Shown here one piece after another: positions 1 through 64,000 of a stretch of 64,000 bases of DNA. The stretch is from NCBI RefSeq assembly GCF_900116715.1, contig NZ_FPBM01000001.1, positions 126,784-190,783 on the forward strand. The letters run 5' to 3'. Below the pieces are notes generated by a model. It did no database searches, was not told the origin of the DNA, and saw only the letters and a list, made by a program, of their open reading frames with translations. A program made the position numbers and the translations under genes. Position 1 is the stretch's first letter; each line of letters begins with the position of its first letter. This DNA comes from Polaromonas sp. YR568 (lineage in GTDB: Bacteria; Pseudomonadota; Gammaproteobacteria; Burkholderiales; Burkholderiaceae_C).

Positions 1-327
1 AATGTCGAACATGGCGGCCAGTGCGCTGGGGTTCTTCTCAACCACCAGGGCGATTTGCGAGGTGTTGGCGATGTTGCTTTGGGCGCCCACACGCACCACG
101 TTGCCGTTTTCAGCGATTTCGGGCGCCTGCAGCAGCAGATCCTTGCTTTCGACCGGCGCGCTGGTGGCACCCATGGCCTTGGCCGCATCGGCCAGGGATT
201 TGCTGTCAAAAGCGGCTTTGTTCCAGCCGGCTGCGTTTTGCGCATGGGCCGGGCTCAAACCTGCGGTAGCGGCCAGCACCAGCGCCGTGGCGCCAGAGCT
301 GCTTGCCAAAAAATCACGACGTTCCAT
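1..327 (-). CDS. soxY: Thiosulfate-oxidation carrier protein SoxY (5' part only, runs off the window)
   Basis: The first 109 residues are present. The protein starts MERRDFLASSSGATALVL and has a twin-arginine-type export signal ending near AHAQ. SoxY normally carries sulfur intermediates on a C-terminal GGCGG cysteine while bound to SoxZ in the periplasm; that end lies outside the window, so the call rests on the N-terminus and on the soxCD genes immediately upstream. A clear AAGGAG sequence sits about 7 bases before the ATG at 327. The 149 bases between soxD and this start hold only a weak GGGAG/CTCCC hairpin (about 401-417). SoxZ, SoxA, SoxX and SoxB would be expected further left. Confidence 0.8.
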   Translation of the reverse strand, partial: MERRDFLASSSGATALVLAATAGLSPAHAQNAAGWNKAAFDSKSLADAAKAMGATSAPVESKDLLLQAPEIAENGNVVRVGAQSNIANTSQIALVVEKNPSALAAMFDI

Positions 328-476
328 GATTGAACTCCTTTTTATATAACTTGAATGTCTTAAACACTGAACTCGATTGGACACAAAAACTCGAAAACGC
401 GGGAGGGTATTTCTCCCAAGCATGCCTCAAAAAAACGCTGCCGGCCTTTGCGTGGTTTTTCATGCAGCCTCGCGCC

Positions 477-1664
477 CTACTTCACCGCGCCCTGCAGAAG
501 CCATTGGGAAACCTGGCCGGCTTCCGCTGCGCTCAAAGCCTGCGGCGGCATCGGGATGGCACCCCAGACGCCTTGTCCACCGGACTTGATTTTGCCCGAG
601 AGGTAATTCGCCGCATCGGCGCGATCTTTATATTTGTTGGCTATATCTTTGAAGGACGGCCCCACCAGCTTGTTGTCCATTCCGTGGCAGGCCAGGCAGG
701 CATTTTTTTGCAGCAGCGGCATGACAGACGCGGCGCCTGCGGCTGCCGGTTTTGCCGTGCTGGAGGCCGGTGTCGCCGCCGCCGACGCGGAGGTTGCTAT
801 CTTTTCAGGAGCTGCCTGCGCCCTCCCCACCTGGGCTGGAGCGCTATTTGATGGTGAGCCTGCGGCCATGGGCGGCTGCGTGGTGTCAACCCCGCGGCTG
901 GCGCCCACCAGCCTGGACTGCTCGGCCAGGTTGCCGTGCGCATTGCGCGCGTAATCCGGCAAAAAGCTTTTCACGACCACTTCGGTTTTGCAGTTCGCCA
1001 TGCAGTTCGATCCCTGCACGTCCGGCTTGGCGGCGCCGCCCAGTTCCTTGCCCGGCCACATCGCGTGCGCTGTGGTCATGCCGTTGCGGTTGGGCAGGCG
1101 GGCCTGCACCTCGCGGATGTTGGCATCCGACAGCGTGTAGTCGTCAGGCAGCACATTGCCCAGGTTCAGGATGTAGGCCGTCACGGCGTAGACCTCGTCA
1201 GCGGTCAGTGTCTTGGGCGCATTCCAGGGCATCGCACGGTTGATGTAGTCCCACAAGGTCGACACCGTGGCGACCTTCATCAGCGTGGTGCGGTTGGGCT
1301 GGTTGGCCCCGGGCATCAGGCCGTCGACACGGCCGTTCTTGATATCTTGTGCGGTGATGCCGCCGGCGATCGGGGTGAAGATTTCGGACGACTCGGCAAA
1401 GCTGCCGTGGCACGAAGCGCACTGCGCCTCCCACAGCACTTCACCCTGCCGCACCGACCCCTTCCCCTTGGGCAGGCCCTTGAAATCGGGCCGCACGTCG
1501 ATGTCCCAGGCCTTGATTTCGGCGGGTGTGGCGGTTCTGCCGACGTCTGCCAGCGCGGCTTGCCGTGCGACGGGCTGCGCATGGGCAAGCCCCGCGCCCA
1601 GCAGGCAAAGGCCCGCCAGCACGAGCGAAGGCGAAGAAAACCGGTGCAACTCAAACCTGGACAT
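477..1664 (-). CDS. soxD: Sulfite/sulfane dehydrogenase diheme cytochrome c subunit SoxD
   Basis: 395 residues with a cleavable signal peptide (to about residue 30) and two c-type heme motifs, CASCH at 82-86 and CLACH at 323-327, one in each of two cytochrome domains. SoxD takes electrons from the molybdenum subunit SoxC during oxidation of SoxY-bound sulfane sulfur in the periplasm. Residues about 260-312 form an Ala/Pro/Ser-rich linker between the two heme domains. The DNA for part of the linker (794-856) resembles a dispersed palindromic repeat rather than ordinary coding sequence (see findings). The start overlaps the end of soxC by 14 bases, so translation is probably coupled. Confidence 0.9.
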   Translation of the reverse strand: MSRFELHRFSSPSLVLAGLCLLGAGLAHAQPVARQAALADVGRTATPAEIKAWDIDVRPDFKGLPKGKGSVRQGEVLWEAQCASCHGSFAESSEIFTPIAGGITAQDIKNGRVDGLMPGANQPNRTTLMKVATVSTLWDYINRAMPWNAPKTLTADEVYAVTAYILNLGNVLPDDYTLSDANIREVQARLPNRNGMTTAHAMWPGKELGGAAKPDVQGSNCMANCKTEVVVKSFLPDYARNAHGNLAEQSRLVGASRGVDTTQPPMAAGSPSNSAPAQVGRAQAAPEKIATSASAAATPASSTAKPAAAGAASVMPLLQKNACLACHGMDNKLVGPSFKDIANKYKDRADAANYLSGKIKSGGQGVWGAIPMPPQALSAAEAGQVSQWLLQGAVK

Positions 1665-3003
1665 TTTTCACCTCGCCGTTTTCTTCCAGCGACCATGACT
1701 GGATGGCGTTGTTGTGATAAATGCTGCGCGAGGCGCGGACCTTGCGCAGTTCGCTGTAAGTCGGCTGGATCTGCCCGGTCTCGTCGACAGCGCGGCTCTG
1801 GAAGATCGCCGGTTTGCCGTCCCAAACAAAATCGGCATTAAAACGCGTCAGGCATTTGGCCAGCACCGGCCCTTCAAGCCGCGCCTGCGTCCAGTTTTTA
1901 CCGCCGTCTGTCGACACATCGACCCGGCGGATCTTGCCGCGCCCGCTCCAGGCCAGGCCGGTGAGGTTGTGAAAACCTTTTTGCAGCAACACCTGACCGC
2001 CGCTGGGCGAGGTCACCACGCTTTTGACTTCCTGCACGCTGGTGTACTGGCGGTGCAGGCCGTCCGGCATCAGGTCGACATAGTGGATCGACTCGTCTTT
2101 GGTCCCGTAGGGCATGTCGCCCACTTCGATGCGCCGCAGGTACTTGACCCAGCTCACGCCCTGCACGCCGGGCACGACAAGCCGCAAGGGGTAGCCGTTT
2201 TCGGGCCGCAGCATTTCGCCGTTCTGCCCGTAAGCCACCAGCACCTCGCCGCTCATCACCAGGCTCATCGGGATGGTGCGGGTCATGCCCGAGCCGTCCG
2301 CGCCCTCGGCCAGGATGAATTTGGCGCGCTTGAAGTCCGCGCCGCACAGCTCCAGCAAGGTGCGCAGGGGCACGCCGGTGAATTCGCTGCAGCTGAGCAT
2401 GCCGTGGGTGTACTGCACTGTCGGCACGGCAGCGTTGCCCCACTCCATGCCGGTGTTGGCGCCGCATTCGATGAAATGCATGCGGCTGACATTGGGCAGG
2501 CGCATCAACTCGTCCATGCCGAACACCATGGGCCGCTTGAGCAGGGTCTCGTCGGAGCCATTGAGCATCAGGCGGTGTTTGGAAGGGTCGATGTCCCACC
2601 AGCCCTGGTGGTGGCGCTCAAAGTGCAGGCCGCTGGGCGTGATGATGCCGAAGAGGCCTTGCAGCGGGCAAAAGCTCACGCTGGCCTGGCCGATGCGCGT
2701 CAGGCCCGGGCTCTCGCGGCGTTGCAGGTTCTTTTCCCACTCGCTGGGCAGGCCGTAGCCGCGGGCCGCGACGGGCTGGCCCAGCCCTTTGCTGTGAGGC
2801 GGGAGGTTCAGGATGTTGGCGTCACCCTCAGCCGCAGACGCGGCGCCCTGCGCACTGGCCTGCCCGGCCGCAAGAGCACTCGCGCTCGCCGCAGCGGCGG
2901 CAAATGCACCCGCCAGAAAGCCGCGGCGCCCTGCCCGCACTTCGTGGATCTGCTCGCGTGAGAGAAAGTGCTCGGGAGCGCGCTGAATGAATCGGTTCAA
3001 CAT
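1651..3003 (-). CDS. soxC: Sulfane dehydrogenase molybdopterin subunit SoxC
   Basis: 450 residues of the sulfite-oxidase family. It has a Tat signal (RRGFLAG, residues 26-32) followed by an Ala-rich h-region, then a Moco domain with the conserved molybdenum-ligating cysteine in FIECGANTG (Cys180), and a C-terminal Mo-co dimerisation domain. With SoxD it oxidises the sulfane sulfur on SoxY, giving complete thiosulfate oxidation without sulfur globule intermediates. I use the ATG at 3003; a TTG directly before it (3006) is in frame but less likely. Order on this strand is soxR, soxC, soxD, soxY, a common beta-proteobacterial sox arrangement. Confidence 0.93.
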   Translation of the reverse strand: MLNRFIQRAPEHFLSREQIHEVRAGRRGFLAGAFAAAAASASALAAGQASAQGAASAAEGDANILNLPPHSKGLGQPVAARGYGLPSEWEKNLQRRESPGLTRIGQASVSFCPLQGLFGIITPSGLHFERHHQGWWDIDPSKHRLMLNGSDETLLKRPMVFGMDELMRLPNVSRMHFIECGANTGMEWGNAAVPTVQYTHGMLSCSEFTGVPLRTLLELCGADFKRAKFILAEGADGSGMTRTIPMSLVMSGEVLVAYGQNGEMLRPENGYPLRLVVPGVQGVSWVKYLRRIEVGDMPYGTKDESIHYVDLMPDGLHRQYTSVQEVKSVVTSPSGGQVLLQKGFHNLTGLAWSGRGKIRRVDVSTDGGKNWTQARLEGPVLAKCLTRFNADFVWDGKPAIFQSRAVDETGQIQPTYSELRKVRASRSIYHNNAIQSWSLEENGEVKNVQV

Positions 3004-3030
3004 CAAAAAACTTTCGAGTCAGGCTTTGTT

Positions 3031-3414
3031 TCAGGCGTCGGGCATGCCGGAGCGGGGCGACAGGCTTTCGCCTGGCGGCAGCGCGCCCGGCTCGTCCAGC
3101 TCGATCGCGATCTGGGTGCAGACGCTGCGGCACAGCGCCACCGCTTTTTCGCTTTGCACGCGGTAAATCACCTGCGTGCCTTCTTTGCGCTTGGCCAGTA
3201 CGCCGGTGCGGTACAGCACGGCCAGATGCTGGGACAGGTTGGGCTGCGTGGTGTCGATTTCGGCCAGCAGCTCATTGACGGACTTTTCGCGCTCGCACAG
3301 GGCGCTCAGCACCCGCAGGCGCATGGGCGTGGCCAGCACGGCGAACAACTCGGCCGCCAGCTCAAACACCCGGCCTCTTTCGGCCTGCGCACTGGCGTGA
3401 ATCATCTGGTCCAT
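3031..3414 (-). CDS. soxR: ArsR-family regulator of the sox operon (SoxR/SqrR/BigR type)
   Basis: 127-residue winged-helix protein with the ArsR recognition helix around QPNLSQHLAVLYRTGVL (57-73). It has cysteines at 40 (SALCERE) and at 95 and 99 (LCRSVCTQ). In the SqrR/BigR/YgaV branch a cysteine near 40 and one near 100 form di- or polysulfide links on exposure to reactive sulfur and release DNA; the positions here fit that scheme, but the pairing is inference. It is the first gene of the soxCDY operon and has a near-palindromic operator (3429-3450) only 15 bases before its start, so autoregulation is likely. Confidence 0.82.
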   Translation of the reverse strand: MDQMIHASAQAERGRVFELAAELFAVLATPMRLRVLSALCEREKSVNELLAEIDTTQPNLSQHLAVLYRTGVLAKRKEGTQVIYRVQSEKAVALCRSVCTQIAIELDEPGALPPGESLSPRSGMPDA

Positions 3415-3428
3415 AGCGATATCTTCTT

Positions 3429-3450
3429 AATATAAGTAATGACTAATATT
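3429..3450. promoter_or_regulatory. Probable SoxR operator (22-bp near-palindrome)
   Basis: The 22 bases begin AATAT and end ATATT; with an AGT/ACT inner pair, 18 of 22 positions are self-complementary. The site lies between the soxR start (3414) and the divergent gene at 3671, in an AT-rich patch that would contain the soxR promoter. ArsR-family repressors typically bind such AT-rich 20-24 bp palindromes overlapping their own promoter. Confidence 0.6.
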
Positions 3451-3670
3451 GTTCATCCAAACGGAGGGGACAAGCCCCCGTAAATACCCTTGGCCGCAGC
3501 CAAACCTGGTGAATATCACCAAGCCGCCCAAAAAGCCGCCAAAAGGTGTTGTGGCAACGCACGTTTCTCCTCTGTGCGATGTGTAAAAAACCCCTGAAAG
3601 ACCCTCCTACGTGATATAAAACTTTTGTTGCTTACGGGTTGTTACCGAAGATGTTTCAAAAATAATACTT

Positions 3671-4999
3671 ATGCTTTCAAAAAATATTGTTCTCTCGGGT
3701 GGGTTTCTCATTGCCGCACTGCTGGCCAACCCCGCTTTCGCGGAAGTTGACGCCCTGGTTTCCAATGCGCGCACCCTGCTCGACCAAAGCCAGGCGCAAA
3801 AGGCCTTTGACCTGCTGGAGCCGCAAGAAGCCACTCGCGCCGGTGACCCGGACTTCGACACCGTGCTGGGCATTGCCGCCAACGAAACCGGCCAGTACAC
3901 CCGGGCGGTCTTTGCCCTGGAGCGTGTTCTGGCCGTGCAGCCCAGCAACTCACGGGCACGCGCCGAACTGGGCCGCGCGCTGTTCTCCGTAGGCGATACC
4001 AAGGCTTCCCGGCAGGTGCTGATGGAAACCAAGCAGGACAACATCCCCGCGGAAGCTGCCGCCACCATCGACCAGTTCCTGCAAGCCATAGACCGGACGG
4101 AAGAAGCCGCCCGCTCCTCGGTCAAGCCATTCCTCGAAGCCAGCATCGGCTACGACACCAACATCAACAGCGGCCCCGGCAACCCCAATGTGGCCGTGCC
4201 GGCCTTTGGCGGCCTGATCTTCACGCTGAACCCCGCCGGGGTTGAAACCAAAGACGCTTTTGTCACCCTGGGCGGCGGCCTGTCGGCCCGTTACGTGGTG
4301 GACCCACGCTGGTCGCTGATCGGCAATGTCTACGGCAACGCCCGCGTCAACGCCAAGTACAACGACTTCAACACCGGCCAGGTCGACGTGAACTTCGGCG
4401 CCAGCTACCGCTACGAAAAACACGAGTTCTCCGGCGTCGTCCAGGCCGGCACCTATACCGTCGCCGGCTCGCGCGCCCGCGACCAGCAAGGCCTGGTCGG
4501 CGAGTGGACCTATCGCCTCGACGGCTTTCGCCAGTGGAGCACCTACATCCAGTGGGGCGACCTGATGTACCCCGGACAGTCGCTGCGCGACTCCACCCGC
4601 ACGGTCGTCGGCACCTCGTACGCGCATGCCTTCCGCGACAGCAACCTCATTGTGTTCGCCGGCGGTTATGTCGGCACGGAAAAAGAACGCGCGGCAGGCG
4701 TGCCGCACCTGGGCCACGACCTGGTCGGCCTTCGCTTCGGTACGCAAAAAACCCTGTCGGATGCGTGGGCCCTGTTTGCCAGCGCGAGCTATGAAGACCG
4801 CAAATACGGCGGCGCCGACCCGCTCTTCCTGGTCACCCGCCACGACAAGCAATGGAGCCTGAACCTGGGCGCCAACTGGGTGCCGGCCAAGCTGTGGCGC
4901 GTCACGCCCCAGCTGACGCTGACCTCCGTGAAATCAAACGTCGCCATTTCCGACTACAACCGCAGCCTGTTCTCGCTCACGGTGCGCCGCGACTTCTAA
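3671..4999 (+). CDS. Outer-membrane TPR/beta-barrel protein resembling Slam (DUF560) translocators
   Basis: 442 residues: signal peptide to about residue 24 (NPAFA), TPR-like alpha repeats at about 25-145, then a region of alternating beta strands to the C-terminus that ends in aromatic Phe, the usual outer-membrane barrel signature. The barrel opens with a GYDTNINSGP segment, similar to the GYDSNVN motif I associate with surface lipoprotein assembly modulators (Slam). Slam proteins move TbpB-like barrels across the outer membrane. The next two genes, 60 and 53 bases apart and on the same strand, encode exported FecR-domain proteins with candidate cargo-like C-termini. No strong ribosome site precedes the ATG. 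It could also be a general TPR-porin (PgaA-like); Slam identity is inference. Confidence 0.68.
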   Translation: MLSKNIVLSGGFLIAALLANPAFAEVDALVSNARTLLDQSQAQKAFDLLEPQEATRAGDPDFDTVLGIAANETGQYTRAVFALERVLAVQPSNSRARAELGRALFSVGDTKASRQVLMETKQDNIPAEAAATIDQFLQAIDRTEEAARSSVKPFLEASIGYDTNINSGPGNPNVAVPAFGGLIFTLNPAGVETKDAFVTLGGGLSARYVVDPRWSLIGNVYGNARVNAKYNDFNTGQVDVNFGASYRYEKHEFSGVVQAGTYTVAGSRARDQQGLVGEWTYRLDGFRQWSTYIQWGDLMYPGQSLRDSTRTVVGTSYAHAFRDSNLIVFAGGYVGTEKERAAGVPHLGHDLVGLRFGTQKTLSDAWALFASASYEDRKYGGADPLFLVTRHDKQWSLNLGANWVPAKLWRVTPQLTLTSVKSNVAISDYNRSLFSLTVRRDF

Positions 5000-5058
5000 G
5001 GCCGGTTTCCAGCTCTTGATTGCAAGCACCACAACAGCAACAACACAAAGCTGCCGCC

Positions 5059-6489
5059 ATGAAAACAAAACGGAACTTCCCGCTCAAGCGCGCCGCCATT
5101 TCGGCCGTGGTGGCGGCGGCTTTCCCCATGCTTCCCGCAACCACGATGGCCGCCGGTTCGGCGGGCGTGGCCCAGTTCATTGCCGGTGATGTCAATGTGC
5201 TGCGCCCTGACGGCAAGACCGAGGCGCTCTCCAAAGGCAAGGCGCTGCAAAGCGGCGAATCCATCCTGACGGGCAATGGCGGCCGCGCCCAGGTCCGGTT
5301 TTCCGACGGCGGCCTGATTTCACTGCAGCCGAACACCGAATTCAAGATCGCCAACTACGTTGATGAAGCCGATCCCAAACAGGACCGCTTCCTCGTCGAC
5401 CTGCTGCGCGGCAGCATGCGCGCCATCACAGGCCTGATCGGCAAACGCAACCGCGAAAACTACAAGGTCACCACCACCACGGCCACCATCGGCATACGCG
5501 GCTCCGGTTTCAGCGTGGGCTACAACCCCGACGGCTCGCTGGGCATCACGACCGAGCTCGACGGCATCGAAGTCTGCAATTCCGGCGGCTGCGTGGGCCT
5601 CACGGCCGGCGAATCGGTGCGCGTGATCAGCCCCACCGAGGCGCCTGTGCGCACCAATGTGCGGGCCACCGTGCCGACACCTGCCCCTGTGCAGGAGGTT
5701 GTCACGGTGGGCAACCAGACCACGTCTGACGGCAAGGCCAGCATCGTTCCGCCGCCGCCCGTCACTGCACCGGTCAAACAGGTTTTCACCGACCTGGCCG
5801 CCGCCGTGGTGTTCACTGACCCGGCGACGTCCAATCCGGCAACCGAAAGCTACCACCCCGAGGCCGGCGTCGCCGTGCTGACCAGCTTCCTCAGCGGGCA
5901 GCCGATCGACTTCGACAGTGTCGACGGCAACAACATCCGCACCCAGTTCCGCAGCACACCCGGCCTCACCAACATGGAAAAGGGCACGCTGGGCGTACCG
6001 ACCGACCCCGACTTCGTCGGCTGGGGCAGCTGGGTGACGGGGCAAAAAATCGTGGCGGGTGCGGCCACCGAGATTGCGTCCGTTCACTTTGTGATGGGCC
6101 GGCCGACGCCGCTAGCCCAGATGCCGGCCGACAACATGCAGGGCACTTACCAGCTGGCCGGCGGCACGGCGTTTTCCAGCCTGCACGGCGCGGGGCAGCT
6201 CGTTGGCGGCTCCATGACGGCCAATTTCGGTGCCTACAGCCCGGGCCAGGGTTACGGTTATGTCGACCTCACCACGCGCTTTGGCGGCACCGACTATTCC
6301 GCAATGCTCAACATTGACATCAACAATTCGAAGATCACCGGCACCTCCGGCACAAACGTCACCGGCTTCTTCACCGGGAACAACGCCAGCCGCGCAGCCA
6401 TGGTCTACAGCACGCCTGTCGAAAACGCGGGCCAGGTTTCCGGCGCAGCGATCTTTCGGCAAACCAACCTGAGCTCCCCGCCGCAATAA
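5059..6489 (+). CDS. Exported FecR-domain protein with C-terminal TbpB-like barrel candidate (paralogue 1)
   Basis: 476 residues from the ATG at 5059, chosen because it gives a standard signal peptide (MKTKRNFPLKRAAISAVVAA); an in-frame TTG at 5020 would add 13 unlikely residues. Residues about 40-195 form a FecR domain, with the hallmark ATIGIRGSGF. A Pro/Thr-rich spacer follows, then a beta-rich C-terminus with a GFFTGNNASRAAMVY motif and a GAAIF strand like the GxFxGxxAxxxGGxF signature of TbpB/hemophilin-type barrels. There is no lipobox cysteine, so the protein is predicted to be secreted or periplasmic rather than a lipoprotein. No sigma factor or TonB receptor gene lies nearby, unlike classical FecR systems. 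Confidence 0.75.
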   Translation: MKTKRNFPLKRAAISAVVAAAFPMLPATTMAAGSAGVAQFIAGDVNVLRPDGKTEALSKGKALQSGESILTGNGGRAQVRFSDGGLISLQPNTEFKIANYVDEADPKQDRFLVDLLRGSMRAITGLIGKRNRENYKVTTTTATIGIRGSGFSVGYNPDGSLGITTELDGIEVCNSGGCVGLTAGESVRVISPTEAPVRTNVRATVPTPAPVQEVVTVGNQTTSDGKASIVPPPPVTAPVKQVFTDLAAAVVFTDPATSNPATESYHPEAGVAVLTSFLSGQPIDFDSVDGNNIRTQFRSTPGLTNMEKGTLGVPTDPDFVGWGSWVTGQKIVAGAATEIASVHFVMGRPTPLAQMPADNMQGTYQLAGGTAFSSLHGAGQLVGGSMTANFGAYSPGQGYGYVDLTTRFGGTDYSAMLNIDINNSKITGTSGTNVTGFFTGNNASRAAMVYSTPVENAGQVSGAAIFRQTNLSSPPQ

Positions 6490-6541
6490 GCCGGCCACCC
6501 CGCAACACATTGCATTCGACAAAGTATCCGGAGAAATCACC

Positions 6542-7903
6542 ATGCCCTCGCATTTCAAGCTTCAGCATTCCGTCCTGGCCATGGCGCTGGCAGCCATTTA
6601 CCCGCTGCAGGCATCGGCGGCGCCCTCTGCCGGTGTGGCCCAGTTCATCGCCGGTGATGTGAACGTCCGCCGCGCCGACGGCGGCACCGCGCCACTGGTC
6701 AAGGGTAAAGACATCGAAAGCGGCCAGGCCATCCTGACCGGCGCCAGCGGGCGCGCACAAGTCCGCTTCACAGACGGCGGCCTGGTGTCCCTGCAGCCCA
6801 ACACCGAATTCAAGGTCGCCAACTATGTGGACAAGGCCGATCCCAAGGAAGACCGCTTCCTGGTTGACCTGCTGCGCGGCAGCATGCGGGCCATCACCGG
6901 CCTGATCGGCAAACGCAACCGTGAAAACTACAAGGTCACCACCACCACCGCCACCATCGGCATCCGGGGTTCCGGCTTCAACGTCGGCTACAACCCCGAC
7001 GGCTCCCTGGGTGTGACCACAGAGCTCGACGGCATCGAAGTCTGCAATGCAGGCGGCTGCGTGGGCCTGACGGCCGGTGAGTCGGTCAGGGTCGTCAACA
7101 ACACCGATGCGCCTGTGCGCACCAATGTGCGGGCCAACGTGCCAACACCGCCCGCTCAAACAGATCGTGTGGAAATCGAGAAGGTCGACGACAAAGGCAA
7201 ACCCGTCGTCGTTGAGACAAAGACCGAGACCACCCCGCCCCACCCCACTCCGACCGGCGAGAACGGCACCTTCACCAACCTGACGGCCGTTGCGCATTAC
7301 CACCTGCCACCGGTCACCTCCGACCCCAACGGCAACTTCGCCGGCCCGGCGCCTTCGGCGTCCGTCGTGCTGAGCGGCAGCAAGGCCACCGAATTCGAGG
7401 CAGGCGGGTATACCTTCAAGCCCACCGTGAACACGGCCGCCGGCTCTTTCGGCTCCATGGCCACCAACGACTTCATCGGTTGGGGCAACTGGGCCAGCGC
7501 CACCAAGAATGGCGTCACCAATGTCGCCGAACTGCACTACCTGATCGGCCAGGCCACGCCGGTGCTGCCCACCACCGTCGGCGTCGCCAGCTACAGCCTG
7601 GTCGGCGGATCGAACCCCACCTCCTACACCGGCGCCAGCGGAACGCTGCTCGGCACGTCCAGCCTCTCCGTCAACTTCGACACGAGCGGCGCCGGCCCGA
7701 TGATGAGCGTGAACATCAACACCTCGTTCGGCAACGTGGTGGACAACTTCCTGTATTTCTCCAGCTCCACCTTCAGCAGCGCCAGCGGCAACATCAAGGG
7801 CATGTTCACGGGCACCAATGCCACTTACGCCGGCCTGATTTACAACGGTGGCCTGTCGCCCGCCGGCTCGTTCACCGGCACCGCCGTCTTCAAGGCGCCT
7901 TAA
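6542..7903 (+). CDS. Exported FecR-domain protein with C-terminal TbpB-like barrel candidate (paralogue 2)
   Basis: 453 residues with a good GGAGA ribosome site before the ATG. Signal peptide ends near QASA. The FecR domain is almost identical to that of the preceding gene, including a run of more than 40 identical residues around the ATIGIRGSGF motif, whereas the C-terminal halves differ strongly. The C-terminal region has GMFTGTNATYAGLIY followed by GSFTGTAVF, the same barrel-like pattern as paralogue 1. This suggests tandem duplication with a conserved anchor/sensor domain and variable exported module. It ends 10 bases before the convergent glycosyltransferase gene, with no obvious terminator. 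Confidence 0.75.
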   Translation: MPSHFKLQHSVLAMALAAIYPLQASAAPSAGVAQFIAGDVNVRRADGGTAPLVKGKDIESGQAILTGASGRAQVRFTDGGLVSLQPNTEFKVANYVDKADPKEDRFLVDLLRGSMRAITGLIGKRNRENYKVTTTTATIGIRGSGFNVGYNPDGSLGVTTELDGIEVCNAGGCVGLTAGESVRVVNNTDAPVRTNVRANVPTPPAQTDRVEIEKVDDKGKPVVVETKTETTPPHPTPTGENGTFTNLTAVAHYHLPPVTSDPNGNFAGPAPSASVVLSGSKATEFEAGGYTFKPTVNTAAGSFGSMATNDFIGWGNWASATKNGVTNVAELHYLIGQATPVLPTTVGVASYSLVGGSNPTSYTGASGTLLGTSSLSVNFDTSGAGPMMSVNINTSFGNVVDNFLYFSSSTFSSASGNIKGMFTGTNATYAGLIYNGGLSPAGSFTGTAVFKAP

Positions 7904-7913
7904 GCCTCCTGCC

Positions 7914-8954
7914 CTAAGCGGCTGCCGCAGGCCCGAGGTAAAACGCCATCTCCCGCTGCGTGGCCTCGGGGCCATGCACGGCCAGCGCTTGCTGCCTGCC
8001 TGCTTCACCCATGCTGCGGCACAGCCCAGGGTCGGCAGCCAGCCGCATCACCGCGTCGTAAGCCTCTTCCTGTGACTGGATGAGCAGGCCCGTCACACCA
8101 CTCTCCATCACTTCGGCATAACCGCCACGGACGTGCGCCACCACGGGCAGGCCCGCGGCCATGGCTTCCACCACCACGCGGCCATACGCCTCCGTGGAGG
8201 CGCCGGTGCGATAGAAAAACGCGTCGAGCGAGCGGTAAAAATCCGGCGTGCTTTCAGCGCCTGCGGGCAACAGCTCGACGCCATCAACGCCCTGCAACGC
8301 CGCCGCCAGGCAGGTTCCGCCCATGATGCGCACCCGCAGACCCCGGCTGGCCAGCATGCGGTACAGCGCCGGGTCTTCAGGATGGTGCTTGTCCGGCGCA
8401 TCACGGCTGACGCGGCCCACGGTAAAGGGTCGGCCCGCATCGCCAACCTGCGCAAACCGGCTGTCCGCCACCTCCAAAAAAGGCTGCACATCCATCAGGC
8501 TGCGCGAAATGCGGCCCGGCAGGCCAACGCTGAGCTGCAATAGCTTCGAAACAAACACCAGCTCCGGATCCACACCGGTGCTGTCACGCAGGCTTTCAAT
8601 CGCCGCAAACAGCTGCGCATGGTTGGCCAGGTTGTAAAAGAGGATGATCTGCCCGAACTTCGCGTACTTCAGCCAGATGCCCGGGCGCATGTGCACACCG
8701 GCAATCAGCAGTGCGCCGTCCCGGGGAAACTGCTGCGCGAAGGGCTGGATGGCGGTAATGCCCTGCCCCGCATAGCTGGGGTGCACCGGCACATCCGACC
8801 AGAGCTTCACCGGCCGCCGCCCTTGCAGCAGGCGCCGGATGTCCAGCAACTCACGCTCGGCGCCGGTAAAGGCCTCGCTGAAACGCCCAAGCAGGTGCAG
8901 CGTCGGAGGCTGTGCGGCGGGAGGCAAAGGAGAAGCAGTGGCGGGGGTGTTCAT
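7914..8954 (-). CDS. GT-B type glycosyltransferase (family 4-like)
   Basis: 346 residues from the ATG at 8954. The C-terminal half has the nucleotide-sugar binding pattern of GT4-type enzymes: TGASTEAYGRVVVEAMAAGLPVVA with the conserved EAMA...P segment, followed by GGYAEVM and VTGLL. The N-terminal half has a Rossmann-like start (LHLLGRFSEAFTGAERE). It is cytoplasmic with no signal peptide. It is divergent from the TPR/GT41 gene with only 61 bases between starts, suggesting a shared promoter region and a joint role in protein or envelope glycosylation. Donor and acceptor cannot be told from sequence. Confidence 0.75.
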   Translation of the reverse strand: MNTPATASPLPPAAQPPTLHLLGRFSEAFTGAERELLDIRRLLQGRRPVKLWSDVPVHPSYAGQGITAIQPFAQQFPRDGALLIAGVHMRPGIWLKYAKFGQIILFYNLANHAQLFAAIESLRDSTGVDPELVFVSKLLQLSVGLPGRISRSLMDVQPFLEVADSRFAQVGDAGRPFTVGRVSRDAPDKHHPEDPALYRMLASRGLRVRIMGGTCLAAALQGVDGVELLPAGAESTPDFYRSLDAFFYRTGASTEAYGRVVVEAMAAGLPVVAHVRGGYAEVMESGVTGLLIQSQEEAYDAVMRLAADPGLCRSMGEAGRQQALAVHGPEATQREMAFYLGPAAAA

Positions 8955-9015
8955 TCTTGCGCGATTATCCCTGCGATGCCCCCTTGGAAGCAGCCGCTGC
9001 CACATAATCCGGAAG

Positions 9016-11190
9016 ATGCAAAACACGCTCCCGAGCGCACCCGATGCAGCCGGCCTGGAGGCCCCCGAAGACGGCCGCGGCTGGATGCTGCGCGGCGCCC
9101 AGCTGCACGCAGCCGGCCAGCTTGAACAAGCCTTGATCGCCTTTGAAAAAGCCCTGGCCCTGCAACCCGATGATGTCAACGCCGCCTCGGCCTGCGCCAC
9201 GCTGCTCTCCGCGCTCTCCAGGCCCGTGGCCTCTTACAAGGCACTGCTCTCGGTAGAGGCCCTGCTGCTGGAAACCGCCGACGGCGCCGCCAACCTGGCC
9301 ATCGCCGCCGAAAGCTGCGGCGACCTGGCCCGCGCCCGCGTGGCCTATCAGCGCGCATTGGCGCTGGACCCCAACCACGCACGCTCCCTCAACAACGTCG
9401 GGCTGATGGCCGCCGCACAGGCGCAGTGGGAGGCCGCCCTCGAATGCGCCCACAAATGCCTGGCGCAAGACCCGGCCCATGCGCCCTACCACGTCAACCT
9501 CAGCGACTACCTCTGCGGCGCCAGGCGCTACGCCGACGCACTGGCCGTGCTTGAAACGGCAGCGGCCCGCTTCCCGGACAACCTGGACATCCGCATACGC
9601 AGCGCCGCCGTATTGGCCTTCAACGGCGACTTTGAAAAATCGCTTGAAGCCAGCCGGCGCTTTGACGCTGCCACGCTGGCCTACTTCCAGGAATTCCTCG
9701 GCCGCGCCATTGCACCCGCCTACCTGGACCACAAACTGCGCCTGCTCCAGGGCGAGCTCCCCGACGCCCGGCAGCTCTACACCGGCCAGGCCTTCGAGGC
9801 CATGACCGTCTGCGACTGGCGCGACAACGATCAGGTCACGGCCACGCTGCGGCAAATGCTGGACGAATGCCTGCGCACCGGCCAGCGCCGCGACTGGCGC
9901 GATGCGCAGTTTTACGGCCTCATGCTGGGCATGGACGAAAACGAGCTGGCGCAAGTGCGCAAGATATCGATCGCCAAAATCGGCGAAGGCCTCAAAGCGT
10001 CCCTGCCCCCGTTTGTGCAACGCCCGAAAACCGCAGTGCGGCGCGACGACCGCATCCATATCGGCATCACCGTGCAGAGTCTGCGAGACGAACGCCACGC
10101 ACACGCGCTCAAACGCCAGCTCGCGCTGCACGACAGCAGCCGCTTCGCCATCCACATCTATTCACCCACGCGGCACCCGGAGCTCGAGCACAGCGAGATG
10201 CTGAAACCCCATGCCGCCAGCGTGACTGAAATCGCCCACATGTCCGACATCGAAGCGGCCGGCCGCATGCGGCTGGACCCGCTCGACGTCTTTGTCGACA
10301 TGACCTTTGACACCGCCTGGTGCCGCCCCGAAATACCCGAGCTGCGCGTGGCGCCTGTGCAGGTGCGCCAGCTCACCTGGCACCGCCACAACCCGCCGCG
10401 GCCCTGCGACTACAACATGTCCGACACCTTTGTGCATCCGGACGGGCTGGACCTTGCGCCCTACGGTGCCATCGTCCGCCTGCCGCACACCTGCTGGCTG
10501 GCCACGCACGACGAAGAGCCGGAGAGCGGCTGGGACAGCCGTGAGCAAGCCGGCCTCCCGACCGACGCACTGGTGCTGAGCGCTGTGGTCCCCTCGGTCA
10601 TGCTGGACCCGCAAAGCTTCGGCGCCTGGATGAAGATACTGCGTTCGCTGCCCGACGCCGTACTCTGGCTGCCCGCCTACAGCCTGCCCATTGCCGCCAA
10701 CCTGGTGCGCGAGGCCAATGCCGCCGGCGTGAATGAAAACCGCCTGCTGTTTGCCGCCCGCCTGCCGCGCGCACAGTCGCTGGCCTGCCTCAAGCACGCC
10801 GATTTATTCCTGGACACCCTGCGCTTTAACGCCAACCAAGGCCTGGAAGACGCCCTGCGCGTGGGCGTGCCGGCTCTCAGTTGCGCGGGCGACAGCATGG
10901 CTTCGCGCCTGGGCGGCAGCATCATCCGTGCGGCAGGCCTGCCGCAATGTGTGATGCAGAGCGAAGCTGCCTATGTGGTCGAAGCCGTGCGCCTGGGCCG
11001 CAACCCGCAGGCGCTACAGCAGCTCAGGCAACAGCTGCTGGCCGAAAAAGCCAAAGCGCCGCTGCTTGACCTGGCGGCCCGCGTACGCGAGTGGGAAGCT
11101 GCGTGGGCAACCATGGCCGAGCGCACGCGTGCAGGGCTGGCGCCAGCGGCCTTTGATGTGCCATCCTCGGGCAAACAGCCTGCCGGCTGA
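9016..11190 (+). CDS. TPR protein with SPINDLY/OGT-like (GT41) glycosyltransferase domain
   Basis: 724 residues from the ATG at 9016. Residues about 15-230 are tetratricopeptide repeats (for example ALIAFEKALALQPDD, ARVAYQRALALDPNHARSLNNVG). The C-terminal part, about 350-690, has the GT41 layout: HIGITVQSLRDERHAHALKRQ, then PVQVRQLTWHRHNPPRPCDYNMSD, and near the end ADLFLDTLRFNANQGLEDALRVGVPALSCAGDSMASRLGGS, matching the UDP-sugar binding tail of bacterial SPINDLY-type enzymes. Such proteins glycosylate Ser/Thr or Asn in proteins such as flagellins or adhesins; no target gene is in the window. Usual HPP-type residues are partly altered (HNPPRP), so catalytic competence needs checking. Confidence 0.78.
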   Translation: MQNTLPSAPDAAGLEAPEDGRGWMLRGAQLHAAGQLEQALIAFEKALALQPDDVNAASACATLLSALSRPVASYKALLSVEALLLETADGAANLAIAAESCGDLARARVAYQRALALDPNHARSLNNVGLMAAAQAQWEAALECAHKCLAQDPAHAPYHVNLSDYLCGARRYADALAVLETAAARFPDNLDIRIRSAAVLAFNGDFEKSLEASRRFDAATLAYFQEFLGRAIAPAYLDHKLRLLQGELPDARQLYTGQAFEAMTVCDWRDNDQVTATLRQMLDECLRTGQRRDWRDAQFYGLMLGMDENELAQVRKISIAKIGEGLKASLPPFVQRPKTAVRRDDRIHIGITVQSLRDERHAHALKRQLALHDSSRFAIHIYSPTRHPELEHSEMLKPHAASVTEIAHMSDIEAAGRMRLDPLDVFVDMTFDTAWCRPEIPELRVAPVQVRQLTWHRHNPPRPCDYNMSDTFVHPDGLDLAPYGAIVRLPHTCWLATHDEEPESGWDSREQAGLPTDALVLSAVVPSVMLDPQSFGAWMKILRSLPDAVLWLPAYSLPIAANLVREANAAGVNENRLLFAARLPRAQSLACLKHADLFLDTLRFNANQGLEDALRVGVPALSCAGDSMASRLGGSIIRAAGLPQCVMQSEAAYVVEAVRLGRNPQALQQLRQQLLAEKAKAPLLDLAARVREWEAAWATMAERTRAGLAPAAFDVPSSGKQPAG

Positions 11191-11260
11191 CGCTATCCAT
11201 TCAGGAGCAGCTTACGCTCATCCCTATTGGCTTGAAGGCACATTTCGTGCCTAAACAGGC

Positions 11261-12304
11261 TTAAGCCGCGCCAGGCGATGCCGGCAGCGCGCACACCTCA
11301 CCCGTCGGCAGCAAGCCGGCCTGCGCCTTGGCTTCGGCAATGCCCACGGCGCGCGGCAAGGCCACGCTATTTTTCACCGCCGTGAGCTCGGCCAGGATGG
11401 AGATTGCGATCTCGGGCGGCGTCTTGCTGCCGATATAGAGGCCAATCGGCCCATGCAGCTTGGCCAGTTCCTCGGCCGTCATATCGAAATGCTCAGCCAG
11501 CCGTTCACGGCGGCGCTGATTGTTCAGCCGCGAGCCGATGGCGCCCACGTAGAAAGCTTCGGAGCGCAAAGCCTCCATCAGCGCCAGGTCGTCCAGCTTG
11601 GGATCGTGCGTCAGTGCAATCACCGCGCAGCGGGCGTCCAGCTTCATGGCCTGCACCACGTCGTCCGGCATGCCGGTAGCCAGTTCCACACCTTCCACCT
11701 GCCAACTGTCACGGTATTCCTCGCGCGGGTCACACACCGTCACCGCGTAGTCCATGCCCTGCGCAATCTGCGCCACAAAGCGCGACAGCTGCCCCGCGCC
11801 AATGATCAGCAAACGCCAGCGCGGGCCGTGCATGGTGACCAGCGCGGCTTCAGACACCTGCATGCCCTGGCTGGGCTGGGCCGTGCTCAGCGTGACGGCG
11901 CCCGTGTGCAAATCCAAGCGGCGCGCCACCAGCTCACGGGCTTGCAGGCGCTGCAGCAGCTCATCGATGCGGCTGTTTGCCGTCAGCGGCTCAATGGCCA
12001 GCTCAATGGTGCCGCCACAAGGCAGGCCGAAGCGGCGCGCCTCATCGGCCGAGACGCCATACGTGACGATGGCCGGCTGCGCGCGCCCCAGGCCCTCACG
12101 GCGGGCGCGGTCAATCATGTCGTCTTCAATGCAGCCACCGGATACCGAGCCCACCACCCGGCCGTCTTCACAGATGGCCAGCATGGAGCCCTCGGGCCGC
12201 GGGCTGGAGCCCCAGGTCTTGAGCACCGTCACCAGCTCACAACGCAGCCCCGCCGCCAGCCACTGCGACGAGGTTTTCAGAACTTCCAGGTCAATGTTGT
12301 CCAT
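11261..12304 (-). CDS. XdhC/CoxI-family maturation protein for a molybdenum hydroxylase
   Basis: 347 residues: N-terminal XdhC/CoxI domain (VTVLKTWGSSPRPEGSMLAI, GSVSGGCIEDD with the Cys seen in XdhC proteins, and a GLPCGGTIEL segment), and a C-terminal Rossmann-like domain (LLIIGAGQLSRFVAQIA, residues about 167-183) ending in VGAIGSR and PIGLYIGSKTPPEIAISI. XdhC proteins bind Moco, promote its sulfuration and insert it into hydroxylases of the xanthine dehydrogenase family. It lies 62 bases downstream of the Moco subunit gene on the same strand, so it very probably serves that enzyme. Confidence 0.88.
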   Translation of the reverse strand: MDNIDLEVLKTSSQWLAAGLRCELVTVLKTWGSSPRPEGSMLAICEDGRVVGSVSGGCIEDDMIDRARREGLGRAQPAIVTYGVSADEARRFGLPCGGTIELAIEPLTANSRIDELLQRLQARELVARRLDLHTGAVTLSTAQPSQGMQVSEAALVTMHGPRWRLLIIGAGQLSRFVAQIAQGMDYAVTVCDPREEYRDSWQVEGVELATGMPDDVVQAMKLDARCAVIALTHDPKLDDLALMEALRSEAFYVGAIGSRLNNQRRRERLAEHFDMTAEELAKLHGPIGLYIGSKTPPEIAISILAELTAVKNSVALPRAVGIAEAKAQAGLLPTGEVCALPASPGAA

Positions 12305-12366
12305 GCGTCAAATGCTAGCAGTCTGTACCCATTTCTGTCTTGGCGTCGCCTCAATCCCTTTCGGCA

Positions 12367-14517
12367 TCAGGCCTTGGCCAGGTTGTCATTGAGCGGCAAG
12401 GTGCGCACCCGCTTGCCGGTGGCGGCAAACACCGCATTGGCCACCGCCGGCGCCACCAGCGCCGTGGCCGGCTCGCCAATGCCGCCGGGCTTCTCGGTGC
12501 TAGGCACCAGCGTGATGTCCATCACCGGCGACTCATGCATGCGCAGCACCGGGTAGTCGCCAAAGTTGGTCTGCTGCACCCGGCCCTTTTCCAGCGTGAT
12601 CTGGTTGTTCAGCGCGGCCGAGAGGCCAAACACAATGCTCGACTGGATTTGCGCCTGCACCGTGTCGGGGTTGACCATGCGGCCCAGGTCGGCCACCACC
12701 GTCACCTTGTGCACGGTGATCTGGTTGTCTTTCACCGACACCTCCGCCACCTGCGCCATATAGGTGTCGTAGCCCTCCATCAGCGCGATACCACGGCTGC
12801 GGCCTGCCGGCGGCGGCGTGCCCCAGCCGGCCTTATCGGCCGCCATCTTCAGCACATTGGCAAAACGCGGCTGCTTCTCCAGCAGCGACATGCGATAGGC
12901 GTACGGGTCTTTGCCCGCCGCCTGCGCCATTTCATCCACAAAACTCTCGTTGGCAAAGGCGTTGAGCGCATGGCTCACCGAGCGCCAGTAGCCCACACGC
13001 AGCCCGCTGTCGTGAATCACCAGGTCGTACTGCGTGTTCGGTATGTCGTAAGGCATCACGCCCGCCTCAGCCATAAAGGGGTCCAGCGTGTCCTTGGGCA
13101 GGCCGAAGGCGCGCTGCGTGATGGACTGCGAAGTCACCTTGAAGTTCAGCGCCACCGGTTTGCCGTCAGCCCCCAGCCCGGCAGAGAGCTGGTTCACCGC
13201 CATGGGCCTGTAGAAGTCGTGCGTCGTGTCGTCCTCGCGGCTCCACAGCAGCTTGACGGGCTTACCCACGGCCTTGGAGATTTGCGCCGCCTGCACGATG
13301 AAGTCCAGCTCCAGCCGCCGGCCGAAGCCCCCGCCCAGAAAGGTGGTCTTCAGCGTGATGTCTTCAGGCTTGAGGCCCAGCGCCGCCGCCACACTGCCCT
13401 CAGCGCCCTGCTGGAACTGCGTGGGGCCTATCAGCAGGATCTTGCCGTTCTTGTAGTCGGCCGTGAAGTTCATCGGCTCCAGCGTGGCGTGCGCCAGCAG
13501 CGGCGATACGTACTCGGCCTTCAACGTCTTGGCCGCGCCCTTCATTGCGCCGGCGGTGTCACCCTTGGCCGGCACGATGGGAATCACCTTGCCGCTGTCG
13601 GCCGCCTTGCGTATGCCCTCCAGCATGCTGGCGTTGTCTATGGCCGCAACCGGGCCTTCATCCCACTGCACCGTCAGCACCTGGCGCGCCTTGAAGGCAT
13701 GCCAGTAGCTGTCGGCCACCACCGCCACGCCGTCAGGGATCTGCACCACGTCGATCACGCCCGGCATGGCCTTGGCTTTGGACGCATCAAAACTGGTGAC
13801 CTTACCGCCAATCACCGGGCATTGCTGCAGGCTGGCGTAGACCATACCGGGCAGCTTCACGTCAATGCCAAATTCGGCGGTGCCGTTGACCTTCATCGGC
13901 GTGTCAAGCCGCTTGGTGGGCTTGCCGACCACGGTGAAGTCTTTCGGGTCCTTCAGCGCCACCTTTTCCGGCACCGGCAGTTTGGAGGCCGCCTCGGCCA
14001 GCGAGCCGTAGGTGGCCTTCTTGCCGTTCGGCCCGATCACCATGCCGTTCTCTGCCTTCAGCGTGGAGGCATCGACATTCCATTTCGCAGCCGCCGCCGA
14101 CACCAGCATGGTGCGCACCTGCGCGCCGGCAATGCGCAGCTTTTCCCAGCCGTCACGCACCGAGGTCGAGCCGCCCGTGATCTGCGCGCCCAGCAAGGCA
14201 TTGGTGTAGACCTTGCCCGGAGGCGCAATCGCCACCTTGATTTTGCGAATATCCACATTCAGCTCTTCGGCGATCAACATGGGCATCGAGGTATACACGC
14301 CCTGCCCCATCTCGGAACGCGCCGACAGCAACGTGATGGTGTTGTCGTCCGCAATGTGCACCCAGGCATTGGGCGTATACAGCGTGCCGGCCGCCTGCGC
14401 GGCCAAAGGCACACCCAGCGTGACGCCCAGCATCAGCCCGCCGCCCGCAACGCTCAGCGCTGATGTGGTCTTGAGGAAGGTACGGCGGTTTGGAGAAATC
14501 AGTGAAGTGGTGTTCAT
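12367..14517 (-). CDS. Molybdopterin-binding large subunit of a xanthine-dehydrogenase-family hydroxylase (IorB-like)
   Basis: 716 residues. It begins with a Tat signal (RRTFLKTTSALSVAGGG), so the assembled enzyme is exported folded. Moco-domain motifs include RSEMGQGVYTSM near residue 65 and FLGGGFGRRLELDF around 395. The architecture and Tat signal match isoquinoline-1-oxidoreductase/aldehyde dehydrogenase-type two-subunit hydroxylases rather than cytoplasmic xanthine dehydrogenase. A strong AGGAGAACC ribosome site precedes the ATG. The [2Fe-2S] subunit is 11 bases upstream. There is no FAD subunit and no cytochrome c partner in the operon, so the electron acceptor is unclear. Substrate (N-heterocycle or aldehyde) cannot be assigned. 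Confidence 0.88.
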   Translation of the reverse strand: MNTTSLISPNRRTFLKTTSALSVAGGGLMLGVTLGVPLAAQAAGTLYTPNAWVHIADDNTITLLSARSEMGQGVYTSMPMLIAEELNVDIRKIKVAIAPPGKVYTNALLGAQITGGSTSVRDGWEKLRIAGAQVRTMLVSAAAAKWNVDASTLKAENGMVIGPNGKKATYGSLAEAASKLPVPEKVALKDPKDFTVVGKPTKRLDTPMKVNGTAEFGIDVKLPGMVYASLQQCPVIGGKVTSFDASKAKAMPGVIDVVQIPDGVAVVADSYWHAFKARQVLTVQWDEGPVAAIDNASMLEGIRKAADSGKVIPIVPAKGDTAGAMKGAAKTLKAEYVSPLLAHATLEPMNFTADYKNGKILLIGPTQFQQGAEGSVAAALGLKPEDITLKTTFLGGGFGRRLELDFIVQAAQISKAVGKPVKLLWSREDDTTHDFYRPMAVNQLSAGLGADGKPVALNFKVTSQSITQRAFGLPKDTLDPFMAEAGVMPYDIPNTQYDLVIHDSGLRVGYWRSVSHALNAFANESFVDEMAQAAGKDPYAYRMSLLEKQPRFANVLKMAADKAGWGTPPPAGRSRGIALMEGYDTYMAQVAEVSVKDNQITVHKVTVVADLGRMVNPDTVQAQIQSSIVFGLSAALNNQITLEKGRVQQTNFGDYPVLRMHESPVMDITLVPSTEKPGGIGEPATALVAPAVANAVFAATGKRVRTLPLNDNLAKA

Positions 14518-14528
14518 GATGGTTCTCC

Positions 14529-14993
14529 TCAGGCTTTACGCATGGTGGAAGCGGCATCCTTGATCGCCGCGCGAATGCGCGGGTAGGTGCCACAGCGGCA
14601 GATGTTGCCGCTCATCGCCGCATCAATATCGGCGTCGCTGGGGTTTTTGTTGCCTTTGAGCAAGGCCGCCGCGCTCATCAGTTGCCCCGACTGACAGTAG
14701 CCGCATTGCGGCACATCGTGTTTGATCCACGCCACCTGCAGCGGGTGCGTGTTATTGCGCGAAAGGCTTTCAATCGTCGCCACCTTCTGGCCGGCGGCTG
14801 CCGAGAGCGGCGTCTGGCACGAGCGCACCGGGTTGCCGTTGAGGTGCACGGTGCAAGCGCCGCACAAGGCCGCGCCGCAGCCAAACTTGGTGCCGGTCAT
14901 GCCCAGCTCATCGCGTATCACCCACAAGAGGGGTGTGTCGGGTTCTGCCTTCACGGAAACGGCGCGGCCGTTCACGTTGAGAGTCGTTGTCAT
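14529..14993 (-). CDS. [2Fe-2S] small subunit of the molybdenum hydroxylase (IorA-like)
   Basis: 154 residues with both iron-sulfur cluster motifs: the plant-type ferredoxin cluster [15 protein letters not shown] (cysteines about 39-47, with a further Cys near 59) and the C-terminal cluster CGYCQSGQ plus [11 protein letters not shown]. It passes electrons from the Moco subunit encoded just downstream. Lacking its own signal, it probably travels through the Tat system bound to the large subunit, as known for two-subunit periplasmic hydroxylases. It is the first gene of a three-gene operon (small subunit, large subunit, XdhC). Confidence 0.9.
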
Positions 14994-15363
14994 GGTGGGG
15001 TCCCCTTTTTAGTCGCTGCTTACTCGTTGTAATCACAGGATCTGGCAGGCCCCCGGTTTTAGCTACTACCCGAAGGCCTTGCGCAATTCATGCTACGACT
15101 GGGCACCGGGAGGTATCTGGGTAGAAACCCTTGACTGAAACAAAGTGTCAACAATTTTCTGCAAAACGAGTCAACGCCTGCAAGCCCGGGCACCACTACA
15201 AAACGATTACACATACACAAAAAAAACCGCAAGGATTGCAAACTCCCTCCGAATAGAGGACGAAAAACAGTCTTGCTTCCCTACTATCTGTATGCGAGCT
15301 CATGGGCTGCCAGCTTGACTTGCACTGCAAATTCTTCTCAATCACACCAACAGAAAAAACCCA
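14994..15363. other. 370-bp divergent intergenic region, AT-rich on the right
   Basis: Separates the molybdenum hydroxylase operon from the deaminase gene and must hold both promoters. The one structure I see is an inverted repeat TTGAC (15131-15135) / GTCAA (15147-15151) with an 11-base spacer, a plausible operator. From about 15160 the sequence becomes markedly AT-richer, marking the edge of the deaminase segment. No open frame here is convincing. Confidence 0.5.
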
Positions 15364-16008
15364 ATGAAATTCAAACTCGACCCGAGCAGACCGCCAGACG
15401 AAGATGACTACTACCTTGGAGTTGCTCTTGCAGTTAGAAGAAAAGCAAACTGCACCGGCAATCGTGTTGCAGCGGTTATTGTCAAAAACAAACGCGTTAT
15501 CGCAACGGGGTACAACGGCGTACCCGAAGACATGCCCAACTGCCTGGACGGCGGGTGCCTACGATGCAGCAATCCTGGCGGGCAATTTAAATCCGGCACA
15601 AGATACGACCTCTGCATCTGTGTTCACGCCGAACAAAACGCATTGCTGACAGCCGCGCGATTCGGCATATCGGTTGAGGGAGCCCATTTGTATACAACCA
15701 TGCAGCCGTGTTTTGGCTGTGCCAAAGAAATTTTGCAAGCCAAAATTGAAAAGGTTTTCTATCTGCACCCGTGGGTCCCCACTGATGTTGACCCCGTGAT
15801 GGACGCCGCAATGAAAGCCGAGTACGCCAAAATTATCGGAAAGCTTAAAGTGAAGAAGCTTGACTTTGACGACCCTGTGGCAACCTGGGCCGTAACGACA
15901 ATGAGACAAGCCGCACTGGCTTCAGACAAGAACCCGGACAAAAAAACACCACCGAAGACTGCGAAGAAAAAGGTGGCGAAAAAGAAATCCAGGACTTCGC
16001 CCAGGTAA
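15364..16008 (+). CDS. dCMP/cytidine deaminase-family zinc enzyme with lysine-rich tail
   Basis: 214 residues. Zinc-site motifs are intact: CVHAEQNAL (His and catalytic Glu) and PCFGCAKEIL (PCxxC). A cysteine-rich insert (NCLDGGCLRCSNPGG) resembles the additional metal-binding region of ComEB/T4-type deoxycytidylate deaminases, so dCMP is the likeliest substrate. The last ~25 residues are Lys/Ala/Pro rich (KKTPPKTAKKKVAKKKSR), probably disordered and nucleic-acid binding. The gene is AT-richer than its neighbours, stands alone between unrelated operons, and has non-optimal codons, all signs of transfer. Standalone deaminases can serve nucleotide salvage or phage defence; which applies here is open. 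Confidence 0.8.
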   Translation: MKFKLDPSRPPDEDDYYLGVALAVRRKANCTGNRVAAVIVKNKRVIATGYNGVPEDMPNCLDGGCLRCSNPGGQFKSGTRYDLCICVHAEQNALLTAARFGISVEGAHLYTTMQPCFGCAKEILQAKIEKVFYLHPWVPTDVDPVMDAAMKAEYAKIIGKLKVKKLDFDDPVATWAVTTMRQAALASDKNPDKKTPPKTAKKKVAKKKSRTSPR

Positions 16009-16073
16009 GGCGAGATATCTACGCCTACAGAGCGGCGATCGGGGGCGGCAATCCATCGCTATTTATGCATGCC

Positions 16074-17984
16074 CTAGCCAGCCACCCGATCCCGAATCTG
16101 CTGCAGCGCCGCCGGGTCGTCCATCGTCGTCAGATCGCCCGGATCCCTGCCCTCGCACACGGCCTGGATCGCGCGGCGCAGCATCTTGCCGCTGCGGGTC
16201 TTGGGCAGGGCTGACACGAAGTGCACACGTGAGGGCCGGGCAACCGCGCCGAGGTCGGTGTCGACGCGTTTCATGATCTCGCCTTCGAGCTTGAGGGCTG
16301 CCGCGCTGTCGGCCAGCACCGTGGCGTCTTTGGGCACGGCAAAGGCCATGGCGACCTGGCCTTTGAGTTGGTCGGCCACGCCCACCACTGCGACTTCAGC
16401 CACCAGCGCGTGGCCTGAAATGCTCTCTTCAATCTCGCGTGTGCCCAGGCGGTGGCCGGCGACGTTGATGACGTCGTCAGTGCGGCCCAGGATGAAAAAA
16501 TAACCGTCTTCGTCGCGTATGCCCCAGTCAAAGGTGCTGTAGACCATCTTGCCGGGCACGCTCTTCCAGTAAGTGTTGACGAAGCGGGCGTCGTCCTTCC
16601 AGATGGTTTGCATAAAACCCGGCGGCGTCGGGCCTTCGATGACGACTACGCCTTTTTCATTGGGCTGTGTCAGCTCTTCACCGGTGGACTCATGCAGGAT
16701 CTTGACCTTGTAGCCATACATGGGCACACCCGGGCTGCCGAAGCGGCTGGCTTTCTTTTCAACCGCATTGGCGATGGTGATGATGGGCCAGCCCGATTCG
16801 GTCTGCCAGTAGTTGTCGATGATGGGCACGTTCAGGCCTTCGCTGATCCAGCGCGCTGTCGGTTCGTCCAGGGGTTCGCCGGCCAGGAAGAAGGCGCGCA
16901 GGCTGGAGAGGTCGTGTTTTTTCAGCAGGGCCGGGTCCTGTTTTTTCAGCACGCGCACTGCCGTGGGCGCGCTGAACATCGCGGTCACCTTGTACTTCTC
17001 GACCAGGCTCCACCAAATCGCGCCGTTGGGCTGCTGGTCCATGCCCTGTGTGGGCAGGCCCTCATACATGATGGTTGCCATGCCGGCAATCAGCGGGCCG
17101 TAGACGATGTAGCTGTGGCCCACCACCCAGCCGATGTCGCTGGTCGAAAAATAGGTCTCCCCCGCGCGGCCGTCAAAGATATGTTTCATGCTGGCGGCCA
17201 GCGCCACGGCATAACCGCCGGTGTCGCGCTGCACGCCTTTGGGCTTGCCGGTGGTGCCGCTGGTGTAGATGGTGTAGCTGATGGCGGCGGAGTCCAGCCA
17301 TTCACATTGCACCTGGGCGTGCATGTATTTGGCGCGCAGGTTCTCCCAATGCAGGTCTCGGCCGGCCACAAAATTCATGGGCGCCAGGCCGCGGTCGACC
17401 AGCAGAACCGCCTCGGGCTGATGTTTGGCCTGGCGGATCGCTTCGTCGAGCAAAGGCTTGTACGCCACCACCTTGCCGCCGCGCGAGCCGGCATCGGCGC
17501 TGATGATCACGCGCGGCGCGGCGTCGTCGATGCGCGAAGCCAGCGCGCCGCTGGCAAAGCCGCCAAACACCACGCAGTGGATGGCGCCTATGCGCGCACA
17601 GGCCAGCATGGCAAAAGCGGCCTCGGCGATCATGGGCATGTAGATGAGCACGCGGTCGCCCTTGACCACGCCCATGGCCAGCAGGCTGGCGGCCATGCGC
17701 TGCACCTCAACGTGCAGCTCTTTGAAGGTGTAGGTTTTTTCAATACCGGTTTCGCTGGAGACATAAATCAGCGCCGCCTGGTCGGCCCGGTCTTTGAGAT
17801 GCCGGTCTACCGCGTTGTGGCAGAGGTTGGTCTGCCCGCCTTCGTACCACTGGGCAAAGGGCGGCTTGTCGTCGTTGCAGACACGGGTGAAGGGCTTGTG
17901 CCAGTCGATCAGCTTGGCCTGCTCTGTCCAGAAGGCATCGGGCTGCTCTATGGACTGGCGGTAGAAGTCTGCGTAGCTCGTCAT
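16074..17984 (-). CDS. prpE: Propionate--CoA ligase PrpE
   Basis: 636 residues, normal for PrpE and close to acetyl-CoA synthetase. Begins with the ACAS N-terminal segment YADFYRQSIEQPDAFW. AMP-binding motifs: YTSGTTGKPKGVQRDTGG (about 237-254), and DNYWQTESGWPI; C-terminal RSGKMLRR carries the lysine that is acetylation-controlled in this family. It activates propionate, and often acrylate or 3-hydroxypropionate, to the CoA thioester with ATP. No prpBCD genes adjoin; instead a MDR reductase of the AcuI family follows upstream on the same strand with a 35-base gap, pointing to a combined acrylate/3-hydroxypropionate-to-propionyl-CoA role. Confidence 0.9.
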   Translation of the reverse strand: MTSYADFYRQSIEQPDAFWTEQAKLIDWHKPFTRVCNDDKPPFAQWYEGGQTNLCHNAVDRHLKDRADQAALIYVSSETGIEKTYTFKELHVEVQRMAASLLAMGVVKGDRVLIYMPMIAEAAFAMLACARIGAIHCVVFGGFASGALASRIDDAAPRVIISADAGSRGGKVVAYKPLLDEAIRQAKHQPEAVLLVDRGLAPMNFVAGRDLHWENLRAKYMHAQVQCEWLDSAAISYTIYTSGTTGKPKGVQRDTGGYAVALAASMKHIFDGRAGETYFSTSDIGWVVGHSYIVYGPLIAGMATIMYEGLPTQGMDQQPNGAIWWSLVEKYKVTAMFSAPTAVRVLKKQDPALLKKHDLSSLRAFFLAGEPLDEPTARWISEGLNVPIIDNYWQTESGWPIITIANAVEKKASRFGSPGVPMYGYKVKILHESTGEELTQPNEKGVVVIEGPTPPGFMQTIWKDDARFVNTYWKSVPGKMVYSTFDWGIRDEDGYFFILGRTDDVINVAGHRLGTREIEESISGHALVAEVAVVGVADQLKGQVAMAFAVPKDATVLADSAAALKLEGEIMKRVDTDLGAVARPSRVHFVSALPKTRSGKMLRRAIQAVCEGRDPGDLTTMDDPAALQQIRDRVAG

Positions 17985-18019
17985 TGTCTTGTCTCCGTTT
18001 TATTGTCTTGAATCGATGT

Positions 18020-18997
18020 TCAGATTTTGACGACCACACGGCCGCGCACCTTGCCGGCCATCAGCTCGGCGGCTTTTTCCGCAGCGCGGGCCAAAGGCAC
18101 TTCTTCCACCATAGCTTCGAGTTTCGCAGTGTCCAGGTCTTTGGCCAGGCGCTCCCAGGCTTGCTGGCGTTTGGCCAGCGGCGCCATCACGCTGTCGATG
18201 CCCGCCAGCGTCACGCCGCGCAAGATAAAAGGCATCACCGTCGCCGGAAAGTCCGCGCCCTGCGCCAGCCCGCAGGCCGTGACCACGCCGCCGTAGCGTG
18301 TCTGCGCGCAGGCATTGGCCAGCGTGTGCGAGCCCACGGCGTCGACCACGGCTGCCCAGCGTTCTTTTTGCAGCGGCTTGCCGGGGGCCGAGAGCTCGGC
18401 ACGGTCAATCATGCTGCTCGCGCCCAGCTGCTTTAAGTAAGCCTCTTCACTGGCCTTGCCGGTGGCGGCCACCACGGTATAGCCCAGCTTGCCCAGCAGC
18501 GCGACGGCCACGCTGCCCACGCCGCCGGTCGCGCCCGTCACCAACACTTCACCGTCGCCGGGCCTGGCGCCATGCGCCTCCAGCGCCAGCACGCTCAGCA
18601 TGGCGGTGTAGCCCGCCGTGCCAATGGCCATGGCCTGGCGCGGCGTAAAAGCCGCCGGCAGCCTGACCAGCCAGTCGCCCTGCAGGCGGGCGCGCTCGGC
18701 CATCAGGCCCCAGCGTGTTTCGCCCAGGCCCCAGCCGTTGTGCACAAAGCGGTCGCCGGCCTTCCAGCCGGCGTGGGTCGATTCGATCACCGTGCCCGCG
18801 CCGTCAATGCCGGCCACCATGGGCCAGCTGCGCACCACCGGCCCCTTGTTGGTAATGGCCAGGCCGTCTTTGTAATTAAGGGTGGAGTAATCGACCTGCA
18901 CCAGCACGTCGCCGGCGGGCAGCTGGGCCTCGTCGGTGTCGGTGATGGCGGCCGAGAAACCGGCGTCGGACTTGCTCAGTTGAAGGGACTTGAACAC
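18020..18997 (-). CDS. acuI: AcuI/YhdH-type NADPH-dependent acrylyl-CoA reductase (MDR family)
   Basis: 325 residues from a GTG start with a GGAG site 8 bases upstream. Medium-chain reductase fold without the structural zinc lobe: GroES-like N-terminus (VQVDYSTLNYKDGLAITN, typical for YhdH/AcuI), and a nucleotide-binding GATGGVGSVAVALL near residues 150-165. AcuI reduces acryloyl-CoA to propionyl-CoA, removing a toxic electrophile during DMSP, acrylate or 3-hydroxypropionate metabolism. Its position directly before prpE on the same strand supports that use, though a generic quinone/enone reductase role is possible. Confidence 0.8.
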   Translation of the reverse strand: MFKSLQLSKSDAGFSAAITDTDEAQLPAGDVLVQVDYSTLNYKDGLAITNKGPVVRSWPMVAGIDGAGTVIESTHAGWKAGDRFVHNGWGLGETRWGLMAERARLQGDWLVRLPAAFTPRQAMAIGTAGYTAMLSVLALEAHGARPGDGEVLVTGATGGVGSVAVALLGKLGYTVVAATGKASEEAYLKQLGASSMIDRAELSAPGKPLQKERWAAVVDAVGSHTLANACAQTRYGGVVTACGLAQGADFPATVMPFILRGVTLAGIDSVMAPLAKRQQAWERLAKDLDTAKLEAMVEEVPLARAAEKAAELMAGKVRGRVVVKI

Positions 18998-19145
18998 GGG
19001 TTTGTCTCCGTAAAGGTGATGGCCTGCGCTGGGCCGAAAGGGTGAAAGTAGTGTGAAGGCTGGCTAAAACTGAATTCTTAATTATGGATAACGGGCTTTC
19101 AGCTGGCTGACGGAGGTAGCAATTAACCCTGTCCTGGGCGCCATT

Positions 19146-19314
19146 TACTATCAATTTAATAGCAAACTATTAACACGTGATCTGCTCAAATCGCGGATTT
19201 CGTCCCTACAAAGCAGTGGGGTAGCCGCAAAAGCCGTTCTCGACACAAAGTTTCTGATGAAAACCGCACTTTGCCCAGTCCACGTGAGGGAAGCAAGCTA
19301 TTAAATTCATAGTA
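19146..19314. repeat. MITE-like element: 18-bp terminal inverted repeats 133 bp apart
   Basis: TACTATCAATTTAATAGC at 19146-19163 and its near-exact complement GCTATTAAATTCATAGTA at 19297-19314 (17 of 18 match) bracket a 133-bp non-coding interior. It occupies the middle of the 390-bp gene-free stretch 18998-19387, between acuI and the DUF1203 gene; the remainder of that stretch shows nothing recognisable. Related GCTAT/ATAGC palindromes occur at 54932-54948. Confidence 0.5.
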
Positions 19315-19387
19315 GACGGCGCCGCACCCGGCAAAAGCACCGCCCGTTGGCGCTCCGCTTGAGTGAGGGCCTGGGCCCCGCTCGCGT

Positions 19388-19861
19388 TTATGCCCGGACG
19401 ACTTGAGCGGAAAAACAGCCGCGTTTGGCATTGTGCAGGTGGATGTAGGCGACGTCTTCCCGGGAAAAGTACCCTTGAATTTCGGCGGTGGCAGCCAAAC
19501 CCTCGCAGACGCTGGCGGCGACCATCATGTGTGCAGCATCGTATGCGCGCACAGACATCAGGCGGCTGGTTACGTAGCCTGGAAGTTCACCGACTGGCGA
19601 CTTGCACTGCCGGGCGCCTCGCCGAACAAATATCGGGCCGGATGCACGATAGGGTGACGTGGCCGGTTGGTGAAGAAACGGCAAGAGCAACAGCTCTTCT
19701 CCGACGCGCGCATCCTCCAGGCTGACACGGCATGGGTAGCCTGGGCTTTCTGTGGCGAAGCAGCGCACGGCAGAGTACTCCTTTAACTGCTCGTCGGTAA
19801 GGCTGAAGAGATTCTGGAACTGCTCGTGGTCAATTCCGACCACCTGGAAGCTGTGAGACAT
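19388..19861 (-). CDS. DUF1203 domain protein
   Basis: 157 residues from the ATG at 19861, which has a strong GAAGGAG site. The sequence follows the DUF1203 pattern closely: FQVVGIDHEQFQNLFSLTDEQL, then PGYPCRVSLEDARVGEELLLLPF, then SPYRASGPIFVRRGA. DUF1203 proteins are small cytoplasmic proteins of unknown function common in proteobacteria. An upstream frame extension exists but lacks family similarity. It is followed at a distance by no partner; the next gene upstream encodes a DUF1772 membrane protein on the same strand (100-base gap). Confidence 0.82.
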   Translation of the reverse strand: MSHSFQVVGIDHEQFQNLFSLTDEQLKEYSAVRCFATESPGYPCRVSLEDARVGEELLLLPFLHQPATSPYRASGPIFVRRGARQCKSPVGELPGYVTSRLMSVRAYDAAHMMVAASVCEGLAATAEIQGYFSREDVAYIHLHNAKRGCFSAQVVRA

Positions 19862-19961
19862 GGGAACTCCTTCTTTGGGTTCACCATGATGCCGCCCTAT
19901 GGCCGGCTGGCCTCGCCGGATTCGGACATCAAATTCGCGCAAGTGCCTGCCAGACCGGCGC

Positions 19962-20453
19962 CTAAAGCCGGACCAGCGCCCAAACCAGCAGCGCAGCGGC
20001 CACCAGGCCCGCAATCGTGCGCACGTGATTCCACATCGTCCAGCCAGACACATAGCCTCGCCAAAAACCGGCGGCCTCCGCGCTCGCCGGCTCCATCTGC
20101 GCCAGCGTGTTGTTGCGCGGCACATTGAAAGCCATGGTCACGCCGAAAGTGCCCACCACGTAGCAAAAACTCCCCGCCGCCAGGCATAACGCGGCCGGAG
20201 TTTGCCAGTGCGTTACGGCGTAGACAAACAGTACGGCGCACGCCAATGCGGTGCCCATAAAAAGACCGAGGAAAAGCGGGTTGAGCACCACCACATTGAT
20301 GGATTGCATCGCGGCAATGCCGGCGGGCGGGTTGATGCGGGCGAGAGCGCCCATCACGAAGCTGGAAAACGCCAGGAAGATGCCCGCGACAAGCGCGCAG
20401 CCCAGGGCCGTGAGAAAGGTCAGTGCAAAGAGCCAGGTGTCGGCAGGTGGCAT
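19962..20453 (-). CDS. DUF1772 (anthrone-oxygenase-like) membrane protein
   Basis: 163 residues with four hydrophobic segments (about 7-30, 52-75, 83-106, 142-162), matching the four-helix DUF1772 family. The conserved feature NVPRNNTLA (about 109-117) between helices 3 and 4 is the family signature. DUF1772 members are related to fungal anthrone oxygenases, but bacterial functions are unknown. Probably located in the inner membrane. It may be co-transcribed with the DUF1203 gene downstream. Confidence 0.78.
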   Translation of the reverse strand: MPPADTWLFALTFLTALGCALVAGIFLAFSSFVMGALARINPPAGIAAMQSINVVVLNPLFLGLFMGTALACAVLFVYAVTHWQTPAALCLAAGSFCYVVGTFGVTMAFNVPRNNTLAQMEPASAEAAGFWRGYVSGWTMWNHVRTIAGLVAAALLVWALVRL

Positions 20454-20586
20454 GGGATCCTCGCAGGTCGGGGTGGAACTGGGGGCCTACTGTAAAGCCG
20501 GGAAACCTTCGAGGCAAATAGCCCGCGGTTCTACTTCACAAAGTCCGATCCACCAGAAATCGTGGAGTATTTGCAGGAATCAGGAA

Positions 20587-21123
20587 TCAGGAAGAAGGAG
20601 AAAGGGATTCAAGAATTGGGGCAAAGAACGCATCCGAAGCCGAATGAGATTCACAGGAATAGTCGTGAAGAATAAGCATCGCCATTGACTGACCCGTGAT
20701 GACTGTTTTTAGAACATACCTGACCTTGTTCTCAGCGTCGAACAAGTCAAGGTTCTGCACTACACCAATGGCTGTCGAGGCAACCGTCTCTCTCATCACA
20801 CGCCATTTAAATTTAGTCTGTTCTGCAGATTGCTGAAAGCTCTGCCGGATCTCCAAGGCTAACTGGACGGGCGAAATTCCTATGTTCTCGGGCAGCGCTT
20901 GCACTCTGACGAAGCAGGCGCTTTTTCTGTCGAGCGGCCGAAAAATCGGCTGGTTTGGTTTGGAAGACTGATCTACACGCCAATCTTCAGGAAGCTCCAG
21001 TAGCCATCCATCGATTGCCACCTTTTTCATGCGTGGGGCCATCGATTGAGCTTGGCCAAGCGCTCCGAGTGGCGCTAAAACAGGCAACAGGAAAATGCTT
21101 TGTAAAAAGGCACGTAGATGCAT
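20587..21123 (-). CDS. Hypothetical exported protein
   Basis: 178 residues from the ATG at 21123, which yields a typical signal peptide (MHLRAFLQSIFLLPVLAPLGALGQA). The mature part has no motif I recognise; it contains a single W-x-LELPEDWRVD region and an FxPLDRKSACFVRVQ strand that recall small periplasmic or lipoprotein-like beta folds. The gene and its surroundings are AT-richer than neighbouring operons. It is preceded by no clear partner and ends at 20587. Confidence 0.55.
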   Translation of the reverse strand: MHLRAFLQSIFLLPVLAPLGALGQAQSMAPRMKKVAIDGWLLELPEDWRVDQSSKPNQPIFRPLDRKSACFVRVQALPENIGISPVQLALEIRQSFQQSAEQTKFKWRVMRETVASTAIGVVQNLDLFDAENKVRYVLKTVITGQSMAMLILHDYSCESHSASDAFFAPILESLSPSS

Positions 21124-21215
21124 GGATGGCCTCACGCTGTGAGTATTGAAATTCGGTGTATCGAATCCTGCCAATGATTCGACCGAGATGATTGGGCGGG
21201 ACCAGTGGACGAGCG

Positions 21216-21839
21216 CTACTTCACCAAGCCCAGCACATCCTTGAAAGCCTCATGCTCGGCCGTGCGCAGCCACTCAAACGCCACCATCTCGGTCGTCACC
21301 AGCTCGGCGCCGTTGCCGGCCAGGCGGTCGAAGGCCGCGTCGCGGTTGCGTTCGCTGCGTGAGCTGCAGGCATCCGTCACCACCCAGACTTCAAATTCGT
21401 CTTCCAGCAGATCCAGCGCGGTCTGCATCAGGCAGACATGGGCTTCACAGCCGGCGATGACGATGGTGCTTCTGCCCTCTTCCGGTTCGGGCGCCGCCTT
21501 TTGCAAATGCTTGGGCAGGCTGCGGGCGTTGCCGCCGGCCTGCACTTTGCGCACCGGTGGACGCAGCATCTCGCCCAGGCCGTCGGCCACGGCGCTGAAA
21601 GACATCTTGTCCAGCGTCTTGCCGCCGGCCGCCTGGATAGCGGCTTGTATCTCGGGCACGTTGGGGCCCAGCGATGCGGGGTTTTCGGCGGTGCCCCACA
21701 CGGGCACGTCCAGCAGTTTGGCGATGCGCGCCAGCCTCAGCGCATTGGCCAGCACCACACTGCTTTCAAAGATGGAGGGCATGAGGCGGGACTGGTAGTC
21801 CACCAGCACCAGTTGGGAGTCGTCGGCATCGAGCAGCAT
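21216..21839 (-). CDS. Isochorismatase/nicotinamidase-family cysteine hydrolase
   Basis: 207 residues from the ATG at 21839. The fold's catalytic triad is visible: Asp in LVLVDYQSRL (about residue 13), a lysine near VRKVQAG, and nucleophilic Cys in IAGCEAHVCLMQTALDLL (GCEAHVC, the second Cys at about 135). Family members hydrolyse amides or vinyl ethers (nicotinamide, carbamates, isochorismate). The substrate is unknown. The ORF extends upstream to 21896 but the added residues do not fit the family. It is downstream of and codirectional with a TetR regulator (77-base gap), which may control it as well. Confidence 0.8.
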   Translation of the reverse strand: MLLDADDSQLVLVDYQSRLMPSIFESSVVLANALRLARIAKLLDVPVWGTAENPASLGPNVPEIQAAIQAAGGKTLDKMSFSAVADGLGEMLRPPVRKVQAGGNARSLPKHLQKAAPEPEEGRSTIVIAGCEAHVCLMQTALDLLEDEFEVWVVTDACSSRSERNRDAAFDRLAGNGAELVTTEMVAFEWLRTAEHEAFKDVLGLVK

Positions 21840-21916
21840 GGGAAATCCTGGGAAAAAATCAAGAACAGTGAGGCGATCACGCCACCACCCGTTCAAGCGC
21901 TCGGGCGTTCAGGCCT

Positions 21917-22543
21917 TTAAGCGTGTGGAGTGCGCTGCAGGCGCTCTACCAGACTGATCAGGTAGGCCTCAAACAGCAGCGTGGCGTCTTGCCCGAACAT
22001 GCGGATACGGCCTGTGTGCATCATCAGCAGAAGGCCGACACCGTGTGCGAACAAGGCCGTATTCTCGCGCAAGGCTTCCTCGGCGTTCAAACCCATGGCT
22101 TGCAGGGCCGCTTCGCAAGGCCGCAGGGCGTCGTGCAGGCGGTCGTTGAGCTGGAAGTTCAGCTCGGCCGTCAACCCGCGCGGGCGCATGCCCTGCACCA
22201 GGTAAAAGCCCAAATCCAGGTCGCGCGGGTTGGCCGCGAAGAAGCCGAACCAGGCATCGGCCTTGGCCTCCAGCAGGTCGGCCGGCGCAGTGCAATCGGC
22301 GCCGGCGGCATCGACCACGGCATTCAGCCGCTCCAGCGACTCGGCCAGCAAGGCGCCGTAAATCGCCTCTTTGTTTTCAAAATAGGAATAGATGGCGCCG
22401 GCGGTGTAGCCGGCTTCTTTGGCGATCTCGCGGATGCTGGCACCCTCAATGCCCAGGCGCTCAAACACCGCGCGGGCGGCGTCCAGCACCCCCTTGCGGC
22501 GTGAGTCGCTTTGGGCCAGCTGGCGGTCTATTCGGGCTTGCAT
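21917..22543 (-). CDS. TetR/AcrR-family repressor
   Basis: 208 residues. N-terminal HTH (residues about 18-62): AARAVFERLGIEGASIREIAKEAGYTAGAIYSYFENKEAIYGALL, the classic TetR pattern. The C-terminal ligand domain is not assignable. It is divergent from the HpaB-superfamily gene at 22705, and a perfect 17-bp palindrome lies between them at 22615-22631, so it most likely represses that gene and itself until an aromatic or CoA-type ligand binds. Confidence 0.88.
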   Translation of the reverse strand: MQARIDRQLAQSDSRRKGVLDAARAVFERLGIEGASIREIAKEAGYTAGAIYSYFENKEAIYGALLAESLERLNAVVDAAGADCTAPADLLEAKADAWFGFFAANPRDLDLGFYLVQGMRPRGLTAELNFQLNDRLHDALRPCEAALQAMGLNAEEALRENTALFAHGVGLLLMMHTGRIRMFGQDATLLFEAYLISLVERLQRTPHA

Positions 22544-22614
22544 CGGTCAAATGTAAGCCCAAAGTCAGCCTGAAAATCCCCAAAAAATGGTGAAAATTAA
22601 CGCTTGTTTTAAAT

Positions 22615-22631
22615 TTTGAACAATGTTCAAA
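22615..22631. promoter_or_regulatory. TetR operator: perfect 17-bp palindrome
   Basis: TTTGAACAATGTTCAAA, two 8-bp arms around one central A, in the 161-bp region between the divergent TetR and flavoprotein genes. It sits 71 bases from the TetR start and 73 from the target ATG, in an AT-rich patch suitable for overlapping promoters. Confidence 0.7.
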
Positions 22632-22704
22632 TATTTAAACGACACCTCAAACTTCCCCACCAGCCACCCGCAAGCCATCTCTTCCAACCCTACAGGAGAC
22701 AGCC

Positions 22705-24333
22705 ATGAACGCCCCCGCCCCAGCCGCCAGCCTGATGTCCGGCGATGACTTTCGCGAGTCGCTGCGCCGCTACAAACCCCGGGTCTTCCTCGACGGGCGG
22801 CAGGTCGACAACGTGGCCGATGAGCGCGGCTTTGGCCCCGGCATCAATGCGATCGCGCTGACCTATGACTATGCGCTGAAAGCCCAGTACGCCCCACTGA
22901 TGACGGCGGTGCAGCATACCAGCGGCAAGCGGGTCAACCGCCTCAGCCACATCAACACCAGCAGCGGCGATTTGCTCAACAAGCTGGAGGCGGTGCGCCT
23001 GGTCTGCCAGGAAACCGGCTGCGCCCAGCGCTACCTCACGCACGACGCACTCAACGCCATCGGCCAGGTCTCGGCGCGCATAGACGACGCCCAGGGCCGG
23101 AGCGAACACACCGCCCGCTTCCTCAACTACCTGCACCGCGTGCAGGACCAGGATTTGACGCTGGCGGTCGCCATGACCGACGCCAAAGGCGACCGCAGCC
23201 GCCGCCCGCACGAGCAGGCCAATGTCGACAGCTATGTGCATGTGGTCGAGCGCAACGCCAAAGGCATCGTCATCTCGGGCACCAAAGCCATCGTGACCGG
23301 TGCGCCTTACGTGCACGAGTTCCTCGTCATGCCCTGCCGCAACATGGGCAAAGAAGACGCCGACTTCGCCGTCTGTTGCGCCGTGCCGGTCGACGCGCCC
23401 GGCATCACCATCATCGCCCGCCCGGCAGGCCGCCCCGGCGAGAAGGTCGAGCACGGCGCCGCGCTCTTCAGCCGCAAATACGGCCAGAGCACCGGCGTGG
23501 TGATGTTCGACAAGGTGTTCGTACCCTGGGAGAGCGTGTTTTACGACGGCGGCAACGGCACCTGGGAACACTCCGGCCACCTCACCTACAGCTACGCCAC
23601 CCACCACCGCCACACCTGCATAGGCGCACGCGCGGGTTTTGGCGACTTGCTGATTGGCGCCGGCGCGCTGATGTGCGAGGCCAACGGCTTTGACCCGGGC
23701 AAGGAAACCCACCTGCGCGAGCAGATGGTAGAGCTCATCACCATCACCGAAAGCTTTTACGCCTGCGGCGTGGCCGCCAGCGTCTACGGCAAGGCCGACG
23801 AACACAGCAAGACTTTTGTGCCCGACGCGGTGTTCAGCAACATCGGCAAGCTGCTGCTGGCCACCAAGATTTATGACATGCACCGCATCGCCCACTACGT
23901 CAGCGGCGGCCTGATCGTCACCCTGCCCGGCCCCGACGAAGACCACAACCCCGAAACCGGCGCCAAACTCTCCGAAGTGCTGCGCGCCAACCCCGACGTG
24001 CCGTATGAGCAGCGCATAGAAACCGCCCGCTTCATCGAAGACCTCACAGCCGGCTACCAGGGCGGCTGGTACAGCGTCATCAGCCTGCACGGCGGCGGCT
24101 CCCCCGCAGCAATGAAGCAGGAGATCTACCGTAACTACCCGGTAGGGTCCAAGGTAGAGCTGGTCGAGCGGATTCTGGAACGGGGGGTTGCGCATGACCC
24201 TGACCGGGCCATTACGCGGAACCGGCAGCCCGGGAAGTGCTGCGACACCGGGTGCACGGCGCCTGGGCAGCCTGTGATGGTGGATTTGCCTTCTTTGCCT
24301 TCTGCTTCCGGCGCAGGCGGAGTGGGGCGTTAG
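22705..24333 (+). CDS. 4-hydroxyphenylacetate 3-hydroxylase/4-hydroxybutyryl-CoA dehydratase superfamily flavoprotein
   Basis: 542 residues. N-terminal HpaB domain (SGDDFRESLRRYKPRVFLDG) and the FAD-binding acyl-CoA-dehydrogenase-like core. Members are either FADH2-dependent phenol monooxygenases or the [4Fe-4S] dehydratase AbfD, whose cluster uses two Cys near 100 and a His...Cys pair near 292-299. Here Cys101 and Cys106 are present, but in the second motif (HHRHTCIGARAGFGDLLIGA, from His300) Cys is at 305, while Ala occupies the usual ligand position three residues later. So neither assignment is safe. The C-terminus has an extra GKCCDTGC cluster of cysteines. No flavin reductase gene adjoins. 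Control by the divergent TetR protein is likely. Confidence 0.75.
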   Translation: MNAPAPAASLMSGDDFRESLRRYKPRVFLDGRQVDNVADERGFGPGINAIALTYDYALKAQYAPLMTAVQHTSGKRVNRLSHINTSSGDLLNKLEAVRLVCQETGCAQRYLTHDALNAIGQVSARIDDAQGRSEHTARFLNYLHRVQDQDLTLAVAMTDAKGDRSRRPHEQANVDSYVHVVERNAKGIVISGTKAIVTGAPYVHEFLVMPCRNMGKEDADFAVCCAVPVDAPGITIIARPAGRPGEKVEHGAALFSRKYGQSTGVVMFDKVFVPWESVFYDGGNGTWEHSGHLTYSYATHHRHTCIGARAGFGDLLIGAGALMCEANGFDPGKETHLREQMVELITITESFYACGVAASVYGKADEHSKTFVPDAVFSNIGKLLLATKIYDMHRIAHYVSGGLIVTLPGPDEDHNPETGAKLSEVLRANPDVPYEQRIETARFIEDLTAGYQGGWYSVISLHGGGSPAAMKQEIYRNYPVGSKVELVERILERGVAHDPDRAITRNRQPGKCCDTGCTAPGQPVMVDLPSLPSASGAGGVGR

Positions 24334-24390
24334 CTGTTGAATTTATTGCTGGCTGTGGGCGAGGGGGTTTTGGCCTGTTCTTGCTTGGCC

Positions 24391-25046
24391 TTTGTGCTTT
24401 TTGCTGAGGCTTGCTGGCCGGGGGTTGCCCGGCATGCAACTCACTTTCTTTTGCTTCGCCAAAAGAAAGTAAGCAAAGAAAAGGCGACCCTACTGTCTGC
24501 GTCCCCTGCGCTTCGCTCCGGGGCAACCTGCGGTGCTCGGTCCAGACGGGGTCAAAAACAACTCGCCTGCGGCTCAAACAAGTTTTTGCCCTTATCCGTC
24601 TGGACCTCCGCTCCTCGGCGCAGCCAGAAGGGGTGGGGAGAGGAAATACCGAACAGCCTAATACCAATACTGAATACCAGAAGAAACAAGGACTCGCCAT
24701 GGCGAGTCCTTGTTGGTTTTTTGTCTTTGGTATTTGTCCCCGTTCCCGTTCCCGTTCCCGATTGCCCCGTCCTGGCTGGGCCGAGGAGCGCAGAGACAAG
24801 CGGATCAGGGCAAAAACTTGTTTGAGCGAAGCGAGTTGTTTTTGACCCCGCTTGGCTCGAGCACCGCAGGTTGCCCGAAGCGCAGCGTAGGGACCCAGAC
24901 TGCGGGTCGCCTTTTCTTTGGTGACTTTCTTTTGGCGAAGCAAAAGAAAGTTACTGGCCGCCGGGCCACTCCCGGCCAGCGGTCATCGACAAGCCGACTT
25001 GCCGCCGAGCACCCCCCGGCCGGCCACCCTCAGCAAAAAGCACAAA
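24391..25046. repeat. Large palindromic intergenic element, copy 1
   Basis: The whole gap between two convergent genes is a giant imperfect inverted repeat. Outermost 19-base arms (24391-24409 and 25028-25046) are perfectly complementary; then GCTGGCCGGG arms (from 24413, ending 24980); then the 28-base hairpins ACTTTCTTTTG-loop-CAAAAGAAAGT at 24443-24470 and 24924-24951; long arms; and a perfect 30-bp central palindrome at 24685-24714. The left arm holds a nested stem GTCCAGACGG (24540-24549)/CCGTCTGGAC (24596-24605); the right arm holds CAAGCGG (24797-24803)/CCGCTTG (24848-24854). Between 24981 and 25027 the right side has an insertion. Small open frames inside are by-products of the palindrome. 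Confidence 0.85.
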
Positions 25047-25053
25047 CAAAAAA

Positions 25054-25959
25054 TCAAACCAAACCATCCCCATTCATCCGCTCCCCAATAAAGTCCAGAA
25101 AACTCCTCACCGCCGGCACCTGTCCGCGCCGCGAGGGGAACACGGCATGGGCCACACCGGAAGGCAGCGACCAGCCCGGCAGCACCGGCACCAGTAACTG
25201 GGCCTGCCGCTCGGCTCCGCTCATGGAGTCGGGGATGAAACTCATGCCGGTGCCGGCCAGCACCGCGAGCTTGAGGGTTTGCAAATCGTCGGCGACATAG
25301 CGCGGCTGGTGCTGCAGCACAAACTCTTTTCCGTCGGGGCCGAGCAGCCGCCAGGATGAGCGCCCGTCGCTCCAGGACATGGCCACCGTGTCGAGCTTGA
25401 GCAGGTCTTCGGGTTTTTCGGGCATGCCCTGGCGCTGCAGCAACGCCGGGCTGGCCAGCAGGCGGCCGGAGCTCACGCCCAGGTTCTTGACCACCAGGCT
25501 GCCGCTGTCTTCCAGTGTGGGCCGCACGCGCAGCGCGATGTCTATGCCCTCTTCCACCAGGTCGATCACGCGGTTGGTCACGCGCATGTCGACGCGCACG
25601 TGCGGGTACATCTCCAGGAAGCGCGGCACCAGGTAGCCCATGGAACTCTGCGCCAGCGTGACCGGGCAGGTGATGCGCAGCGTGCCGCGCGGCTCGACCT
25701 GCATCTGCGCCACGGCTTCGGATGCCGCCATGGCTTCGTCGCGCATGGCGTTGCAGTGGCGTAAATAGATCTCGCCGACTTCCGTCAACGAGAGCTTGCG
25801 GGTGGTGCGCTGCAAAAGGCGCACGCCCAGGCGCGTCTCCAGTTCGGCCACGCGGCGCGACAGGCGCGACTTGGGCAGGCCCAGCGCCCGGCCGGCGGCG
25901 GCAAAACCGCCCCGCTCCACCACTTCGGCGAAATACAGCATGTCGTTGAGGTCTTGCAT
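25054..25959 (-). CDS. LysR-family transcriptional regulator, probable activator of azoR
   Basis: 301 residues from the ATG at 25959 (AGGAAG site upstream). N-terminal HTH: MLYFAEVVERGGFAAAGRALGLPKSRLSRRVAELETRLGVRLLQRTTR. The effector domain follows the usual two-lobed periplasmic-binding fold. The KSRLSRRV recognition helix places it in the large group of LysR regulators divergent from quinone/azo reductases and other redox genes. It is divergent from azoR (26152) with a 19-bp-spaced inverted repeat between them. Confidence 0.88.
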   Translation of the reverse strand: MQDLNDMLYFAEVVERGGFAAAGRALGLPKSRLSRRVAELETRLGVRLLQRTTRKLSLTEVGEIYLRHCNAMRDEAMAASEAVAQMQVEPRGTLRITCPVTLAQSSMGYLVPRFLEMYPHVRVDMRVTNRVIDLVEEGIDIALRVRPTLEDSGSLVVKNLGVSSGRLLASPALLQRQGMPEKPEDLLKLDTVAMSWSDGRSSWRLLGPDGKEFVLQHQPRYVADDLQTLKLAVLAGTGMSFIPDSMSGAERQAQLLVPVLPGWSLPSGVAHAVFPSRRGQVPAVRSFLDFIGERMNGDGLV

Positions 25960-26024
25960 GGCGCGGCTTCCTTTCTGGGGCTCAAAACAGGATTTTCCAG
26001 CCTCTATTGTCTCATCAGTAGAAC

Positions 26025-26051
26025 GATAAGTCACATCTTTGCCGACTTATC
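26025..26051. promoter_or_regulatory. LysR-type operator between the regulator and azoR
   Basis: Perfect inverted repeat GATAAGTC (26025-26032) and GACTTATC (26044-26051) with an 11-base spacer, the T-N11-A layout of LysR recognition sites. It lies about 100 bases upstream of azoR and 66 upstream of the regulator start, fitting a site used for both activation and autorepression. Confidence 0.7.
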
Positions 26052-26151
26052 AAACACTCACACCATCCGCACAATCTATCCATGGCTGCGATTCATGGTG
26101 AACACGGCCTAACAACCTGATTCACAAACCAACTTTCTAAGGATTTCCATC

Positions 26152-26802
26152 ATGACCAAGCTTCTTCACGTCGACTCCAGCATTCTTGGCGGCAACTCGG
26201 TTTCCCGCCAGCTCACCGCCCAGATCGTGGCCTCCTGGCGCGCCGCCAACCCCGGCACCGAAGTCAGCTACCTGGACCTGGCCGTCAACACCCCCACCCA
26301 CCTGTCAGCCGAATCGCTGGGTTTTCGCATGCCTGCCGACGCCGTGCTGAGCGATGCTCAAAAACGCGAAAACGCCGTGTCTGAAGCCCTGGTAACGCAA
26401 TTCCTGGCCGCCGACGTGATCGTGGTGGGCGCACCGCTGTACAACTTCGCCATCCCCAGCCAGCTCAAGGCCTGGATCGACCGCATCGCACAAGTCGGCC
26501 GCACCTTCAAGTACACCGACAAAGGCCCCGTGGGCCTGGCCGGCGGCAAGACGGTGATAGTGGCTTCCGCCCGCGGCGGTGTGTATTCGACCAGCGAAGC
26601 CGCTACCGCCATGGAGCATCAAGAGAGCTACCTGAAGGTGGTGTTCGGTTTCTTCGGCATCACCGACGTGCGCTTTGTGCGCGCCGAAGGCCTGGCCATG
26701 GGCGAAGCCGCCAAGGCAGCGGCCCTGGCTTCCGCTGAAATCGAAATCGTGACGCACACACGGCCCTCCGCCAACCAGGACAAGGCTGCTTTGGCTGCCT
26801 AA
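26152..26802 (+). CDS. azoR: FMN-dependent NADH-azoreductase/quinone reductase AzoR
   Basis: 216 residues of the flavodoxin-like quinone reductase family. The N-terminus [21 protein letters not shown] binds FMN phosphate, [22 protein letters not shown] covers the isoalloxazine site, and ASARGGVYS is the third flavin loop. It reduces quinones and azo compounds by two electrons in the cytoplasm, defending against electrophile stress. Typical length for AzoR is about 200. A good rho-independent terminator follows at 26831. Confidence 0.88.
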
Positions 26803-26830
26803 GCTCCACGACAGGCTCCCAAGAGCGCAC

Positions 26831-26860
26831 AGCAAAAAGCCCGCAAGCGCGGGCTTTGCT
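26831..26860 (+). terminator. Rho-independent terminator after azoR
   Basis: Hairpin with stem AGCAAA..GCCCGC / GCGGGC-TTTGCT and AAGC loop, followed by a short T-containing tail. It lies 29 bases after the azoR stop. Confidence 0.75.
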
Positions 26861-26926
26861 GTTTCTAGCTGATATCACTTCCGGACTCCCCGTGCCTCCA
26901 AAACTAGCGAGACAGGTGCATAAGCA

Positions 26927-27190
26927 TCACAGACTCGCCTGCTCCGCCGGCAATTCGACCAATGCGGCCTGTCCGTTGTTAGCGATATCGCCAATAACGT
27001 TCTTCAGCTCTGGAAATTGACTAACCACATACGCAGACGCAGATTGGATCGTTTGGAATGAAAAAACCACCCGCGCAACCATGTCGGAACGATTGACGCC
27101 ACTTTTATAGCGTGCGCGATCAAATGATATGTAGAACCACAAGTCTCCAGCAGTGTTGAATTGCGCTGAAACTTGACCCAATCGTTTCAT
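26927..27190 (-). CDS. Small hypothetical protein
   Basis: 87 residues from the ATG at 27190 (an in-frame upstream start at 27205 is possible). AT-rich with codon use unlike its neighbours. No signal peptide, no family recognised. The sequence has plausible soluble-protein composition (SAQFNTAGDLWFYISFDRARYKSG). Flanked on its upstream side by an inverted repeat (27192-27280), so it might be the remnant of a small mobile insertion. Coding status is uncertain. Confidence 0.35.
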   Translation of the reverse strand: MKRLGQVSAQFNTAGDLWFYISFDRARYKSGVNRSDMVARVVFSFQTIQSASAYVVSQFPELKNVIGDIANNGQAALVELPAEQASL

Positions 27191-27191
27191 T

Positions 27192-27280
27192 AAATTTTGA
27201 CCCACTCTCTTTGTGAGGCGTGGGAGGACTTAGGTGGGTCAGGTCTGGATGGAAATTTCAGTTCTAACTGGGTCAAATTT
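27192..27280. repeat. Imperfect inverted repeat flanking a short AT-rich spacer
   Basis: AAATTTTGACCCA (27192-27204) and TGGGTCAAATTT (27269-27280) are complementary except for one extra T, with two further TTGACCCA/GGGTCA half-copies close by (27170s and 27235s). It may be an operator array for the small gene at 26927 or the end of a decayed mobile element. The rest of the 27206-27437 gap shows nothing recognisable. Confidence 0.35.
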
Positions 27281-27437
27281 CGACGACATTCAACACTATT
27301 AAATTGAGTAGCTGCCTGGTACCGTTCTTACGGGCAAACCTGACATGTCATCGGCAGGCATAAAGCACCACCAAGGCCCTTTAACTGGCCCTGGCTAAAG
27401 CCTCGCCTCAAATACCTGCTTTTGTATCTGGCGCTGC

Positions 27438-27986
27438 TCAGGCGTGTTTTTTGACCCAGTCCACATAGGCGTCGACCCAGCCTTGCAAAAACTTGCGGCT
27501 CGCCTCGCCGATATTGCCGTCGGCGTCATACAGGCCTTCCTTGTTGTGGATGAAGGCCTCGGGCTGTCCCAGCGTGGGCGCATTCAGGTAAGCCAGGATA
27601 TTGCGCAGGTGCTGCTGCGACAGTGCCGTGCCGATGGGGCCGACGGACGCGCCGATCACGCCTGCCGGCTTGCCGTTCCAGGCGCTTTGGCCATAGGGGC
27701 GCGACGCATGGTCGATGGCGTTTTTCAGCACGCCGGGAATCGAGCGGTTGTATTCAGGCGTGGCAAACAGCAGGCCCTGCGCCGCGTTGATCTCGCCTTT
27801 AAGCCGGAGGACTGAAGCGGCCTGATTCGCGTCGTCGTCCTGGTTGTAGGGTGGCAGGTCGTCAATGCGCACATGGGTGAAGCTGAAATCCGCGGGGAAC
27901 AGCTTTTCAAGCGCCCTGGCGAGCTTTTTGTTGAACGAGTCCTTGCGGATGCTGCCGACGATGACGGCGATGTTGTATTGGGCCAT
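27438..27986 (-). CDS. NADPH-dependent FMN/quinone (chromate-type) reductase
   Basis: 182 residues of the NADPH-dependent FMN reductase family (ChrR/YieF/ArsH group). GSIRKDSFNKKLARAL near the N-terminus binds the FMN phosphate; FATPEYNRSIPGVLKNAIDHASRP is the family signature around residues 75-98. It reduces flavins, quinones or chromate in the cytoplasm. GGAGAA ribosome site 6 bases before the ATG. It lies downstream of nothing on this strand; the cysteine desulfurase gene ends 166 bases away on the same strand, and the gap has no clear feature. Confidence 0.85.
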   Translation of the reverse strand: MAQYNIAVIVGSIRKDSFNKKLARALEKLFPADFSFTHVRIDDLPPYNQDDDANQAASVLRLKGEINAAQGLLFATPEYNRSIPGVLKNAIDHASRPYGQSAWNGKPAGVIGASVGPIGTALSQQHLRNILAYLNAPTLGQPEAFIHNKEGLYDADGNIGEASRKFLQGWVDAYVDWVKKHA

Positions 27987-28152
27987 GGGGTTCTCCAGAA
28001 AAGATGGAAGGGGAAAAGGGGAAGAGAGGAAGTGAAGGGAAGAAAGGCGAAAGAAAAATGCCAGACCTCATATGTAAGGCATTTTCGAAAACCCTGCTGT
28101 AGGACGGCAAGCTAACCGACCTTTACACCCCATCTTCCCTGCTCTCTGCCCC

Positions 28153-30093
28153 TCACCCCGCGCGCCGCTGCCCCGCCAGCCGCTTGACGACCGCGACCAG
28201 CCGGTCTATCTCGTCAAAAGTGTTGTAGAAGGCCAGCGACGGCCGCACCGTGGTCTCGACCCCAAAGCGCCGCAGGATCGGTTGCGCGCAATGGTGGCCT
28301 GTGCGCACGGCAATGCCCTCTTCATTGAGCGCATGGCCGACTTCTTCGGTGCTGTAGCCCGCCAGCACAAACGACATCACGCTGGCCTTGTCGGCCGCGG
28401 TGCCGATCAGGCGTACACCCGGGATGGCGCCAAGCTGCTGCATGCCGTAGACCAGCAGATCGTGTTCATAACGTGCGATGTTTTCAATGCCGATGCGGTT
28501 CACATAGTCGATGGCAGCGCCCAGGCCCACCGCATCGGCGATGTTGCCGGTGCCGGCTTCGAACTTGTTGGGAATCGGCTGGAACACGGTTTTTTCAAAC
28601 GTGACATCGGCAATCATGTTGCCGCCGCCCTGCCAGGGCGGCATGTCTTCCAGCACCTCGCGCCTGCCCCAGACCACGCCGATGCCGGTGGGGCCAAAGA
28701 CCTTGTGGCCCGAGAAAACAAAGAAGTCCGCGCCCAGCGCCTGCACGTCCACCCGCATGTGCGAGACCGACTGCGCGCCGTCCACCAGCGCCTTGGCGCC
28801 GGCGCGGTGCGCCATCTCGACAATCTCTTTCACAGGCACCACGGTACCCAGCGCGTTGGAGACCTGCGTGACGGCCACGATCTTGGTGCGGTCGTTCAGC
28901 AGCTTGCGGTATTCGTCCAGCAGCACCTGGCCCGAATCGTCGACCGGGATCACGCGCAGCTTGGCGCCCTTGGCGGCGGCGAGCTGCTGCCACGGCACGA
29001 TGTTGGCGTGGTGCTCCAGGTTGCTGACGATGATCTCGTCGCCCTCGCCTACGTGCTGGCCGCCCCAGCTTTTGGCCACCAGGTTGATGGCCTCGGTGGT
29101 GCCGCGCACAAAGATCACTTCATTCACGTCAGGCGCGTTGATGAACTTCTTCACCCGCTCGCGAGCGCCTTCATAGGCGTCGGTGGCGCGCGCGGCCAGC
29201 TCATGCGCCGCGCGGTGGATGTTGGAGTTCTCGTGCTCGTAGAAATGCGAAATCCGGTCTATGACGGACTGCGGCTTGTGCGTGGTCGCGGCGTTGTCGA
29301 ACCACACCAGCTGCCGGCCATTGACGCGCTCCTGCAGGATGGGAAAGTCGCGGCGCACCGCATGCACATCAAACGCCGGATGCGCCGACTGGCCTGCCAG
29401 CGGCACGGTGGCGTGCGGCGCGGGTTTGGCGGGCGTGACGTAGCCCGTGGGCAGCACCACTGAATCAACGAAGTAGAACTTCGGCTCGGTGGGTGCGGCT
29501 TCTGGGGGCTGCGCCGCTTGCGCGGGCCCATAAACGGACGGCACGCCGGGCTGGCTGAAAGGCAAGCTCGCCAGGCCATCGAGGCCGGCATCGCGCCCGT
29601 CCGCGCTGGGCTGGCCATGCCGATCACCGAGGAAATAGTAGGGCGCGGCGCCCGTAGGCGGCTGCGCAGCCGCGGCAGCTTCTGGCACGCCCACTGCAGC
29701 GCCGCCAATGCGCGGCTCATACGCAGGCAACACGCTGACAGCCGTGTCGGGCACACCGTTGCCGGCCGCCGCATGCGGCAGCAAGGCCGGTGCCCGGTTG
29801 GCCAGCGAAGGCAGTTGCGCCGGTGATGCCGGAATCAGGTTGCTGCCGGGAATCTGCCCTTGCGGGATCGGCGTGCCCGGAACGCCTGGGCCAAAGCCCG
29901 CGGGGCTGGCCAGGGGCGAGCCCGGCGGCGCCAGGTGCAAAGGCCCCTGCACGCCCGGCACGGGCGATGCGGGCAGCGTGGGCGCCTCGCCCGGCAAGGC
30001 CGCAAACAAGGCGGTGGCCATGCGTGACAGCAATGCCGTATCGATAGGCGACTCAGGCTGCACGGCCTGGGGAGTGGAAGCGAGCATGTTCAC
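28153..30093 (-). CDS. Encapsulin-cargo cysteine desulfurase (SufS-type) with long disordered N-terminus
   Basis: 646 residues, about 240 more than free SufS. Residues 240-646 are a complete class-V aminotransferase fold: PLP lysine in FSGHKVFGPTG (Lys464), catalytic cysteine in RTGHHCAQP (Cys602). Residues 1-235 are Pro/Ala/Gly rich and predicted disordered, with short hydrophobic motifs (TPIPQGQIPGSNLIPAS, YYFLGDRHGQP, KFYFVDSVVLPTGYVTP). In characterised family 2A encapsulins such a domain targets the desulfurase into the shell. It follows the shell gene after 6 bases. The start is GTG at 30093 or ATG at 30087. It takes sulfur from cysteine, giving alanine and a persulfide, probably inside the compartment. 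Confidence 0.93.
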   Translation of the reverse strand: MNMLASTPQAVQPESPIDTALLSRMATALFAALPGEAPTLPASPVPGVQGPLHLAPPGSPLASPAGFGPGVPGTPIPQGQIPGSNLIPASPAQLPSLANRAPALLPHAAAGNGVPDTAVSVLPAYEPRIGGAAVGVPEAAAAAQPPTGAAPYYFLGDRHGQPSADGRDAGLDGLASLPFSQPGVPSVYGPAQAAQPPEAAPTEPKFYFVDSVVLPTGYVTPAKPAPHATVPLAGQSAHPAFDVHAVRRDFPILQERVNGRQLVWFDNAATTHKPQSVIDRISHFYEHENSNIHRAAHELAARATDAYEGARERVKKFINAPDVNEVIFVRGTTEAINLVAKSWGGQHVGEGDEIIVSNLEHHANIVPWQQLAAAKGAKLRVIPVDDSGQVLLDEYRKLLNDRTKIVAVTQVSNALGTVVPVKEIVEMAHRAGAKALVDGAQSVSHMRVDVQALGADFFVFSGHKVFGPTGIGVVWGRREVLEDMPPWQGGGNMIADVTFEKTVFQPIPNKFEAGTGNIADAVGLGAAIDYVNRIGIENIARYEHDLLVYGMQQLGAIPGVRLIGTAADKASVMSFVLAGYSTEEVGHALNEEGIAVRTGHHCAQPILRRFGVETTVRPSLAFYNTFDEIDRLVAVVKRLAGQRRAG

Positions 30094-30099
30094 CGCGCT

Positions 30100-31032
30100 T
30101 TATTTATAGGTATCGGGGTAGTCGTGGTATTTGCCGATCTCGACGTCGTCTAGCACCGCCAGCGCATCGGTGGTCAGCACCGCGAGCGAGCAATACAGCG
30201 AGATCAGGTAAGACGAGATCGCATGGTTGTTGATGCCCATGAAGCGCACCGACAGGCCCGGGCTTTGTTCGCCGGGTAGGCCCGGCTGGAACAAACCGAC
30301 CACGCCCTGGCGCTTGTCGCCCACACGCAGCAGCAAAATCTTGCTCTTGCCGTCAGCCACCGGTACCTTGTTCGAAGGGATCAGCGGAATGCCGCGCCAG
30401 GTGATGAACTGCGAGCCGAAGAGGCTGACCGTGGGCGGCGGCGTGCCGCGGCGCGTGGCTTCACGGCCAAAGGCGGCAATGGCCAGCGGGTGCGTGAGGA
30501 AGAAGGCGGGTTCCTTCCAGACCTTGGTCAGCAGCTCGTCCAGGTCGTCGGGCGTGGGCGCGCCGGTCAGCGGGAAGATGCGCTGCTCGTCCGTGACTTG
30601 CGCCAGCAGGCCGTAGTCCGGGTTGTTGATGAGCTCGCTTTCCTGGTTTTCCTTGATGGTCTCTATCGTCAGGCGCAGTTGTTCCTTGATCTGGTCGTGC
30701 GGGCTGCTGTAGAGGTCGGAGATGCGGGTGTGCACGTCCAGCACGGTGCTGACGGCGTTGAGGAAAAATTCGCGCGGCGCTTCCTCGTAGTCGACAAAGG
30801 TGCGCGGCAGCTGGTTTTCTTCTTCGCGTGCGGTGCATTTGACCTTGATCGACTCCGGGTTCTTGACCTTGTTGAGGCGGTAGATACCGGCCTCGACAGG
30901 CACCCATTGCAGCAGGTGGGTCAGCCAGCGCGGCGAGATGGTCTCGAGTTGCGCTGTGGTTTTGGTTGCATTGGCTAGTTGCCGCGCGGCGTTATCGCCG
31001 AGTGCGGTGGTTCCGCCCACTGTTGCCGACAT
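30100..31032 (-). CDS. Family 2A encapsulin shell protein (SrpI-like)
   Basis: 310 residues with the family 2A encapsulin (SrpI, formerly 'major membrane protein I') sequence pattern: RWLTHLLQWVPVEAGIYRLNKVKNPES, the extended-arm region, then FFLTHPLAIAAFGREATRRGTPPPTV and the C-terminal MGINNHAISSYLISLYCSLAVLTTDALAVLDDVEIGKYHDYP. The length matches SrpI homologues. These HK97-fold proteins assemble into ~25-nm icosahedral shells. There is no cNMP-binding insertion, which distinguishes it from family 2B. GGGAG ribosome site. Immediately downstream is the cargo desulfurase; upstream are XRE, EpsC and rhodanese genes, all on the same strand. Confidence 0.94.
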   Translation of the reverse strand: MSATVGGTTALGDNAARQLANATKTTAQLETISPRWLTHLLQWVPVEAGIYRLNKVKNPESIKVKCTAREEENQLPRTFVDYEEAPREFFLNAVSTVLDVHTRISDLYSSPHDQIKEQLRLTIETIKENQESELINNPDYGLLAQVTDEQRIFPLTGAPTPDDLDELLTKVWKEPAFFLTHPLAIAAFGREATRRGTPPPTVSLFGSQFITWRGIPLIPSNKVPVADGKSKILLLRVGDKRQGVVGLFQPGLPGEQSPGLSVRFMGINNHAISSYLISLYCSLAVLTTDALAVLDDVEIGKYHDYPDTYK

Positions 31033-31112
31033 AGAAAAACTCCCTCGTTGGAAAAAACAAAGCTACAAAGAAAAATCAATGGGCTGCAGTGTCGTGGGCC
31101 AGTGGGCAGGCT

Positions 31113-31382
31113 TCAACATGCTATAGCCATCAAGTTGATGCCGCGCACCAGATTGGCCTGGCTGATGGCCTCACCGCGCGTGACCAGCGACGAGGGCGAC
31201 ATGCCCAGCGCCACCGCGAGTTTTTCGACCGTGACCAGCGAAGCAATCGCCCTGCCCCGCTCGATCTCGCCCACATAGGAGCGGTTGAGGTCCGAGCGTT
31301 CGGCCAGCCCTTCCTGCGACCAGCCCTGAGCCTCGCGCGACTGGCGCACCGCGATGCCGAAGCTTTCAACCAGCGCCGTCAT
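31113..31382 (-). CDS. XRE-family regulator within the encapsulin operon
   Basis: 89 residues, essentially one HTH_3 domain: FGIAVRQSREAQGWSQEGLAERSDLNRSYVGEIERGRAIASLVTVEKLAVALGMSPSSL. Its ATG overlaps the epsC stop as ATGA (31379-31382), so it is translationally coupled. The 80-bp gap between it and the encapsulin gene may contain its binding site and an internal promoter. Small SinR/CysB-unrelated HTH proteins of this type occur in several sulfur-related loci; its ligand, if any, is unknown. Confidence 0.85.
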   Translation of the reverse strand: MTALVESFGIAVRQSREAQGWSQEGLAERSDLNRSYVGEIERGRAIASLVTVEKLAVALGMSPSSLVTRGEAISQANLVRGINLMAIAC

Positions 31383-32320
31383 ATCAGTGCGCTCCCGAGT
31401 GTTTGCGCTGCGGCCTCCACACCGGCCGAGTCGCGCGAGACGGCCTGCGTGACATTGCCGCCTGCCGGCACGTCATAAGTGATCCACACATTGCCGCCTA
31501 TCACCGCCCCCTTGCCCAAGGTGACCCGGCCCAGGATGGTGGCACCAGCGTAGATCACCACGTCGTCTTCCACAATGGGGTGGCGCGGCAGGCCTTTTTG
31601 CAGCTTGCCCTCCAGGTCTTTCGGAAAACGTTTGGCGCCTAGCGTGACGGCCTGGTAGAGGCGCACACGCTGGCCGATCACGGCGGTCTCGCCGATCACA
31701 ACGCCCGTGCCGTGGTCGATAAAAAAGCCGGGGCCGATCTGGGCACCCGGATGAATGTCTATGCCGGTCTGTGAATGCGACAGCTCGGCCGCAATGCGCG
31801 CCAGCAGCGGCAGGCCCAGCTTATAGAGCTGGTGCGCCAGGCGGTGGTGGATCATTGCCAGCACGCCCGGGTAGCACAGCAGCACTTCGTCAACGCTGCG
31901 GGCGGCGGGGTCGCCGTTGTAGGCGGCCAGCACATCGCTGTCCAGCAACTGGCGGATGCCGGGCAAGGCGCCGGCAAAGCTGCGCGCGGCCAGCAGCGCT
32001 TCTGTTTCGATATCGGCATCGCCCCGGCCCTGGTGGCGCGCGCTGTAGGTCAGCTCCAGCCGCACCTGCGCAAGCAGCCCGTGCAGGGCCGAGTCCAGCG
32101 TATGGCCAACGTAAAAGTCTTCACTCTCCTGGCGCAAGTCAGGCGGGCCCAGCCGCATCGGAAAGAGTGCGCCCTTGAGCGCTTCGATCACCTGGGCCAG
32201 CGCGTCACGCGAAGGAAACTCGCGCCCACCCGGCTCACGTGAACGCTTTTGCGATTCACGCCACTGGCACCGCACCGCATGCAGGTCGCCCACAATCTGG
32301 TTGACATCAAACACCGCCAT
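31379..32320 (-). CDS. epsC: Serine O-acetyltransferase, EpsC/CysE type
   Basis: 313 residues. C-terminal left-handed beta-helix with hexapeptide repeats: HPGAQIGPGFFIDHGTGVVIGETAVIGQRVRLYQAVTLGA and later HPIVEDDVVIYAGATILGRVTLGKGAVIGGNVWI. The HGTGVVIGETA motif is diagnostic of serine acetyltransferase. The N-terminus is the longer EpsC type. It makes O-acetylserine, the carbon acceptor for sulfide in cysteine synthesis. In family 2A encapsulin loci this gene is a recurrent partner, supplying cysteine for the compartment's desulfurase. Starts 11 bases after the rhodanese gene. Confidence 0.93.
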   Translation of the reverse strand: MAVFDVNQIVGDLHAVRCQWRESQKRSREPGGREFPSRDALAQVIEALKGALFPMRLGPPDLRQESEDFYVGHTLDSALHGLLAQVRLELTYSARHQGRGDADIETEALLAARSFAGALPGIRQLLDSDVLAAYNGDPAARSVDEVLLCYPGVLAMIHHRLAHQLYKLGLPLLARIAAELSHSQTGIDIHPGAQIGPGFFIDHGTGVVIGETAVIGQRVRLYQAVTLGAKRFPKDLEGKLQKGLPRHPIVEDDVVIYAGATILGRVTLGKGAVIGGNVWITYDVPAGGNVTQAVSRDSAGVEAAAQTLGSALI

Positions 32321-32331
32321 GGCAACCTCCC

Positions 32332-32802
32332 TCAGTCCTGTTCCCAGGGCAGGCCCCGGAAGCGCCAGCCGTCGGCCACACCGCGATGCTGCTGCGCATC
32401 GATCTCGCCTTCAAAGCCTTCGAGCACGTTGTAGACCTGCGTGAAACCGGCCTTGGCTGCCGCCTCTGCCGCCAGCGCCGAGCGCTTGCCGCTGCGGCAC
32501 AGCAAAAGCACCACGGCCTCCTTGCCGCCCACCTTGGCTTCAAGCTCACGCACAAAGCGCGGGTTGCGCGTCAGCGCCGTGCCGGTGGCCCAGGCCACAT
32601 GAAGGCTGCCGGGCACATGGCCGACAAACTTGCGCTCTTCACCCGAGCGCACGTCGACCAGCAAGGCCTCGCCCGACGAAAAAAGCTGCCATGCGAGTTG
32701 TGGCGGCACACCGCCGGCATAGGGCAAGCCAGCTTGCTGCGCGGCTTCGCGCGCCTCTTCCAGCGCCTGAGGCAAAACCAGTTCGGATGTTTCAGAAGGC
32801 AT
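32332..32802 (-). CDS. Single-domain rhodanese (sulfurtransferase)
   Basis: 156 residues: rhodanese domain with active-site loop CRSGKRS (Cys about 102) preceded by VVLLL and an upstream SGEALLVDVRSGEER segment. The loop length fits a sulfane-sulfur (not phosphatase) enzyme. First gene of the operon rhodanese-epsC-xre-encapsulin-desulfurase; it probably passes sulfane sulfur to or from the desulfurase persulfide. Rhodanese is a known neighbour of family 2A encapsulins. Confidence 0.9.
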   Translation of the reverse strand: MPSETSELVLPQALEEAREAAQQAGLPYAGGVPPQLAWQLFSSGEALLVDVRSGEERKFVGHVPGSLHVAWATGTALTRNPRFVRELEAKVGGKEAVVLLLCRSGKRSALAAEAAAKAGFTQVYNVLEGFEGEIDAQQHRGVADGWRFRGLPWEQD

Positions 32803-33019
32803 CGTCGTTCCCTGAGCAGTCGTTCAAAGTTGTTTCCATACAGCCCGGATCAGCCGCCATTTCGATGGGGATGGGCAGCAGCCGGGGCCCATGAAACGGA
32901 CTCTAGGTGGCGCGATTCAAAACGCCAAAGAATAAAAACGAGCTTCTTAAAACCGAAATCATCTTTAAGACCGAGGTGCGCCAAAGCGCGCAGGCACTGT
33001 CAGTCGATCAGCAGGCAAC

Positions 33020-33040
33020 TGCATCGAATGCAGCAGCCGG
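33020..33040 (+). promoter_or_regulatory. Upstream activator box for a sigma-54 enhancer-binding protein (site 1)
   Basis: TGC-N5-ATGCAGCAGCCGG, overlapping the inverted repeats CTGCAT-CGA-ATGCAG (33019-33033) and AGCAG-CCGGG-CTGCT (33032-33046). The same string occurs before the haloperoxidase-like gene. The gap to the sigma-54 promoter is 44 bases. Confidence 0.6.
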
Positions 33041-33084
33041 GCTGCTTAAACCCGCGAAATCCCCCGAAATAGGCCCTGAATCAC

Positions 33085-33100
33085 TGGCATGGATGCTGCG
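33085..33100 (+). promoter_or_regulatory. Sigma-54 promoter of the sulfonate-type transport operon
   Basis: TGGCATGGATGCTGCG matches the -24/-12 consensus TGGCACG-N4-TTGCA, with GG and GC in exact spacing. The start codon at 33135 is 35 bases beyond it. An alternative in-frame ATG at 33093 lies inside the -12 element, which argues for the later start. Confidence 0.7.
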
Positions 33101-33134
33101 TTGTCGAGCGCGTCAACCACTCTCTCTTCATGCC

Positions 33135-34154
33135 ATGACCATCACTCGCTTCCTCGGCCTTGCCGCTTTGTCTCTCGGTTTGTTTGCCACGCAGGGCCAT
33201 GCCGCCCCACCGCTTGAGAAAACCGAAATCCGCTACCAGGGCTGGGCCGGCCAGGTCACCTGGATAGAGCTGGCCGAGGAGCTGGGCTACCTCGCACCGC
33301 TCAAGGCCAAGTGGGTGGGCAACACCATCAGCGGCCCGCAAGACATCCAGAGCGTGGTCACTGGCGACGTTGACCTGGGCGGCGCCTTCAACGGCGCGGT
33401 CGTCAAGCTGCTGGCCAAGAAGGCGCCGATCAAGGCCGTGCTGGGTTACTACGGCGTAGACGAGAACACTTACAGCGGCTACTACGTCAAAGACGACAGC
33501 CCCATCAAATCGGCGCGCGACCTGCTCGGCAAAAAGGTCGCGGTGAACACGCTGGGCGCCCACCATGAGTTCATGGTCCGTGAATACCTGGACCGCGCCA
33601 AGCTGAGCGACGCCGAGGCCAAGCAGGTGACCCTGGTGGTCACGCCGCCCGTCACCGGCGAGCAGGCGCTGCGCCAGGGCCATGTGGAGGTCACCACGCT
33701 GGGCGGCGTGCTGCGCGACAAGGCGCTGGAGCGCGGCGGTATACACCCGCTGTTTACCGACCGCGCTCTGTACGGCAACTTCACCGCGGGAACCATCGTC
33801 CTGCACAACAAATTCATCGAGCAAAACCCCAACACCAGCCGCCACCTGGTGTCGGCGCTGGCACGCTCCATCGAGTGGGCCCGCAACACACCGGCCGCCG
33901 AGGTGCGTGCGCGCTTTGTCAAAGTCATTGAAGCCCGCAAGCGCGCCGAAAGTGCCGACACCATCCAGTACTGGAAAAGCACCGGCGTGGCGGGAACCGG
34001 CGGCGTGATCAAAGACAGCGAACTGCAGATCTGGATCAACTGGCTGGTCAAGGACGGCCTGCTCAAGCCCGGCCAGGTCAAGCCCGCAGACCTCTACACC
34101 AACGCCTTCAACCCCTACTTCAACAACGCCGAAAAACTGGCGGCCGCCAAATGA
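33135..34154 (+). CDS. Sulfonate/sulfur-compound ABC transporter, periplasmic binding protein (SsuA/TauA-like)
   Basis: 339 residues from the ATG at 33135, giving signal peptide MTITRFLGLAALSLGLFATQGHA. The mature protein follows the NMT1/SsuA fold: EKTEIRYQGWAGQVTWIELAEELGYL, then GPQDIQSVVTGDVDLGGAFNGAVVKLLAKKAPIKAV. It delivers a sulfonate, sulfone or aryl sulfur compound to the membrane complex encoded next. It overlaps the ATPase gene by ATGA. The monooxygenase downstream suggests the ligand is cleaved oxidatively for sulfite. The exact ligand is unknown. Confidence 0.88.
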   Translation: MTITRFLGLAALSLGLFATQGHAAPPLEKTEIRYQGWAGQVTWIELAEELGYLAPLKAKWVGNTISGPQDIQSVVTGDVDLGGAFNGAVVKLLAKKAPIKAVLGYYGVDENTYSGYYVKDDSPIKSARDLLGKKVAVNTLGAHHEFMVREYLDRAKLSDAEAKQVTLVVTPPVTGEQALRQGHVEVTTLGGVLRDKALERGGIHPLFTDRALYGNFTAGTIVLHNKFIEQNPNTSRHLVSALARSIEWARNTPAAEVRARFVKVIEARKRAESADTIQYWKSTGVAGTGGVIKDSELQIWINWLVKDGLLKPGQVKPADLYTNAFNPYFNNAEKLAAAK

Positions 34155-35005
34155 GCACCGCCAAGATCCGTTTTGAAAACGTCAGCAAGGAGTTCACCGT
34201 GCGCGCGGACGACGGCGGCGCCGCAAAGCGCTTTGTCGCGGTGCATGACGTCACGCTGGAGGTGAAGCCGGGCGAATTCCTGGTGCTGGTCGGGCCCAGC
34301 GGCTGCGGCAAGTCGACGCTGCTCGATTTGCTGGCCGGCCTGGCGCTGCCCACCAGCGGCCGCGTGCTGATCGACGGCAAACCCGTGACAGGCCCGGCGC
34401 GTGACCGCGGCGTGGTGTTCCAGCAATACGCCCTCTTCCCCTGGCTGAGCGCACTCGACAACGTGGCCTTCGGCCTGGAAGTTGCAGGCGTGGGCAAGCG
34501 TGCCCGGCGTGAGAAGGCCGCGCACTACCTGGCGCTGGTGGGCCTGACCGACTTTGCCAACCGCTTTCCGCATGAGCTCTCGGGCGGCATGAAGCAGCGC
34601 GTGGCCATTGCGCGCAGCCTGGCTTACGAGCCCGAGGTGCTGCTGATGGACGAGCCTTTCGCCGCACTTGACGCACAGACGCGTGAAACGTTGCAGGAAG
34701 AGCTGGTCGAGATCTGGCAACGCACCGGCAAGACGATTGTGTTTATCACCCACGGCATCGACGAAGCCGTGGTGCTGGGCCAGCGCGTGGCGATCATGAC
34801 CACGCGGCCCGGCCGCATCAAGCAGATCGTGGACATCCCCGAATCCCTGCGGGCCGACACCGACGACGTGCGCTCGCTGCCGCTCTTTGGCGAGCTGCGC
34901 CACGAGATCTGGTCGCTGCTGCATGACGAAGTCGCCTCGGCCCGCCAGGAGCGCCGTGCGCGCATTGCCTCACAACCCGAAAAGAAAGAACACGCCCATG
35001 TCTGA
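34151..35005 (+). CDS. Sulfonate-type ABC transporter ATPase (SsuB/TauB-like)
   Basis: 284 residues. Walker A GPSGCGKST (about 50-58), Q-loop FQQYALFPW, signature LSGGMKQR, Walker B LLMDEPFAALD, H-loop FITHG. The subfamily pattern (SPYxxxPW-like Q-loop and the YEPEVLLMDEPF segment) is nitrate/sulfonate/taurine type. ATG overlaps the previous stop, and its end overlaps the permease start by 8 bases, so all three transporter genes are translationally coupled. Confidence 0.92.
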   Translation: MSTAKIRFENVSKEFTVRADDGGAAKRFVAVHDVTLEVKPGEFLVLVGPSGCGKSTLLDLLAGLALPTSGRVLIDGKPVTGPARDRGVVFQQYALFPWLSALDNVAFGLEVAGVGKRARREKAAHYLALVGLTDFANRFPHELSGGMKQRVAIARSLAYEPEVLLMDEPFAALDAQTRETLQEELVEIWQRTGKTIVFITHGIDEAVVLGQRVAIMTTRPGRIKQIVDIPESLRADTDDVRSLPLFGELRHEIWSLLHDEVASARQERRARIASQPEKKEHAHV

Positions 35006-35852
35006 GATTGCCCTGAACGCGGGAACACATGCCACCGCCCAGCAAGCACTGCTGCTGAAAACGCCACCGGTCTGGCTGCGGCTTTACCACCAGTTGGCCA
35101 ACGCCACCTGGCGCTCCGGCCTGATCGTCGCGCTGGCCTTGCTGTGGGAGCTGGCGCCGCGGCTCGGCCTGACCGACCCGACCTTCCTGCCGCCGCTGAG
35201 CGAAGTACTGGCCGCCGGCTGGACGCTGGCGTTGAACGGCCAGCTCTGGGAACACACTTCCATCAGCCTGGCGCGCTCGCTGGGCGGCTTGCTTCTGGCC
35301 ATTGTGCTGGCCATTCCGCTGGGCCTGGCCATAGGCTGGTACCAGCGCCTGGGCAATGCGCTGAATCCGCTGATCGAGCTGCTGCGCAACACCGCACCGC
35401 TGGCCCTGCTGCCGGTATTCCTCTTGCTGCTGGGTATTGGCGAGGTGTCCAAGGTCTCCATCGTGGTCTACGCCTGCGCCTGGCCGCTCTTGCTCAACAC
35501 CATCTCGGCGGTGCGGCAGGTTGACCCGCTGCTGGTGAAATCGGCGCGCACCATGGGTGCGACATCTCGCCAGCTGTTCCTCAAAGTGATACTGCCGGCG
35601 TCTGTACCGACCATCTTTGTGGGCATACGACTGGCGGCTGCCTCCGCCATGCTGGTGCTGATCGCCGCCGAGATGGTGGGCGCCAAGGCCGGGCTGGGCT
35701 ACCTGATCATTTACGCCCAGTTCAGCTTCCTGATTGCCGACATGTACTTCGGGATCATCGCCATCACCGCCATAGGCGTAGCAGTGAACTTTGCGCTGCA
35801 GAAGCTGGAGAGCCACTTCACCGCATGGAAGCCGGCGCCTGCCCGCCACTAA
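34998..35852 (+). CDS. Sulfonate-type ABC transporter permease (SsuC/TauC-like)
   Basis: 284 residues from the ATG at 34998. About six transmembrane helices (first about 38-55). The EAA-loop is visible as VDPLLVKSARTMGATSRQLFLKVILPASVPTIFVGIRLA, the coupling segment to the ATPase. It is in the inner membrane. The LLM monooxygenase gene follows after 48 bases. Confidence 0.92.
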   Translation: MSEIALNAGTHATAQQALLLKTPPVWLRLYHQLANATWRSGLIVALALLWELAPRLGLTDPTFLPPLSEVLAAGWTLALNGQLWEHTSISLARSLGGLLLAIVLAIPLGLAIGWYQRLGNALNPLIELLRNTAPLALLPVFLLLLGIGEVSKVSIVVYACAWPLLLNTISAVRQVDPLLVKSARTMGATSRQLFLKVILPASVPTIFVGIRLAAASAMLVLIAAEMVGAKAGLGYLIIYAQFSFLIADMYFGIIAITAIGVAVNFALQKLESHFTAWKPAPARH

Positions 35853-35900
35853 ACACCTGATTGACTGACATACAGACTGACAGAAACAGAAAGACATCTC

Positions 35901-37253
35901 ATGACACAACGCAAACTGCGCCTGGGCGCTTTCATCATGGCCACCGGCCATCACATCGCCGCCTGGCGGCATCCCGGCTCACAAGTGGATTCGGGCGTCA
36001 ACATCGACCACTACATCGAGGTGGCCCAGATCGCCGAGCGCGGCCTCTTTGACCAGGTCTTTGTGGCCGACAGCCCAGGCATGGCTTTTCACGGCGACGA
36101 CGAAGCCTTCAGCCGCCAGGGCCGGGTGTCTTACTTTGAACCGGTGACTTTGTGGGCTGCGCTCTCGGCCGTGACCAAACACGTCGGCTTTGTGGCAACA
36201 GCATCGACCACCTATGAAGACCCCTTCCTGCTGGCGCGCAAGTTCTCCTCGCTCGACCACCTGAGCAAGGGCCGCGCCGCCTGGAACGTAGTGACCACGG
36301 GCGCTGACAACGTGTACGGCAACTTTGGCCTGGACAAGCACCCCGAGCCCGCCGTGCGCTATGAGCAGGCCCATGAATTCATCGATGTGGTCAAGGGCCT
36401 GTGGGACAGCTTTGAAGACGACGCCTTCTTCCGCGACCCGGCATCAGGCAAATACTTCGACCCGGCCAAGGTGCATGCGATCAACCACTCGGGCAAGTAC
36501 TTCAAGGTCAGCGGCCCGCTGAACCTGGAGCGCCCGCCGCAGGGCTACCCGGTGATCGTGCAGGCAGGTTCGTCCGAGCCCGGCCGTGAGCTGGCCGCGG
36601 CGTCGGCCGAAGCCATTTTCACCGCCTGGACCAGCCTGGCCGAGGCGCAGGCTTTCTACCGCGATGTGAAGGGGCGGCTGGCCAAATACGGCCGCCGGCC
36701 CGAGCAATTGCTGGTGCTGCCCGGCATCTCCCCAGTGGTCGGCCGCACGCAGGCAGAAGCCGACGCCAAGTGGGCCGAGCTGCAAAAGCTGATCCACCCC
36801 TCCGTGGGCCTGAACACGCTGCACACCTTCTGGCCCGGTGAAGATTTGTCGAAGTGGGACCTGGACGCGCCGCCGCCCTACATCCCCGAGCCGCCGCCCG
36901 GGCAAAACAGCCGCGCCCATGTGGTGCTGGAGCTGGCCCGGCGCGACAAGCTCACCGTGCGCCAGCTCTATGAATACCTGGCCGGCGCGCGCGGCCACTG
37001 GGTGGTGGTGGGCACGCCGCAAACCATTGCCGACAAGATGCAGGAGTGGTTTGAAAACGGCGCGGCCGACGGCTTTAACGTGATGCCGCCGGTGCTGCCT
37101 GAGTCGCTCAATGATTTTGTCGAGCTGGTGATTCCAGAGTTGCAGCGGCGCGGCCTCTTTCGCACCGAATACGAAGGCAGCACCCTGCGCGAAAACCTGG
37201 GCCTGGACCGGCCGGCCAACCAGTTCACCGTCAAGGCGCAAAAGGTCGCCTGA
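35901..37253 (+). CDS. FMNH2-dependent monooxygenase, NtaA/SnaA/DszA (bacterial-luciferase) family
   Basis: 450 residues, the size of NtaA/DszA enzymes rather than the shorter SsuD. Features: LGAFIMATGHHIAAWRHP at the start, DHLSKGRAAWNVVTTG (the NtaA-type flavin region, about 118-133), GYPVIVQAGSSEPGRELAA, and GTPQTIADKMQEWFENGAADGFNV. Such enzymes oxidise sulfones, nitrilotriacetate or related compounds with FMNH2 from a separate reductase. Placed last in a sulfonate-type transporter operon, it probably desulfurises the imported substrate. No flavin reductase is in the operon; the FMN reductases at 26152 and 27438 are possible suppliers. A strong terminator follows. Confidence 0.87.
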   Translation: MTQRKLRLGAFIMATGHHIAAWRHPGSQVDSGVNIDHYIEVAQIAERGLFDQVFVADSPGMAFHGDDEAFSRQGRVSYFEPVTLWAALSAVTKHVGFVATASTTYEDPFLLARKFSSLDHLSKGRAAWNVVTTGADNVYGNFGLDKHPEPAVRYEQAHEFIDVVKGLWDSFEDDAFFRDPASGKYFDPAKVHAINHSGKYFKVSGPLNLERPPQGYPVIVQAGSSEPGRELAAASAEAIFTAWTSLAEAQAFYRDVKGRLAKYGRRPEQLLVLPGISPVVGRTQAEADAKWAELQKLIHPSVGLNTLHTFWPGEDLSKWDLDAPPPYIPEPPPGQNSRAHVVLELARRDKLTVRQLYEYLAGARGHWVVVGTPQTIADKMQEWFENGAADGFNVMPPVLPESLNDFVELVIPELQRRGLFRTEYEGSTLRENLGLDRPANQFTVKAQKVA

Positions 37254-37301
37254 TGCCCGTTTAAACCAATTGCTCCGTGTCCCAGTGGGTGGGATTTTCA
37301 G

Positions 37302-37334
37302 GGCCTGCGGTTTCACGCCGCAGGCCTTTTTTTT
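37302..37334 (+). terminator. Rho-independent terminator of the sulfonate operon
   Basis: Perfect 9-bp stem GGCCTGCGG/CCGCAGGCC with loop TTTCACG followed by eight T residues (37327-37334). It separates this operon from the convergent tauD-like gene. Confidence 0.93.
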
Positions 37335-37345
37335 CGCACGTGCTT

Positions 37346-38299
37346 TTAAGCAGCGACAGGCACCGGCGCTGCCGGGCTCTTGCCGGCGCCATCAGGCTGC
37401 ACAGCCTTTCCATGCAACACTGAGCGCCGGCCATCGACGCTGACAGGCACATCGCCCGCCAACGTCACGCGGCGCACCACGCGGTGCTGGTCGCCGTAGT
37501 CGTTGATGGCGTAATGCTGCGTGGCGCGGTTGTCCCAGATCACCACGTCGCCCTGTGTCCAGCGCCAGCGCACGGTGTTCTCCAGGCGGATGATGTGCTC
37601 CTGCAGCACCGACAGCAGGTGTTGCGAGTCGGTGCTGGAGTAACCCACCAGCTTCTTGACGAAATGGCCCAGCACCAGCGCGCGCTCACGGGTTTCAGGG
37701 TGCACGCGCACCACCGGGTGCTCGGCTTCATGCAGGGTGCGGGTGAAGACCTCGCGGTAGTGCTTCGCACCTTCGTCAGAGATATCTTTCTCCGGGCGAT
37801 GCGCGGCGTAGTCGTAATCGTTGCCGTGCACGGCCCAAAGCTTGTCGGCCAGCTCGCGCAGCGCCGGCGGCAGGCCCTGGTAGGCAGCGGCCGTATTGGC
37901 CCAGACCGTGTCGCCGCCCCAGGGCGGGATCACCACGCCGCGCAGCACAGAGATCTTGGGCGGCGCCACCGCAAAGGTTACGTCGGTATGCCAGGAGTTG
38001 GCGCGGCCGCCGTGGGCCGAGTCCAGCTCCAGGATATAACCCGTGCCCTGGCGCGAGGGCACCGTCGGGTGCGGCACCGGATCGCCCAGCCGCTGCGCGA
38101 ACGCCTCTTGCGCCGCATCGTCCAGATGCTGCTGGCCGCGCAGAAAAAGCACCTTGTGTTTGAGCAACGCCTGGTTGAGCGCGACCACGGTGTCGCCGGA
38201 GATTTCGGCCGACAAGCGCAGGCCGCGCACTTCAGCGCCAATGCGGCCGGCGACCGGCGTGATGTCAAGAACAGGAGGGGATGAATGAACTTGGGTCAT
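37346..38299 (-). CDS. TauD/TfdA-family alpha-ketoglutarate dioxygenase
   Basis: 317 residues from the ATG at 38299. Fe(II) triad: WHTDVTF (His and Asp about 103-105) and RATQHYAINDYG (His about 258), with the 2-oxoglutarate-binding Arg in HRVVRRVTL. The N-terminus ITPVAGRIGAEVRGL is the TauD/sulfatase pattern. It probably hydroxylates a sulfonate or alkyl sulfate so that sulfite or sulfate is released. Located between the sulfonate operon and the haloperoxidase-like gene, transcribed with the latter (63-base gap). Whether the substrate is taurine itself is unknown. Confidence 0.88.
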   Translation of the reverse strand: MTQVHSSPPVLDITPVAGRIGAEVRGLRLSAEISGDTVVALNQALLKHKVLFLRGQQHLDDAAQEAFAQRLGDPVPHPTVPSRQGTGYILELDSAHGGRANSWHTDVTFAVAPPKISVLRGVVIPPWGGDTVWANTAAAYQGLPPALRELADKLWAVHGNDYDYAAHRPEKDISDEGAKHYREVFTRTLHEAEHPVVRVHPETRERALVLGHFVKKLVGYSSTDSQHLLSVLQEHIIRLENTVRWRWTQGDVVIWDNRATQHYAINDYGDQHRVVRRVTLAGDVPVSVDGRRSVLHGKAVQPDGAGKSPAAPVPVAA

Positions 38300-38362
38300 G
38301 GGGTGCCTTTCGTTGGGGGAAATAAGAGGAAGTGGCAAGAGGACGTGACGCAGGCCGCGTGT

Positions 38363-40195
38363 TCAGACAATGGCTCGCGTACCGTCGAAACGCGTGAAAG
38401 AAAAACCTTCAAAGGGCTCACGAAAGCTGGCCTTCTGTTCGCGCAGCAGGCTGATGACCAGCGCCTCACCCTGGGCATAAGAGGCTGCCGCGTCTGAGCG
38501 CCAGTGGATGCCGGCCCACGATCGCCCGGAGCCGTAGTTCAGTGCCAGCTTGTTGAGTTCGCCGCCTATGGTCAGCGGCGGGCCCTGGTAAGGGATCAGC
38601 CGCGTCGGGTCGGCCGGGTCGGGTTGCACCGGGTTGGGAAACGGCCGCGACTCGTCATAAAAGGCCTTGAGCAGCGTGGCCGTGACCGCGCCGATGATGG
38701 CGGCACCGCCCGGGTAGGAGGAATGGATGGGCGCGCCTTCGGGGTAGACGTGCGAGAGCAGAAAGCTGCCGTTCTTTGCGCGGCTGCGTTCCAGCGCCTG
38801 CGAGCCCAGCAGCGCCGCGTGGACCGGGTAGTCGCTGACGCCATTGGCCAGCCGGTGATGCACCAGGCCACCAAATGCTTCAGGCCGCAGCACGCGCTGG
38901 GCATACCACTTCTGGTAGTAGTTGATGCGGATGCCCAGCGAAGCGGCCAGCGAAAGAATCGACTGGAAGTAAGCCGCGCCGAAGGTGCCGGAGGCGCCGC
39001 CCTGCGTCTTCGACGTCAGATAGGGATTGTTGGGCGCCAGTGGAATCTGCGCCCCTGAATAGATTCCGCCGTAGCCCGCATCGGCGGACGCCGGCGTGCT
39101 GAGCAGCTGGTTGCCGATGTAACTGAAGGCTGCCGCGGCATGGGCGTAGGTGGCCAGGTCGCGCCCGGTAGCGATATAGCGCAGGGTCGGGTCCTGGGTG
39201 ATTCGCCCGCGCGGCGCATTGCCGTTTTGCACATGCAGCCATTCATCGTAGTTCGTCAAAAACTCGTTGGCCGGGGTGTAGGTGCGAATGCGGGCAGACA
39301 GGCTCTGCGGCCCGAAGGGCACGTCGCGGTACAGGAACTGCGAAATCACCGGACCGTCCACCACGCCCGGCGGTGTGGCCCAGCGGCCGGTGCGGCCGCT
39401 GGGGTCCTTCGCATCGACATAAAACGCCGCGCCGCGAAACAGGGTCTGCGGTGTCACGCGGCCGTTGATTTTGGGGCCATTAAAATCCGGCGCGCGGCTG
39501 AGCTCTTCGGCGGCCAGCAACACGTCCTTGTGGGTCGTGCCCTCGCGGTATTCGCTTAGGGGCACGTCGCGCAGCAGTGATTTCCAGTACAGCTCAATGG
39601 CCTCACTGGCGCGGGCCGCGCTGGCCAGTGCAGGGGCAGGCGGCAAGCTGAATTGCCCGGCGTTCAGCCCGTCAAGGCTGACGGCCAGCGTGCCCACCGG
39701 GTTGAGCAACTTGCGCGTGCCGCCTAGCGGGATCTTCTCGAAGTCGGCCGGCTCGCGCGACGCAAATGCTGCGGTGGCAAGTTTCCATGCGGCCGGGTCC
39801 ACCTCGCCGCGGGCGTTGTGCGGCAAAGCGCGGCTATCCGAACCTATCCGGTCCGGGTAGCGGTCTTCATCGCCATTGGTGGGATGCGGCGGGACGGGCA
39901 CCTCGGCGTTGGCCCTGGCTAGATCGGTACGCAAGGCCAATGTGCGCTGGCGAAAGCGTTCGTCATAGGCATCGGCCGCCGTGGCACTGCCTTGTGCTGC
40001 CTGTGCCGCCGCGGGCAGCGCGGTCAACAGCAGTGACGGGGCCGCGGCTCCGGTGGCCAGGCCGGCGAGGCTGGCGCCGGCCTGGCCCAGAAAACCTCGC
40101 CGTGGGACGCTCTGCGGTGCGCCGCCGGAATCGCCAGCGCTTGTTGTGGTCGTTGGGGTTGTTGGGCTTGTTTTGGTCGTGGTGTTCTGAGACAT
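38363..40195 (-). CDS. Tat-exported vanadium-dependent haloperoxidase homologue (altered active site)
   Basis: 610 residues. A long Thr/Ser/Asn-rich N-terminus precedes a Tat signal (PRRGFLGQAG, 31-40). C-terminal PAP2/haloperoxidase core: Lys429 and Arg437 (KWYAQRVLRPEAFGG), Arg558 and His564 (GRSWAGIHWRSD) correspond to the vanadate-binding Lys, Arg, Arg and axial His. The central PSGH motif is instead PGGA (495-498), so the Ser and the acid-base His are missing. Activity may be phosphatase-like, peroxidative without halogenation, or lost. A sigma-54 promoter lies 50 bases upstream, tying it to the sulfur regulon. Confidence 0.85.
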   Translation of the reverse strand: MSQNTTTKTSPTTPTTTTSAGDSGGAPQSVPRRGFLGQAGASLAGLATGAAAPSLLLTALPAAAQAAQGSATAADAYDERFRQRTLALRTDLARANAEVPVPPHPTNGDEDRYPDRIGSDSRALPHNARGEVDPAAWKLATAAFASREPADFEKIPLGGTRKLLNPVGTLAVSLDGLNAGQFSLPPAPALASAARASEAIELYWKSLLRDVPLSEYREGTTHKDVLLAAEELSRAPDFNGPKINGRVTPQTLFRGAAFYVDAKDPSGRTGRWATPPGVVDGPVISQFLYRDVPFGPQSLSARIRTYTPANEFLTNYDEWLHVQNGNAPRGRITQDPTLRYIATGRDLATYAHAAAAFSYIGNQLLSTPASADAGYGGIYSGAQIPLAPNNPYLTSKTQGGASGTFGAAYFQSILSLAASLGIRINYYQKWYAQRVLRPEAFGGLVHHRLANGVSDYPVHAALLGSQALERSRAKNGSFLLSHVYPEGAPIHSSYPGGAAIIGAVTATLLKAFYDESRPFPNPVQPDPADPTRLIPYQGPPLTIGGELNKLALNYGSGRSWAGIHWRSDAAASYAQGEALVISLLREQKASFREPFEGFSFTRFDGTRAIV

Positions 40196-40243
40196 GAAGG
40201 CCTTGAAAAATAGACGAATGAGTGAACGGTGTCATTCAGCTAT

Positions 40244-40259
40244 TGCAGAAGGCATGCCA
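40244..40259 (-). promoter_or_regulatory. Sigma-54 promoter of the haloperoxidase-like/tauD-like genes
   Basis: On the minus strand TGGCATGCCTTCTGCA, again TGGCATG-N4-CTGC with canonical GG/GC spacing, identical in its fixed positions to the promoter at 33085. The expected transcript start is near 40233, about 38 bases before the ATG at 40195. Confidence 0.72.
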
Positions 40260-40292
40260 AAGAAATCGGCCTGTATCGAGAGGATCTGGCGT

Positions 40293-40313
40293 CCGGCTGC
40301 TGCATAACAAGCA
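40293..40313 (-). promoter_or_regulatory. Upstream activator box (site 2)
   Basis: Minus-strand TGC-N5-ATGCAGCAGCCGG, sharing all fixed bases with site 1 at 33020. Gap to the sigma-54 promoter is 33 bases, one helical turn shorter than at site 1. Confidence 0.6.
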
Positions 40314-40389
40314 CCGCCATGACGGATGGCAGCAGTGCGCCCATCACCTTGCGCAAAATGCAGCAGCGCAAGGGCCGCTGGGCAGTGGG

Positions 40390-41514
40390 TCAGCCTGCGG
40401 TTGCGGGAGCTGCTGGCTCAGAAAGGTCATGGCCGGCATCGAGCAGGCCATGACGCTTGAGCAGCGTGCGCAGCACATTGCGCGACAGGCCGAGCTGGCG
40501 CGCGGTGTGCACCTGGTTGCCGCCGCACAATTCAAAGGCGGTTTTGACAAGAGTCTCTTCGACCTTGTTGAACAAATCCGGTTGGGCGGCGTGCAAGCGC
40601 TGTAGGAACACCTCGCGCAGCGCATCGATGGCGGGAGCCGCAGCGATGGCCGTGTCTGCGGCCTGCGCCGCTGCCGTAGCGGGGAGCGGCCTGCCCCCGC
40701 GCGATGCGCCCGCGACGGAACGCTGGATCACCTGCAGATCCACCGCGGTCAACCTGCTTGCGGGCGCTACGATCAAGGCGTAGTGCACGACGTTTTCAAG
40801 TTCGCGGATATTGCCGGGCCAGTCGTGCGCCAGCAAAGCCTGCTCGGCATCAGGCGCCAGGCTGGCGCCGGTGATGCCCAGGCGGGCCGAATAGTTGGCC
40901 AGGAAATGGCGCGCCAGCGGCAGGATGTCGCCGGGGCGTTCATACAGCGGGCGCAACTCCAGCGTGGCGACGCTGATGCGGTAATAAAGGTCGGCACGAA
41001 AGTGGCCTGCCGCCACCGCATTGCGCAGGTCGACGTTGGTGGCGGCGATCAGCCGCACATCCAGCGGAATGGGCTTGCGTGAGCCCAGGCGCACCACCTG
41101 GCGCTCTTGCAGCACGCGCAGCAGCTTGACTTGCAGGGCCAGTGGCAGGTCGCCGATCTCGTCGAGAAACAGCGTGCCGCCGTTGGCCGATTCAAACCAG
41201 CCCGCGCGCGCCTGCGATGCGCCGGTGAAGGCGCCGCTTTCATGGCCGAACAGTTCGGCATCAATCAACGCTTCGCTGAAGGCGCCGCAGTTCACCGCGA
41301 GAAAAGGCCCACGCCGCCCGCTGCCCTGGTGCACGCGGCGCGCCAGCAACTCCTTGCCGGTGCCGGTCTCGCCTATCACCAGCACGGTGGCGTCGGTGGG
41401 CGCGACCTGCTCGACACGCTCAAGCAAGGCGACCGAGCCCGGATCCTCGAACACCAGCGCCTTGGCGCGTATGGACAAGGCCCCGGCGTCGGGAAGCGTC
41501 AGCAGGTGCGACAT
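40390..41514 (-). CDS. Sigma-54-dependent enhancer-binding activator, SfnR-like
   Basis: 374 residues with almost no sensory domain: the AAA+ domain starts near residue 25. Walker A GETGTGKE (48-55), sigma-54 contact loop GAFTGA, Walker B GGTLFLDEIGDLP, arginine-finger region FRADLYYRIS; C-terminal Fis-type HTH KTAFELCGGNQVHTARQLGLSRNVLRTLLKRHGLL. The short form is that of SfnR, which activates sulfone/sulfonate genes under sulfur limitation in pseudomonads. Two sigma-54 promoters with a shared activator box occur within 8 kb. It is flanked by the haloperoxidase-like gene and metNIQ. Confidence 0.87.
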   Translation of the reverse strand: MSHLLTLPDAGALSIRAKALVFEDPGSVALLERVEQVAPTDATVLVIGETGTGKELLARRVHQGSGRRGPFLAVNCGAFSEALIDAELFGHESGAFTGASQARAGWFESANGGTLFLDEIGDLPLALQVKLLRVLQERQVVRLGSRKPIPLDVRLIAATNVDLRNAVAAGHFRADLYYRISVATLELRPLYERPGDILPLARHFLANYSARLGITGASLAPDAEQALLAHDWPGNIRELENVVHYALIVAPASRLTAVDLQVIQRSVAGASRGGRPLPATAAAQAADTAIAAAPAIDALREVFLQRLHAAQPDLFNKVEETLVKTAFELCGGNQVHTARQLGLSRNVLRTLLKRHGLLDAGHDLSEPAAPATAG

Positions 41515-41547
41515 GCGCGTGCGTCCGCAGCGGTTTTGTGGCGCGGT

Positions 41548-42342
41548 TTAGAAGCCGGCGAGCACGGCGCCCTTGAACTCGGCCTGCACGTACTTGCGGA
41601 TTTCTTCCGAGTGGTAGGCCTTCACCAGTTTGGCGACCCATGGCTTGTCTTTGTCTTGCTCACGCACAGCCAGCAGGTTGACGTAAGGCGACTTGGCCGC
41701 TTCCTGGGCAATGGCGTCCTTGGGGTTCAGGCCGGCCGACAGCGCGTAGTTGGTGTTGACGGCCGAGGCGTCCAGGTCGTCCAGCGAGCGTGGCAGCTGG
41801 GCGGCGTCGAGCTCAACAAACTTGAGCTTCTTCGGGTTCTCGATCACGTCCAGCGGCGTGGCTTTGAGGCCGGCGTCGGGTTTGAGCTTGATCAGGCCCT
41901 TGTCTTGCAACACCAGCAGCACGCGGCCGCCATTGGTCGGATCGTTAGGGATGCCGAAGCGTGCGCCTTCTTTCAGCTCGGCCAAGCTCTTGACCTTCTT
42001 GGAGTAGAGGCCGATCGGGAAGTTGACGGTGTAGCCGACATTGACGATCTTGTAGCCGCGGTCTTTGACTTGCTGGTCGAGGAAGGGCTTGTGCTGGTAG
42101 CTGTTGCCGTCCAGGTCGCCGGCGGCGAGTGCGGCGTTGGGCTGGATGTAGTCGCTGAATTCAACGATCTGGATTTTCAGGCCGTCTTTTTCGGCAATCT
42201 TTTTGACCTGCTCAAAAATCTGGGCGTGCGGGCCGGCGGTGACGCCTATCTTCAGCGGCTTGTCTTGTGCGAGCACGGCAACGGGCAGCGATACGGCCAG
42301 CGCGAAGGCGGCGGCGGACTGGATGAGGGTGCGTTTGTTCAT
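41548..42342 (-). CDS. metQ: MetQ/NlpA-family methionine-binding protein
   Basis: 264 residues; signal peptide MNKRTLIQSAAAFALAVSLPVAVLAQ without a lipobox cysteine, so soluble in the periplasm rather than lipid-anchored. NlpA-family pattern: LKIGVTAGPHAQIFEQVKKIAEKDGLKIQIVEFSDYIQPNAALAAGDLDGNSYQHKPFLD and FGIPNDPTNGGRVLLVLQDKGLI. It binds methionine or related sulfur compounds. Last gene of metN-metI-metQ, 119 bases after metI. In sulfur-rich loci such systems may import sulfoxides or sulfones instead of methionine. Confidence 0.9.
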   Translation of the reverse strand: MNKRTLIQSAAAFALAVSLPVAVLAQDKPLKIGVTAGPHAQIFEQVKKIAEKDGLKIQIVEFSDYIQPNAALAAGDLDGNSYQHKPFLDQQVKDRGYKIVNVGYTVNFPIGLYSKKVKSLAELKEGARFGIPNDPTNGGRVLLVLQDKGLIKLKPDAGLKATPLDVIENPKKLKFVELDAAQLPRSLDDLDASAVNTNYALSAGLNPKDAIAQEAAKSPYVNLLAVREQDKDKPWVAKLVKAYHSEEIRKYVQAEFKGAVLAGF

Positions 42343-42461
42343 GGTGTTTCCTTTGGATCAATTGAGAAATGGCTGTCTTTTTGTTGTGTCCCCTCTTCTC
42401 CCGGGAGGAAGAAATTCAGGGAGTCAACATCGCCGCTGAAAATGCAGGTGGGGCGTCATGT

Positions 42462-43127
42462 TCATTTGTGGCTCAACCGGCGCACGGCCCAATCGCCCAG
42501 GCTTTGCACCGCCTGCACAAAGAGAATCAGCACCAGCACCACAGCCAGCATGACTTCAGGCAAAAAGCGCTGGTAGCCATAGCGGATGCCCAGGTCACCC
42601 AGGCCGCCACCGCCGATGGCTCCGGCCATGGCTGAATAACCGGTGAGGCTCACAAAAGTGATGGTCAGGCCCGCGACGATGCCGGGCAGCGCCTCGGGCA
42701 GCAAGACTTTGAGCACGATTTGCCGCGTGGTCGCGCCCATGGCCAGCGCGGCTTCAATCAGGCCGTGATCGACTTCGCGCAGCGAGGTTTCCACCAGCCG
42801 CGCGATAAAGGGCGCGGCCGCAATCGTGAGCGGCACCACGGCAGCCGCCGTGCCGATGGAAGAACCCGTGAGAAAGCGCGTCAGCGGAATGATGGCTACC
42901 AGCAGGATGATGAAAGGCGTGGAGCGCACGGCGTTCACGATGCCGCCGACTACACGGTTGGTGGCCGCGTTCTGCAACACCCCGCCCTGGTCCGTCAGGC
43001 GCAAAAACACGCCCAGCGGAACGCCGATGACCGCGCCCACCAGACCCGAGATACCGACCATGACGATGGTCTCCCACAGCGAGCTGACAAAGAGCTCGAG
43101 CAGGGCCTGAGAAAAATTACTGAACAT
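42462..43127 (-). CDS. metI: Methionine ABC transporter permease MetI
   Basis: 221 residues from the ATG at 43127 ([25 protein letters not shown]), the normal MetI length; a longer open frame upstream is the metN overlap. Five or so transmembrane helices; the coupling loop is [36 protein letters not shown]. Its first 11 bases overlap the end of metN. Confidence 0.92.
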
Positions 43128-44193
43128 GGGCCAAGCCTCCAGGCAATCCGTGCAGCTCTGCACCGACTTCATCGACATGCACACCCGCGCCGCGCAAGTG
43201 CGCCACTGCCGCGTTGAGCTGCTCGCGCGCGCCGCGCGCAAACACCGCGAGCGAGCCGAAAGGCTTGCCCTGAATCTCGTCGACCTGGCCATGCACGATA
43301 GAAAGGTCAATACCGAAGCGGCGAATCACATCCGACAGCAGCGGCCGGTCTGATTCGTCGCCTGCAAATGCGAGGCGCAACAACTGCCCTTCTTCGGCGT
43401 GCTCGGCGCTCATCAGCGTGCGTATGCGCGCCAGCACACTGTCGGGCAACTCTTGCGGCACGATCTCGGCGATCAGGCTGCGGGTGGTTTCGTGTTGGGG
43501 GCGGGTGAAGACGTCAATCACCGGCCCGCTCTCGACAATGCGGCCGGCATCGATCACCGCCACACGGTCCGCCACCTGCTTGATGACCTGCATCTGGTGC
43601 GTGATCAGCACGATGGTCAGGCCAAACTCCTTGTTGATTTGCCGCAGCAGGCCGAGGATGGAGCGCGTGGTTTCCGGGTCCAGCGCGGAAGTCGCTTCGT
43701 CAGACAGCAGCACCTTGGGCCTGTTGGCCAGTGCGCGCGCAATGCCGACGCGCTGCTTTTGCCCGCCGCTGATCTGCGCCGGGTAGCGGTCTGCCAAAGC
43801 GCTCAGGCCCACCAGCTCCAGCAGTGGGCCGACGCGCGCCTTGATCTCGTCGGCAGACAGGCCGGCGATTTCAAGCGGCAAGGCCACGTTGCCGTACACC
43901 GTGCGGGACGACAGCAAATTGAAGTGCTGAAAGATGATGCCGATGTCGCGGCGCGCCACGCGCAGTGCGTCGCCGTTCAGCGAGGTCAACTCGCGCCCGC
44001 CCACCAGCACCTGGCCTTCGGTGGGCCGGTTCAGCAGGTTGATCACCCGCACCAGCGAACTTTTACCTGCGCCGCTGCGGCCGATGATTCCGTAGACCTC
44101 GCCTGGCTGGATGTGAAGGTCCACGCCCCTGAGCGCCTGGACCGGCCCCGTGGGGCCCTTGTACGTTTGAAAAATTCCCTTGAGCTCGATCAT
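43117..44193 (-). CDS. metN: Methionine ABC transporter ATPase MetN
   Basis: 358 residues from the ATG at 44193. Walker [11 protein letters not shown]-loop [16 protein letters not shown], signature [15 protein letters not shown], Walker [18 protein letters not shown]-loop THQM. The C-terminal ~100 residues are the NIL (ACT-like) regulatory domain ([37 protein letters not shown]) that binds methionine and inhibits transport. First gene of the operon; the divergent DUF2239 gene starts 316 bases away. Confidence 0.93.
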
Positions 44194-44509
44194 GAAATCC
44201 GCTGGCCCTCTTCGCCGCCATGTGTGCCGCAAGCTTTCTTGTGGAAAGTGCTGGCTTTTTTTGAACAGGTAGGGAATGTAAAGGCCTGAATCTCAAACTC
44301 AAAAGAATATTAAATAGGTTATTTAGATTAATTTCGACTATTGAATAGTGATAACACTTAATTACACCCGGCTTAAATTTATCTGGACAATTTATACCCG
44401 GGTGTTATAGAATTTATTCACCCGGATGAAATTCATCTGCTTCTTGGCCCTTTTTTGGCCTTTTCTCAACAGTTTCCGAACACTTTCTGGACGCTTTAAC
44501 GCGCTTCTT
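44194..44509. promoter_or_regulatory. AT-rich divergent region with repeated CACCCGG boxes
   Basis: 316 bases between metN and the DUF2239/MATE operon. CACCCGG-type boxes recur at 44365-44371, 44397-44405 (inverted, CCCGGGTGT) and 44419-44424, interleaved with AATTTAT at 44376-44382, 44389-44395 and 44411-44417. TTACACCCGG and CCGGGTGTTA form an inverted pair about 26 bases apart. This looks like a multi-site operator; the regulator is not identified. Confidence 0.5.
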
Positions 44510-45094
44510 ATGTCATCTGTTTCCTCACCTGATACTCCGCCTCGTCTGGTCGCCTTCTCAGGCTTTCGCCAGGTCGCCGCCGGCGACCGCACGCAGGTCA
44601 TCCACGCGCTGCGCAAACTCTTCACTACGGAAGAAACGCTGCTCCGCGTTTTCAACGACGCGACTGGCGAGCGCATCGACCTGGATCTGCGCCCCGAGGC
44701 TGAACCAACGCCCTCGCCTGCCCCGGCCGAAGAAACCGTTGCAACCCGCCCGGTGGGCCGGCCCAAGCTCGGTGTGGTGGCGCGTGAGGTCACGCTGCTG
44801 CCGCGCCATTGGGAATGGCTGGGCAGCCAGCCTGGCGGTGCGTCGGTCACCCTGCGCCGCCTCATCGACGAATCCCGCAAGGCCAGCGAAGGCCGTGTCA
44901 GCGTACGTGCCTCGCGTGAAAACGCCTACCGCTTCATGAGCGAGATGGCCGGCGACTTTGCAGGCTTTGAAGAAGCCACCCGCGCGCTGTTTGCGGGCGA
45001 CAAAATCAAATTTGAAGACCTTGTCGCGCCCTGGCCTGAAGACGTACGCCTGCAGCTGGCAAAGCTCGCCGCCACCAGCTGGAGCGCCGCATGA
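44510..45094 (+). CDS. DUF2239 family protein
   Basis: 194 residues from the ATG at 44510; a 28-residue extension upstream is possible but atypical. The DUF2239 pattern is clear: AFSGFRQVAAGDRTQVIHALRKLF, then VFNDATGERIDLDLRP, RPKLGVVAREVTLLPRHWEWLGSQPGGASVTLRRLIDESRK, and DFAGFEEATRALFAGD near the end. Function unknown; the mid-domain resembles a small DNA-binding or regulatory fold. Its stop overlaps the MATE start as ATGA, and this DUF2239-MATE linkage suggests a role in controlling or assisting the exporter. Confidence 0.83.
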   Translation: MSSVSSPDTPPRLVAFSGFRQVAAGDRTQVIHALRKLFTTEETLLRVFNDATGERIDLDLRPEAEPTPSPAPAEETVATRPVGRPKLGVVAREVTLLPRHWEWLGSQPGGASVTLRRLIDESRKASEGRVSVRASRENAYRFMSEMAGDFAGFEEATRALFAGDKIKFEDLVAPWPEDVRLQLAKLAATSWSAA

Positions 45095-46464
45095 AGCCGC
45101 CCGCCGGCAAAGCCCTGAGCGACAGTGTGCCGATGTGGAAGACCTTCGCGGCCTTCCTCGGCCCCATGTTGCTGAGCAATATCCTGCAGTCGCTCTCGGG
45201 CACGATCAACAACATCTACATCGGGCAGATGATTGGCGTGGGCGCGCTCGCGGCCGCGACCAGCTTTTTTCCCATCATGTTTTTCTTTATTGCCTTCACC
45301 ATCGGGCTGGGCGCGGGGGCAGCGGTGCTGATCGGCCAGGCCTGGGGCGCGCGTGATACGGGCAAGGTCAAGGCCGTGGCCGGCACGGCGCTGACGGTGG
45401 GCGCGGGCTTTGGCCTCTTGGTAGCGGTCTTTGGCGGCACCTTCACGGCGCCCTTGCTGAAGGCGCTGGGCACACCGCCCGACATCCTGGCCGACACAAC
45501 GCTGTATGCCCGCATCATGCTAATGGCCATGCCGGCGCTGTTTGTCTTCCTGCTGTCGACCTCCATGCTGCGCGGCGTGGGTGATACGGTGACACCGCTT
45601 TACACCCTGTGCATTTCAACGGCCTGCGGCCTCATCGTGACGCCCGCGCTCATCCTGGGATGGGGCGGACTGCCCAAGCTGGGCGTGGCCAGCAGCGCCA
45701 TTGCCACCATCGTGTCCTTTATCGTCGCGGCCGGCTGGCTGGCCTGGCGCCTGCACCGCATCAAGAGCCCGCTGGCGCCCGACGCCGAATTCAGGCGGCA
45801 CCTGCGCGTGAATCCGGCCATCCTCAAGACCGTGCTCAAAGTCGGTGTGCCCACCGGCGTGCAGCTGATCGTTATCTCTCTGGCAGAGATTGCGCTGCTC
45901 TCGCTGGTCAACGGCTACGGCTCCAGCGCCACCGCGGCGTACGGCGCGGTGAACCAGGTGGTGGCCTATGTGCAGTTCCCGGCGATTTCGATCGCCATCA
46001 CCGCCTCCATCCTGGGCGCGCAAGCCATTGGCGCAGGCCGCACCGACAAGCTGGGCGCCATCACGCGCACAGGCCTGCAGATGAACCTGGCGCTGACCGG
46101 CGTGCTGGTGCTGCTGGGTTATTTGTTCTCGCGCCACCTGATGGGCTTTTTCATCACCAGCGAGCCGGTAATCGAGCTGTCGCAAACCCTGCTGCACATC
46201 ATGCTGTGGAGCAGCGTGGTCTTCGGCATGCAGGGCGTGGTGTCGGGTGTGATGCGCGCCAGCGGCACGGTATGGGTGCCCATGGGGATTTCGATCTTCT
46301 GCATCGCATTGATCGAAGTGCCTGTGGCGTGGTTCATGAGCCACCGCATCGGCATCAACGGGATCTGGATGGCCTACCCGGTGACCTTTGTGGCGATGCT
46401 GGGCTTGCAGACCGCGTATTACCGCCTGGTGTGGCGCAAGCAGGCGATCAGGCGGCTGATTTGA
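45091..46464 (+). CDS. MATE-family multidrug/sodium or proton antiporter
   Basis: 457 residues with twelve predicted transmembrane helices in two MatE halves (about 14-180 and 235-400). Motifs: LGPMLLSNILQSLSGTINNIYIGQMIGVGALAAAT and the second-half AVNQVVAYVQFPAISIAITASILGAQAIGAG. It exports cationic drugs or metabolites across the inner membrane. Coupled by ATGA overlap to the DUF2239 gene; its end overlaps the convergent hypothetical gene by 17 bases. Confidence 0.92.
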   Translation: MKPPAGKALSDSVPMWKTFAAFLGPMLLSNILQSLSGTINNIYIGQMIGVGALAAATSFFPIMFFFIAFTIGLGAGAAVLIGQAWGARDTGKVKAVAGTALTVGAGFGLLVAVFGGTFTAPLLKALGTPPDILADTTLYARIMLMAMPALFVFLLSTSMLRGVGDTVTPLYTLCISTACGLIVTPALILGWGGLPKLGVASSAIATIVSFIVAAGWLAWRLHRIKSPLAPDAEFRRHLRVNPAILKTVLKVGVPTGVQLIVISLAEIALLSLVNGYGSSATAAYGAVNQVVAYVQFPAISIAITASILGAQAIGAGRTDKLGAITRTGLQMNLALTGVLVLLGYLFSRHLMGFFITSEPVIELSQTLLHIMLWSSVVFGMQGVVSGVMRASGTVWVPMGISIFCIALIEVPVAWFMSHRIGINGIWMAYPVTFVAMLGLQTAYYRLVWRKQAIRRLI

Positions 46465-46891
46465 ACTGCACGGGGGCAGCCGCCTTTTGGCCGCTGCCCA
46501 TGCGGCCCGGCAGCAAGGGGTAACCCAGGCGCCGGGACCGCTGAGCTGGCTCAGGCGCAAGGCCCGCCGGGCGGCTGTCGGCAAACTCGGGCAAATGCTC
46601 GGCCAGTGGCTCAAAGCGGCTCACGATCCCCGGGCACACCCAGTGGCGCACCCAGCGCGCCATGGCGATACGGGGGTCGCCGATGCGAAGGCTGTCGGCA
46701 AAACGCGGGCTTTTGAAGGAGCGCGCCACATGCCGCTCCACCAGCGGCGTGGCCTCATCGGCCACCCAGTCCAGAAAGCCGGGGGACATCTTGAGGCGGC
46801 TTGCCTTGACCAGCTCTATCACCAGGCTGTCCAGCGCGGCAACGGCCAGGATGGAAGCTTCTTCGGCGGAAATGGGGTGGCTGCGGATCAT
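46448..46891 (-). CDS. Hypothetical protein
   Basis: 147 residues from the ATG at 46891; longer starts at 46945 or 47020 are possible but add cysteine-rich sequence of poor quality. The start MIRSHPISAEEASILAVAALDSLVIELV suggests a helical protein; no domain recognised. The C-terminal part is Arg/Pro-rich. Codon usage is consistent with coding. It lies 91 bases downstream of another unknown gene on the same strand. Confidence 0.55.
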   Translation of the reverse strand: MIRSHPISAEEASILAVAALDSLVIELVKASRLKMSPGFLDWVADEATPLVERHVARSFKSPRFADSLRIGDPRIAMARWVRHWVCPGIVSRFEPLAEHLPEFADSRPAGLAPEPAQRSRRLGYPLLPGRMGSGQKAAAPVQFKSAA

Positions 46892-46982
46892 GGTGATGCG
46901 GGAAAACGGAAGGTTTATCTTGCCCGCGCAAGATGACACCTTCATGTCTATACAAGCGCCGCCAAAGCAAACGCCGCCAAAG

Positions 46983-47540
46983 TCATTGTTCGGGCGGCAG
47001 CAGCATGGCAATGCGCTCACTCAGCCCATCCGCCCTGTCGGGGCCGGCGATTTCCTCAACATTGAGGATGATGTCGCGGGCAATCGCCATCATGGCCTCA
47101 CGGCTGCGCGCCTCACGCAGCTGGTCCCGGTAGTGCGTTGCCAGCGCGGGCATCTTCCTCACAAACATGCGCTCGCAGATGTCGAACAGAAACATGCGGG
47201 TGGTCGCCAGAGAGCGCTTGCCTTCAAAGTTGTCGCTGCCGGCCTGGGCCGGCTCTTCGGCCAGCGGCGCGGGCCGCGTGGGCGTGGCGCTCTGCGCGGG
47301 CGCCTCCGGAGCCGCCGGAACCGACGGCGCAGCAGAGGCAACACTTGCCGTGGCGGGCACCAGGTACCCGCCGGCAATCAGCTTTTTCAGGATGCTGCCA
47401 TCGTCCTGCAGCAAGGCCTGCATTTCACTCTCGGTCTTGCGGCCGTCCGCCAGAAAAAGCGCCGAGCGCTCACGAAGGTTGAGCACGCGCTCCTTCGAGA
47501 CCAGCTCAAGCTTTGCTTTTTCGGTTTTTTGCAGAGGCAT
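46983..47540 (-). CDS. Hypothetical protein with Ala/Pro-rich linker
   Basis: 185 residues from the ATG at 47540. Residues 1-58 (KTEKAKLELVSKERVLNLRERSALFLADGRKTESEMQALL) look like a small helical, winged-helix-like module; residues about 60-95 are an Ala/Pro linker; residues 105-185 are helical (TTRMFLFDICERMFVRKMPALATHYRDQLREARSREAMMAIARDII). Cytoplasmic. I do not recognise the family, but the pattern of an N-terminal small domain plus linker recalls regulatory proteins of this group of bacteria. The 245 bases upstream to the palindromic element (47541-47785) contain nothing identifiable. Confidence 0.65.
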   Translation of the reverse strand: MPLQKTEKAKLELVSKERVLNLRERSALFLADGRKTESEMQALLQDDGSILKKLIAGGYLVPATASVASAAPSVPAAPEAPAQSATPTRPAPLAEEPAQAGSDNFEGKRSLATTRMFLFDICERMFVRKMPALATHYRDQLREARSREAMMAIARDIILNVEEIAGPDRADGLSERIAMLLPPEQ

Positions 47541-47785
47541 GCAGCGCGCACGTTCGGAGTTGTAAGGACATGTGAACGTTAGGGGGTGCGCGTGTCCGGT
47601 TCGTGACATCGGTCTCTGTGAGTGCTGCCGCGAGGTAAAGATGTTTTTTTCTTTGGTGGTTCGGGGTGGGGGAACAGTTACTTGCGGGGGGTGGTGGTGT
47701 CATGGCGTCGACATTGTTTCGATGTACAGCTGTTTGCGTTTGATGAGGGTTATGAGTTGGTCGTTTGTTTGATCGTGGAAAAGCT

Positions 47786-48359
47786 GCTGGCCGGGGGTTG
47801 CCCGGCAGCAAGTAACTTTCTTTTGCTTCGCCAAAAGAAAGTCACCAAAGAAAAGGCGACCCGCAGTCTGGGTCCCTACGCTTCGCTTCGGGCAACCTGC
47901 GGTGCTCGAGCCAAGCGGGGTCAAAAACAACTCGCCTTCGGCTCAAACAAGTTTTTGCCCTGATCCGCTTGTCTCTGCGCTCCTCGGCCCAGCCAGGACG
48001 GGGCAATCGGGAGCGGGAACCGAAGACAGAAATACCAAAGACAAATACCAACAAGGACTCGCCATGGCGAGTCCTTGTTTCTTCAGGTATTCGGGTTTCT
48101 GTCTTCGGCTGTTTGGTATTCGGTATTGGTATTCCTGTCTCCACCCCCTTCTGTATGCGCCGAGGAGCGGAGGTCCAGACGGATAAGGGCAAAAACTTGT
48201 TTGAGCGTAGCGAGTTGTTTTTGACCCCGTCTGGACCGAGCACCGCAGGTTGCCCGTAGCGAAGCGAAGGGACGCAGACAGCAGGGTCGCCTTTTCTTTG
48301 CTTACTTCCTTTTGGCGAAGCAAAAGAAAGTGAGTCGCCGCCGGGCGACCCCGGCCAGC
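47786..48359. repeat. Large palindromic intergenic element, copy 2 (inverted relative to copy 1)
   Basis: Same architecture as copy 1: GCTGGCCGGG outer arms, an ACTTTCTTTTG/CAAAAGAAAGT hairpin near the left end (47816-47842) with a slightly altered match on the right, and a 30-bp central palindrome (48050-48079) identical to that at 24685. Here the left arm carries the CAAGCGG/CCGCTTG stem (47912-47918, 47965-47971) and the right arm the GGTCCAGACGG/CCGTCTGGACC stem (48172-48182, 48227-48237), so the arms are exchanged: copy 2 is copy 1 flipped. It lies between divergent genes (unknown at 47540 and GST at 48434). A partial outer arm continues to about 48378. Confidence 0.85.
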
Positions 48360-48433
48360 CGCCCTCAGCAGAGAACACCCCACCTTGATACGATAAACCC
48401 ACCAACCCCTCAAACCCCACCAACACCCCCCTT

Positions 48434-49078
48434 ATGCAACTCATAGGAATGCTCGACTCCCCCTACGTCCGCCGCGTAGCCATCTCCCTGCAGCTGCTCG
48501 GCCTGCGTTTTGAACACCAGTCGGTCTCAGTCTTCAGCACCTTCGAAAAATTCCGCAGCATCAACCCGGTGGTCAAAGCCCCTACCCTGGTCTGCGACGA
48601 CGGCACGGTGCTGATGGACTCCACGCTCATCATTGACTACGCCGAAGCGCTGGCCGCCCAGGCACCGGCTCACAGAAGCCTGATGCCCGCCAAGCTAGCC
48701 GAGCGCCAGCAATCCCTGCGCGTCATCGGCCTGGCGCTGGCGGCTTGTGAAAAAACCGTGCAGATTGTGTATGAACGCATGGTGCGCCCGCCTGAAAAAC
48801 TGCACCAGCCCTGGGTGTCGCGCGTGACAGGCCAGTTGCTGGCAGCCTACGGCGAACTGGAAGCGGAGCTGCAGCGCAAACCGCTGGCCGTAACCAGCGA
48901 CACCATGGGCCAGGACGGCGTGACCGTCGGCATCACCTGGTATTTCACACAGGCGATGCTGCCCGAAGTGGTCAATCCGGCAGACTACCCGGCCTTACGT
49001 GAGTTCTCTGCGCGGGCTGAGCAGTTGCCGGAATTCACGGCTGCGCCGCACAGCGACATCACCTACTCATGCCATTGA
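48434..49078 (+). CDS. Glutathione S-transferase family protein
   Basis: 214 residues. Thioredoxin-like N-terminal domain (QLIGMLDSPYVRRVAISLQLLGL, Ser/Tyr catalytic position at S9-Y11; NPVVKAPTLVCDDGTVLMDSTLIIDYAEAL with the cis-Pro-region and the Glu/Asp-Ser glutathione contact) and an all-alpha C-terminal domain. The substrate is unknown. It starts just beyond palindromic element copy 2; the ribosome site is weak. Confidence 0.85.
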   Translation: MQLIGMLDSPYVRRVAISLQLLGLRFEHQSVSVFSTFEKFRSINPVVKAPTLVCDDGTVLMDSTLIIDYAEALAAQAPAHRSLMPAKLAERQQSLRVIGLALAACEKTVQIVYERMVRPPEKLHQPWVSRVTGQLLAAYGELEAELQRKPLAVTSDTMGQDGVTVGITWYFTQAMLPEVVNPADYPALREFSARAEQLPEFTAAPHSDITYSCH

Positions 49079-49107
49079 CGCACCCTGACGTCCGGATTTA
49101 AAAACCC

Positions 49108-49683
49108 ATGCGCCCTCTCGACAGTACAAGCAGCTCAGCGGGCCTTGGTCGATTCATCCTGGAGCGGCCCGCAGCGGTAGCGCTTGTCTTGCCATGGCTG
49201 TTGGTGATGTGGCCATTTGCCTTTCTTTCATCGACCCTGCTGCAAACGCCGTGGTTCCCGGAGATGGTCAATACCGTGGCCGAATGGATTCCGATGATCG
49301 ACCGGATGGCCCGGGGAGCGCGCGATCCGGCATGGACACGCGCCGCGCTGGCCTGCTTGTGGGCCAGCGGCCCGGTCTGGTTCGTCGCCGCGGCCATTCT
49401 GGGCCTGCGAACGCTCAAGGCCAGGATTTACCCTCAAAAGCACGTGGACGTATCGTTCTACCTGTTCAGCATTCTGCTATTTAGCGGAGTCATGCTTGTC
49501 CTGGCGACGATCCGGCCGAGCGGCCTCAGGCGGGTCGATTTGATAGGCACCATCTTTACGGATGGTTGGGGCCTCTTCACGATCGGCTGGTTTCCCATCA
49601 CGTGTTTCTTTGTCGTTTTCGGATTGATAGCCGCCATCCCGCTCTCCCGCTTGTTTGGCGTGGAGCACCACCGCGACACCTAG
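49108..49683 (+). CDS. Hypothetical inner-membrane protein
   Basis: 191 residues with about four hydrophobic segments (near 22-44, 84-103, 118-138 and 155-180). No domain recognised. Its start is 30 bases after the GST stop and on the same strand, so co-transcription is possible. No catalytic-looking motif; the loops are basic or aromatic (RIYPQKHVDVSFYL). Confidence 0.65.
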   Translation: MRPLDSTSSSAGLGRFILERPAAVALVLPWLLVMWPFAFLSSTLLQTPWFPEMVNTVAEWIPMIDRMARGARDPAWTRAALACLWASGPVWFVAAAILGLRTLKARIYPQKHVDVSFYLFSILLFSGVMLVLATIRPSGLRRVDLIGTIFTDGWGLFTIGWFPITCFFVVFGLIAAIPLSRLFGVEHHRDT

Positions 49684-49881
49684 TCTGGAAGGCCCGGTCA
49701 ACGCAAAGACCGCACTCTTTCAGGGTCATCTGCATCACAGCAGATAGTGCGATAGAGTCGCCATGCCAAACCTGAACACGCGGTTGCGTGACAGAGGGAG
49801 AAACCACTGCCGGGACATGCAGAAGTTTTGGCTACTGATCGATATGCAAGTGCGCCAAAAGCATTCATTGAAAGATCGAAC

Positions 49882-50271
49882 ATGAAAAAACGGGCTATTG
49901 CGACCCTGCTTCTTCTTTGCGTCAGCACTCACGCTGCATTTGCCATGTCATTCAGGGATGCGGCAGAAAACCTTCTGTACTTTGAGCACGCGAAGCAGAG
50001 TGCCGAACATTGCGAGAAACAGGGTGTGTCTGTTCGTCCCGCTTTGGCTGATTGGCAGCGGGAAACCATGCCGGTGTATCGTCAATCCATGGATGCGATA
50101 CGCGCGGAGGGAGCCAAAAGAGGCTTGTCCAAGCCTGAGCAGGAAGACGTTCTTGCCACAGCGCTTGAAGATCAAAAGCAGCCTGCGCGGGACCACATCG
50201 CAAAGAAGGGCGTGACCTGCAACAAGTTCGGCGCCGTTCTGACGATGTATTCCACGCTTTTAAAACGTTGA
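49882..50271 (+). CDS. Small exported hypothetical protein
   Basis: 129 residues from the ATG at 49882 with a clear signal peptide (MKKRAIATLLLLCVSTHAAFA). The mature part (~108 residues) is helical with two cysteines (HCEKQG and VTCNKFG) probably disulfide-linked in the periplasm. No family recognised. Preceded by ~200 bases without a gene or clear site. A perfect hairpin CAACTTCAC-ACACAG-GTGAAGTTG at 50289-50312 follows, possibly a termination or processing signal shared with the convergent gene. Confidence 0.6.
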   Translation: MKKRAIATLLLLCVSTHAAFAMSFRDAAENLLYFEHAKQSAEHCEKQGVSVRPALADWQRETMPVYRQSMDAIRAEGAKRGLSKPEQEDVLATALEDQKQPARDHIAKKGVTCNKFGAVLTMYSTLLKR

Positions 50272-50293
50272 ATCGCAGTAGATGATGCCAACT

Positions 50294-50779
50294 TCACACA
50301 CAGGTGAAGTTGAATGAGCATCCCACTTCGAGTTCCCTCACGATCTTCATCGAACCGTCACCAACGCTGAAAAACGGATACGGGCTTTCAGACAGGCAGC
50401 CCAAGGTGATGCTGGCCGAGGAGGCGACGGCAATCAGCTCCTTGAAGTAGGCTTTGTAGGGACCTACAGTCGCCCATAACCAGTCCAGATGCTCTTCCAG
50501 TGACGCACCCTCGCCAAGCGGGGACTGCAGCAGCCACAGATCCTCTTTCCAGCGCTTTCCGCCAAAACGCGCCTCACCTTTGAGGTATGTGGAGTTCGGC
50601 GAAATTCCGGTATTCAAAGTGATCGCATCATGGTGCGTGCCTACGCCGTAAATACTGAGGCTGGCATCAAAACGAAATGGAAGGCTGCTTCGCGGGGCGG
50701 TGCCGTAACGAATCACACGCTGCTGGCGGCGTCGCAAACGCTGAAGCCGTCTCTGCGTGGAAGTTGAAATTCTTGTCAT
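50294..50779 (-). CDS. DUF4279-like protein
   Basis: 161 residues from the ATG at 50779. The pattern FRFDASLSIYGVGTHHDAITLNTGISPNSTYLKGEARFG...W..DLWLLQSPLGEGASLEEHLDWLWATVGPYKAYFKEL matches the DUF4279 family, small proteins of unknown function sometimes linked to immunity or phage functions. A very basic N-terminus (RRLQRLRRRQQRVIR) precedes the domain. Its stop region overlaps the hairpin at 50289-50312. Confidence 0.7.
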   Translation of the reverse strand: MTRISTSTQRRLQRLRRRQQRVIRYGTAPRSSLPFRFDASLSIYGVGTHHDAITLNTGISPNSTYLKGEARFGGKRWKEDLWLLQSPLGEGASLEEHLDWLWATVGPYKAYFKELIAVASSASITLGCLSESPYPFFSVGDGSMKIVRELEVGCSFNFTCV

Positions 50780-50850
50780 GCAACTGCATCCTAGCGTAAG
50801 TAAACGTGGCGCCAGTAGACGCAACAGCCTCTGCCCGCTAGGATGGCCGG

Positions 50851-51081
50851 ATGGCACCCGCTCCTATCCCCGATCCAGAACCTACACCGGAACTCTCGGA
50901 AGAAAAAATCAATGAAGCCCGCGACGCCTGGTGCCGGGCTTATGAGCATGTCTGGGCGGATCTCTCAAAAGGCGCTTATGACAAGGCCGCGATTCAGAAA
51001 GCGGCGGACGAGCACTGGCAGCGGAGCCCGAAATCAAGCCCGGTGATGGTGGCGACCATGGACTACACCAAGCCAAATTGA
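50851..51081 (+). CDS. Small hypothetical protein
   Basis: 76 residues, acidic/Pro-rich start (MAPAPIPDPEPTPELSEEKINEARDAWCRAYEHVWADL) and a helical core. No family recognised. Divergent from the DUF4279 gene by 71 bases. Start alternatives exist; coding likelihood is moderate. Confidence 0.5.
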   Translation: MAPAPIPDPEPTPELSEEKINEARDAWCRAYEHVWADLSKGAYDKAAIQKAADEHWQRSPKSSPVMVATMDYTKPN

Positions 51082-51106
51082 ATGACGGCTTGCAGTGCAA
51101 GCCAGG

Positions 51107-51841
51107 TCATTCTTCATCCGCCAGCAATTGCTCCAGCCGCCTCGGATAGTTGTTCAAAAAATCCCGTGTGACGGCAAAGTGTTCGGTGTCTTCATACTGG
51201 ACCTCCGATATTCCCGAGCCATCAAACAGCAATATCTTTGCGTTCGGGTACGACAACAGGATAGGGGAATGGGTGGCAATGATGAATTGCGACTCTTCCT
51301 GAACGAGCTGGTGTATGGCTGAAAGCGCCGCGAGCTGGCGGTTGGGTGACAGTGCTGCCTCGGGCTCATCAAGCAGGTAAAGCCCATTGCCGCGAAACTT
51401 GTGCGTCAACAGGGACATGAAGGCCTCCCCATGCGAACGCTCATGCAAGGAGCGGTCACCGTAGCCGCCGAGATAGCCCACCTCGTCCATATAGGTCGCA
51501 ACATTAAAAAAGCTCTCGGCCCGAAGGAAATATCCATCCTTGGGCTTGCGAAAACTGTGCGCCAGACGGAGGTTTTCATGCAGCGACGATACCGAGTCGG
51601 TGGTTGACAGCCGGACATTTCGGGTCCCGCCCTCGGGGGCATAACCCAGCGCCATCGCGATGCCTTCAAGAACCGTGGACTTGCCCGCACCGTTTTCACC
51701 GACAAGGAAGGTGACATCGGGGTGAAAGGTCAACTCCCCAAGCTCCCGCACGGCTGGAATGCTGTACGGGTAGCTGTCGAAATCAATCTCCGCATCAGGG
51801 CGGATCGAGACTTGTTGAAGATAAGGTCTTGGTGTGAGCAT
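51107..51841 (-). CDS. AAA-family (SMC/Rad50-like, COG3910-type) ATPase
   Basis: 244 residues. Walker A FLVGENGAGKSTVLEGIA (about 45-62), an ABC-like signature region near SHGEAFMSLL, Walker B LYLLDEPEAALSPNRQ and a H-loop-like IATHSPILL. This is the compact form without nuclease or coiled-coil, of the kind annotated as predicted ATPase; the function is unknown. No TOPRIM or nuclease partner (OLD/Gabija/Septu type) is adjacent. Upstream on the same strand it is followed at 11 bases by the UBP finger gene, but that gene belongs to the reductase operon. Confidence 0.82.
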   Translation of the reverse strand: MLTPRPYLQQVSIRPDAEIDFDSYPYSIPAVRELGELTFHPDVTFLVGENGAGKSTVLEGIAMALGYAPEGGTRNVRLSTTDSVSSLHENLRLAHSFRKPKDGYFLRAESFFNVATYMDEVGYLGGYGDRSLHERSHGEAFMSLLTHKFRGNGLYLLDEPEAALSPNRQLAALSAIHQLVQEESQFIIATHSPILLSYPNAKILLFDGSGISEVQYEDTEHFAVTRDFLNNYPRRLEQLLADEE

Positions 51842-51852
51842 CGTCTGTTTGA

Positions 51853-52113
51853 TTAACCCACCTGCAGCTTGTGCTCATAGCACCACATCCAGCTTTCGCC
51901 CGGCTCAAACGACTGGATCACTGCGTGCCCCGTTGCCGCATGGTGTTTGCTGGCATGCTTGTTTTTGGAATCGTCGCAGCAGCCGATGTGGCCGCAGTGC
52001 ACGCACAGCCTTAAATGCATCCAGGTGTCGCCCATCGCCAGGCATTCTTCGCAGCCTCTTGAATTGGGCGAGTGAATCTCGGCGGGGACGTGGGTGCAGG
52101 GTTTGATACGCAT
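51853..52113 (-). CDS. UBP-type zinc-finger protein
   Basis: 86 residues consisting of one ZnF-UBP domain: CEECLAMGDTWMHLRLCVHCGHIGCCDDSKNKHASKHHAATGHAVIQSFEPGESWMWCYEH, with eight or more Cys/His ligands. In eukaryotes this fold binds the C-terminus of ubiquitin; in bacteria it is a short stand-alone protein usually beside a thioredoxin-reductase-like enzyme, as here (12-base gap). The binding partner in bacteria is unknown. GAAGGAG ribosome site. Confidence 0.88.
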   Translation of the reverse strand: MRIKPCTHVPAEIHSPNSRGCEECLAMGDTWMHLRLCVHCGHIGCCDDSKNKHASKHHAATGHAVIQSFEPGESWMWCYEHKLQVG

Positions 52114-52124
52114 AAAGAACTCCT

Positions 52125-53852
52125 TCAGGCAGCCACTGCGGCACGGTCCATCGCGGCCAGGTGCTGGTGGATCATCGCCACTGCAGCGGCGCCCTCGCCT
52201 ATTGCGCCGCCCACACGCTTGACGGAGCCGCTACGCACATCGCCGATGGCGAAGAGGCCGGGGATGTTGGTCTCCAGCGGCGCGGGTTTGTATTCGGAGT
52301 GCTTGCAGGTGACGGACTCGCCGGTCATGACAAAACCATGCGCATCAATCGCCACGCCGCAGCTGGTGAGCCAGCTGGTTTCCGGGTCTGCGCCGACGAA
52401 GAGGAACACATTGCGCACTGCAGCGTCTTGCTCACTGCCGCTTTTGCGGTGCCGCCAGGTCACGGCGCTCAGGCCCGCGTCGGCGTCGCCATGCAGTTGC
52501 ACGACTTCGGTGTGCGGGCGCAGCTCGATGTTGGGTGATGCCTCGATGCGGTCAATCAGGTAGCGCGACATGCTGGCGGCCAGGCTGGGGCCGCGCACCA
52601 GCATATTGACCTTGGCCGCATGCTGCGACAAGAACACCGCCGCCTGGCCGGCCGAGTTGCCGCCGCCCACCAGCACCACCTCGGTCTGGCTGCACATTTT
52701 GGCTTCGAGTGCGGAGGCCCAGTACCAGACGCCACGGCCTTCAAATTTTTCCAGATTCGGCACCTCGGGCCGGCGGTAACGCGCGCCGCTGGCCACCACC
52801 ACGGTTTTGGCGCGCAGCCTGCGGCCATCGGTGAGTTTTAAATGCAGCTCGCCTTTGATGGCCTTGTGTGAACAGTCCAGCGACTGGGCTTGCGCAGGGA
52901 TCAGCATTTCGACGCCGAACTTCTGCGCCTGCACATAGGCGCGGCCGGCCAGCGCCTGGCCGGAGATGCCGGTGGGAAAGCCCAGGTAGTTTTCAATCCG
53001 CGCGCTGGCGCCGGCCTGGCCGCCGTAAGCCCTGCAGTCGAGCACCAGCACCTGCAGGCCTTCAGAGGCGGCATACACCGCTGTGGCCAGGCCGGCGGGC
53101 CCGGCGCCGACCACGATCACGTCAAACAGTTCGTGGTGCTCTGCTGTATCGACCATGCCCATGCAGCGCGCCAGCTGGTTTTCCTCGGGGTTGACCAGAA
53201 CCGAGCCGTCGGGGCAAACGGCCAGCACATCGCCTGCGGCAGCGCCGTACTCCACCATCAGCGCGGCAGCGCCGGCATCTTTGGCGATATCGATGACGTG
53301 GTGGGGTTCGCCATTGCGGTTCAAAAAGCTTTGCAGGCGCACCACGCCGGCAGACTGCGGCTGGCCGATCAGCACCGGGCCGCTGGCGCCGGCTTCGATC
53401 AGCGCCACGCGCCGAAGGATGAGCGCACGCACCAGGCGCTCGCCCAGGTCGGCCTCGGCAATGATCAGCGCGCGCAACTGGCCGGGCGGCACCAGGAGGG
53501 TATCGACATCGTCTTCGGCATGGCCGTCTACCAGCGCGGGCGCGCCAGACAGCTGCCCTACCTCGGCCAAAAATTCACCCGGCCCCTGGGTGGCGATGGG
53601 CACGACGTGGCCCAACCCGTCACGCTGCGTGATGGTGACCGAACCCTTGAGCAGCACAAACATGCCGGGGCCGGGCTCGCCGGCGGCAAACAGCCTGTCG
53701 CCTTTTTTGAACTGCAGCACGCTGCCGAAGCGGTGGATACGCGCAATCTCCGCGGCGGTGAGCACCGGGAACATCTGGTGCCTGCGGCTGGTGTCCAGCG
53801 CAGGTGGGGTTTGCGGTGAAGAGGTCTGGGTGCGGGTCAAATGGTCGGCCAT
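52125..53852 (-). CDS. Thioredoxin-reductase-like FAD oxidoreductase with N-terminal cyclic-nucleotide-binding domain
   Basis: 575 residues. Residues about 28-150 are a cNMP-binding fold (RFGSVLQFKKGDRLFAAGEPGPGMFVLLKGSVTI); about 245-575 is a TrxR-like pyridine-nucleotide oxidoreductase (FDVIVVGAGPAGLATAVYAASEGLQVLVLD, then VVLVGGGNSAGQAAVFLSQHAAKVNMLVRG, then GLFAIGDVRSGSVKRVGGAIGEGAAAV). The usual CxxC disulfide motif is absent at the expected place, so it may reduce quinone, flavin or a zinc-finger partner rather than thioredoxin. The gene is the first of a pair with the UBP zinc finger. Confidence 0.88.
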   Translation of the reverse strand: MADHLTRTQTSSPQTPPALDTSRRHQMFPVLTAAEIARIHRFGSVLQFKKGDRLFAAGEPGPGMFVLLKGSVTITQRDGLGHVVPIATQGPGEFLAEVGQLSGAPALVDGHAEDDVDTLLVPPGQLRALIIAEADLGERLVRALILRRVALIEAGASGPVLIGQPQSAGVVRLQSFLNRNGEPHHVIDIAKDAGAAALMVEYGAAAGDVLAVCPDGSVLVNPEENQLARCMGMVDTAEHHELFDVIVVGAGPAGLATAVYAASEGLQVLVLDCRAYGGQAGASARIENYLGFPTGISGQALAGRAYVQAQKFGVEMLIPAQAQSLDCSHKAIKGELHLKLTDGRRLRAKTVVVASGARYRRPEVPNLEKFEGRGVWYWASALEAKMCSQTEVVLVGGGNSAGQAAVFLSQHAAKVNMLVRGPSLAASMSRYLIDRIEASPNIELRPHTEVVQLHGDADAGLSAVTWRHRKSGSEQDAAVRNVFLFVGADPETSWLTSCGVAIDAHGFVMTGESVTCKHSEYKPAPLETNIPGLFAIGDVRSGSVKRVGGAIGEGAAAVAMIHQHLAAMDRAAVAA

Positions 53853-53978
53853 CGGGAAAGCTCCGGTCTGTGGACGATTGTCATTAGACGATGAATCAGT
53901 GACCGTATTTGCGCCCGCTACAAACTTTCACACAGGCAACTACGCCCACCCCTGTGACGCACGACCTGATGGCCGCCC

Positions 53979-54764
53979 CTACTTCAGCTCGCGGCAAGCA
54001 CCGCGTTCACAGCGGATAAAAAGCTTGGCGCCGTTTTTGCAGCTGGTGGTGTAGCTCTCATAGGTCACGGCCGTGGCGCCTTCCCAGGGCGTGACGGGAA
54101 CGGTGCAGCCGCGCTGCCTGGCAAACCGGTCGGCGCGCGGTTTTTCTCGCACCGGGGCAGGCGCTGCCGATGCGGTAGTGGTCGATGCCGGCGCCTGGGC
54201 AGTGGTTTGAGCAGCGGCAGCCACCGTTTGCGCCTGGGCTGGCGCAGCCGGGCTTGCAGGTGCTGCCGCAGCAGCGGCGCCGCCGGGCCTGGCGGCCGTG
54301 GGAATGAAAGACATGGGGTGCACCGTGGCGTGCGCCTTGCTGCCATCGACGATGTGGTGGCCGCGGTCGCGCATGCAGTCGACCACCAGAGGCTCCACAC
54401 GCTGGCTGACGGCCGGGTGGGATTGCGTGTTGATGGTGGCGACGGTGCCGGCGGCCATGCCGACGTCCATGCCGCGCGCCATGCCGCGCGCCACGCCGCC
54501 GTTGAAGAGGCCCTCAACGCCGCCGCCCATCAGCCCGCCAATCAAGGCGCCGCCCAAGCCGGCGGAAGCCTGAGTCAGTGCGCGGTCGATCTCAAAGCCG
54601 CTGGCCCAGCGGCGGCACTCGCCCAGGTCGTTGTAGAACTTGGTCGGCTCGGCGCCTGTGGCGTCGACGATGCGGGTTTCAGGCTTGGACGCACAGCCGG
54701 CTCCCAAAAGAGCAGCCGTCAAGGCCAGAAGCAGCGTGACGGCGCGCGGAGCGGTGTGGGTCAT
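53979..54764 (-). CDS. Lipoprotein with glycine-zipper segment and Ala/Pro linker
   Basis: 261 residues. Lipobox at ALLGAGC (Cys24). Residues about 66-105 are a glycine-zipper (ASAGLGGALIGGLMGGGVEGLFNGGVARGMARGMDVGMAAG) likely to insert in a membrane; a long Ala/Pro/Thr linker (about 160-210) precedes a C-terminal domain with four cysteines (QRGCTVPV, TTSCKNG, FIRCERGACRE). Probably an outer-membrane lipoprotein with an envelope-stability role. Family not otherwise identified. Confidence 0.72.
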   Translation of the reverse strand: MTHTAPRAVTLLLALTAALLGAGCASKPETRIVDATGAEPTKFYNDLGECRRWASGFEIDRALTQASAGLGGALIGGLMGGGVEGLFNGGVARGMARGMDVGMAAGTVATINTQSHPAVSQRVEPLVVDCMRDRGHHIVDGSKAHATVHPMSFIPTAARPGGAAAAAAPASPAAPAQAQTVAAAAQTTAQAPASTTTASAAPAPVREKPRADRFARQRGCTVPVTPWEGATAVTYESYTTSCKNGAKLFIRCERGACRELK

Positions 54765-54931
54765 GGGTGTCTCTTTTGCGTAGGAAGCCGATCCGCTGGA
54801 TTATGGGCGAGCCGTAACAAAGTGTCACTTTTTCGCTGCACTTCTCACACTGTAAATAAAACCCATGGCCTGTTTCGCCTGCATCCTCCGGGTCAAATCG
54901 ACCTGTAGCCCAATCGCCATGGTCGTTAACA

Positions 54932-54948
54932 GCTATATTCTTAATAGC
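54932..54948. repeat. Short palindromic repeat (GCTAT/ATAGC type)
   Basis: GCTATATTCTTAATAGC, arms GCTAT/ATAGC, in the 233-bp gap between the lipoprotein and the DSD1-family genes. The same half-sites appear in the inverted repeats at 19146-19314. Confidence 0.4.
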
Positions 54949-54997
54949 ATCACTTACAGCCGCGCCTCTGGCCCCTAGGCCCTCGCACCGCAAGGCC

Positions 54998-56143
54998 TCA
55001 CCAGCCGTGCAAACGGCTCCAGGTGGCAAGTTCGCCGTCTTCCGTCAGCGCGTGGTACTCGGGGTATTGCGCCCCGGTGGCGCAAGCATGGTTGGGCAGG
55101 ATGCGCAGCTGCGTGCCGATGGGGAAACGCCTGGCGATGTCGGTGTCAACCTCTCCTTCGCGCGAGAGGATGCCGTGCTCCTGGTTGGCGCCGCTGATTA
55201 CATAGCCGGTCAGCACCTCGCCGCCGGTACTGCACACCTGGCCGTAACCGAAGTCGTGCGCCTGTTTTTGCGTGCCGCGGTCGCGGCTCATGGCCATCCA
55301 GCCGGCATCCACAATCGCCCAGCCTTTTTCGACCTGATGGCCGATCACGGTGGTCAGCACGCTTAGGGCGATGTCGTCCGTCGCGCACACGCCGATGTTG
55401 TGCATCACCAGGTCAAAAAACACATACACACCGGCGCGCACTTCGGTCACGCCGTCAAGCTGCGCCGCCGACAGCGCCGTGGGCGTGGAGCCCACGCTGA
55501 CCACCGCACACGGAAAGCCCGCCGCCCGCACGCGCTCTGCAGCCTGCACGCAGGCAGCGCGCTCCTGCTCGGCCATGGCCGTCAGCGCTTCGGGTGAATT
55601 GAGGTCGTAGCTTGAGCCAGCATGCGTCATCACACCGCCCAGCAACATGCCGCCCTGGTGCAGCGTGCGCGCCACCTCCAGCAAAGCGGCTTCACCGGGC
55701 TTGATGCCAGAGCGGTGGCCGTCGCTGTCGATTTCTATCCAGACCTCAAAGGTTTCACCATGCCCGCGGCCAAAGGCGACGATGGCCTGGGCCGAGGCCA
55801 CGCTGTCGGTGATGATTTTTAAATCGCAGCCCTGGCGGCGCAAGGCCAACGCCTGCGGCAGCTTGGTGGCCACCATGCCGACGGCATAAAGAATGTCACC
55901 AAAACCATCGGCATAAAACTGCGCGGCCTCTTTCAGCGTCGACACCGTGATGCCCTGCGCGCCGGCTGCCCGCTGGGCTTTGGCCACCGGCGTGCACTTG
56001 CTGGTTTTGACATGCGGGCGAAAGCGCACGCCCAGCGCATTCATGCGGCCCTGCATGCGGGCGATATTGCGCTCCATGCGCGGCAGGTCGATCAGCGCGG
56101 CGGGGGTTTCAAGGCTGGCGAGGGATTCGGCGGTGGCGGACAA
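54998..56143 (-). CDS. DSD1-family PLP enzyme (D-threonine aldolase / D-serine dehydratase fold)
   Basis: 381 residues from a TTG start at 56143 that has a GGAGA site 6 bases upstream and gives the family-typical start SATAESLASLETPAALIDLPRMERNI; a second TTG start at 56173 is in frame. Alanine-racemase-fold barrel with the PLP lysine in RFRPHVKTSKCTP; the metal-binding Cys/His at the C-terminus (LPNHACATGAQYPEYHAL) is characteristic of metal-dependent D-threonine aldolase/D-serine dehydratase enzymes. It acts on a beta-hydroxy D-amino acid. The OCD-family gene lies directly upstream on the same strand. Confidence 0.88.
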   Translation of the reverse strand: MSATAESLASLETPAALIDLPRMERNIARMQGRMNALGVRFRPHVKTSKCTPVAKAQRAAGAQGITVSTLKEAAQFYADGFGDILYAVGMVATKLPQALALRRQGCDLKIITDSVASAQAIVAFGRGHGETFEVWIEIDSDGHRSGIKPGEAALLEVARTLHQGGMLLGGVMTHAGSSYDLNSPEALTAMAEQERAACVQAAERVRAAGFPCAVVSVGSTPTALSAAQLDGVTEVRAGVYVFFDLVMHNIGVCATDDIALSVLTTVIGHQVEKGWAIVDAGWMAMSRDRGTQKQAHDFGYGQVCSTGGEVLTGYVISGANQEHGILSREGEVDTDIARRFPIGTQLRILPNHACATGAQYPEYHALTEDGELATWSRLHGW

Positions 56144-56185
56144 GAAGGTTCTCCGGGCAATAAGTTGGGTCAATGATTGAAAGAT

Positions 56186-57157
56186 TTACCAGGGCCAGGC
56201 GATGCTGCGGCCCGTGCCGGCTGCCAGGGCGCGTGTGTACAAAAAGCGCGCCACCGTCAGGTCTTGCAACGCCAGGCCCGTCATGTCAAACACCGTGATG
56301 TCGGCGGGCTGGCGATTCGCCTGGGCCTGGCCGGTCAGCAGGTCGCCCAGCTCGGTGGCGGGTGTTTCAGGCGCCCATTGCGTTTCGCCAATCTGCCTGG
56401 CCTGGGTGATGTCATCCACAAACAAGCGCGCCCGCGCCAGCAGACCTTCGGGCAGCTCGCGCTTGCCTTTGGTGTCCGCGCCCACACAGTTCAGGTGCGT
56501 GCCGGGCTGCACGGCCTCAACATCAAACAATGGGCCTGCGCCCGGGGTGGCGGTGATCACCACCTCACTGTCCGCCACGGCGGCATTGCCGTCAAGCGCG
56601 TGCGTCAGCTTGCACTGCGCGGCAAAGCGCGCTTCAAAGGCTGCATTGGGTTTGCCATCAAAAGTGACATAGCGCACCTCGCGCAGCGACGGCACGAGCC
56701 GGAGCGCAAAGCTGAGCTGCACCTGCGCCTGCACGCCCGCGCCAAACACGCAAAGCCGGGTGCTGCCCGGCCGCGCCAGTTGCAGCAAGCCCAGCCCGCC
56801 CGCCGCGCCCGTGCGCTGGGTGGTAATCGCATTGCCGTCGATAACGCACAGCGGCCGGCCGGTGGCCGGGTCTATCAGCATGACGGTGGCCTGGTGCGGC
56901 TCGCCGCCCTGCTCACGGTTGCCCGGCCAAAAGCCCGCGGCCTTAAAGCCCAGCAGGCCCTGCGCGGGCACACTGCCCGACTTGATGCCGAATACACCGC
57001 CAGTGGATAGCGCCTCACGCACGACCGGAAACACGCGGCCTTCACCCTGGCTGTGCAGCACAAAGGCTTCGCGCACGGCTTCCAGCACGTCGGCCGGCAA
57101 GAGCATGGATTCGACTTGCTGCTTGTCGAGCAGCAGCAGTTGCGCATCAGCTGGCAT
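56186..57157 (-). CDS. Ornithine cyclodeaminase / mu-crystallin family NAD(P) oxidoreductase
   Basis: 323 residues from the ATG at 57157, which has a GGGAG site (a second ATG at 57172 is possible). Family pattern: LLLLDKQQVESMLLPADVLEAVREAFVLHSQGEGRVFP, GLLGFKAAGFWPGNREQGG, RTGAAGGLGLLQLARPGSTRLCVFGAGVQAQVQLSFALR and the late VFDMTGLALQDLTVARFLY. Members reduce imino acids or deaminate ornithine-like substrates. Paired with a DSD1-type enzyme 42 bases downstream, it may reduce an iminoacid produced from a beta-hydroxy amino acid pathway. Confidence 0.87.
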   Translation of the reverse strand: MPADAQLLLLDKQQVESMLLPADVLEAVREAFVLHSQGEGRVFPVVREALSTGGVFGIKSGSVPAQGLLGFKAAGFWPGNREQGGEPHQATVMLIDPATGRPLCVIDGNAITTQRTGAAGGLGLLQLARPGSTRLCVFGAGVQAQVQLSFALRLVPSLREVRYVTFDGKPNAAFEARFAAQCKLTHALDGNAAVADSEVVITATPGAGPLFDVEAVQPGTHLNCVGADTKGKRELPEGLLARARLFVDDITQARQIGETQWAPETPATELGDLLTGQAQANRQPADITVFDMTGLALQDLTVARFLYTRALAAGTGRSIAWPW

Positions 57158-57335
57158 GGCGGCTCCCGTCATGATTCACGCAAGAGCGGGGAAACTGGCA
57201 GGATGAGGGACAGTGAGGTGCTGGGGCGTAGCGTGATGTCATCTGGAAATATTATCCATTATTAGACTATTTGTCAAATATCAGACAGCGCAAATCCTTC
57301 AATATCTCTCGCACCCCAATCCACCAGGAGCCCAC

Positions 57336-58805
57336 ATGCCCGGCAACCCGCACGCCCCTTGCGACGAAGGCATCATCCGCGCCCAGCATCAGAAAACCGG
57401 CAGCGCGCCGCACCCCGGCTTTGCACTGGCGGCCACGGTGCTGGGTTCGTCCATGGCCTTTATTGACGGCTCGGTCGTCAACATCGCCCTGCCCGCCATC
57501 CAGCGCGACCTGACGGGCGGCTCTGCCGACGGGCTGGCGGCCATGCAGTGGGTCATCAATGCCTACCTGCTGGCGCTGGGCTCGCTGGTGCTGGTGGGCG
57601 GCTCGCTAGGCGACCGCTTTGGCCGCCGCAAGATTTTTATCCTCGGCATCGCGATCTTTACGGCGGCTTCTGTGGCCTGCGGTTTTGCGCCAGGGCCGCT
57701 GGCGCTGATCGCCGCGCGTGCATTGCAGGGCGTGGGCGCAGCGCTGCTGGTGCCCGCCAGCCTGGCCATCATCGGCAATGTGTTTGAGGGTGAGGCGCGC
57801 GGCAAGGCGATTGGCACCTGGGCCGCCTGGGCCGCGATCACCGGCGCGGCCGGGCCGGTGCTGGGCGGCTGGCTGGTCGATGCGGTGTCGTGGCGGTCCA
57901 TCTTCTTTTTGAATGTGCCCATGGCGGTGGCCACGGTGTGGCTGGCGCTTTATGCCGTGCCCGACAGCCGCGACCCGGATGCGCCGCAGCAGCTCGACTG
58001 GCTGGGCGTGCTGCTGGTGGCCGGCGGCCTGGGCGCCCTCACCTACGGCCTCACGCTGGCGCCCGAGCGCGGCTGGCAGGCGGGCAGCGTGCTGGGCTTT
58101 ATCGCGCTGGGCGCGGCGCTGCTGGTGGCCTTTGTGCTGGCGCAGGCGCGCACGCGTGCGCCCATGATGCCGCTGGGCCTCTTCAAGTCACGCAACTTTG
58201 TGGGCACCAATTTGCTCACGCTGCTGCTGTACTTTGCGCTCAGCGGCGCGCTGTTCTTTTTGCCCTTTGTACTGATTGGCGCTTTCAAATATTCCGCCAC
58301 CGCGGCCGGGGCCACGCTGCTGCCGTTCTCACTGCTGCTCGGCTTTCTGTCGTCCAGCACGGCCAAACTCACCGAGCGCTTCGGCGCGCGGCGCATGCTG
58401 ATCGCCGGGCCAGCTGTGGCGGCTGCGGGCTTTGCGCTGCTAGCCCTGCCCGGCGTGGGCTGGTCTTACTGGGTGGGCTTTTTCCCGGCCATGGTGGTGC
58501 TGGGCCTGGGCATGACGATAGCCGTCGCGCCGCTCACCACCACCGTCATGAACGCGGTGCCCACCGCCCATGCCGGCATCGCCTCGGGCATCAACAACGC
58601 CGTGGCCCGCGTGGCAGGCTTGCTGGCCGTGGCGGTGCTGGGCGTGGTATTTGCCGCCAGCCTGCAGGGGCCGGTGCAGGCGGCGGCGCCTGAAGTGCTG
58701 GTGAATGCGTTTCGCTGGGTGGTGCTGGGTTGTGTGCTGTGCGCGCTGGGCGCGTCGGCGTGTGCGCTGCTGTTTCTGGCGCCGCAGACGCAGCCTGCGA
58801 AATGA
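57336..58805 (+). CDS. MFS drug exporter of the DHA2 (EmrB/QacA) family, 14 TM helices
   Basis: 489 residues. First helix [20 protein letters not shown] is the DHA2 motif; [29 protein letters not shown] is the antiporter motif A (GxLaDrxGrkxxl). About 14 hydrophobic helices are predicted, and the spacing fits a proton-coupled drug exporter in the inner membrane. Ribosome site GGAG. Divergent from the OCD gene (178-base gap). Confidence 0.92.
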
Positions 58806-58941
58806 GGTTTTCAGGCTTTCGTCCGAGCGTTTAGCTTCGCCAGAGGCCCGAGGCTTAAACTTGCGGCTTCAGGCGGCAACGCAAAGCTGGCCCCGCGCCG
58901 CTTGCGGCCCGCCCTCTCACACCCTTCTCCACACCCACCTC

Positions 58942-60210
58942 ATGCCATTTTCCTCACTGGGCTTTTCGCCCGCGCTGCTGCCCGCACTGATGCGCGCCAT
59001 GGAGGAACAGGGCTACACCGCCCCCACCGCCATCCAGTCAGCCGCCATCCCCGCCATTCTGGAAGGGCGCGACGTGCTGGGCTCGGCGCAAACGGGTTCG
59101 GGCAAGACGGCTGCGTTTTCGCTGCCGCTGCTGCAACAACTGGTCAATGCGCCGGTACCCACGGGGCGCCAGCACCGGCCGGTGCGTGCGCTCATCCTGG
59201 TGCCCACGCGCGAACTGGCCGCGCAGGTCGGCGAAGCCATCGTGGGGTTTGCCAAATACCTGCCGCAGCGCGTCAAGGTCGCGGTCGTATTCGGCGGCGT
59301 CTCCATCAACCCGCAAATGATGAATCTGCGCGGCGGCGCGGACATCGTCGTCGCCACGCCCGGCCGCCTGCTTGATTTGATCGACCACAACGCCTTGACG
59401 CTGACCCACACCAGCACGCTGGTACTCGACGAAGCCGACCGCCTGCTCGACCTGGGCTTTGGCGAAGAACTGAACCGCATTCTGGCCCTGCTGCCAGCGA
59501 AACGCCAGACGCTGTTTTTCTCAGCCACCTTCCCGCCCGCGATTGAAGCGCTAGCCTCCAGCCTGCTGCGCAACCCGCTGCGCGTGGAAGTCGCACCGGT
59601 AGAGCAAGCCGTACCCGATATCACCCAACGCGCCATTGAAGTCGACGCACCCCGCCGCACCCAGCTGCTGCGCCACCTGGTGCAAACGGAAAAATGGGAG
59701 CGCGTACTCGTCTTCGTCGCCACCAAACACGCCGCCGAAATCGTCGCCGACAAACTGCGCAAGGTGGACATCGAAGCCGAACCCTTCCACGGCGAACTCA
59801 GCCAGGGCAAACGCACCCAGGTGCTGCAAGACTTCAAGATCAAGGCCGTGCAAGTAGTAGTCGCCACCGACGTCGCCGCCCGCGGCATCGACATCGCGCA
59901 AATGCCGGTAGTCTTGAACTACGACCTGCCCCGCTCCGCCACCGACTACACCCACCGCATAGGCCGCACCGGCCGCGCCGGCGAATCCGGCCTGGCCGTG
60001 AGCTTTGTGAGTGCGGCTACCGAAGCGCACTTCCGCCTCATCGAAAAGCGCCAGGGCATCAAGGTGGCGCGTGAGCAGGTGGCGGGGTTTGAGCCTGTGG
60101 AAGTGGTGGCCCCGAATCCGGTTGATCCTGCGGGCACCGGTGGTATCAAAGGGAAGCGGCCTAGCAAGAAGGATAAGTTGCGGGCGACGCAACCTGCAGG
60201 TAGTCGTTGA
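58942..60210 (+). CDS. rhlE: DEAD-box ATP-dependent RNA helicase (RhlE-like)
   Basis: 422 residues from the ATG at 58942. DEAD-box motifs: Q-motif FSSLGFSPALLPALMRAMEEQGYTAPTAIQ, AQTGSGKT (I), PTRELAAQV (Ia), TPGRLLD, VLDEADRLLD (II, DEAD), SATF (III), and C-terminal HRIGRTGRAGESG (VI). Length and sequence match the RhlE/DbpA-type group acting in rRNA processing and cold adaptation. The tail is basic (KGKRPSKKDKLRATQPAGSR). The upstream frame extension from 58705 is not homologous. Confidence 0.9.
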   Translation: MPFSSLGFSPALLPALMRAMEEQGYTAPTAIQSAAIPAILEGRDVLGSAQTGSGKTAAFSLPLLQQLVNAPVPTGRQHRPVRALILVPTRELAAQVGEAIVGFAKYLPQRVKVAVVFGGVSINPQMMNLRGGADIVVATPGRLLDLIDHNALTLTHTSTLVLDEADRLLDLGFGEELNRILALLPAKRQTLFFSATFPPAIEALASSLLRNPLRVEVAPVEQAVPDITQRAIEVDAPRRTQLLRHLVQTEKWERVLVFVATKHAAEIVADKLRKVDIEAEPFHGELSQGKRTQVLQDFKIKAVQVVVATDVAARGIDIAQMPVVLNYDLPRSATDYTHRIGRTGRAGESGLAVSFVSAATEAHFRLIEKRQGIKVAREQVAGFEPVEVVAPNPVDPAGTGGIKGKRPSKKDKLRATQPAGSR

Positions 60211-60272
60211 GGTCGTATAGGACAGCGGACTCTTAACCCGCAGGTCGAGTGTTCAAGTCGTTCGGGACCACC
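60211..60272 (+). pseudogene. Degenerate tRNA-Lys(CTT)-like sequence lacking the D-arm
   Basis: Starts one base after the helicase stop codon. The anticodon arm GCGGA-CTCTTAA-CCCGC (60225-60241, one A-C mismatch at the loop end) has anticodon CTT; the T-arm GAGTG-TTCAAGT-CGTTC (60247-60263) folds with G-U pairs; the acceptor end GGTC.../...GACC closes the molecule. Only 62 bases, with the D-arm reduced to a few bases, so not a functional tRNA. It borders an AT-rich segment carrying the TIR-like gene, as expected for a decayed integration site. Confidence 0.5.
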
Positions 60273-60423
60273 TGCTTTCTTCTCTGTGAGGTTTAACCCT
60301 AGCAACGATGCAGGCGTCTTATTTTGCTACTCCAGATTTTCCAGGTAGACGATTCATTGGGCGTCTGTCGCCATCGTCGTGCCAGCGACCCGTTACATTT
60401 AATGACTTAGCGGAGGAAGGGTT

Positions 60424-62379
60424 ATGGCGAAAGCATTCGTAGGTCACAGTTTCACTGACGATGACAAGAAACTGGTCTTGTCAGTAACCGAATTCCTCGA
60501 GGCCTTTAAAGGCTCAAATCCAGCATTCGTCTGGGTGCACGCGGAGGGCGCCAGGCCAGAAGACATCGTAGACAAAGTGCTTCCGATGCTGCGGTCCTGC
60601 GATATTTTCATTGGCATCTGCTCCAAGAAAGAAAGAGTTGCGACCTCTTCGTCGTTCCGATCCGCCCTTTGGAACAAAAAGCTCCAGGTGATCGAAGAGT
60701 CCAGTCTCCAATGGAAAACATCAGACTGGATCATTCAAGAGATTGCAATTGCACGTGAGCGCGAAATGCGGCTCATTTTGTTGCTTGAGGTAGGTGTGCG
60801 CGCCCCCGGCGGATTGCACGGCAACGTCGAGTACATCCAATTCCAACGTGACAACATGAGCAACGCTTATCTGAGGTTGACTCAGATGCTCGGCGCGATC
60901 TTGGTGCAGGCCCCGCCGCCACAAATTTCTGATGTTGCGGCTCCCGAGCACTCCCAGACAGGCGAGGCACCGAAGTCGACCGATGAATCCCCGTTAAGCG
61001 CCCCAAAAGCAACTTGGGAAGCAATCGACTATGAAATGGCACTTTTTCATGCGATTCTGTTTGAGGACGACGAGTATCTTCAAACCGTAAACGAAGCCTT
61101 TTCGGCCTCAGAACTTAGCAAGCGCGAGAACGGGTTTTCCCGATGGGAAGCTCGCAAGGAATATTCGCTCCTGATTCTGGACAAAGGTGGCAGCTTCGTT
61201 AATCTGGAAAAAATGGTGAATCAGCACCGTACTGACCACGCGATGGTGAGCATGCTCGCACGCGCAGTTAGCCATTTCAATGACGACCGAGGGGCAATAA
61301 AGCTTCATGAAGAGGCAGCAATTGCAGCGACCAAAGCAGGTTCTGTCGGCGCCGCAGCTCGAAGCCTAGCTACTGCCGTAGAGCTTTGCTGCAAGGTTAA
61401 AGATGAGGTCGAAGCAAGGCGGATCATGTCCCTGCTAGCAGCTCTTCCCGCAACTGATACAGATGTCCGAGACGCAAGACTGCGGGCTACTGCACTTATG
61501 GCGAAGTTCAAGGGCCACCCGCTTTTGAGAATTGCGGCGCTGGAATACCAAGTGGCCCTTGCTCCGTCCGATGCAGATAAGCGCTTCGCTTTGGCCTATG
61601 CCTACTCCGAGGCCGATGACGTACCCGCAACGCTACTTCACTACCTCGCGATTCCGGATGCACGACGAAATGACACTGCTTGGAACAACTTGGGGGTAGC
61701 GCGCCAGAGCCTAAAACTTTCCGTCTTAGCGATTGAAGCATTCAATACGGCAGAGCAAAAAGGAAACACTCTATCGATGAGCAATTTGGCTCTGGCGTAT
61801 CTGAAAGCCGGCTTCTACTCGGAAGCGGAGGCCATGTGCAAAAAAGGTCTCGAAGGGCCCGATCCTCACGATAACTTGCCTTCAACGTTCGCGCAGATTA
61901 AAGGTGCGCGGATTGATGAGAAGAAGCAGGAAGAGTCGGCAATCGAGGAAGCTGAGCCGAGAAGCAGGCTAATGAAAGAGCTTGGGAGAGGAATGCTTGA
62001 TCCTCTGCCAGATCTCGTTTCGACGCAATGGATGGGGCCAGAATGTCCACTCACGTTGATGCGCATCGGGGATCAGATCGAGCTGCGTGGTCAGTATGAA
62101 CAGCAGCCGAACGCCCTCTTTCGTGCGCTTGGCGGACTGGCCTCTACTGACACCTATGACTTAATAGTCAAAGGGACTCTTTACGGTCGAGCGGCAGTAG
62201 GAACCATCGAGCGCAAGAAGAAGGGAGAGACGACGACAAGCACAGCCCTCGCGCTAGGCCTCCATGGCCCGAGTGATGCGCTCATACTTTTTGCTGACGA
62301 TGCACGATCTATTGGAGTCGTTGAGAACCCCGGTAAGAACGAAAAAAAGTTCAAGATTGATGTCGTCTCGAACGCATGA
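60424..62379 (+). CDS. Large protein with TIR-like N-terminus, TPR-like middle and unique C-terminus
   Basis: 651 residues. N-terminal ~160 residues: FVGHSFTDDDKKLVLSVTEFLEAF, then IFIGICSKKERVATSSSF, W-SDWIIQEIAIA (W102, E106 in W-x3-E, the TIR catalytic glutamate position), RLILLLEVGVRAPGGLHGNVEYIQF; this is a TIR/TIR-like domain expected to cleave NAD+ or to self-associate. Residues about 175-480 are helical repeats of TPR type (ALEYQVALAPSDADKRFALAYAYSEADD, AWNNLGVARQSLKLSVLAIEAF). The last ~150 residues are a beta-rich domain of unknown type. Very strong GGAGGAAGG ribosome site. AT-rich with foreign codon use, beside a decayed tRNA. No ThsA or other known defence partner is next to it. 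Confidence 0.72.
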   Translation: MAKAFVGHSFTDDDKKLVLSVTEFLEAFKGSNPAFVWVHAEGARPEDIVDKVLPMLRSCDIFIGICSKKERVATSSSFRSALWNKKLQVIEESSLQWKTSDWIIQEIAIAREREMRLILLLEVGVRAPGGLHGNVEYIQFQRDNMSNAYLRLTQMLGAILVQAPPPQISDVAAPEHSQTGEAPKSTDESPLSAPKATWEAIDYEMALFHAILFEDDEYLQTVNEAFSASELSKRENGFSRWEARKEYSLLILDKGGSFVNLEKMVNQHRTDHAMVSMLARAVSHFNDDRGAIKLHEEAAIAATKAGSVGAAARSLATAVELCCKVKDEVEARRIMSLLAALPATDTDVRDARLRATALMAKFKGHPLLRIAALEYQVALAPSDADKRFALAYAYSEADDVPATLLHYLAIPDARRNDTAWNNLGVARQSLKLSVLAIEAFNTAEQKGNTLSMSNLALAYLKAGFYSEAEAMCKKGLEGPDPHDNLPSTFAQIKGARIDEKKQEESAIEEAEPRSRLMKELGRGMLDPLPDLVSTQWMGPECPLTLMRIGDQIELRGQYEQQPNALFRALGGLASTDTYDLIVKGTLYGRAAVGTIERKKKGETTTSTALALGLHGPSDALILFADDARSIGVVENPGKNEKKFKIDVVSNA

Positions 62380-62599
62380 GCGTCGATCCCCGATCATTGC
62401 GCTGGTCGACTGTTAAGGACTCTAGCTAAATTGCCAGCGGGTAAGGTTGGGCAGAACGGTCCATTTTTTGGCAAGTGATCTTACGGTCATCTCCGCATGA
62501 ACATTTGTCTTCTTCTACGCTGTCGATGTTTCTTGATACACAAGCACTTGTAATTCCGCTTCCAACTGTCACATTCCTCATAGAAAGTGGTGGTCAACG
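62380..62599. other. Gene-free AT-rich stretch downstream of the TIR-like gene
   Basis: 220 bases. No ORF, terminator or repeat recognised; composition stays AT-rich until about 62590, where normal high-GC coding resumes. It seems to be the right flank of the acquired segment; I found no direct repeat of the tRNA-like 3' end here. Confidence 0.5.
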
Positions 62600-63022
62600 C
62601 TACGCCTTATTCAAAGCCGCAGCCGCACGCACCAGCGCCTTCAAGGCCTTCTCGTCAATCTTGTCGCCCTCATGAAAATCAATCGCGCGGCGGGTGTTGC
62701 CTTCGAGGCTGGAGTTAAAGAGGCCTGAGGGGTCATCCACCTTGGCGCCTTTGGCGAAGGTCATCTTCACTGCCGCCTTGTAGGTCTCGCCGGTGCAGAT
62801 GATGCCGTTGTGGGACCAGACCGGAACGCTCCACTTCCATTCTTCGACCACGCCGGGGACTGCCTGCTTGACGATGGCGCGGACCCTGGCGAGGGTTTCG
62901 CCGCGCCAGTCGTTCAGGCTTGCGATTTTTTCGTCGATCAGCTGAGAGGCTGGAACGCTGCTTGCCGCCGGGGCGGCCTTGCTTTTGGTGGCGGCTGTTT
63001 TGGTAGCAGTTGTTTTGGGCAT
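62600..63022 (-). CDS. DUF1801 (YdhG-like) protein
   Basis: 140 residues from the ATG at 63022 (AGGAAA site). Lys/Ala/Thr-rich N-terminus then a DUF1801 core: IDEKIASLNDWRGETLARVRAIVKQAVPGVVEEWKWSVPVWSHNGIICTGETYKAAVKMTFAKGAKV...SLEGNTRRAIDFHEGDKIDEKALKALVRAA. DUF1801 proteins are small YdhG/frataxin-fold-like cytoplasmic proteins of unclear function. Adjoins a second DUF1801 gene 31 bases upstream. Confidence 0.82.
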   Translation of the reverse strand: MPKTTATKTAATKSKAAPAASSVPASQLIDEKIASLNDWRGETLARVRAIVKQAVPGVVEEWKWSVPVWSHNGIICTGETYKAAVKMTFAKGAKVDDPSGLFNSSLEGNTRRAIDFHEGDKIDEKALKALVRAAAALNKA

Positions 63023-63053
63023 GGTGTTTTTCCTTTCTTCGTGTTGATGCGGC

Positions 63054-63497
63054 TCACATCTTTTCGAGGGGCAGTTGGCTGGCTTGTTTGACCCAGACGG
63101 CGAACTGGGCCTCGTCCAGCGGCTCGCCCTCATGGATATGAAAGTAGCGCGTGTCCTGGCTCTTGGACTCGACGGGCGGCACGGGCTTTAGCGACAGGCC
63201 GCGAAAGAAGGCCACCTTGATGTACTTGTTAAAGCAATGGAAGCTGAGGAACCAGCCCTCGCCTTTCACGCCATAGAAAGGCGAGTTCCATTTGACGGCC
63301 TTATGCACGCCGGGCACGGTGCGCACGATGAGCGCGTCCAGCTGGCGCCCTACATCGCGCTTCCAGCCCGGCATGGCAGCGATGTAGGACTGCACGGGCG
63401 CGTCGCCCTCGCCCTTGGCGATCTGCGGGTTGCCGCCTGAAAGAAGTACCGGTTTGGGTGCCGGCTTGGCAGCTGTCTTTTTGTCTGTCGCGTTCAT
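63054..63497 (-). CDS. DUF1801 protein
   Basis: 147 residues: Lys/Ala N-terminus, then VQSYIAAMPGWKRDVGRQLDALIVRTVPGVHKAVKWNSPFYGVKGEGWFLSFHCFNKYIKVAFFRGLSLKP, the DUF1801 pattern with its W-N-x-PFYG segment. Part of a probable operon ArsR - SRPBCC - DUF1801 - DUF1801 running on the minus strand. Confidence 0.85.
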   Translation of the reverse strand: MNATDKKTAAKPAPKPVLLSGGNPQIAKGEGDAPVQSYIAAMPGWKRDVGRQLDALIVRTVPGVHKAVKWNSPFYGVKGEGWFLSFHCFNKYIKVAFFRGLSLKPVPPVESKSQDTRYFHIHEGEPLDEAQFAVWVKQASQLPLEKM

Positions 63498-63531
63498 TCA
63501 GTGCCTCGCGTTGATGAGTCCCGCCAGACGG

Positions 63532-63942
63532 TCAATCCGCCCGCACCAAAACTTTCTCCAGGTTGGCAAAGAACTGTTGCCAGCCATATTTGGCGCCCTG
63601 GAAGGCCTGCTCTTGATCTGGCCGGAAGCCCGATTGCTCCATGCGCAGTTGCGTGCCGGTGCCCGCGGGGGTGAGCGTCCAGGTGACGACGCTCTCCAGG
63701 CCGTAGGCGGCCCAGGTGTAAGACAGCGTGGTGTTCGGCTCGACCACCAGCACCTGGCATTCGACGGCGCCCCAGTCTGCAGTCAGCTTGAAGCGGTGGT
63801 CTACGCTGGGCTTGAAGTCGTTTTTCATCAGCCACTCCTGGATCAAATGCGGCTGGGTGAGCGCGCGCCAGATTTTTTCGGGCGCATAGGGGATTTGGCG
63901 TTCGATGACGACGGAGCGGGTCTCAGTAGCTACTTGGTTCAT
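63532..63942 (-). CDS. SRPBCC (AHSA1/START-like) domain protein
   Basis: 136 residues: VVIERQIPYAPEKIWRALTQPHLIQEWLMKNDFKPSVDHRFKL is the AHSA1-type start, followed by the beta sheet and C-terminal helix (GAKYGWQQFFANLEKVLV). Hydrophobic ligand-binding helix-grip fold; often paired with ArsR regulators and DUF1801 genes. Its ATG overlaps the upstream ArsR stop (ATGA), so translation is coupled. Confidence 0.88.
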   Translation of the reverse strand: MNQVATETRSVVIERQIPYAPEKIWRALTQPHLIQEWLMKNDFKPSVDHRFKLTADWGAVECQVLVVEPNTTLSYTWAAYGLESVVTWTLTPAGTGTQLRMEQSGFRPDQEQAFQGAKYGWQQFFANLEKVLVRAD

Positions 63943-64000
63943 TGGTCCATCCTTTTTAAAAGTGATTCGAGGTGATCGATGCGGTCGTTCCAGAAGGCGC
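63939..64000 (-). CDS. ArsR-family regulator, 3' end only
   Basis: The last 19 codons are visible: AFWNDRIDHLESLLKRMDQ then stop, matching the FWxDRLDxLE tail of the ArsR proteins that are coupled with SRPBCC genes. The rest lies beyond the window's right edge. The stop overlaps the SRPBCC start. Confidence 0.75.
   Translation of the reverse strand, partial: AFWNDRIDHLESLLKRMDQ

Follow-up and report, generated by a model that had tools for sequence, protein, structure and literature searches.

The evidence supports the identification of the five genes at 28153-32802, on the minus strand of the window (the whole stretch of 64,000 nucleotides of Polaromonas sp. YR568 DNA that was analysed), as a family 2A desulfurase encapsulin system. 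The best explanation of the locus as a whole, which we consider probable, is that its XRE-family regulator binds two predicted operators, O1 and O2, and would thereby control the accessory enzymes and the nanocompartment separately. Operators and promoters were inferred from conservation. The combination of shell, cargo, serine O-acetyltransferase (SAT) and rhodanese is well established, with nothing new in it; the novel part would be the predicted circuit of the regulator, and no description of an XRE two-operator circuit at an encapsulin operon was found in the main texts of the literature searched. The features are the following.

28153-30093, minus strand: cargo cysteine desulfurase, 646 aa, GTG start, SufS-like, NF041166 family
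30100-31032, minus strand: encapsulin shell, 310 aa, SrpI-like, NF041162 and PF19307
31088-31116, minus strand: predicted internal promoter of the shell-desulfurase pair, -35 TTGAAG at 31116-31111, 17-bp spacer, -10 GACACT at 31093-31088
31113-31133, minus strand: O2, predicted XRE operator TTGATGGCTATAGCATGTTGA, ahead of the shell gene, where it overlaps the XRE stop and the codons just before it
31113-31382, minus strand: XRE-family HTH regulator, 89 aa, PF01381/PF13560
31379-32320, minus strand: SAT, 313 aa, EpsC-like, NF041874
32332-32802, minus strand: single-domain rhodanese, 156 aa, PF00581 (54.2 bits)
32862-32881, minus strand: O1, predicted XRE operator, a weak copy CTGCTGCCCATCCCCATCGA before rhodanese, 12.8 bits leave-one-out
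32900-32928, minus strand: predicted main promoter, -35 TTGGCG at 32928-32923, 17 bp, -10 TAGAGT at 32905-32900

An ORF check found all five genes at the coordinates claimed in the initial annotation, which was also correct about their common strand, their order (rhodanese, SAT, XRE, shell, desulfurase) and gaps of -4 to 80 bases; from rhodanese to desulfurase the gaps are 11, -4, 80 and 6 bases, the last one lying between the shell and desulfurase ORFs. The order of all five genes is kept in 64 of 80 related loci, and the context survey that had been suggested for the xre gene found it in 69 of them. No known RNA element was detected in 28000-33300 at Rfam gathering scores.

In a profile search, the 310-residue shell matched the family 2A model NF041162 with 525.6 bits (cut-off 380, E = 2.8e-158), in agreement with the SrpI-type shell proposed earlier. 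It also scored 409.1 bits against the family 2B model, just above the cut-off of 400, with the best stretch at model positions 212-449 of 450, so that the assignment to 2A is one by margin. The cNMP-binding domain that discriminates 2A from 2B was not found in the shell, whose sole domain is the SrpI-like PF19307. Its best PDB match is 8t6r, and the solved structures of relatives (8t6r, 6x8m) imply an HK97 fold. The desulfurase matched NF041166 with 947.4 bits (cut-off 800, E = 5.3e-285), and the two E-values together put the identification far beyond chance. The PLP lysine Lys464 (SGHK) and the catalytic cysteine Cys602 (GHHC), both named before, are in place and invariant across 34 aligned desulfurase sequences. 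The SufS-like domain begins after residue 240, and the disorder claimed for the N-terminus is borne out as a prediction, with AlphaFold pLDDT below 50 at residues 41-201 and a helix at 19-31, in a model that is modest overall (mean pLDDT 61.3; catalytic parts such as 489-514 also below 50; 33 of 73 full-length desulfurases taken in the alignment). The N-terminal 240 residues carry LLSRMATALFAAL and AAPYYFLGD, degenerate forms of the targeting motifs LARLANEFFS and AASPYYFLDG given in the main text of PMC8049743.

The operon thus identified resembles the SrpI system of Synechococcus elongatus, with a shell of 71.6% identity, a desulfurase gene that adjoins the shell gene here, and a disordered cargo N-terminus with recognisable versions of both motifs published in PMC8049743. 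By the main text of that paper, the S. elongatus system differs in being plasmid-borne, with sulfate starvation as its inducer; the present operon includes SAT, rhodanese and XRE genes, and the word rhodanese is absent from the same text. The combination of shell, desulfurase, SAT and rhodanese is like that of the 1281 family 2A desulfurase operons of PMC8346489, in which SAT and rhodanese are the most enriched accessories and their roles were proposed earlier; the main-text passages on family 2A operons in that paper mention neither an XRE gene nor operators nor a promoter inside the operon. SAT matched the EpsC model NF041874 (163.4 bits, cut-off 150) and scored 169.2 bits with the cysE equivalog, under its cut-off of 210.65, while a second SAT elsewhere in the genome matches cysE above that cut-off (238.3 bits). 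Cys102 of rhodanese sits in CRSGKRS. The operon would make a family 2A encapsulin loaded with cysteine desulfurase, whose disordered N-terminus would pull it into the shell; there it would convert cysteine to alanine, leaving sulfane sulfur, with SAT raising O-acetylserine for cysteine supply and rhodanese moving persulfide sulfur. The roles of shell, cargo, SAT and rhodanese have been demonstrated in relatives or put forward in publications, and are assigned here by membership.

The XRE protein gave a confident AlphaFold model (mean pLDDT 95.5, from an alignment of 43 of 61 XRE proteins), and its nearest solved structures are C.AhdI, C.BclI and ClgR; C.AhdI was matched by sequence with E = 4.5e-11, and its chain B by fold with E = 6.3e-05 and a TM-score of 0.71 by query length. 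The best NCBIfam match was the antitoxin model TIGR03070, below cut-off. Across 44 aligned sequences 18 columns are invariant, mostly in the HTH region. In a sample of 150 genomes from the family, a homologue with E up to 1e-15 was present in 17 of 28 shell-bearing genomes versus 0 of 122 shell-less ones, and it adjoined the shell gene in all 17. A phylum sample had XRE in 5 of 12 loci (L113-L124, of which L116 and L119 repeat L023 and L004), all of the same family or the same order; genera with XRE-bearing loci include Polaromonas, Variovorax, Duganella, Herbaspirillum and Paraburkholderia. No restriction enzyme or methyltransferase gene was found in the five-gene operon or among the matches listed for 54 distinct ORFs of the window. 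Regulation by XRE, formerly a bare inference, has gained comparative data in its support and probable operator sites.

O2 is a variant of the palindrome TTGATGGCTATAGCCATCAA, fused with a conserved TTGANN -35 that is separated by 17-18 bp from a -10, and its centre is fixed near -42.5 of the predicted internal promoter. It was present in 87 of 87 XRE-bearing loci compared to 1 of 26 XRE-less loci (L103), a contrast that arises in part by construction, as O2 in most cases overlaps the XRE gene itself, and in 3 of 3853 control windows; the counts are not independent events, since the pattern was drawn from the same, mutually related loci. This tally left out L001, L002 (own), L031 (a fragment), L030 (which shares its genome with L029) and L125-L132 (fragments or loci resembling family 2B), with 7 exact duplicates merged; L007, L030, L116 and L119 were dropped as duplicates in a separate analysis. 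A -10 with A at position 2 and T at position 6 stands at 17-18 bp in 86 of the 87 XRE-bearing loci, versus 9 of 81 other TTGA sites. The GACACT of the window resembles TATAAT poorly, and neither the internal nor the main promoter was reported by a strict consensus scan of the region. In 14 of 69 loci O2 falls mostly or entirely outside the XRE reading frame: the stop codon of XRE finishes on the fourth base of the site in 10 of them and precedes the whole site in the other 4. Where O2 lies in frame, the Ile codon is the rare ATA in 52 of 52 loci, against 123 of 5118 (2.4%) in other operon genes; these observations together indicate that O2 is conserved as DNA. O2 was the sole match in its own genome at up to 3 mismatches, and a genome-wide search with the perfect palindrome gave no second site. 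A genome-wide XRE regulon was set aside on these results, although sites as degenerate as the O1 of the window would escape such searches.

The palindrome TTGATGGCTATAGCCATCAA is itself the motif of O1, which lies upstream of rhodanese, close to where transcription is predicted to begin. O1 reached at least 12 bits leave-one-out in 54 of 68 upstream regions of XRE-bearing loci, compared to 2 of 10 without XRE, and the XRE-less locus L037 has a strong O1 of 27.3 bits. O1 and O2 share the motif, with the matrix trained on O1 regions only. Across loci O1 lies at about 0 to +34, the weak copy of the window being centred at about +22.5; that O1 follows the -10 is partly a consequence of the search, which looked for promoters only in sequence upstream of O1. 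Of the 14 loci among 68 whose O1 falls below 12 bits, L110 and L111 carry in that region a site that departs from the O2 pattern at 3 positions; a re-scan of the region in ten others found no O2-like site within 5 mismatches and none better than 6.

O1 sits so close to the start predicted for the main promoter that XRE bound there should repress rhodanese, SAT and its own gene (autorepression). O2, which overlaps the XRE stop, would also cover the -35 of an internal promoter serving only shell and desulfurase, and from its position XRE would either activate or occlude, possibly the former. We tentatively entertain a dual regulator of the C-protein or lambda cI kind, which would shut off rhodanese-SAT-XRE from O1 and turn on the weak shell-desulfurase promoter from O2. 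In lambda, cI activates the weak promoter PRM from an operator near -42 and has a second site for repression. The predicted arrangement is alike in both respects and unlike in that homology to cI is apparent only in the HTH class and the two predicted promoters are about 1.8 kb apart. The operator motif presumably differs in sequence from the C-box of C proteins. The controller proteins of restriction-modification systems, C.AhdI and C.PvuII among them, are likewise small XRE proteins that regulate the operon encoding them; C.PvuII has one activation and one repression site (PMC3695507, main text). Unlike them, the XRE here is not beside restriction-modification genes and is predicted to control a nanocompartment operon.

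It is a realistic possibility that XRE is instead a plain repressor at both sites, O1 blocking the main promoter and O2 occluding the internal -35, so that the locus is silenced together. XRE proteins often act as repressors, and both the overlap of O2 with the -35 and the nearness of O1 to the predicted start suit such a role. The fixed spacing of O2 before a weak promoter, compared to the variable position of O1, is more typical of activators; however, bases doing double duty would also explain it, so this argument against plain repression is not decisive.

Two further readings would dispense with the circuit altogether. That the conserved string before the shell is just the XRE C-terminus, being neither promoter nor operator, agrees with its encoding AI-x-x-stop in frame in 52 of 69 XRE-bearing loci; the out-of-frame copies, the invariable ATA, the same motif before rhodanese, far from the XRE gene, and a variable last residue (Cys 42, Gly 6, Arg 2, Ser 2 in the 52 in-frame loci) make it extremely improbable. 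That variation, with a constraint on DNA explaining the C-terminal string, also led us to set aside a C-terminal cysteine as persulfide sensor. It is very unlikely that the locus is an ordinary co-transcribed family 2A unit with XRE as a passenger, a relic antitoxin or restriction-modification controller. C.AhdI and C.BclI as the closest solved relatives by sequence, and among the best by fold, would fit a passenger, as would the sub-cut-off antitoxin match, but the constant adjacency to the shell, the invariant columns and the conserved predicted operators argue against it.

According to the initial annotation, the window also contains a sox operon, and sulfur functions are unusually concentrated in it. 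Inside the window are soxC and, in the place of soxD, a cytochrome (matches below cut-off); soxY runs off the left edge, and soxZ, soxA, soxX and soxB are left of the window; with most of the sox operon outside, the concentration is a weak claim, partly real and not conserved. Among 80 related loci surveyed for neighbours (63 of at least 12 kb), only the near-identical L032 has the unit of substrate-binding protein, transporter genes and FMN monooxygenase next to the operon, with single homologues near others (ATPase 21, permease 7, FMN monooxygenase 11, TauD 8). A conserved partnership with the adjoining sulfonate genes was rejected, the substrate-binding protein being beside the operon in L032 alone.

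PMC8346489 records family 2A encapsulins from 12 bacterial phyla, and a published S. elongatus knockout had no growth phenotype (PMC8049743, main text). If XRE is a dual regulator, the accessories for cysteine supply and the building of the cage would be expressed in opposite phases, and O2 would serve at once as operator, as -35 and as the end of the XRE coding sequence. A dedicated regulator with defined operators would be a direct handle on what triggers family 2A encapsulins outside cyanobacteria, and the signal of XRE, together with the two gene units, would reveal under which conditions a cell calls for cysteine supply, for sulfur transfer or for a loaded compartment.

We confirmed five genes on the minus strand, in the order rhodanese, serine acetyltransferase (SAT), XRE regulator, shell and desulfurase, at 28153-32802 with gaps of 11, -4, 80 and 6 bases, and their reading as a family 2A encapsulin operon in the initial annotation proved real and correct. 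The shell matched NF041162 at 525.6 bits (cut-off 380) and PF19307 in NCBIfam and Pfam searches, its closest solved structure was 8t6r (E = 5.8e-167), and SrpI of Synechococcus elongatus was 71.6% identical to it. The desulfurase matched NF041166, titled 'family 2A encapsulin nanocompartment cargo protein cysteine desulfurase', at 947.4 bits (cut-off 800). The proposed active-site residues, Lys464 and Cys602, were both in place and invariant in a 34-sequence alignment. The claimed N-terminal disorder was likewise predicted by AlphaFold, with residues 41-201 below pLDDT 50 and a helix at residues 19-31, in a model (input: the window protein and 33 of 73 full-length relatives) that is modest as a whole, with a mean of 61.3 and some catalytic-domain stretches also below 50. 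Residues 49-138 (window 29680-29949), Pro/Ala/Gly-rich and predicted to be disordered, hold many positions invariant among the 34 sequences, beyond the two published targeting motifs, and may contact the shell or another partner. PMC8049743 describes SrpI with a desulfurase cargo whose disordered targeting N-terminus bears two motifs, and the induction of SrpI by sulfate starvation. Curated NCBI models exist for both shell and cargo; the enzyme-and-shell reading is correct but ordinary, and the core is a known system.

The rhodanese gene was assigned by PF00581 (Pfam), and the XRE product by XRE-type HTH models of Pfam. In NCBIfam, SAT scored above the cut-off of NF041874 (EpsC) and below that of TIGR01172 (cysE). 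Since another serine acetyltransferase elsewhere in the genome exceeds the cysE cut-off, the operon SAT is an extra copy. The genome also encodes further class-V aminotransferase-fold proteins, which likely include the housekeeping desulfurases. The sox operon that had been placed in the same 64 kb is there only in part: the left end of the window holds soxC (579.1 bits) and, in the place of soxD, a cytochrome; soxY runs off that end, and soxZ, soxA, soxX and soxB lie outside. The ArsR-family regulator near soxC matched BigR below the cut-off. The organosulfur genes are present as described, but among 80 related loci the substrate-binding protein adjoining the operon recurred only in L032, a Polaromonas.

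477-3414: soxC, cytochrome in the soxD position, ArsR-family regulator
32907-38338: sulfonate or taurine-type ABC genes, FMN monooxygenase, TauD-like protein

Four Variovorax loci (L040, L049, L053, L067) carry, at approximately 3.1-4.0 kb of the locus and directly upstream of rhodanese, a TauD-like dioxygenase that shares 69-71% identity with window 37346-38338. Separately, window 16074-18997 holds a propionate-CoA ligase (PrpE) beside the acrylyl-CoA reductase AcuI, both above NCBIfam cut-offs, possibly for an acrylate or DMSP-related pathway.

Shell homologs occurred in 28 of 150 same-family genomes, and a sampled genome of the same genus (G099) had no match to shell or XRE; the operon is thus patchy even within the genus. 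In the phylum sample, 17 of 398 genomes matched the shell; in four of these the match was partial and resembled family 2B. XRE homologs (E up to 1e-15) were found in 17 of the 150 family genomes, all adjoining the shell and all within the 28 with shell, against 0 of the 122 others, a split that takes both 150-genome draws as identical, as the listed handles indicate. Genome G078 (locus L022) had a weaker XRE homolog adjoining its shell. Among the best 80 of at least 590 related loci, a set biased to close relatives in which some contigs stop inside the operon, 64 kept the full five-gene order and 69 had XRE. In more distant 2A loci (L113-L124), XRE was present in 5 of 12, all of the same family or order. 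The shell of genome G003 (L029/L030) was split into two overlapping matches, 1338647-1339120 and 1339087-1339575, which suggests a frameshift in the shell gene or an error in sequencing; XRE, SAT and an O2-like string are retained there. Locus L013 (G039) has one in-frame TAG within its shell match.

The end of the XRE gene carries TTGATGGCTATAGCATGTTGA, which encodes the last XRE residues and is also kept past the XRE stop where the frame ends earlier. Two elements were predicted here.

31113-31133, minus strand: O2, predicted XRE operator (pattern match)
31116-31088, minus strand: predicted internal promoter before shell and desulfurase (TTGANN plus -10 hexamer)

To score O2 ahead of the shell gene we used a pattern of 21 bases derived from these same loci and allowed up to 4 mismatches. 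All 87 XRE-bearing loci carried it, as did 1 of 26 XRE-less ones; once close relatives were thinned, the figures were 80 of 80 and 1 of 26. The contrast is partly automatic, as the site usually overlaps the XRE gene, and the related loci are not independent events. Of 3853 control windows taken from other parts of these loci, 3 matched the pattern. Three findings do not follow automatically. The stop codon of XRE finishes at base four of O2 in 10 of 69 loci, and O2 lies wholly past it in 4 more. In-frame copies of O2 spell isoleucine as ATA in 52 of 52 loci, against 123 of 5118 isoleucine codons in the other operon genes. The motif also occurs before rhodanese, away from any XRE codons. The XRE-less exception, L103, in whose locus no XRE gene was detected, has its predicted copy at 5922. 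Searching the window's own genome with up to 3 mismatches gave no second O2 site. TTGANN overlaps the right arm of O2, and a -10 hexamer with A at 2 and T at 6 follows at a spacing of 17 bp in 72 loci and of 18 bp in 14, making 86 of 87 (exception L022), compared with 9 of 81 other TTGA sites. This hexamer is weak in most loci (e.g. GACACT) and near consensus in L111 and L122 (GATAAT) and L110 (CATAAT); a strict promoter scan of 27980-33300 reported no sigma-70 promoter.

A palindrome before the rhodanese gene, TTGATGGCTATAGCCATCAA, is related to TTGATGGCTATAGCATGTTGA, and we refer to the predicted operator there as O1. With a symmetric matrix trained on regions upstream of rhodanese (18.1 bits), O1 reached at least 12 bits in 54 of the 68 upstream regions from XRE-bearing loci, the window's among them, and in 2 of 10 XRE-less ones (L037, 27.3; L100, 12.2), by a leave-one-out procedure that is mildly circular, because the full matrix had served to choose the sites in the first place. 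In the window itself O1 is weak, at 12.8 bits, a score that 2% of 101 control windows from its locus also reach. When low-O1 loci were re-scanned, L110 and L111 carried a site 3 mismatches off the O2 pattern, and the rest had none within 5 mismatches. The O1 of L037 lies upstream of rhodanese although the locus shows no XRE gene; its genome had no clear XRE ortholog, the best match scoring 53.2 bits in a frame of 343 aa. Of 58 scored O1 sites, 56 of them in XRE-bearing loci, 29 centred at +2.5 or +3.5 relative to the predicted start of the main promoter; the main-promoter search covered only sequence upstream of O1, which partly predetermines a position after the -10 but does not produce the sharp mode. 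Other centres span -0.5 to +33.5, with the window's at +22.5.

XRE is predicted to consist only of an HTH domain and one long C-terminal helix, so the signal may lie in the amount of XRE and not in a ligand that it binds. Among its nearest solved relatives, by sequence and by fold, are C.AhdI and C.BclI, both restriction controllers, together with the regulator ClgR. At O1, whose place near the predicted main promoter start suits repression, XRE would autorepress rhodanese-SAT-XRE, and at O2 it would act on a separate promoter for shell and desulfurase. The centre of O2 falls at about -42.5 of the predicted internal promoter, a fixed position, unlike that of O1; sites near -42.5 are used by class II activators and by lambda cI at PRM. 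This fixed, activator-type position favors activation of shell and desulfurase, but much the same picture would arise from a repressor whose site has bases in common with the -35, and we hold activation and repression at the predicted O2 to be about equally probable. The proposed two-site logic has precedent in a related small protein, C.PvuII, which according to PMC3695507 activates its own operon through one site and represses it through another; here the operators are predicted.

What could interest a specialist, as an addition to the known system, is a regulator that is conserved and specific to this operon, together with its two predicted operators and a predicted separate promoter for shell and cargo. 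No description of such a two-operator circuit and promoter was found in the main texts of the papers searched.
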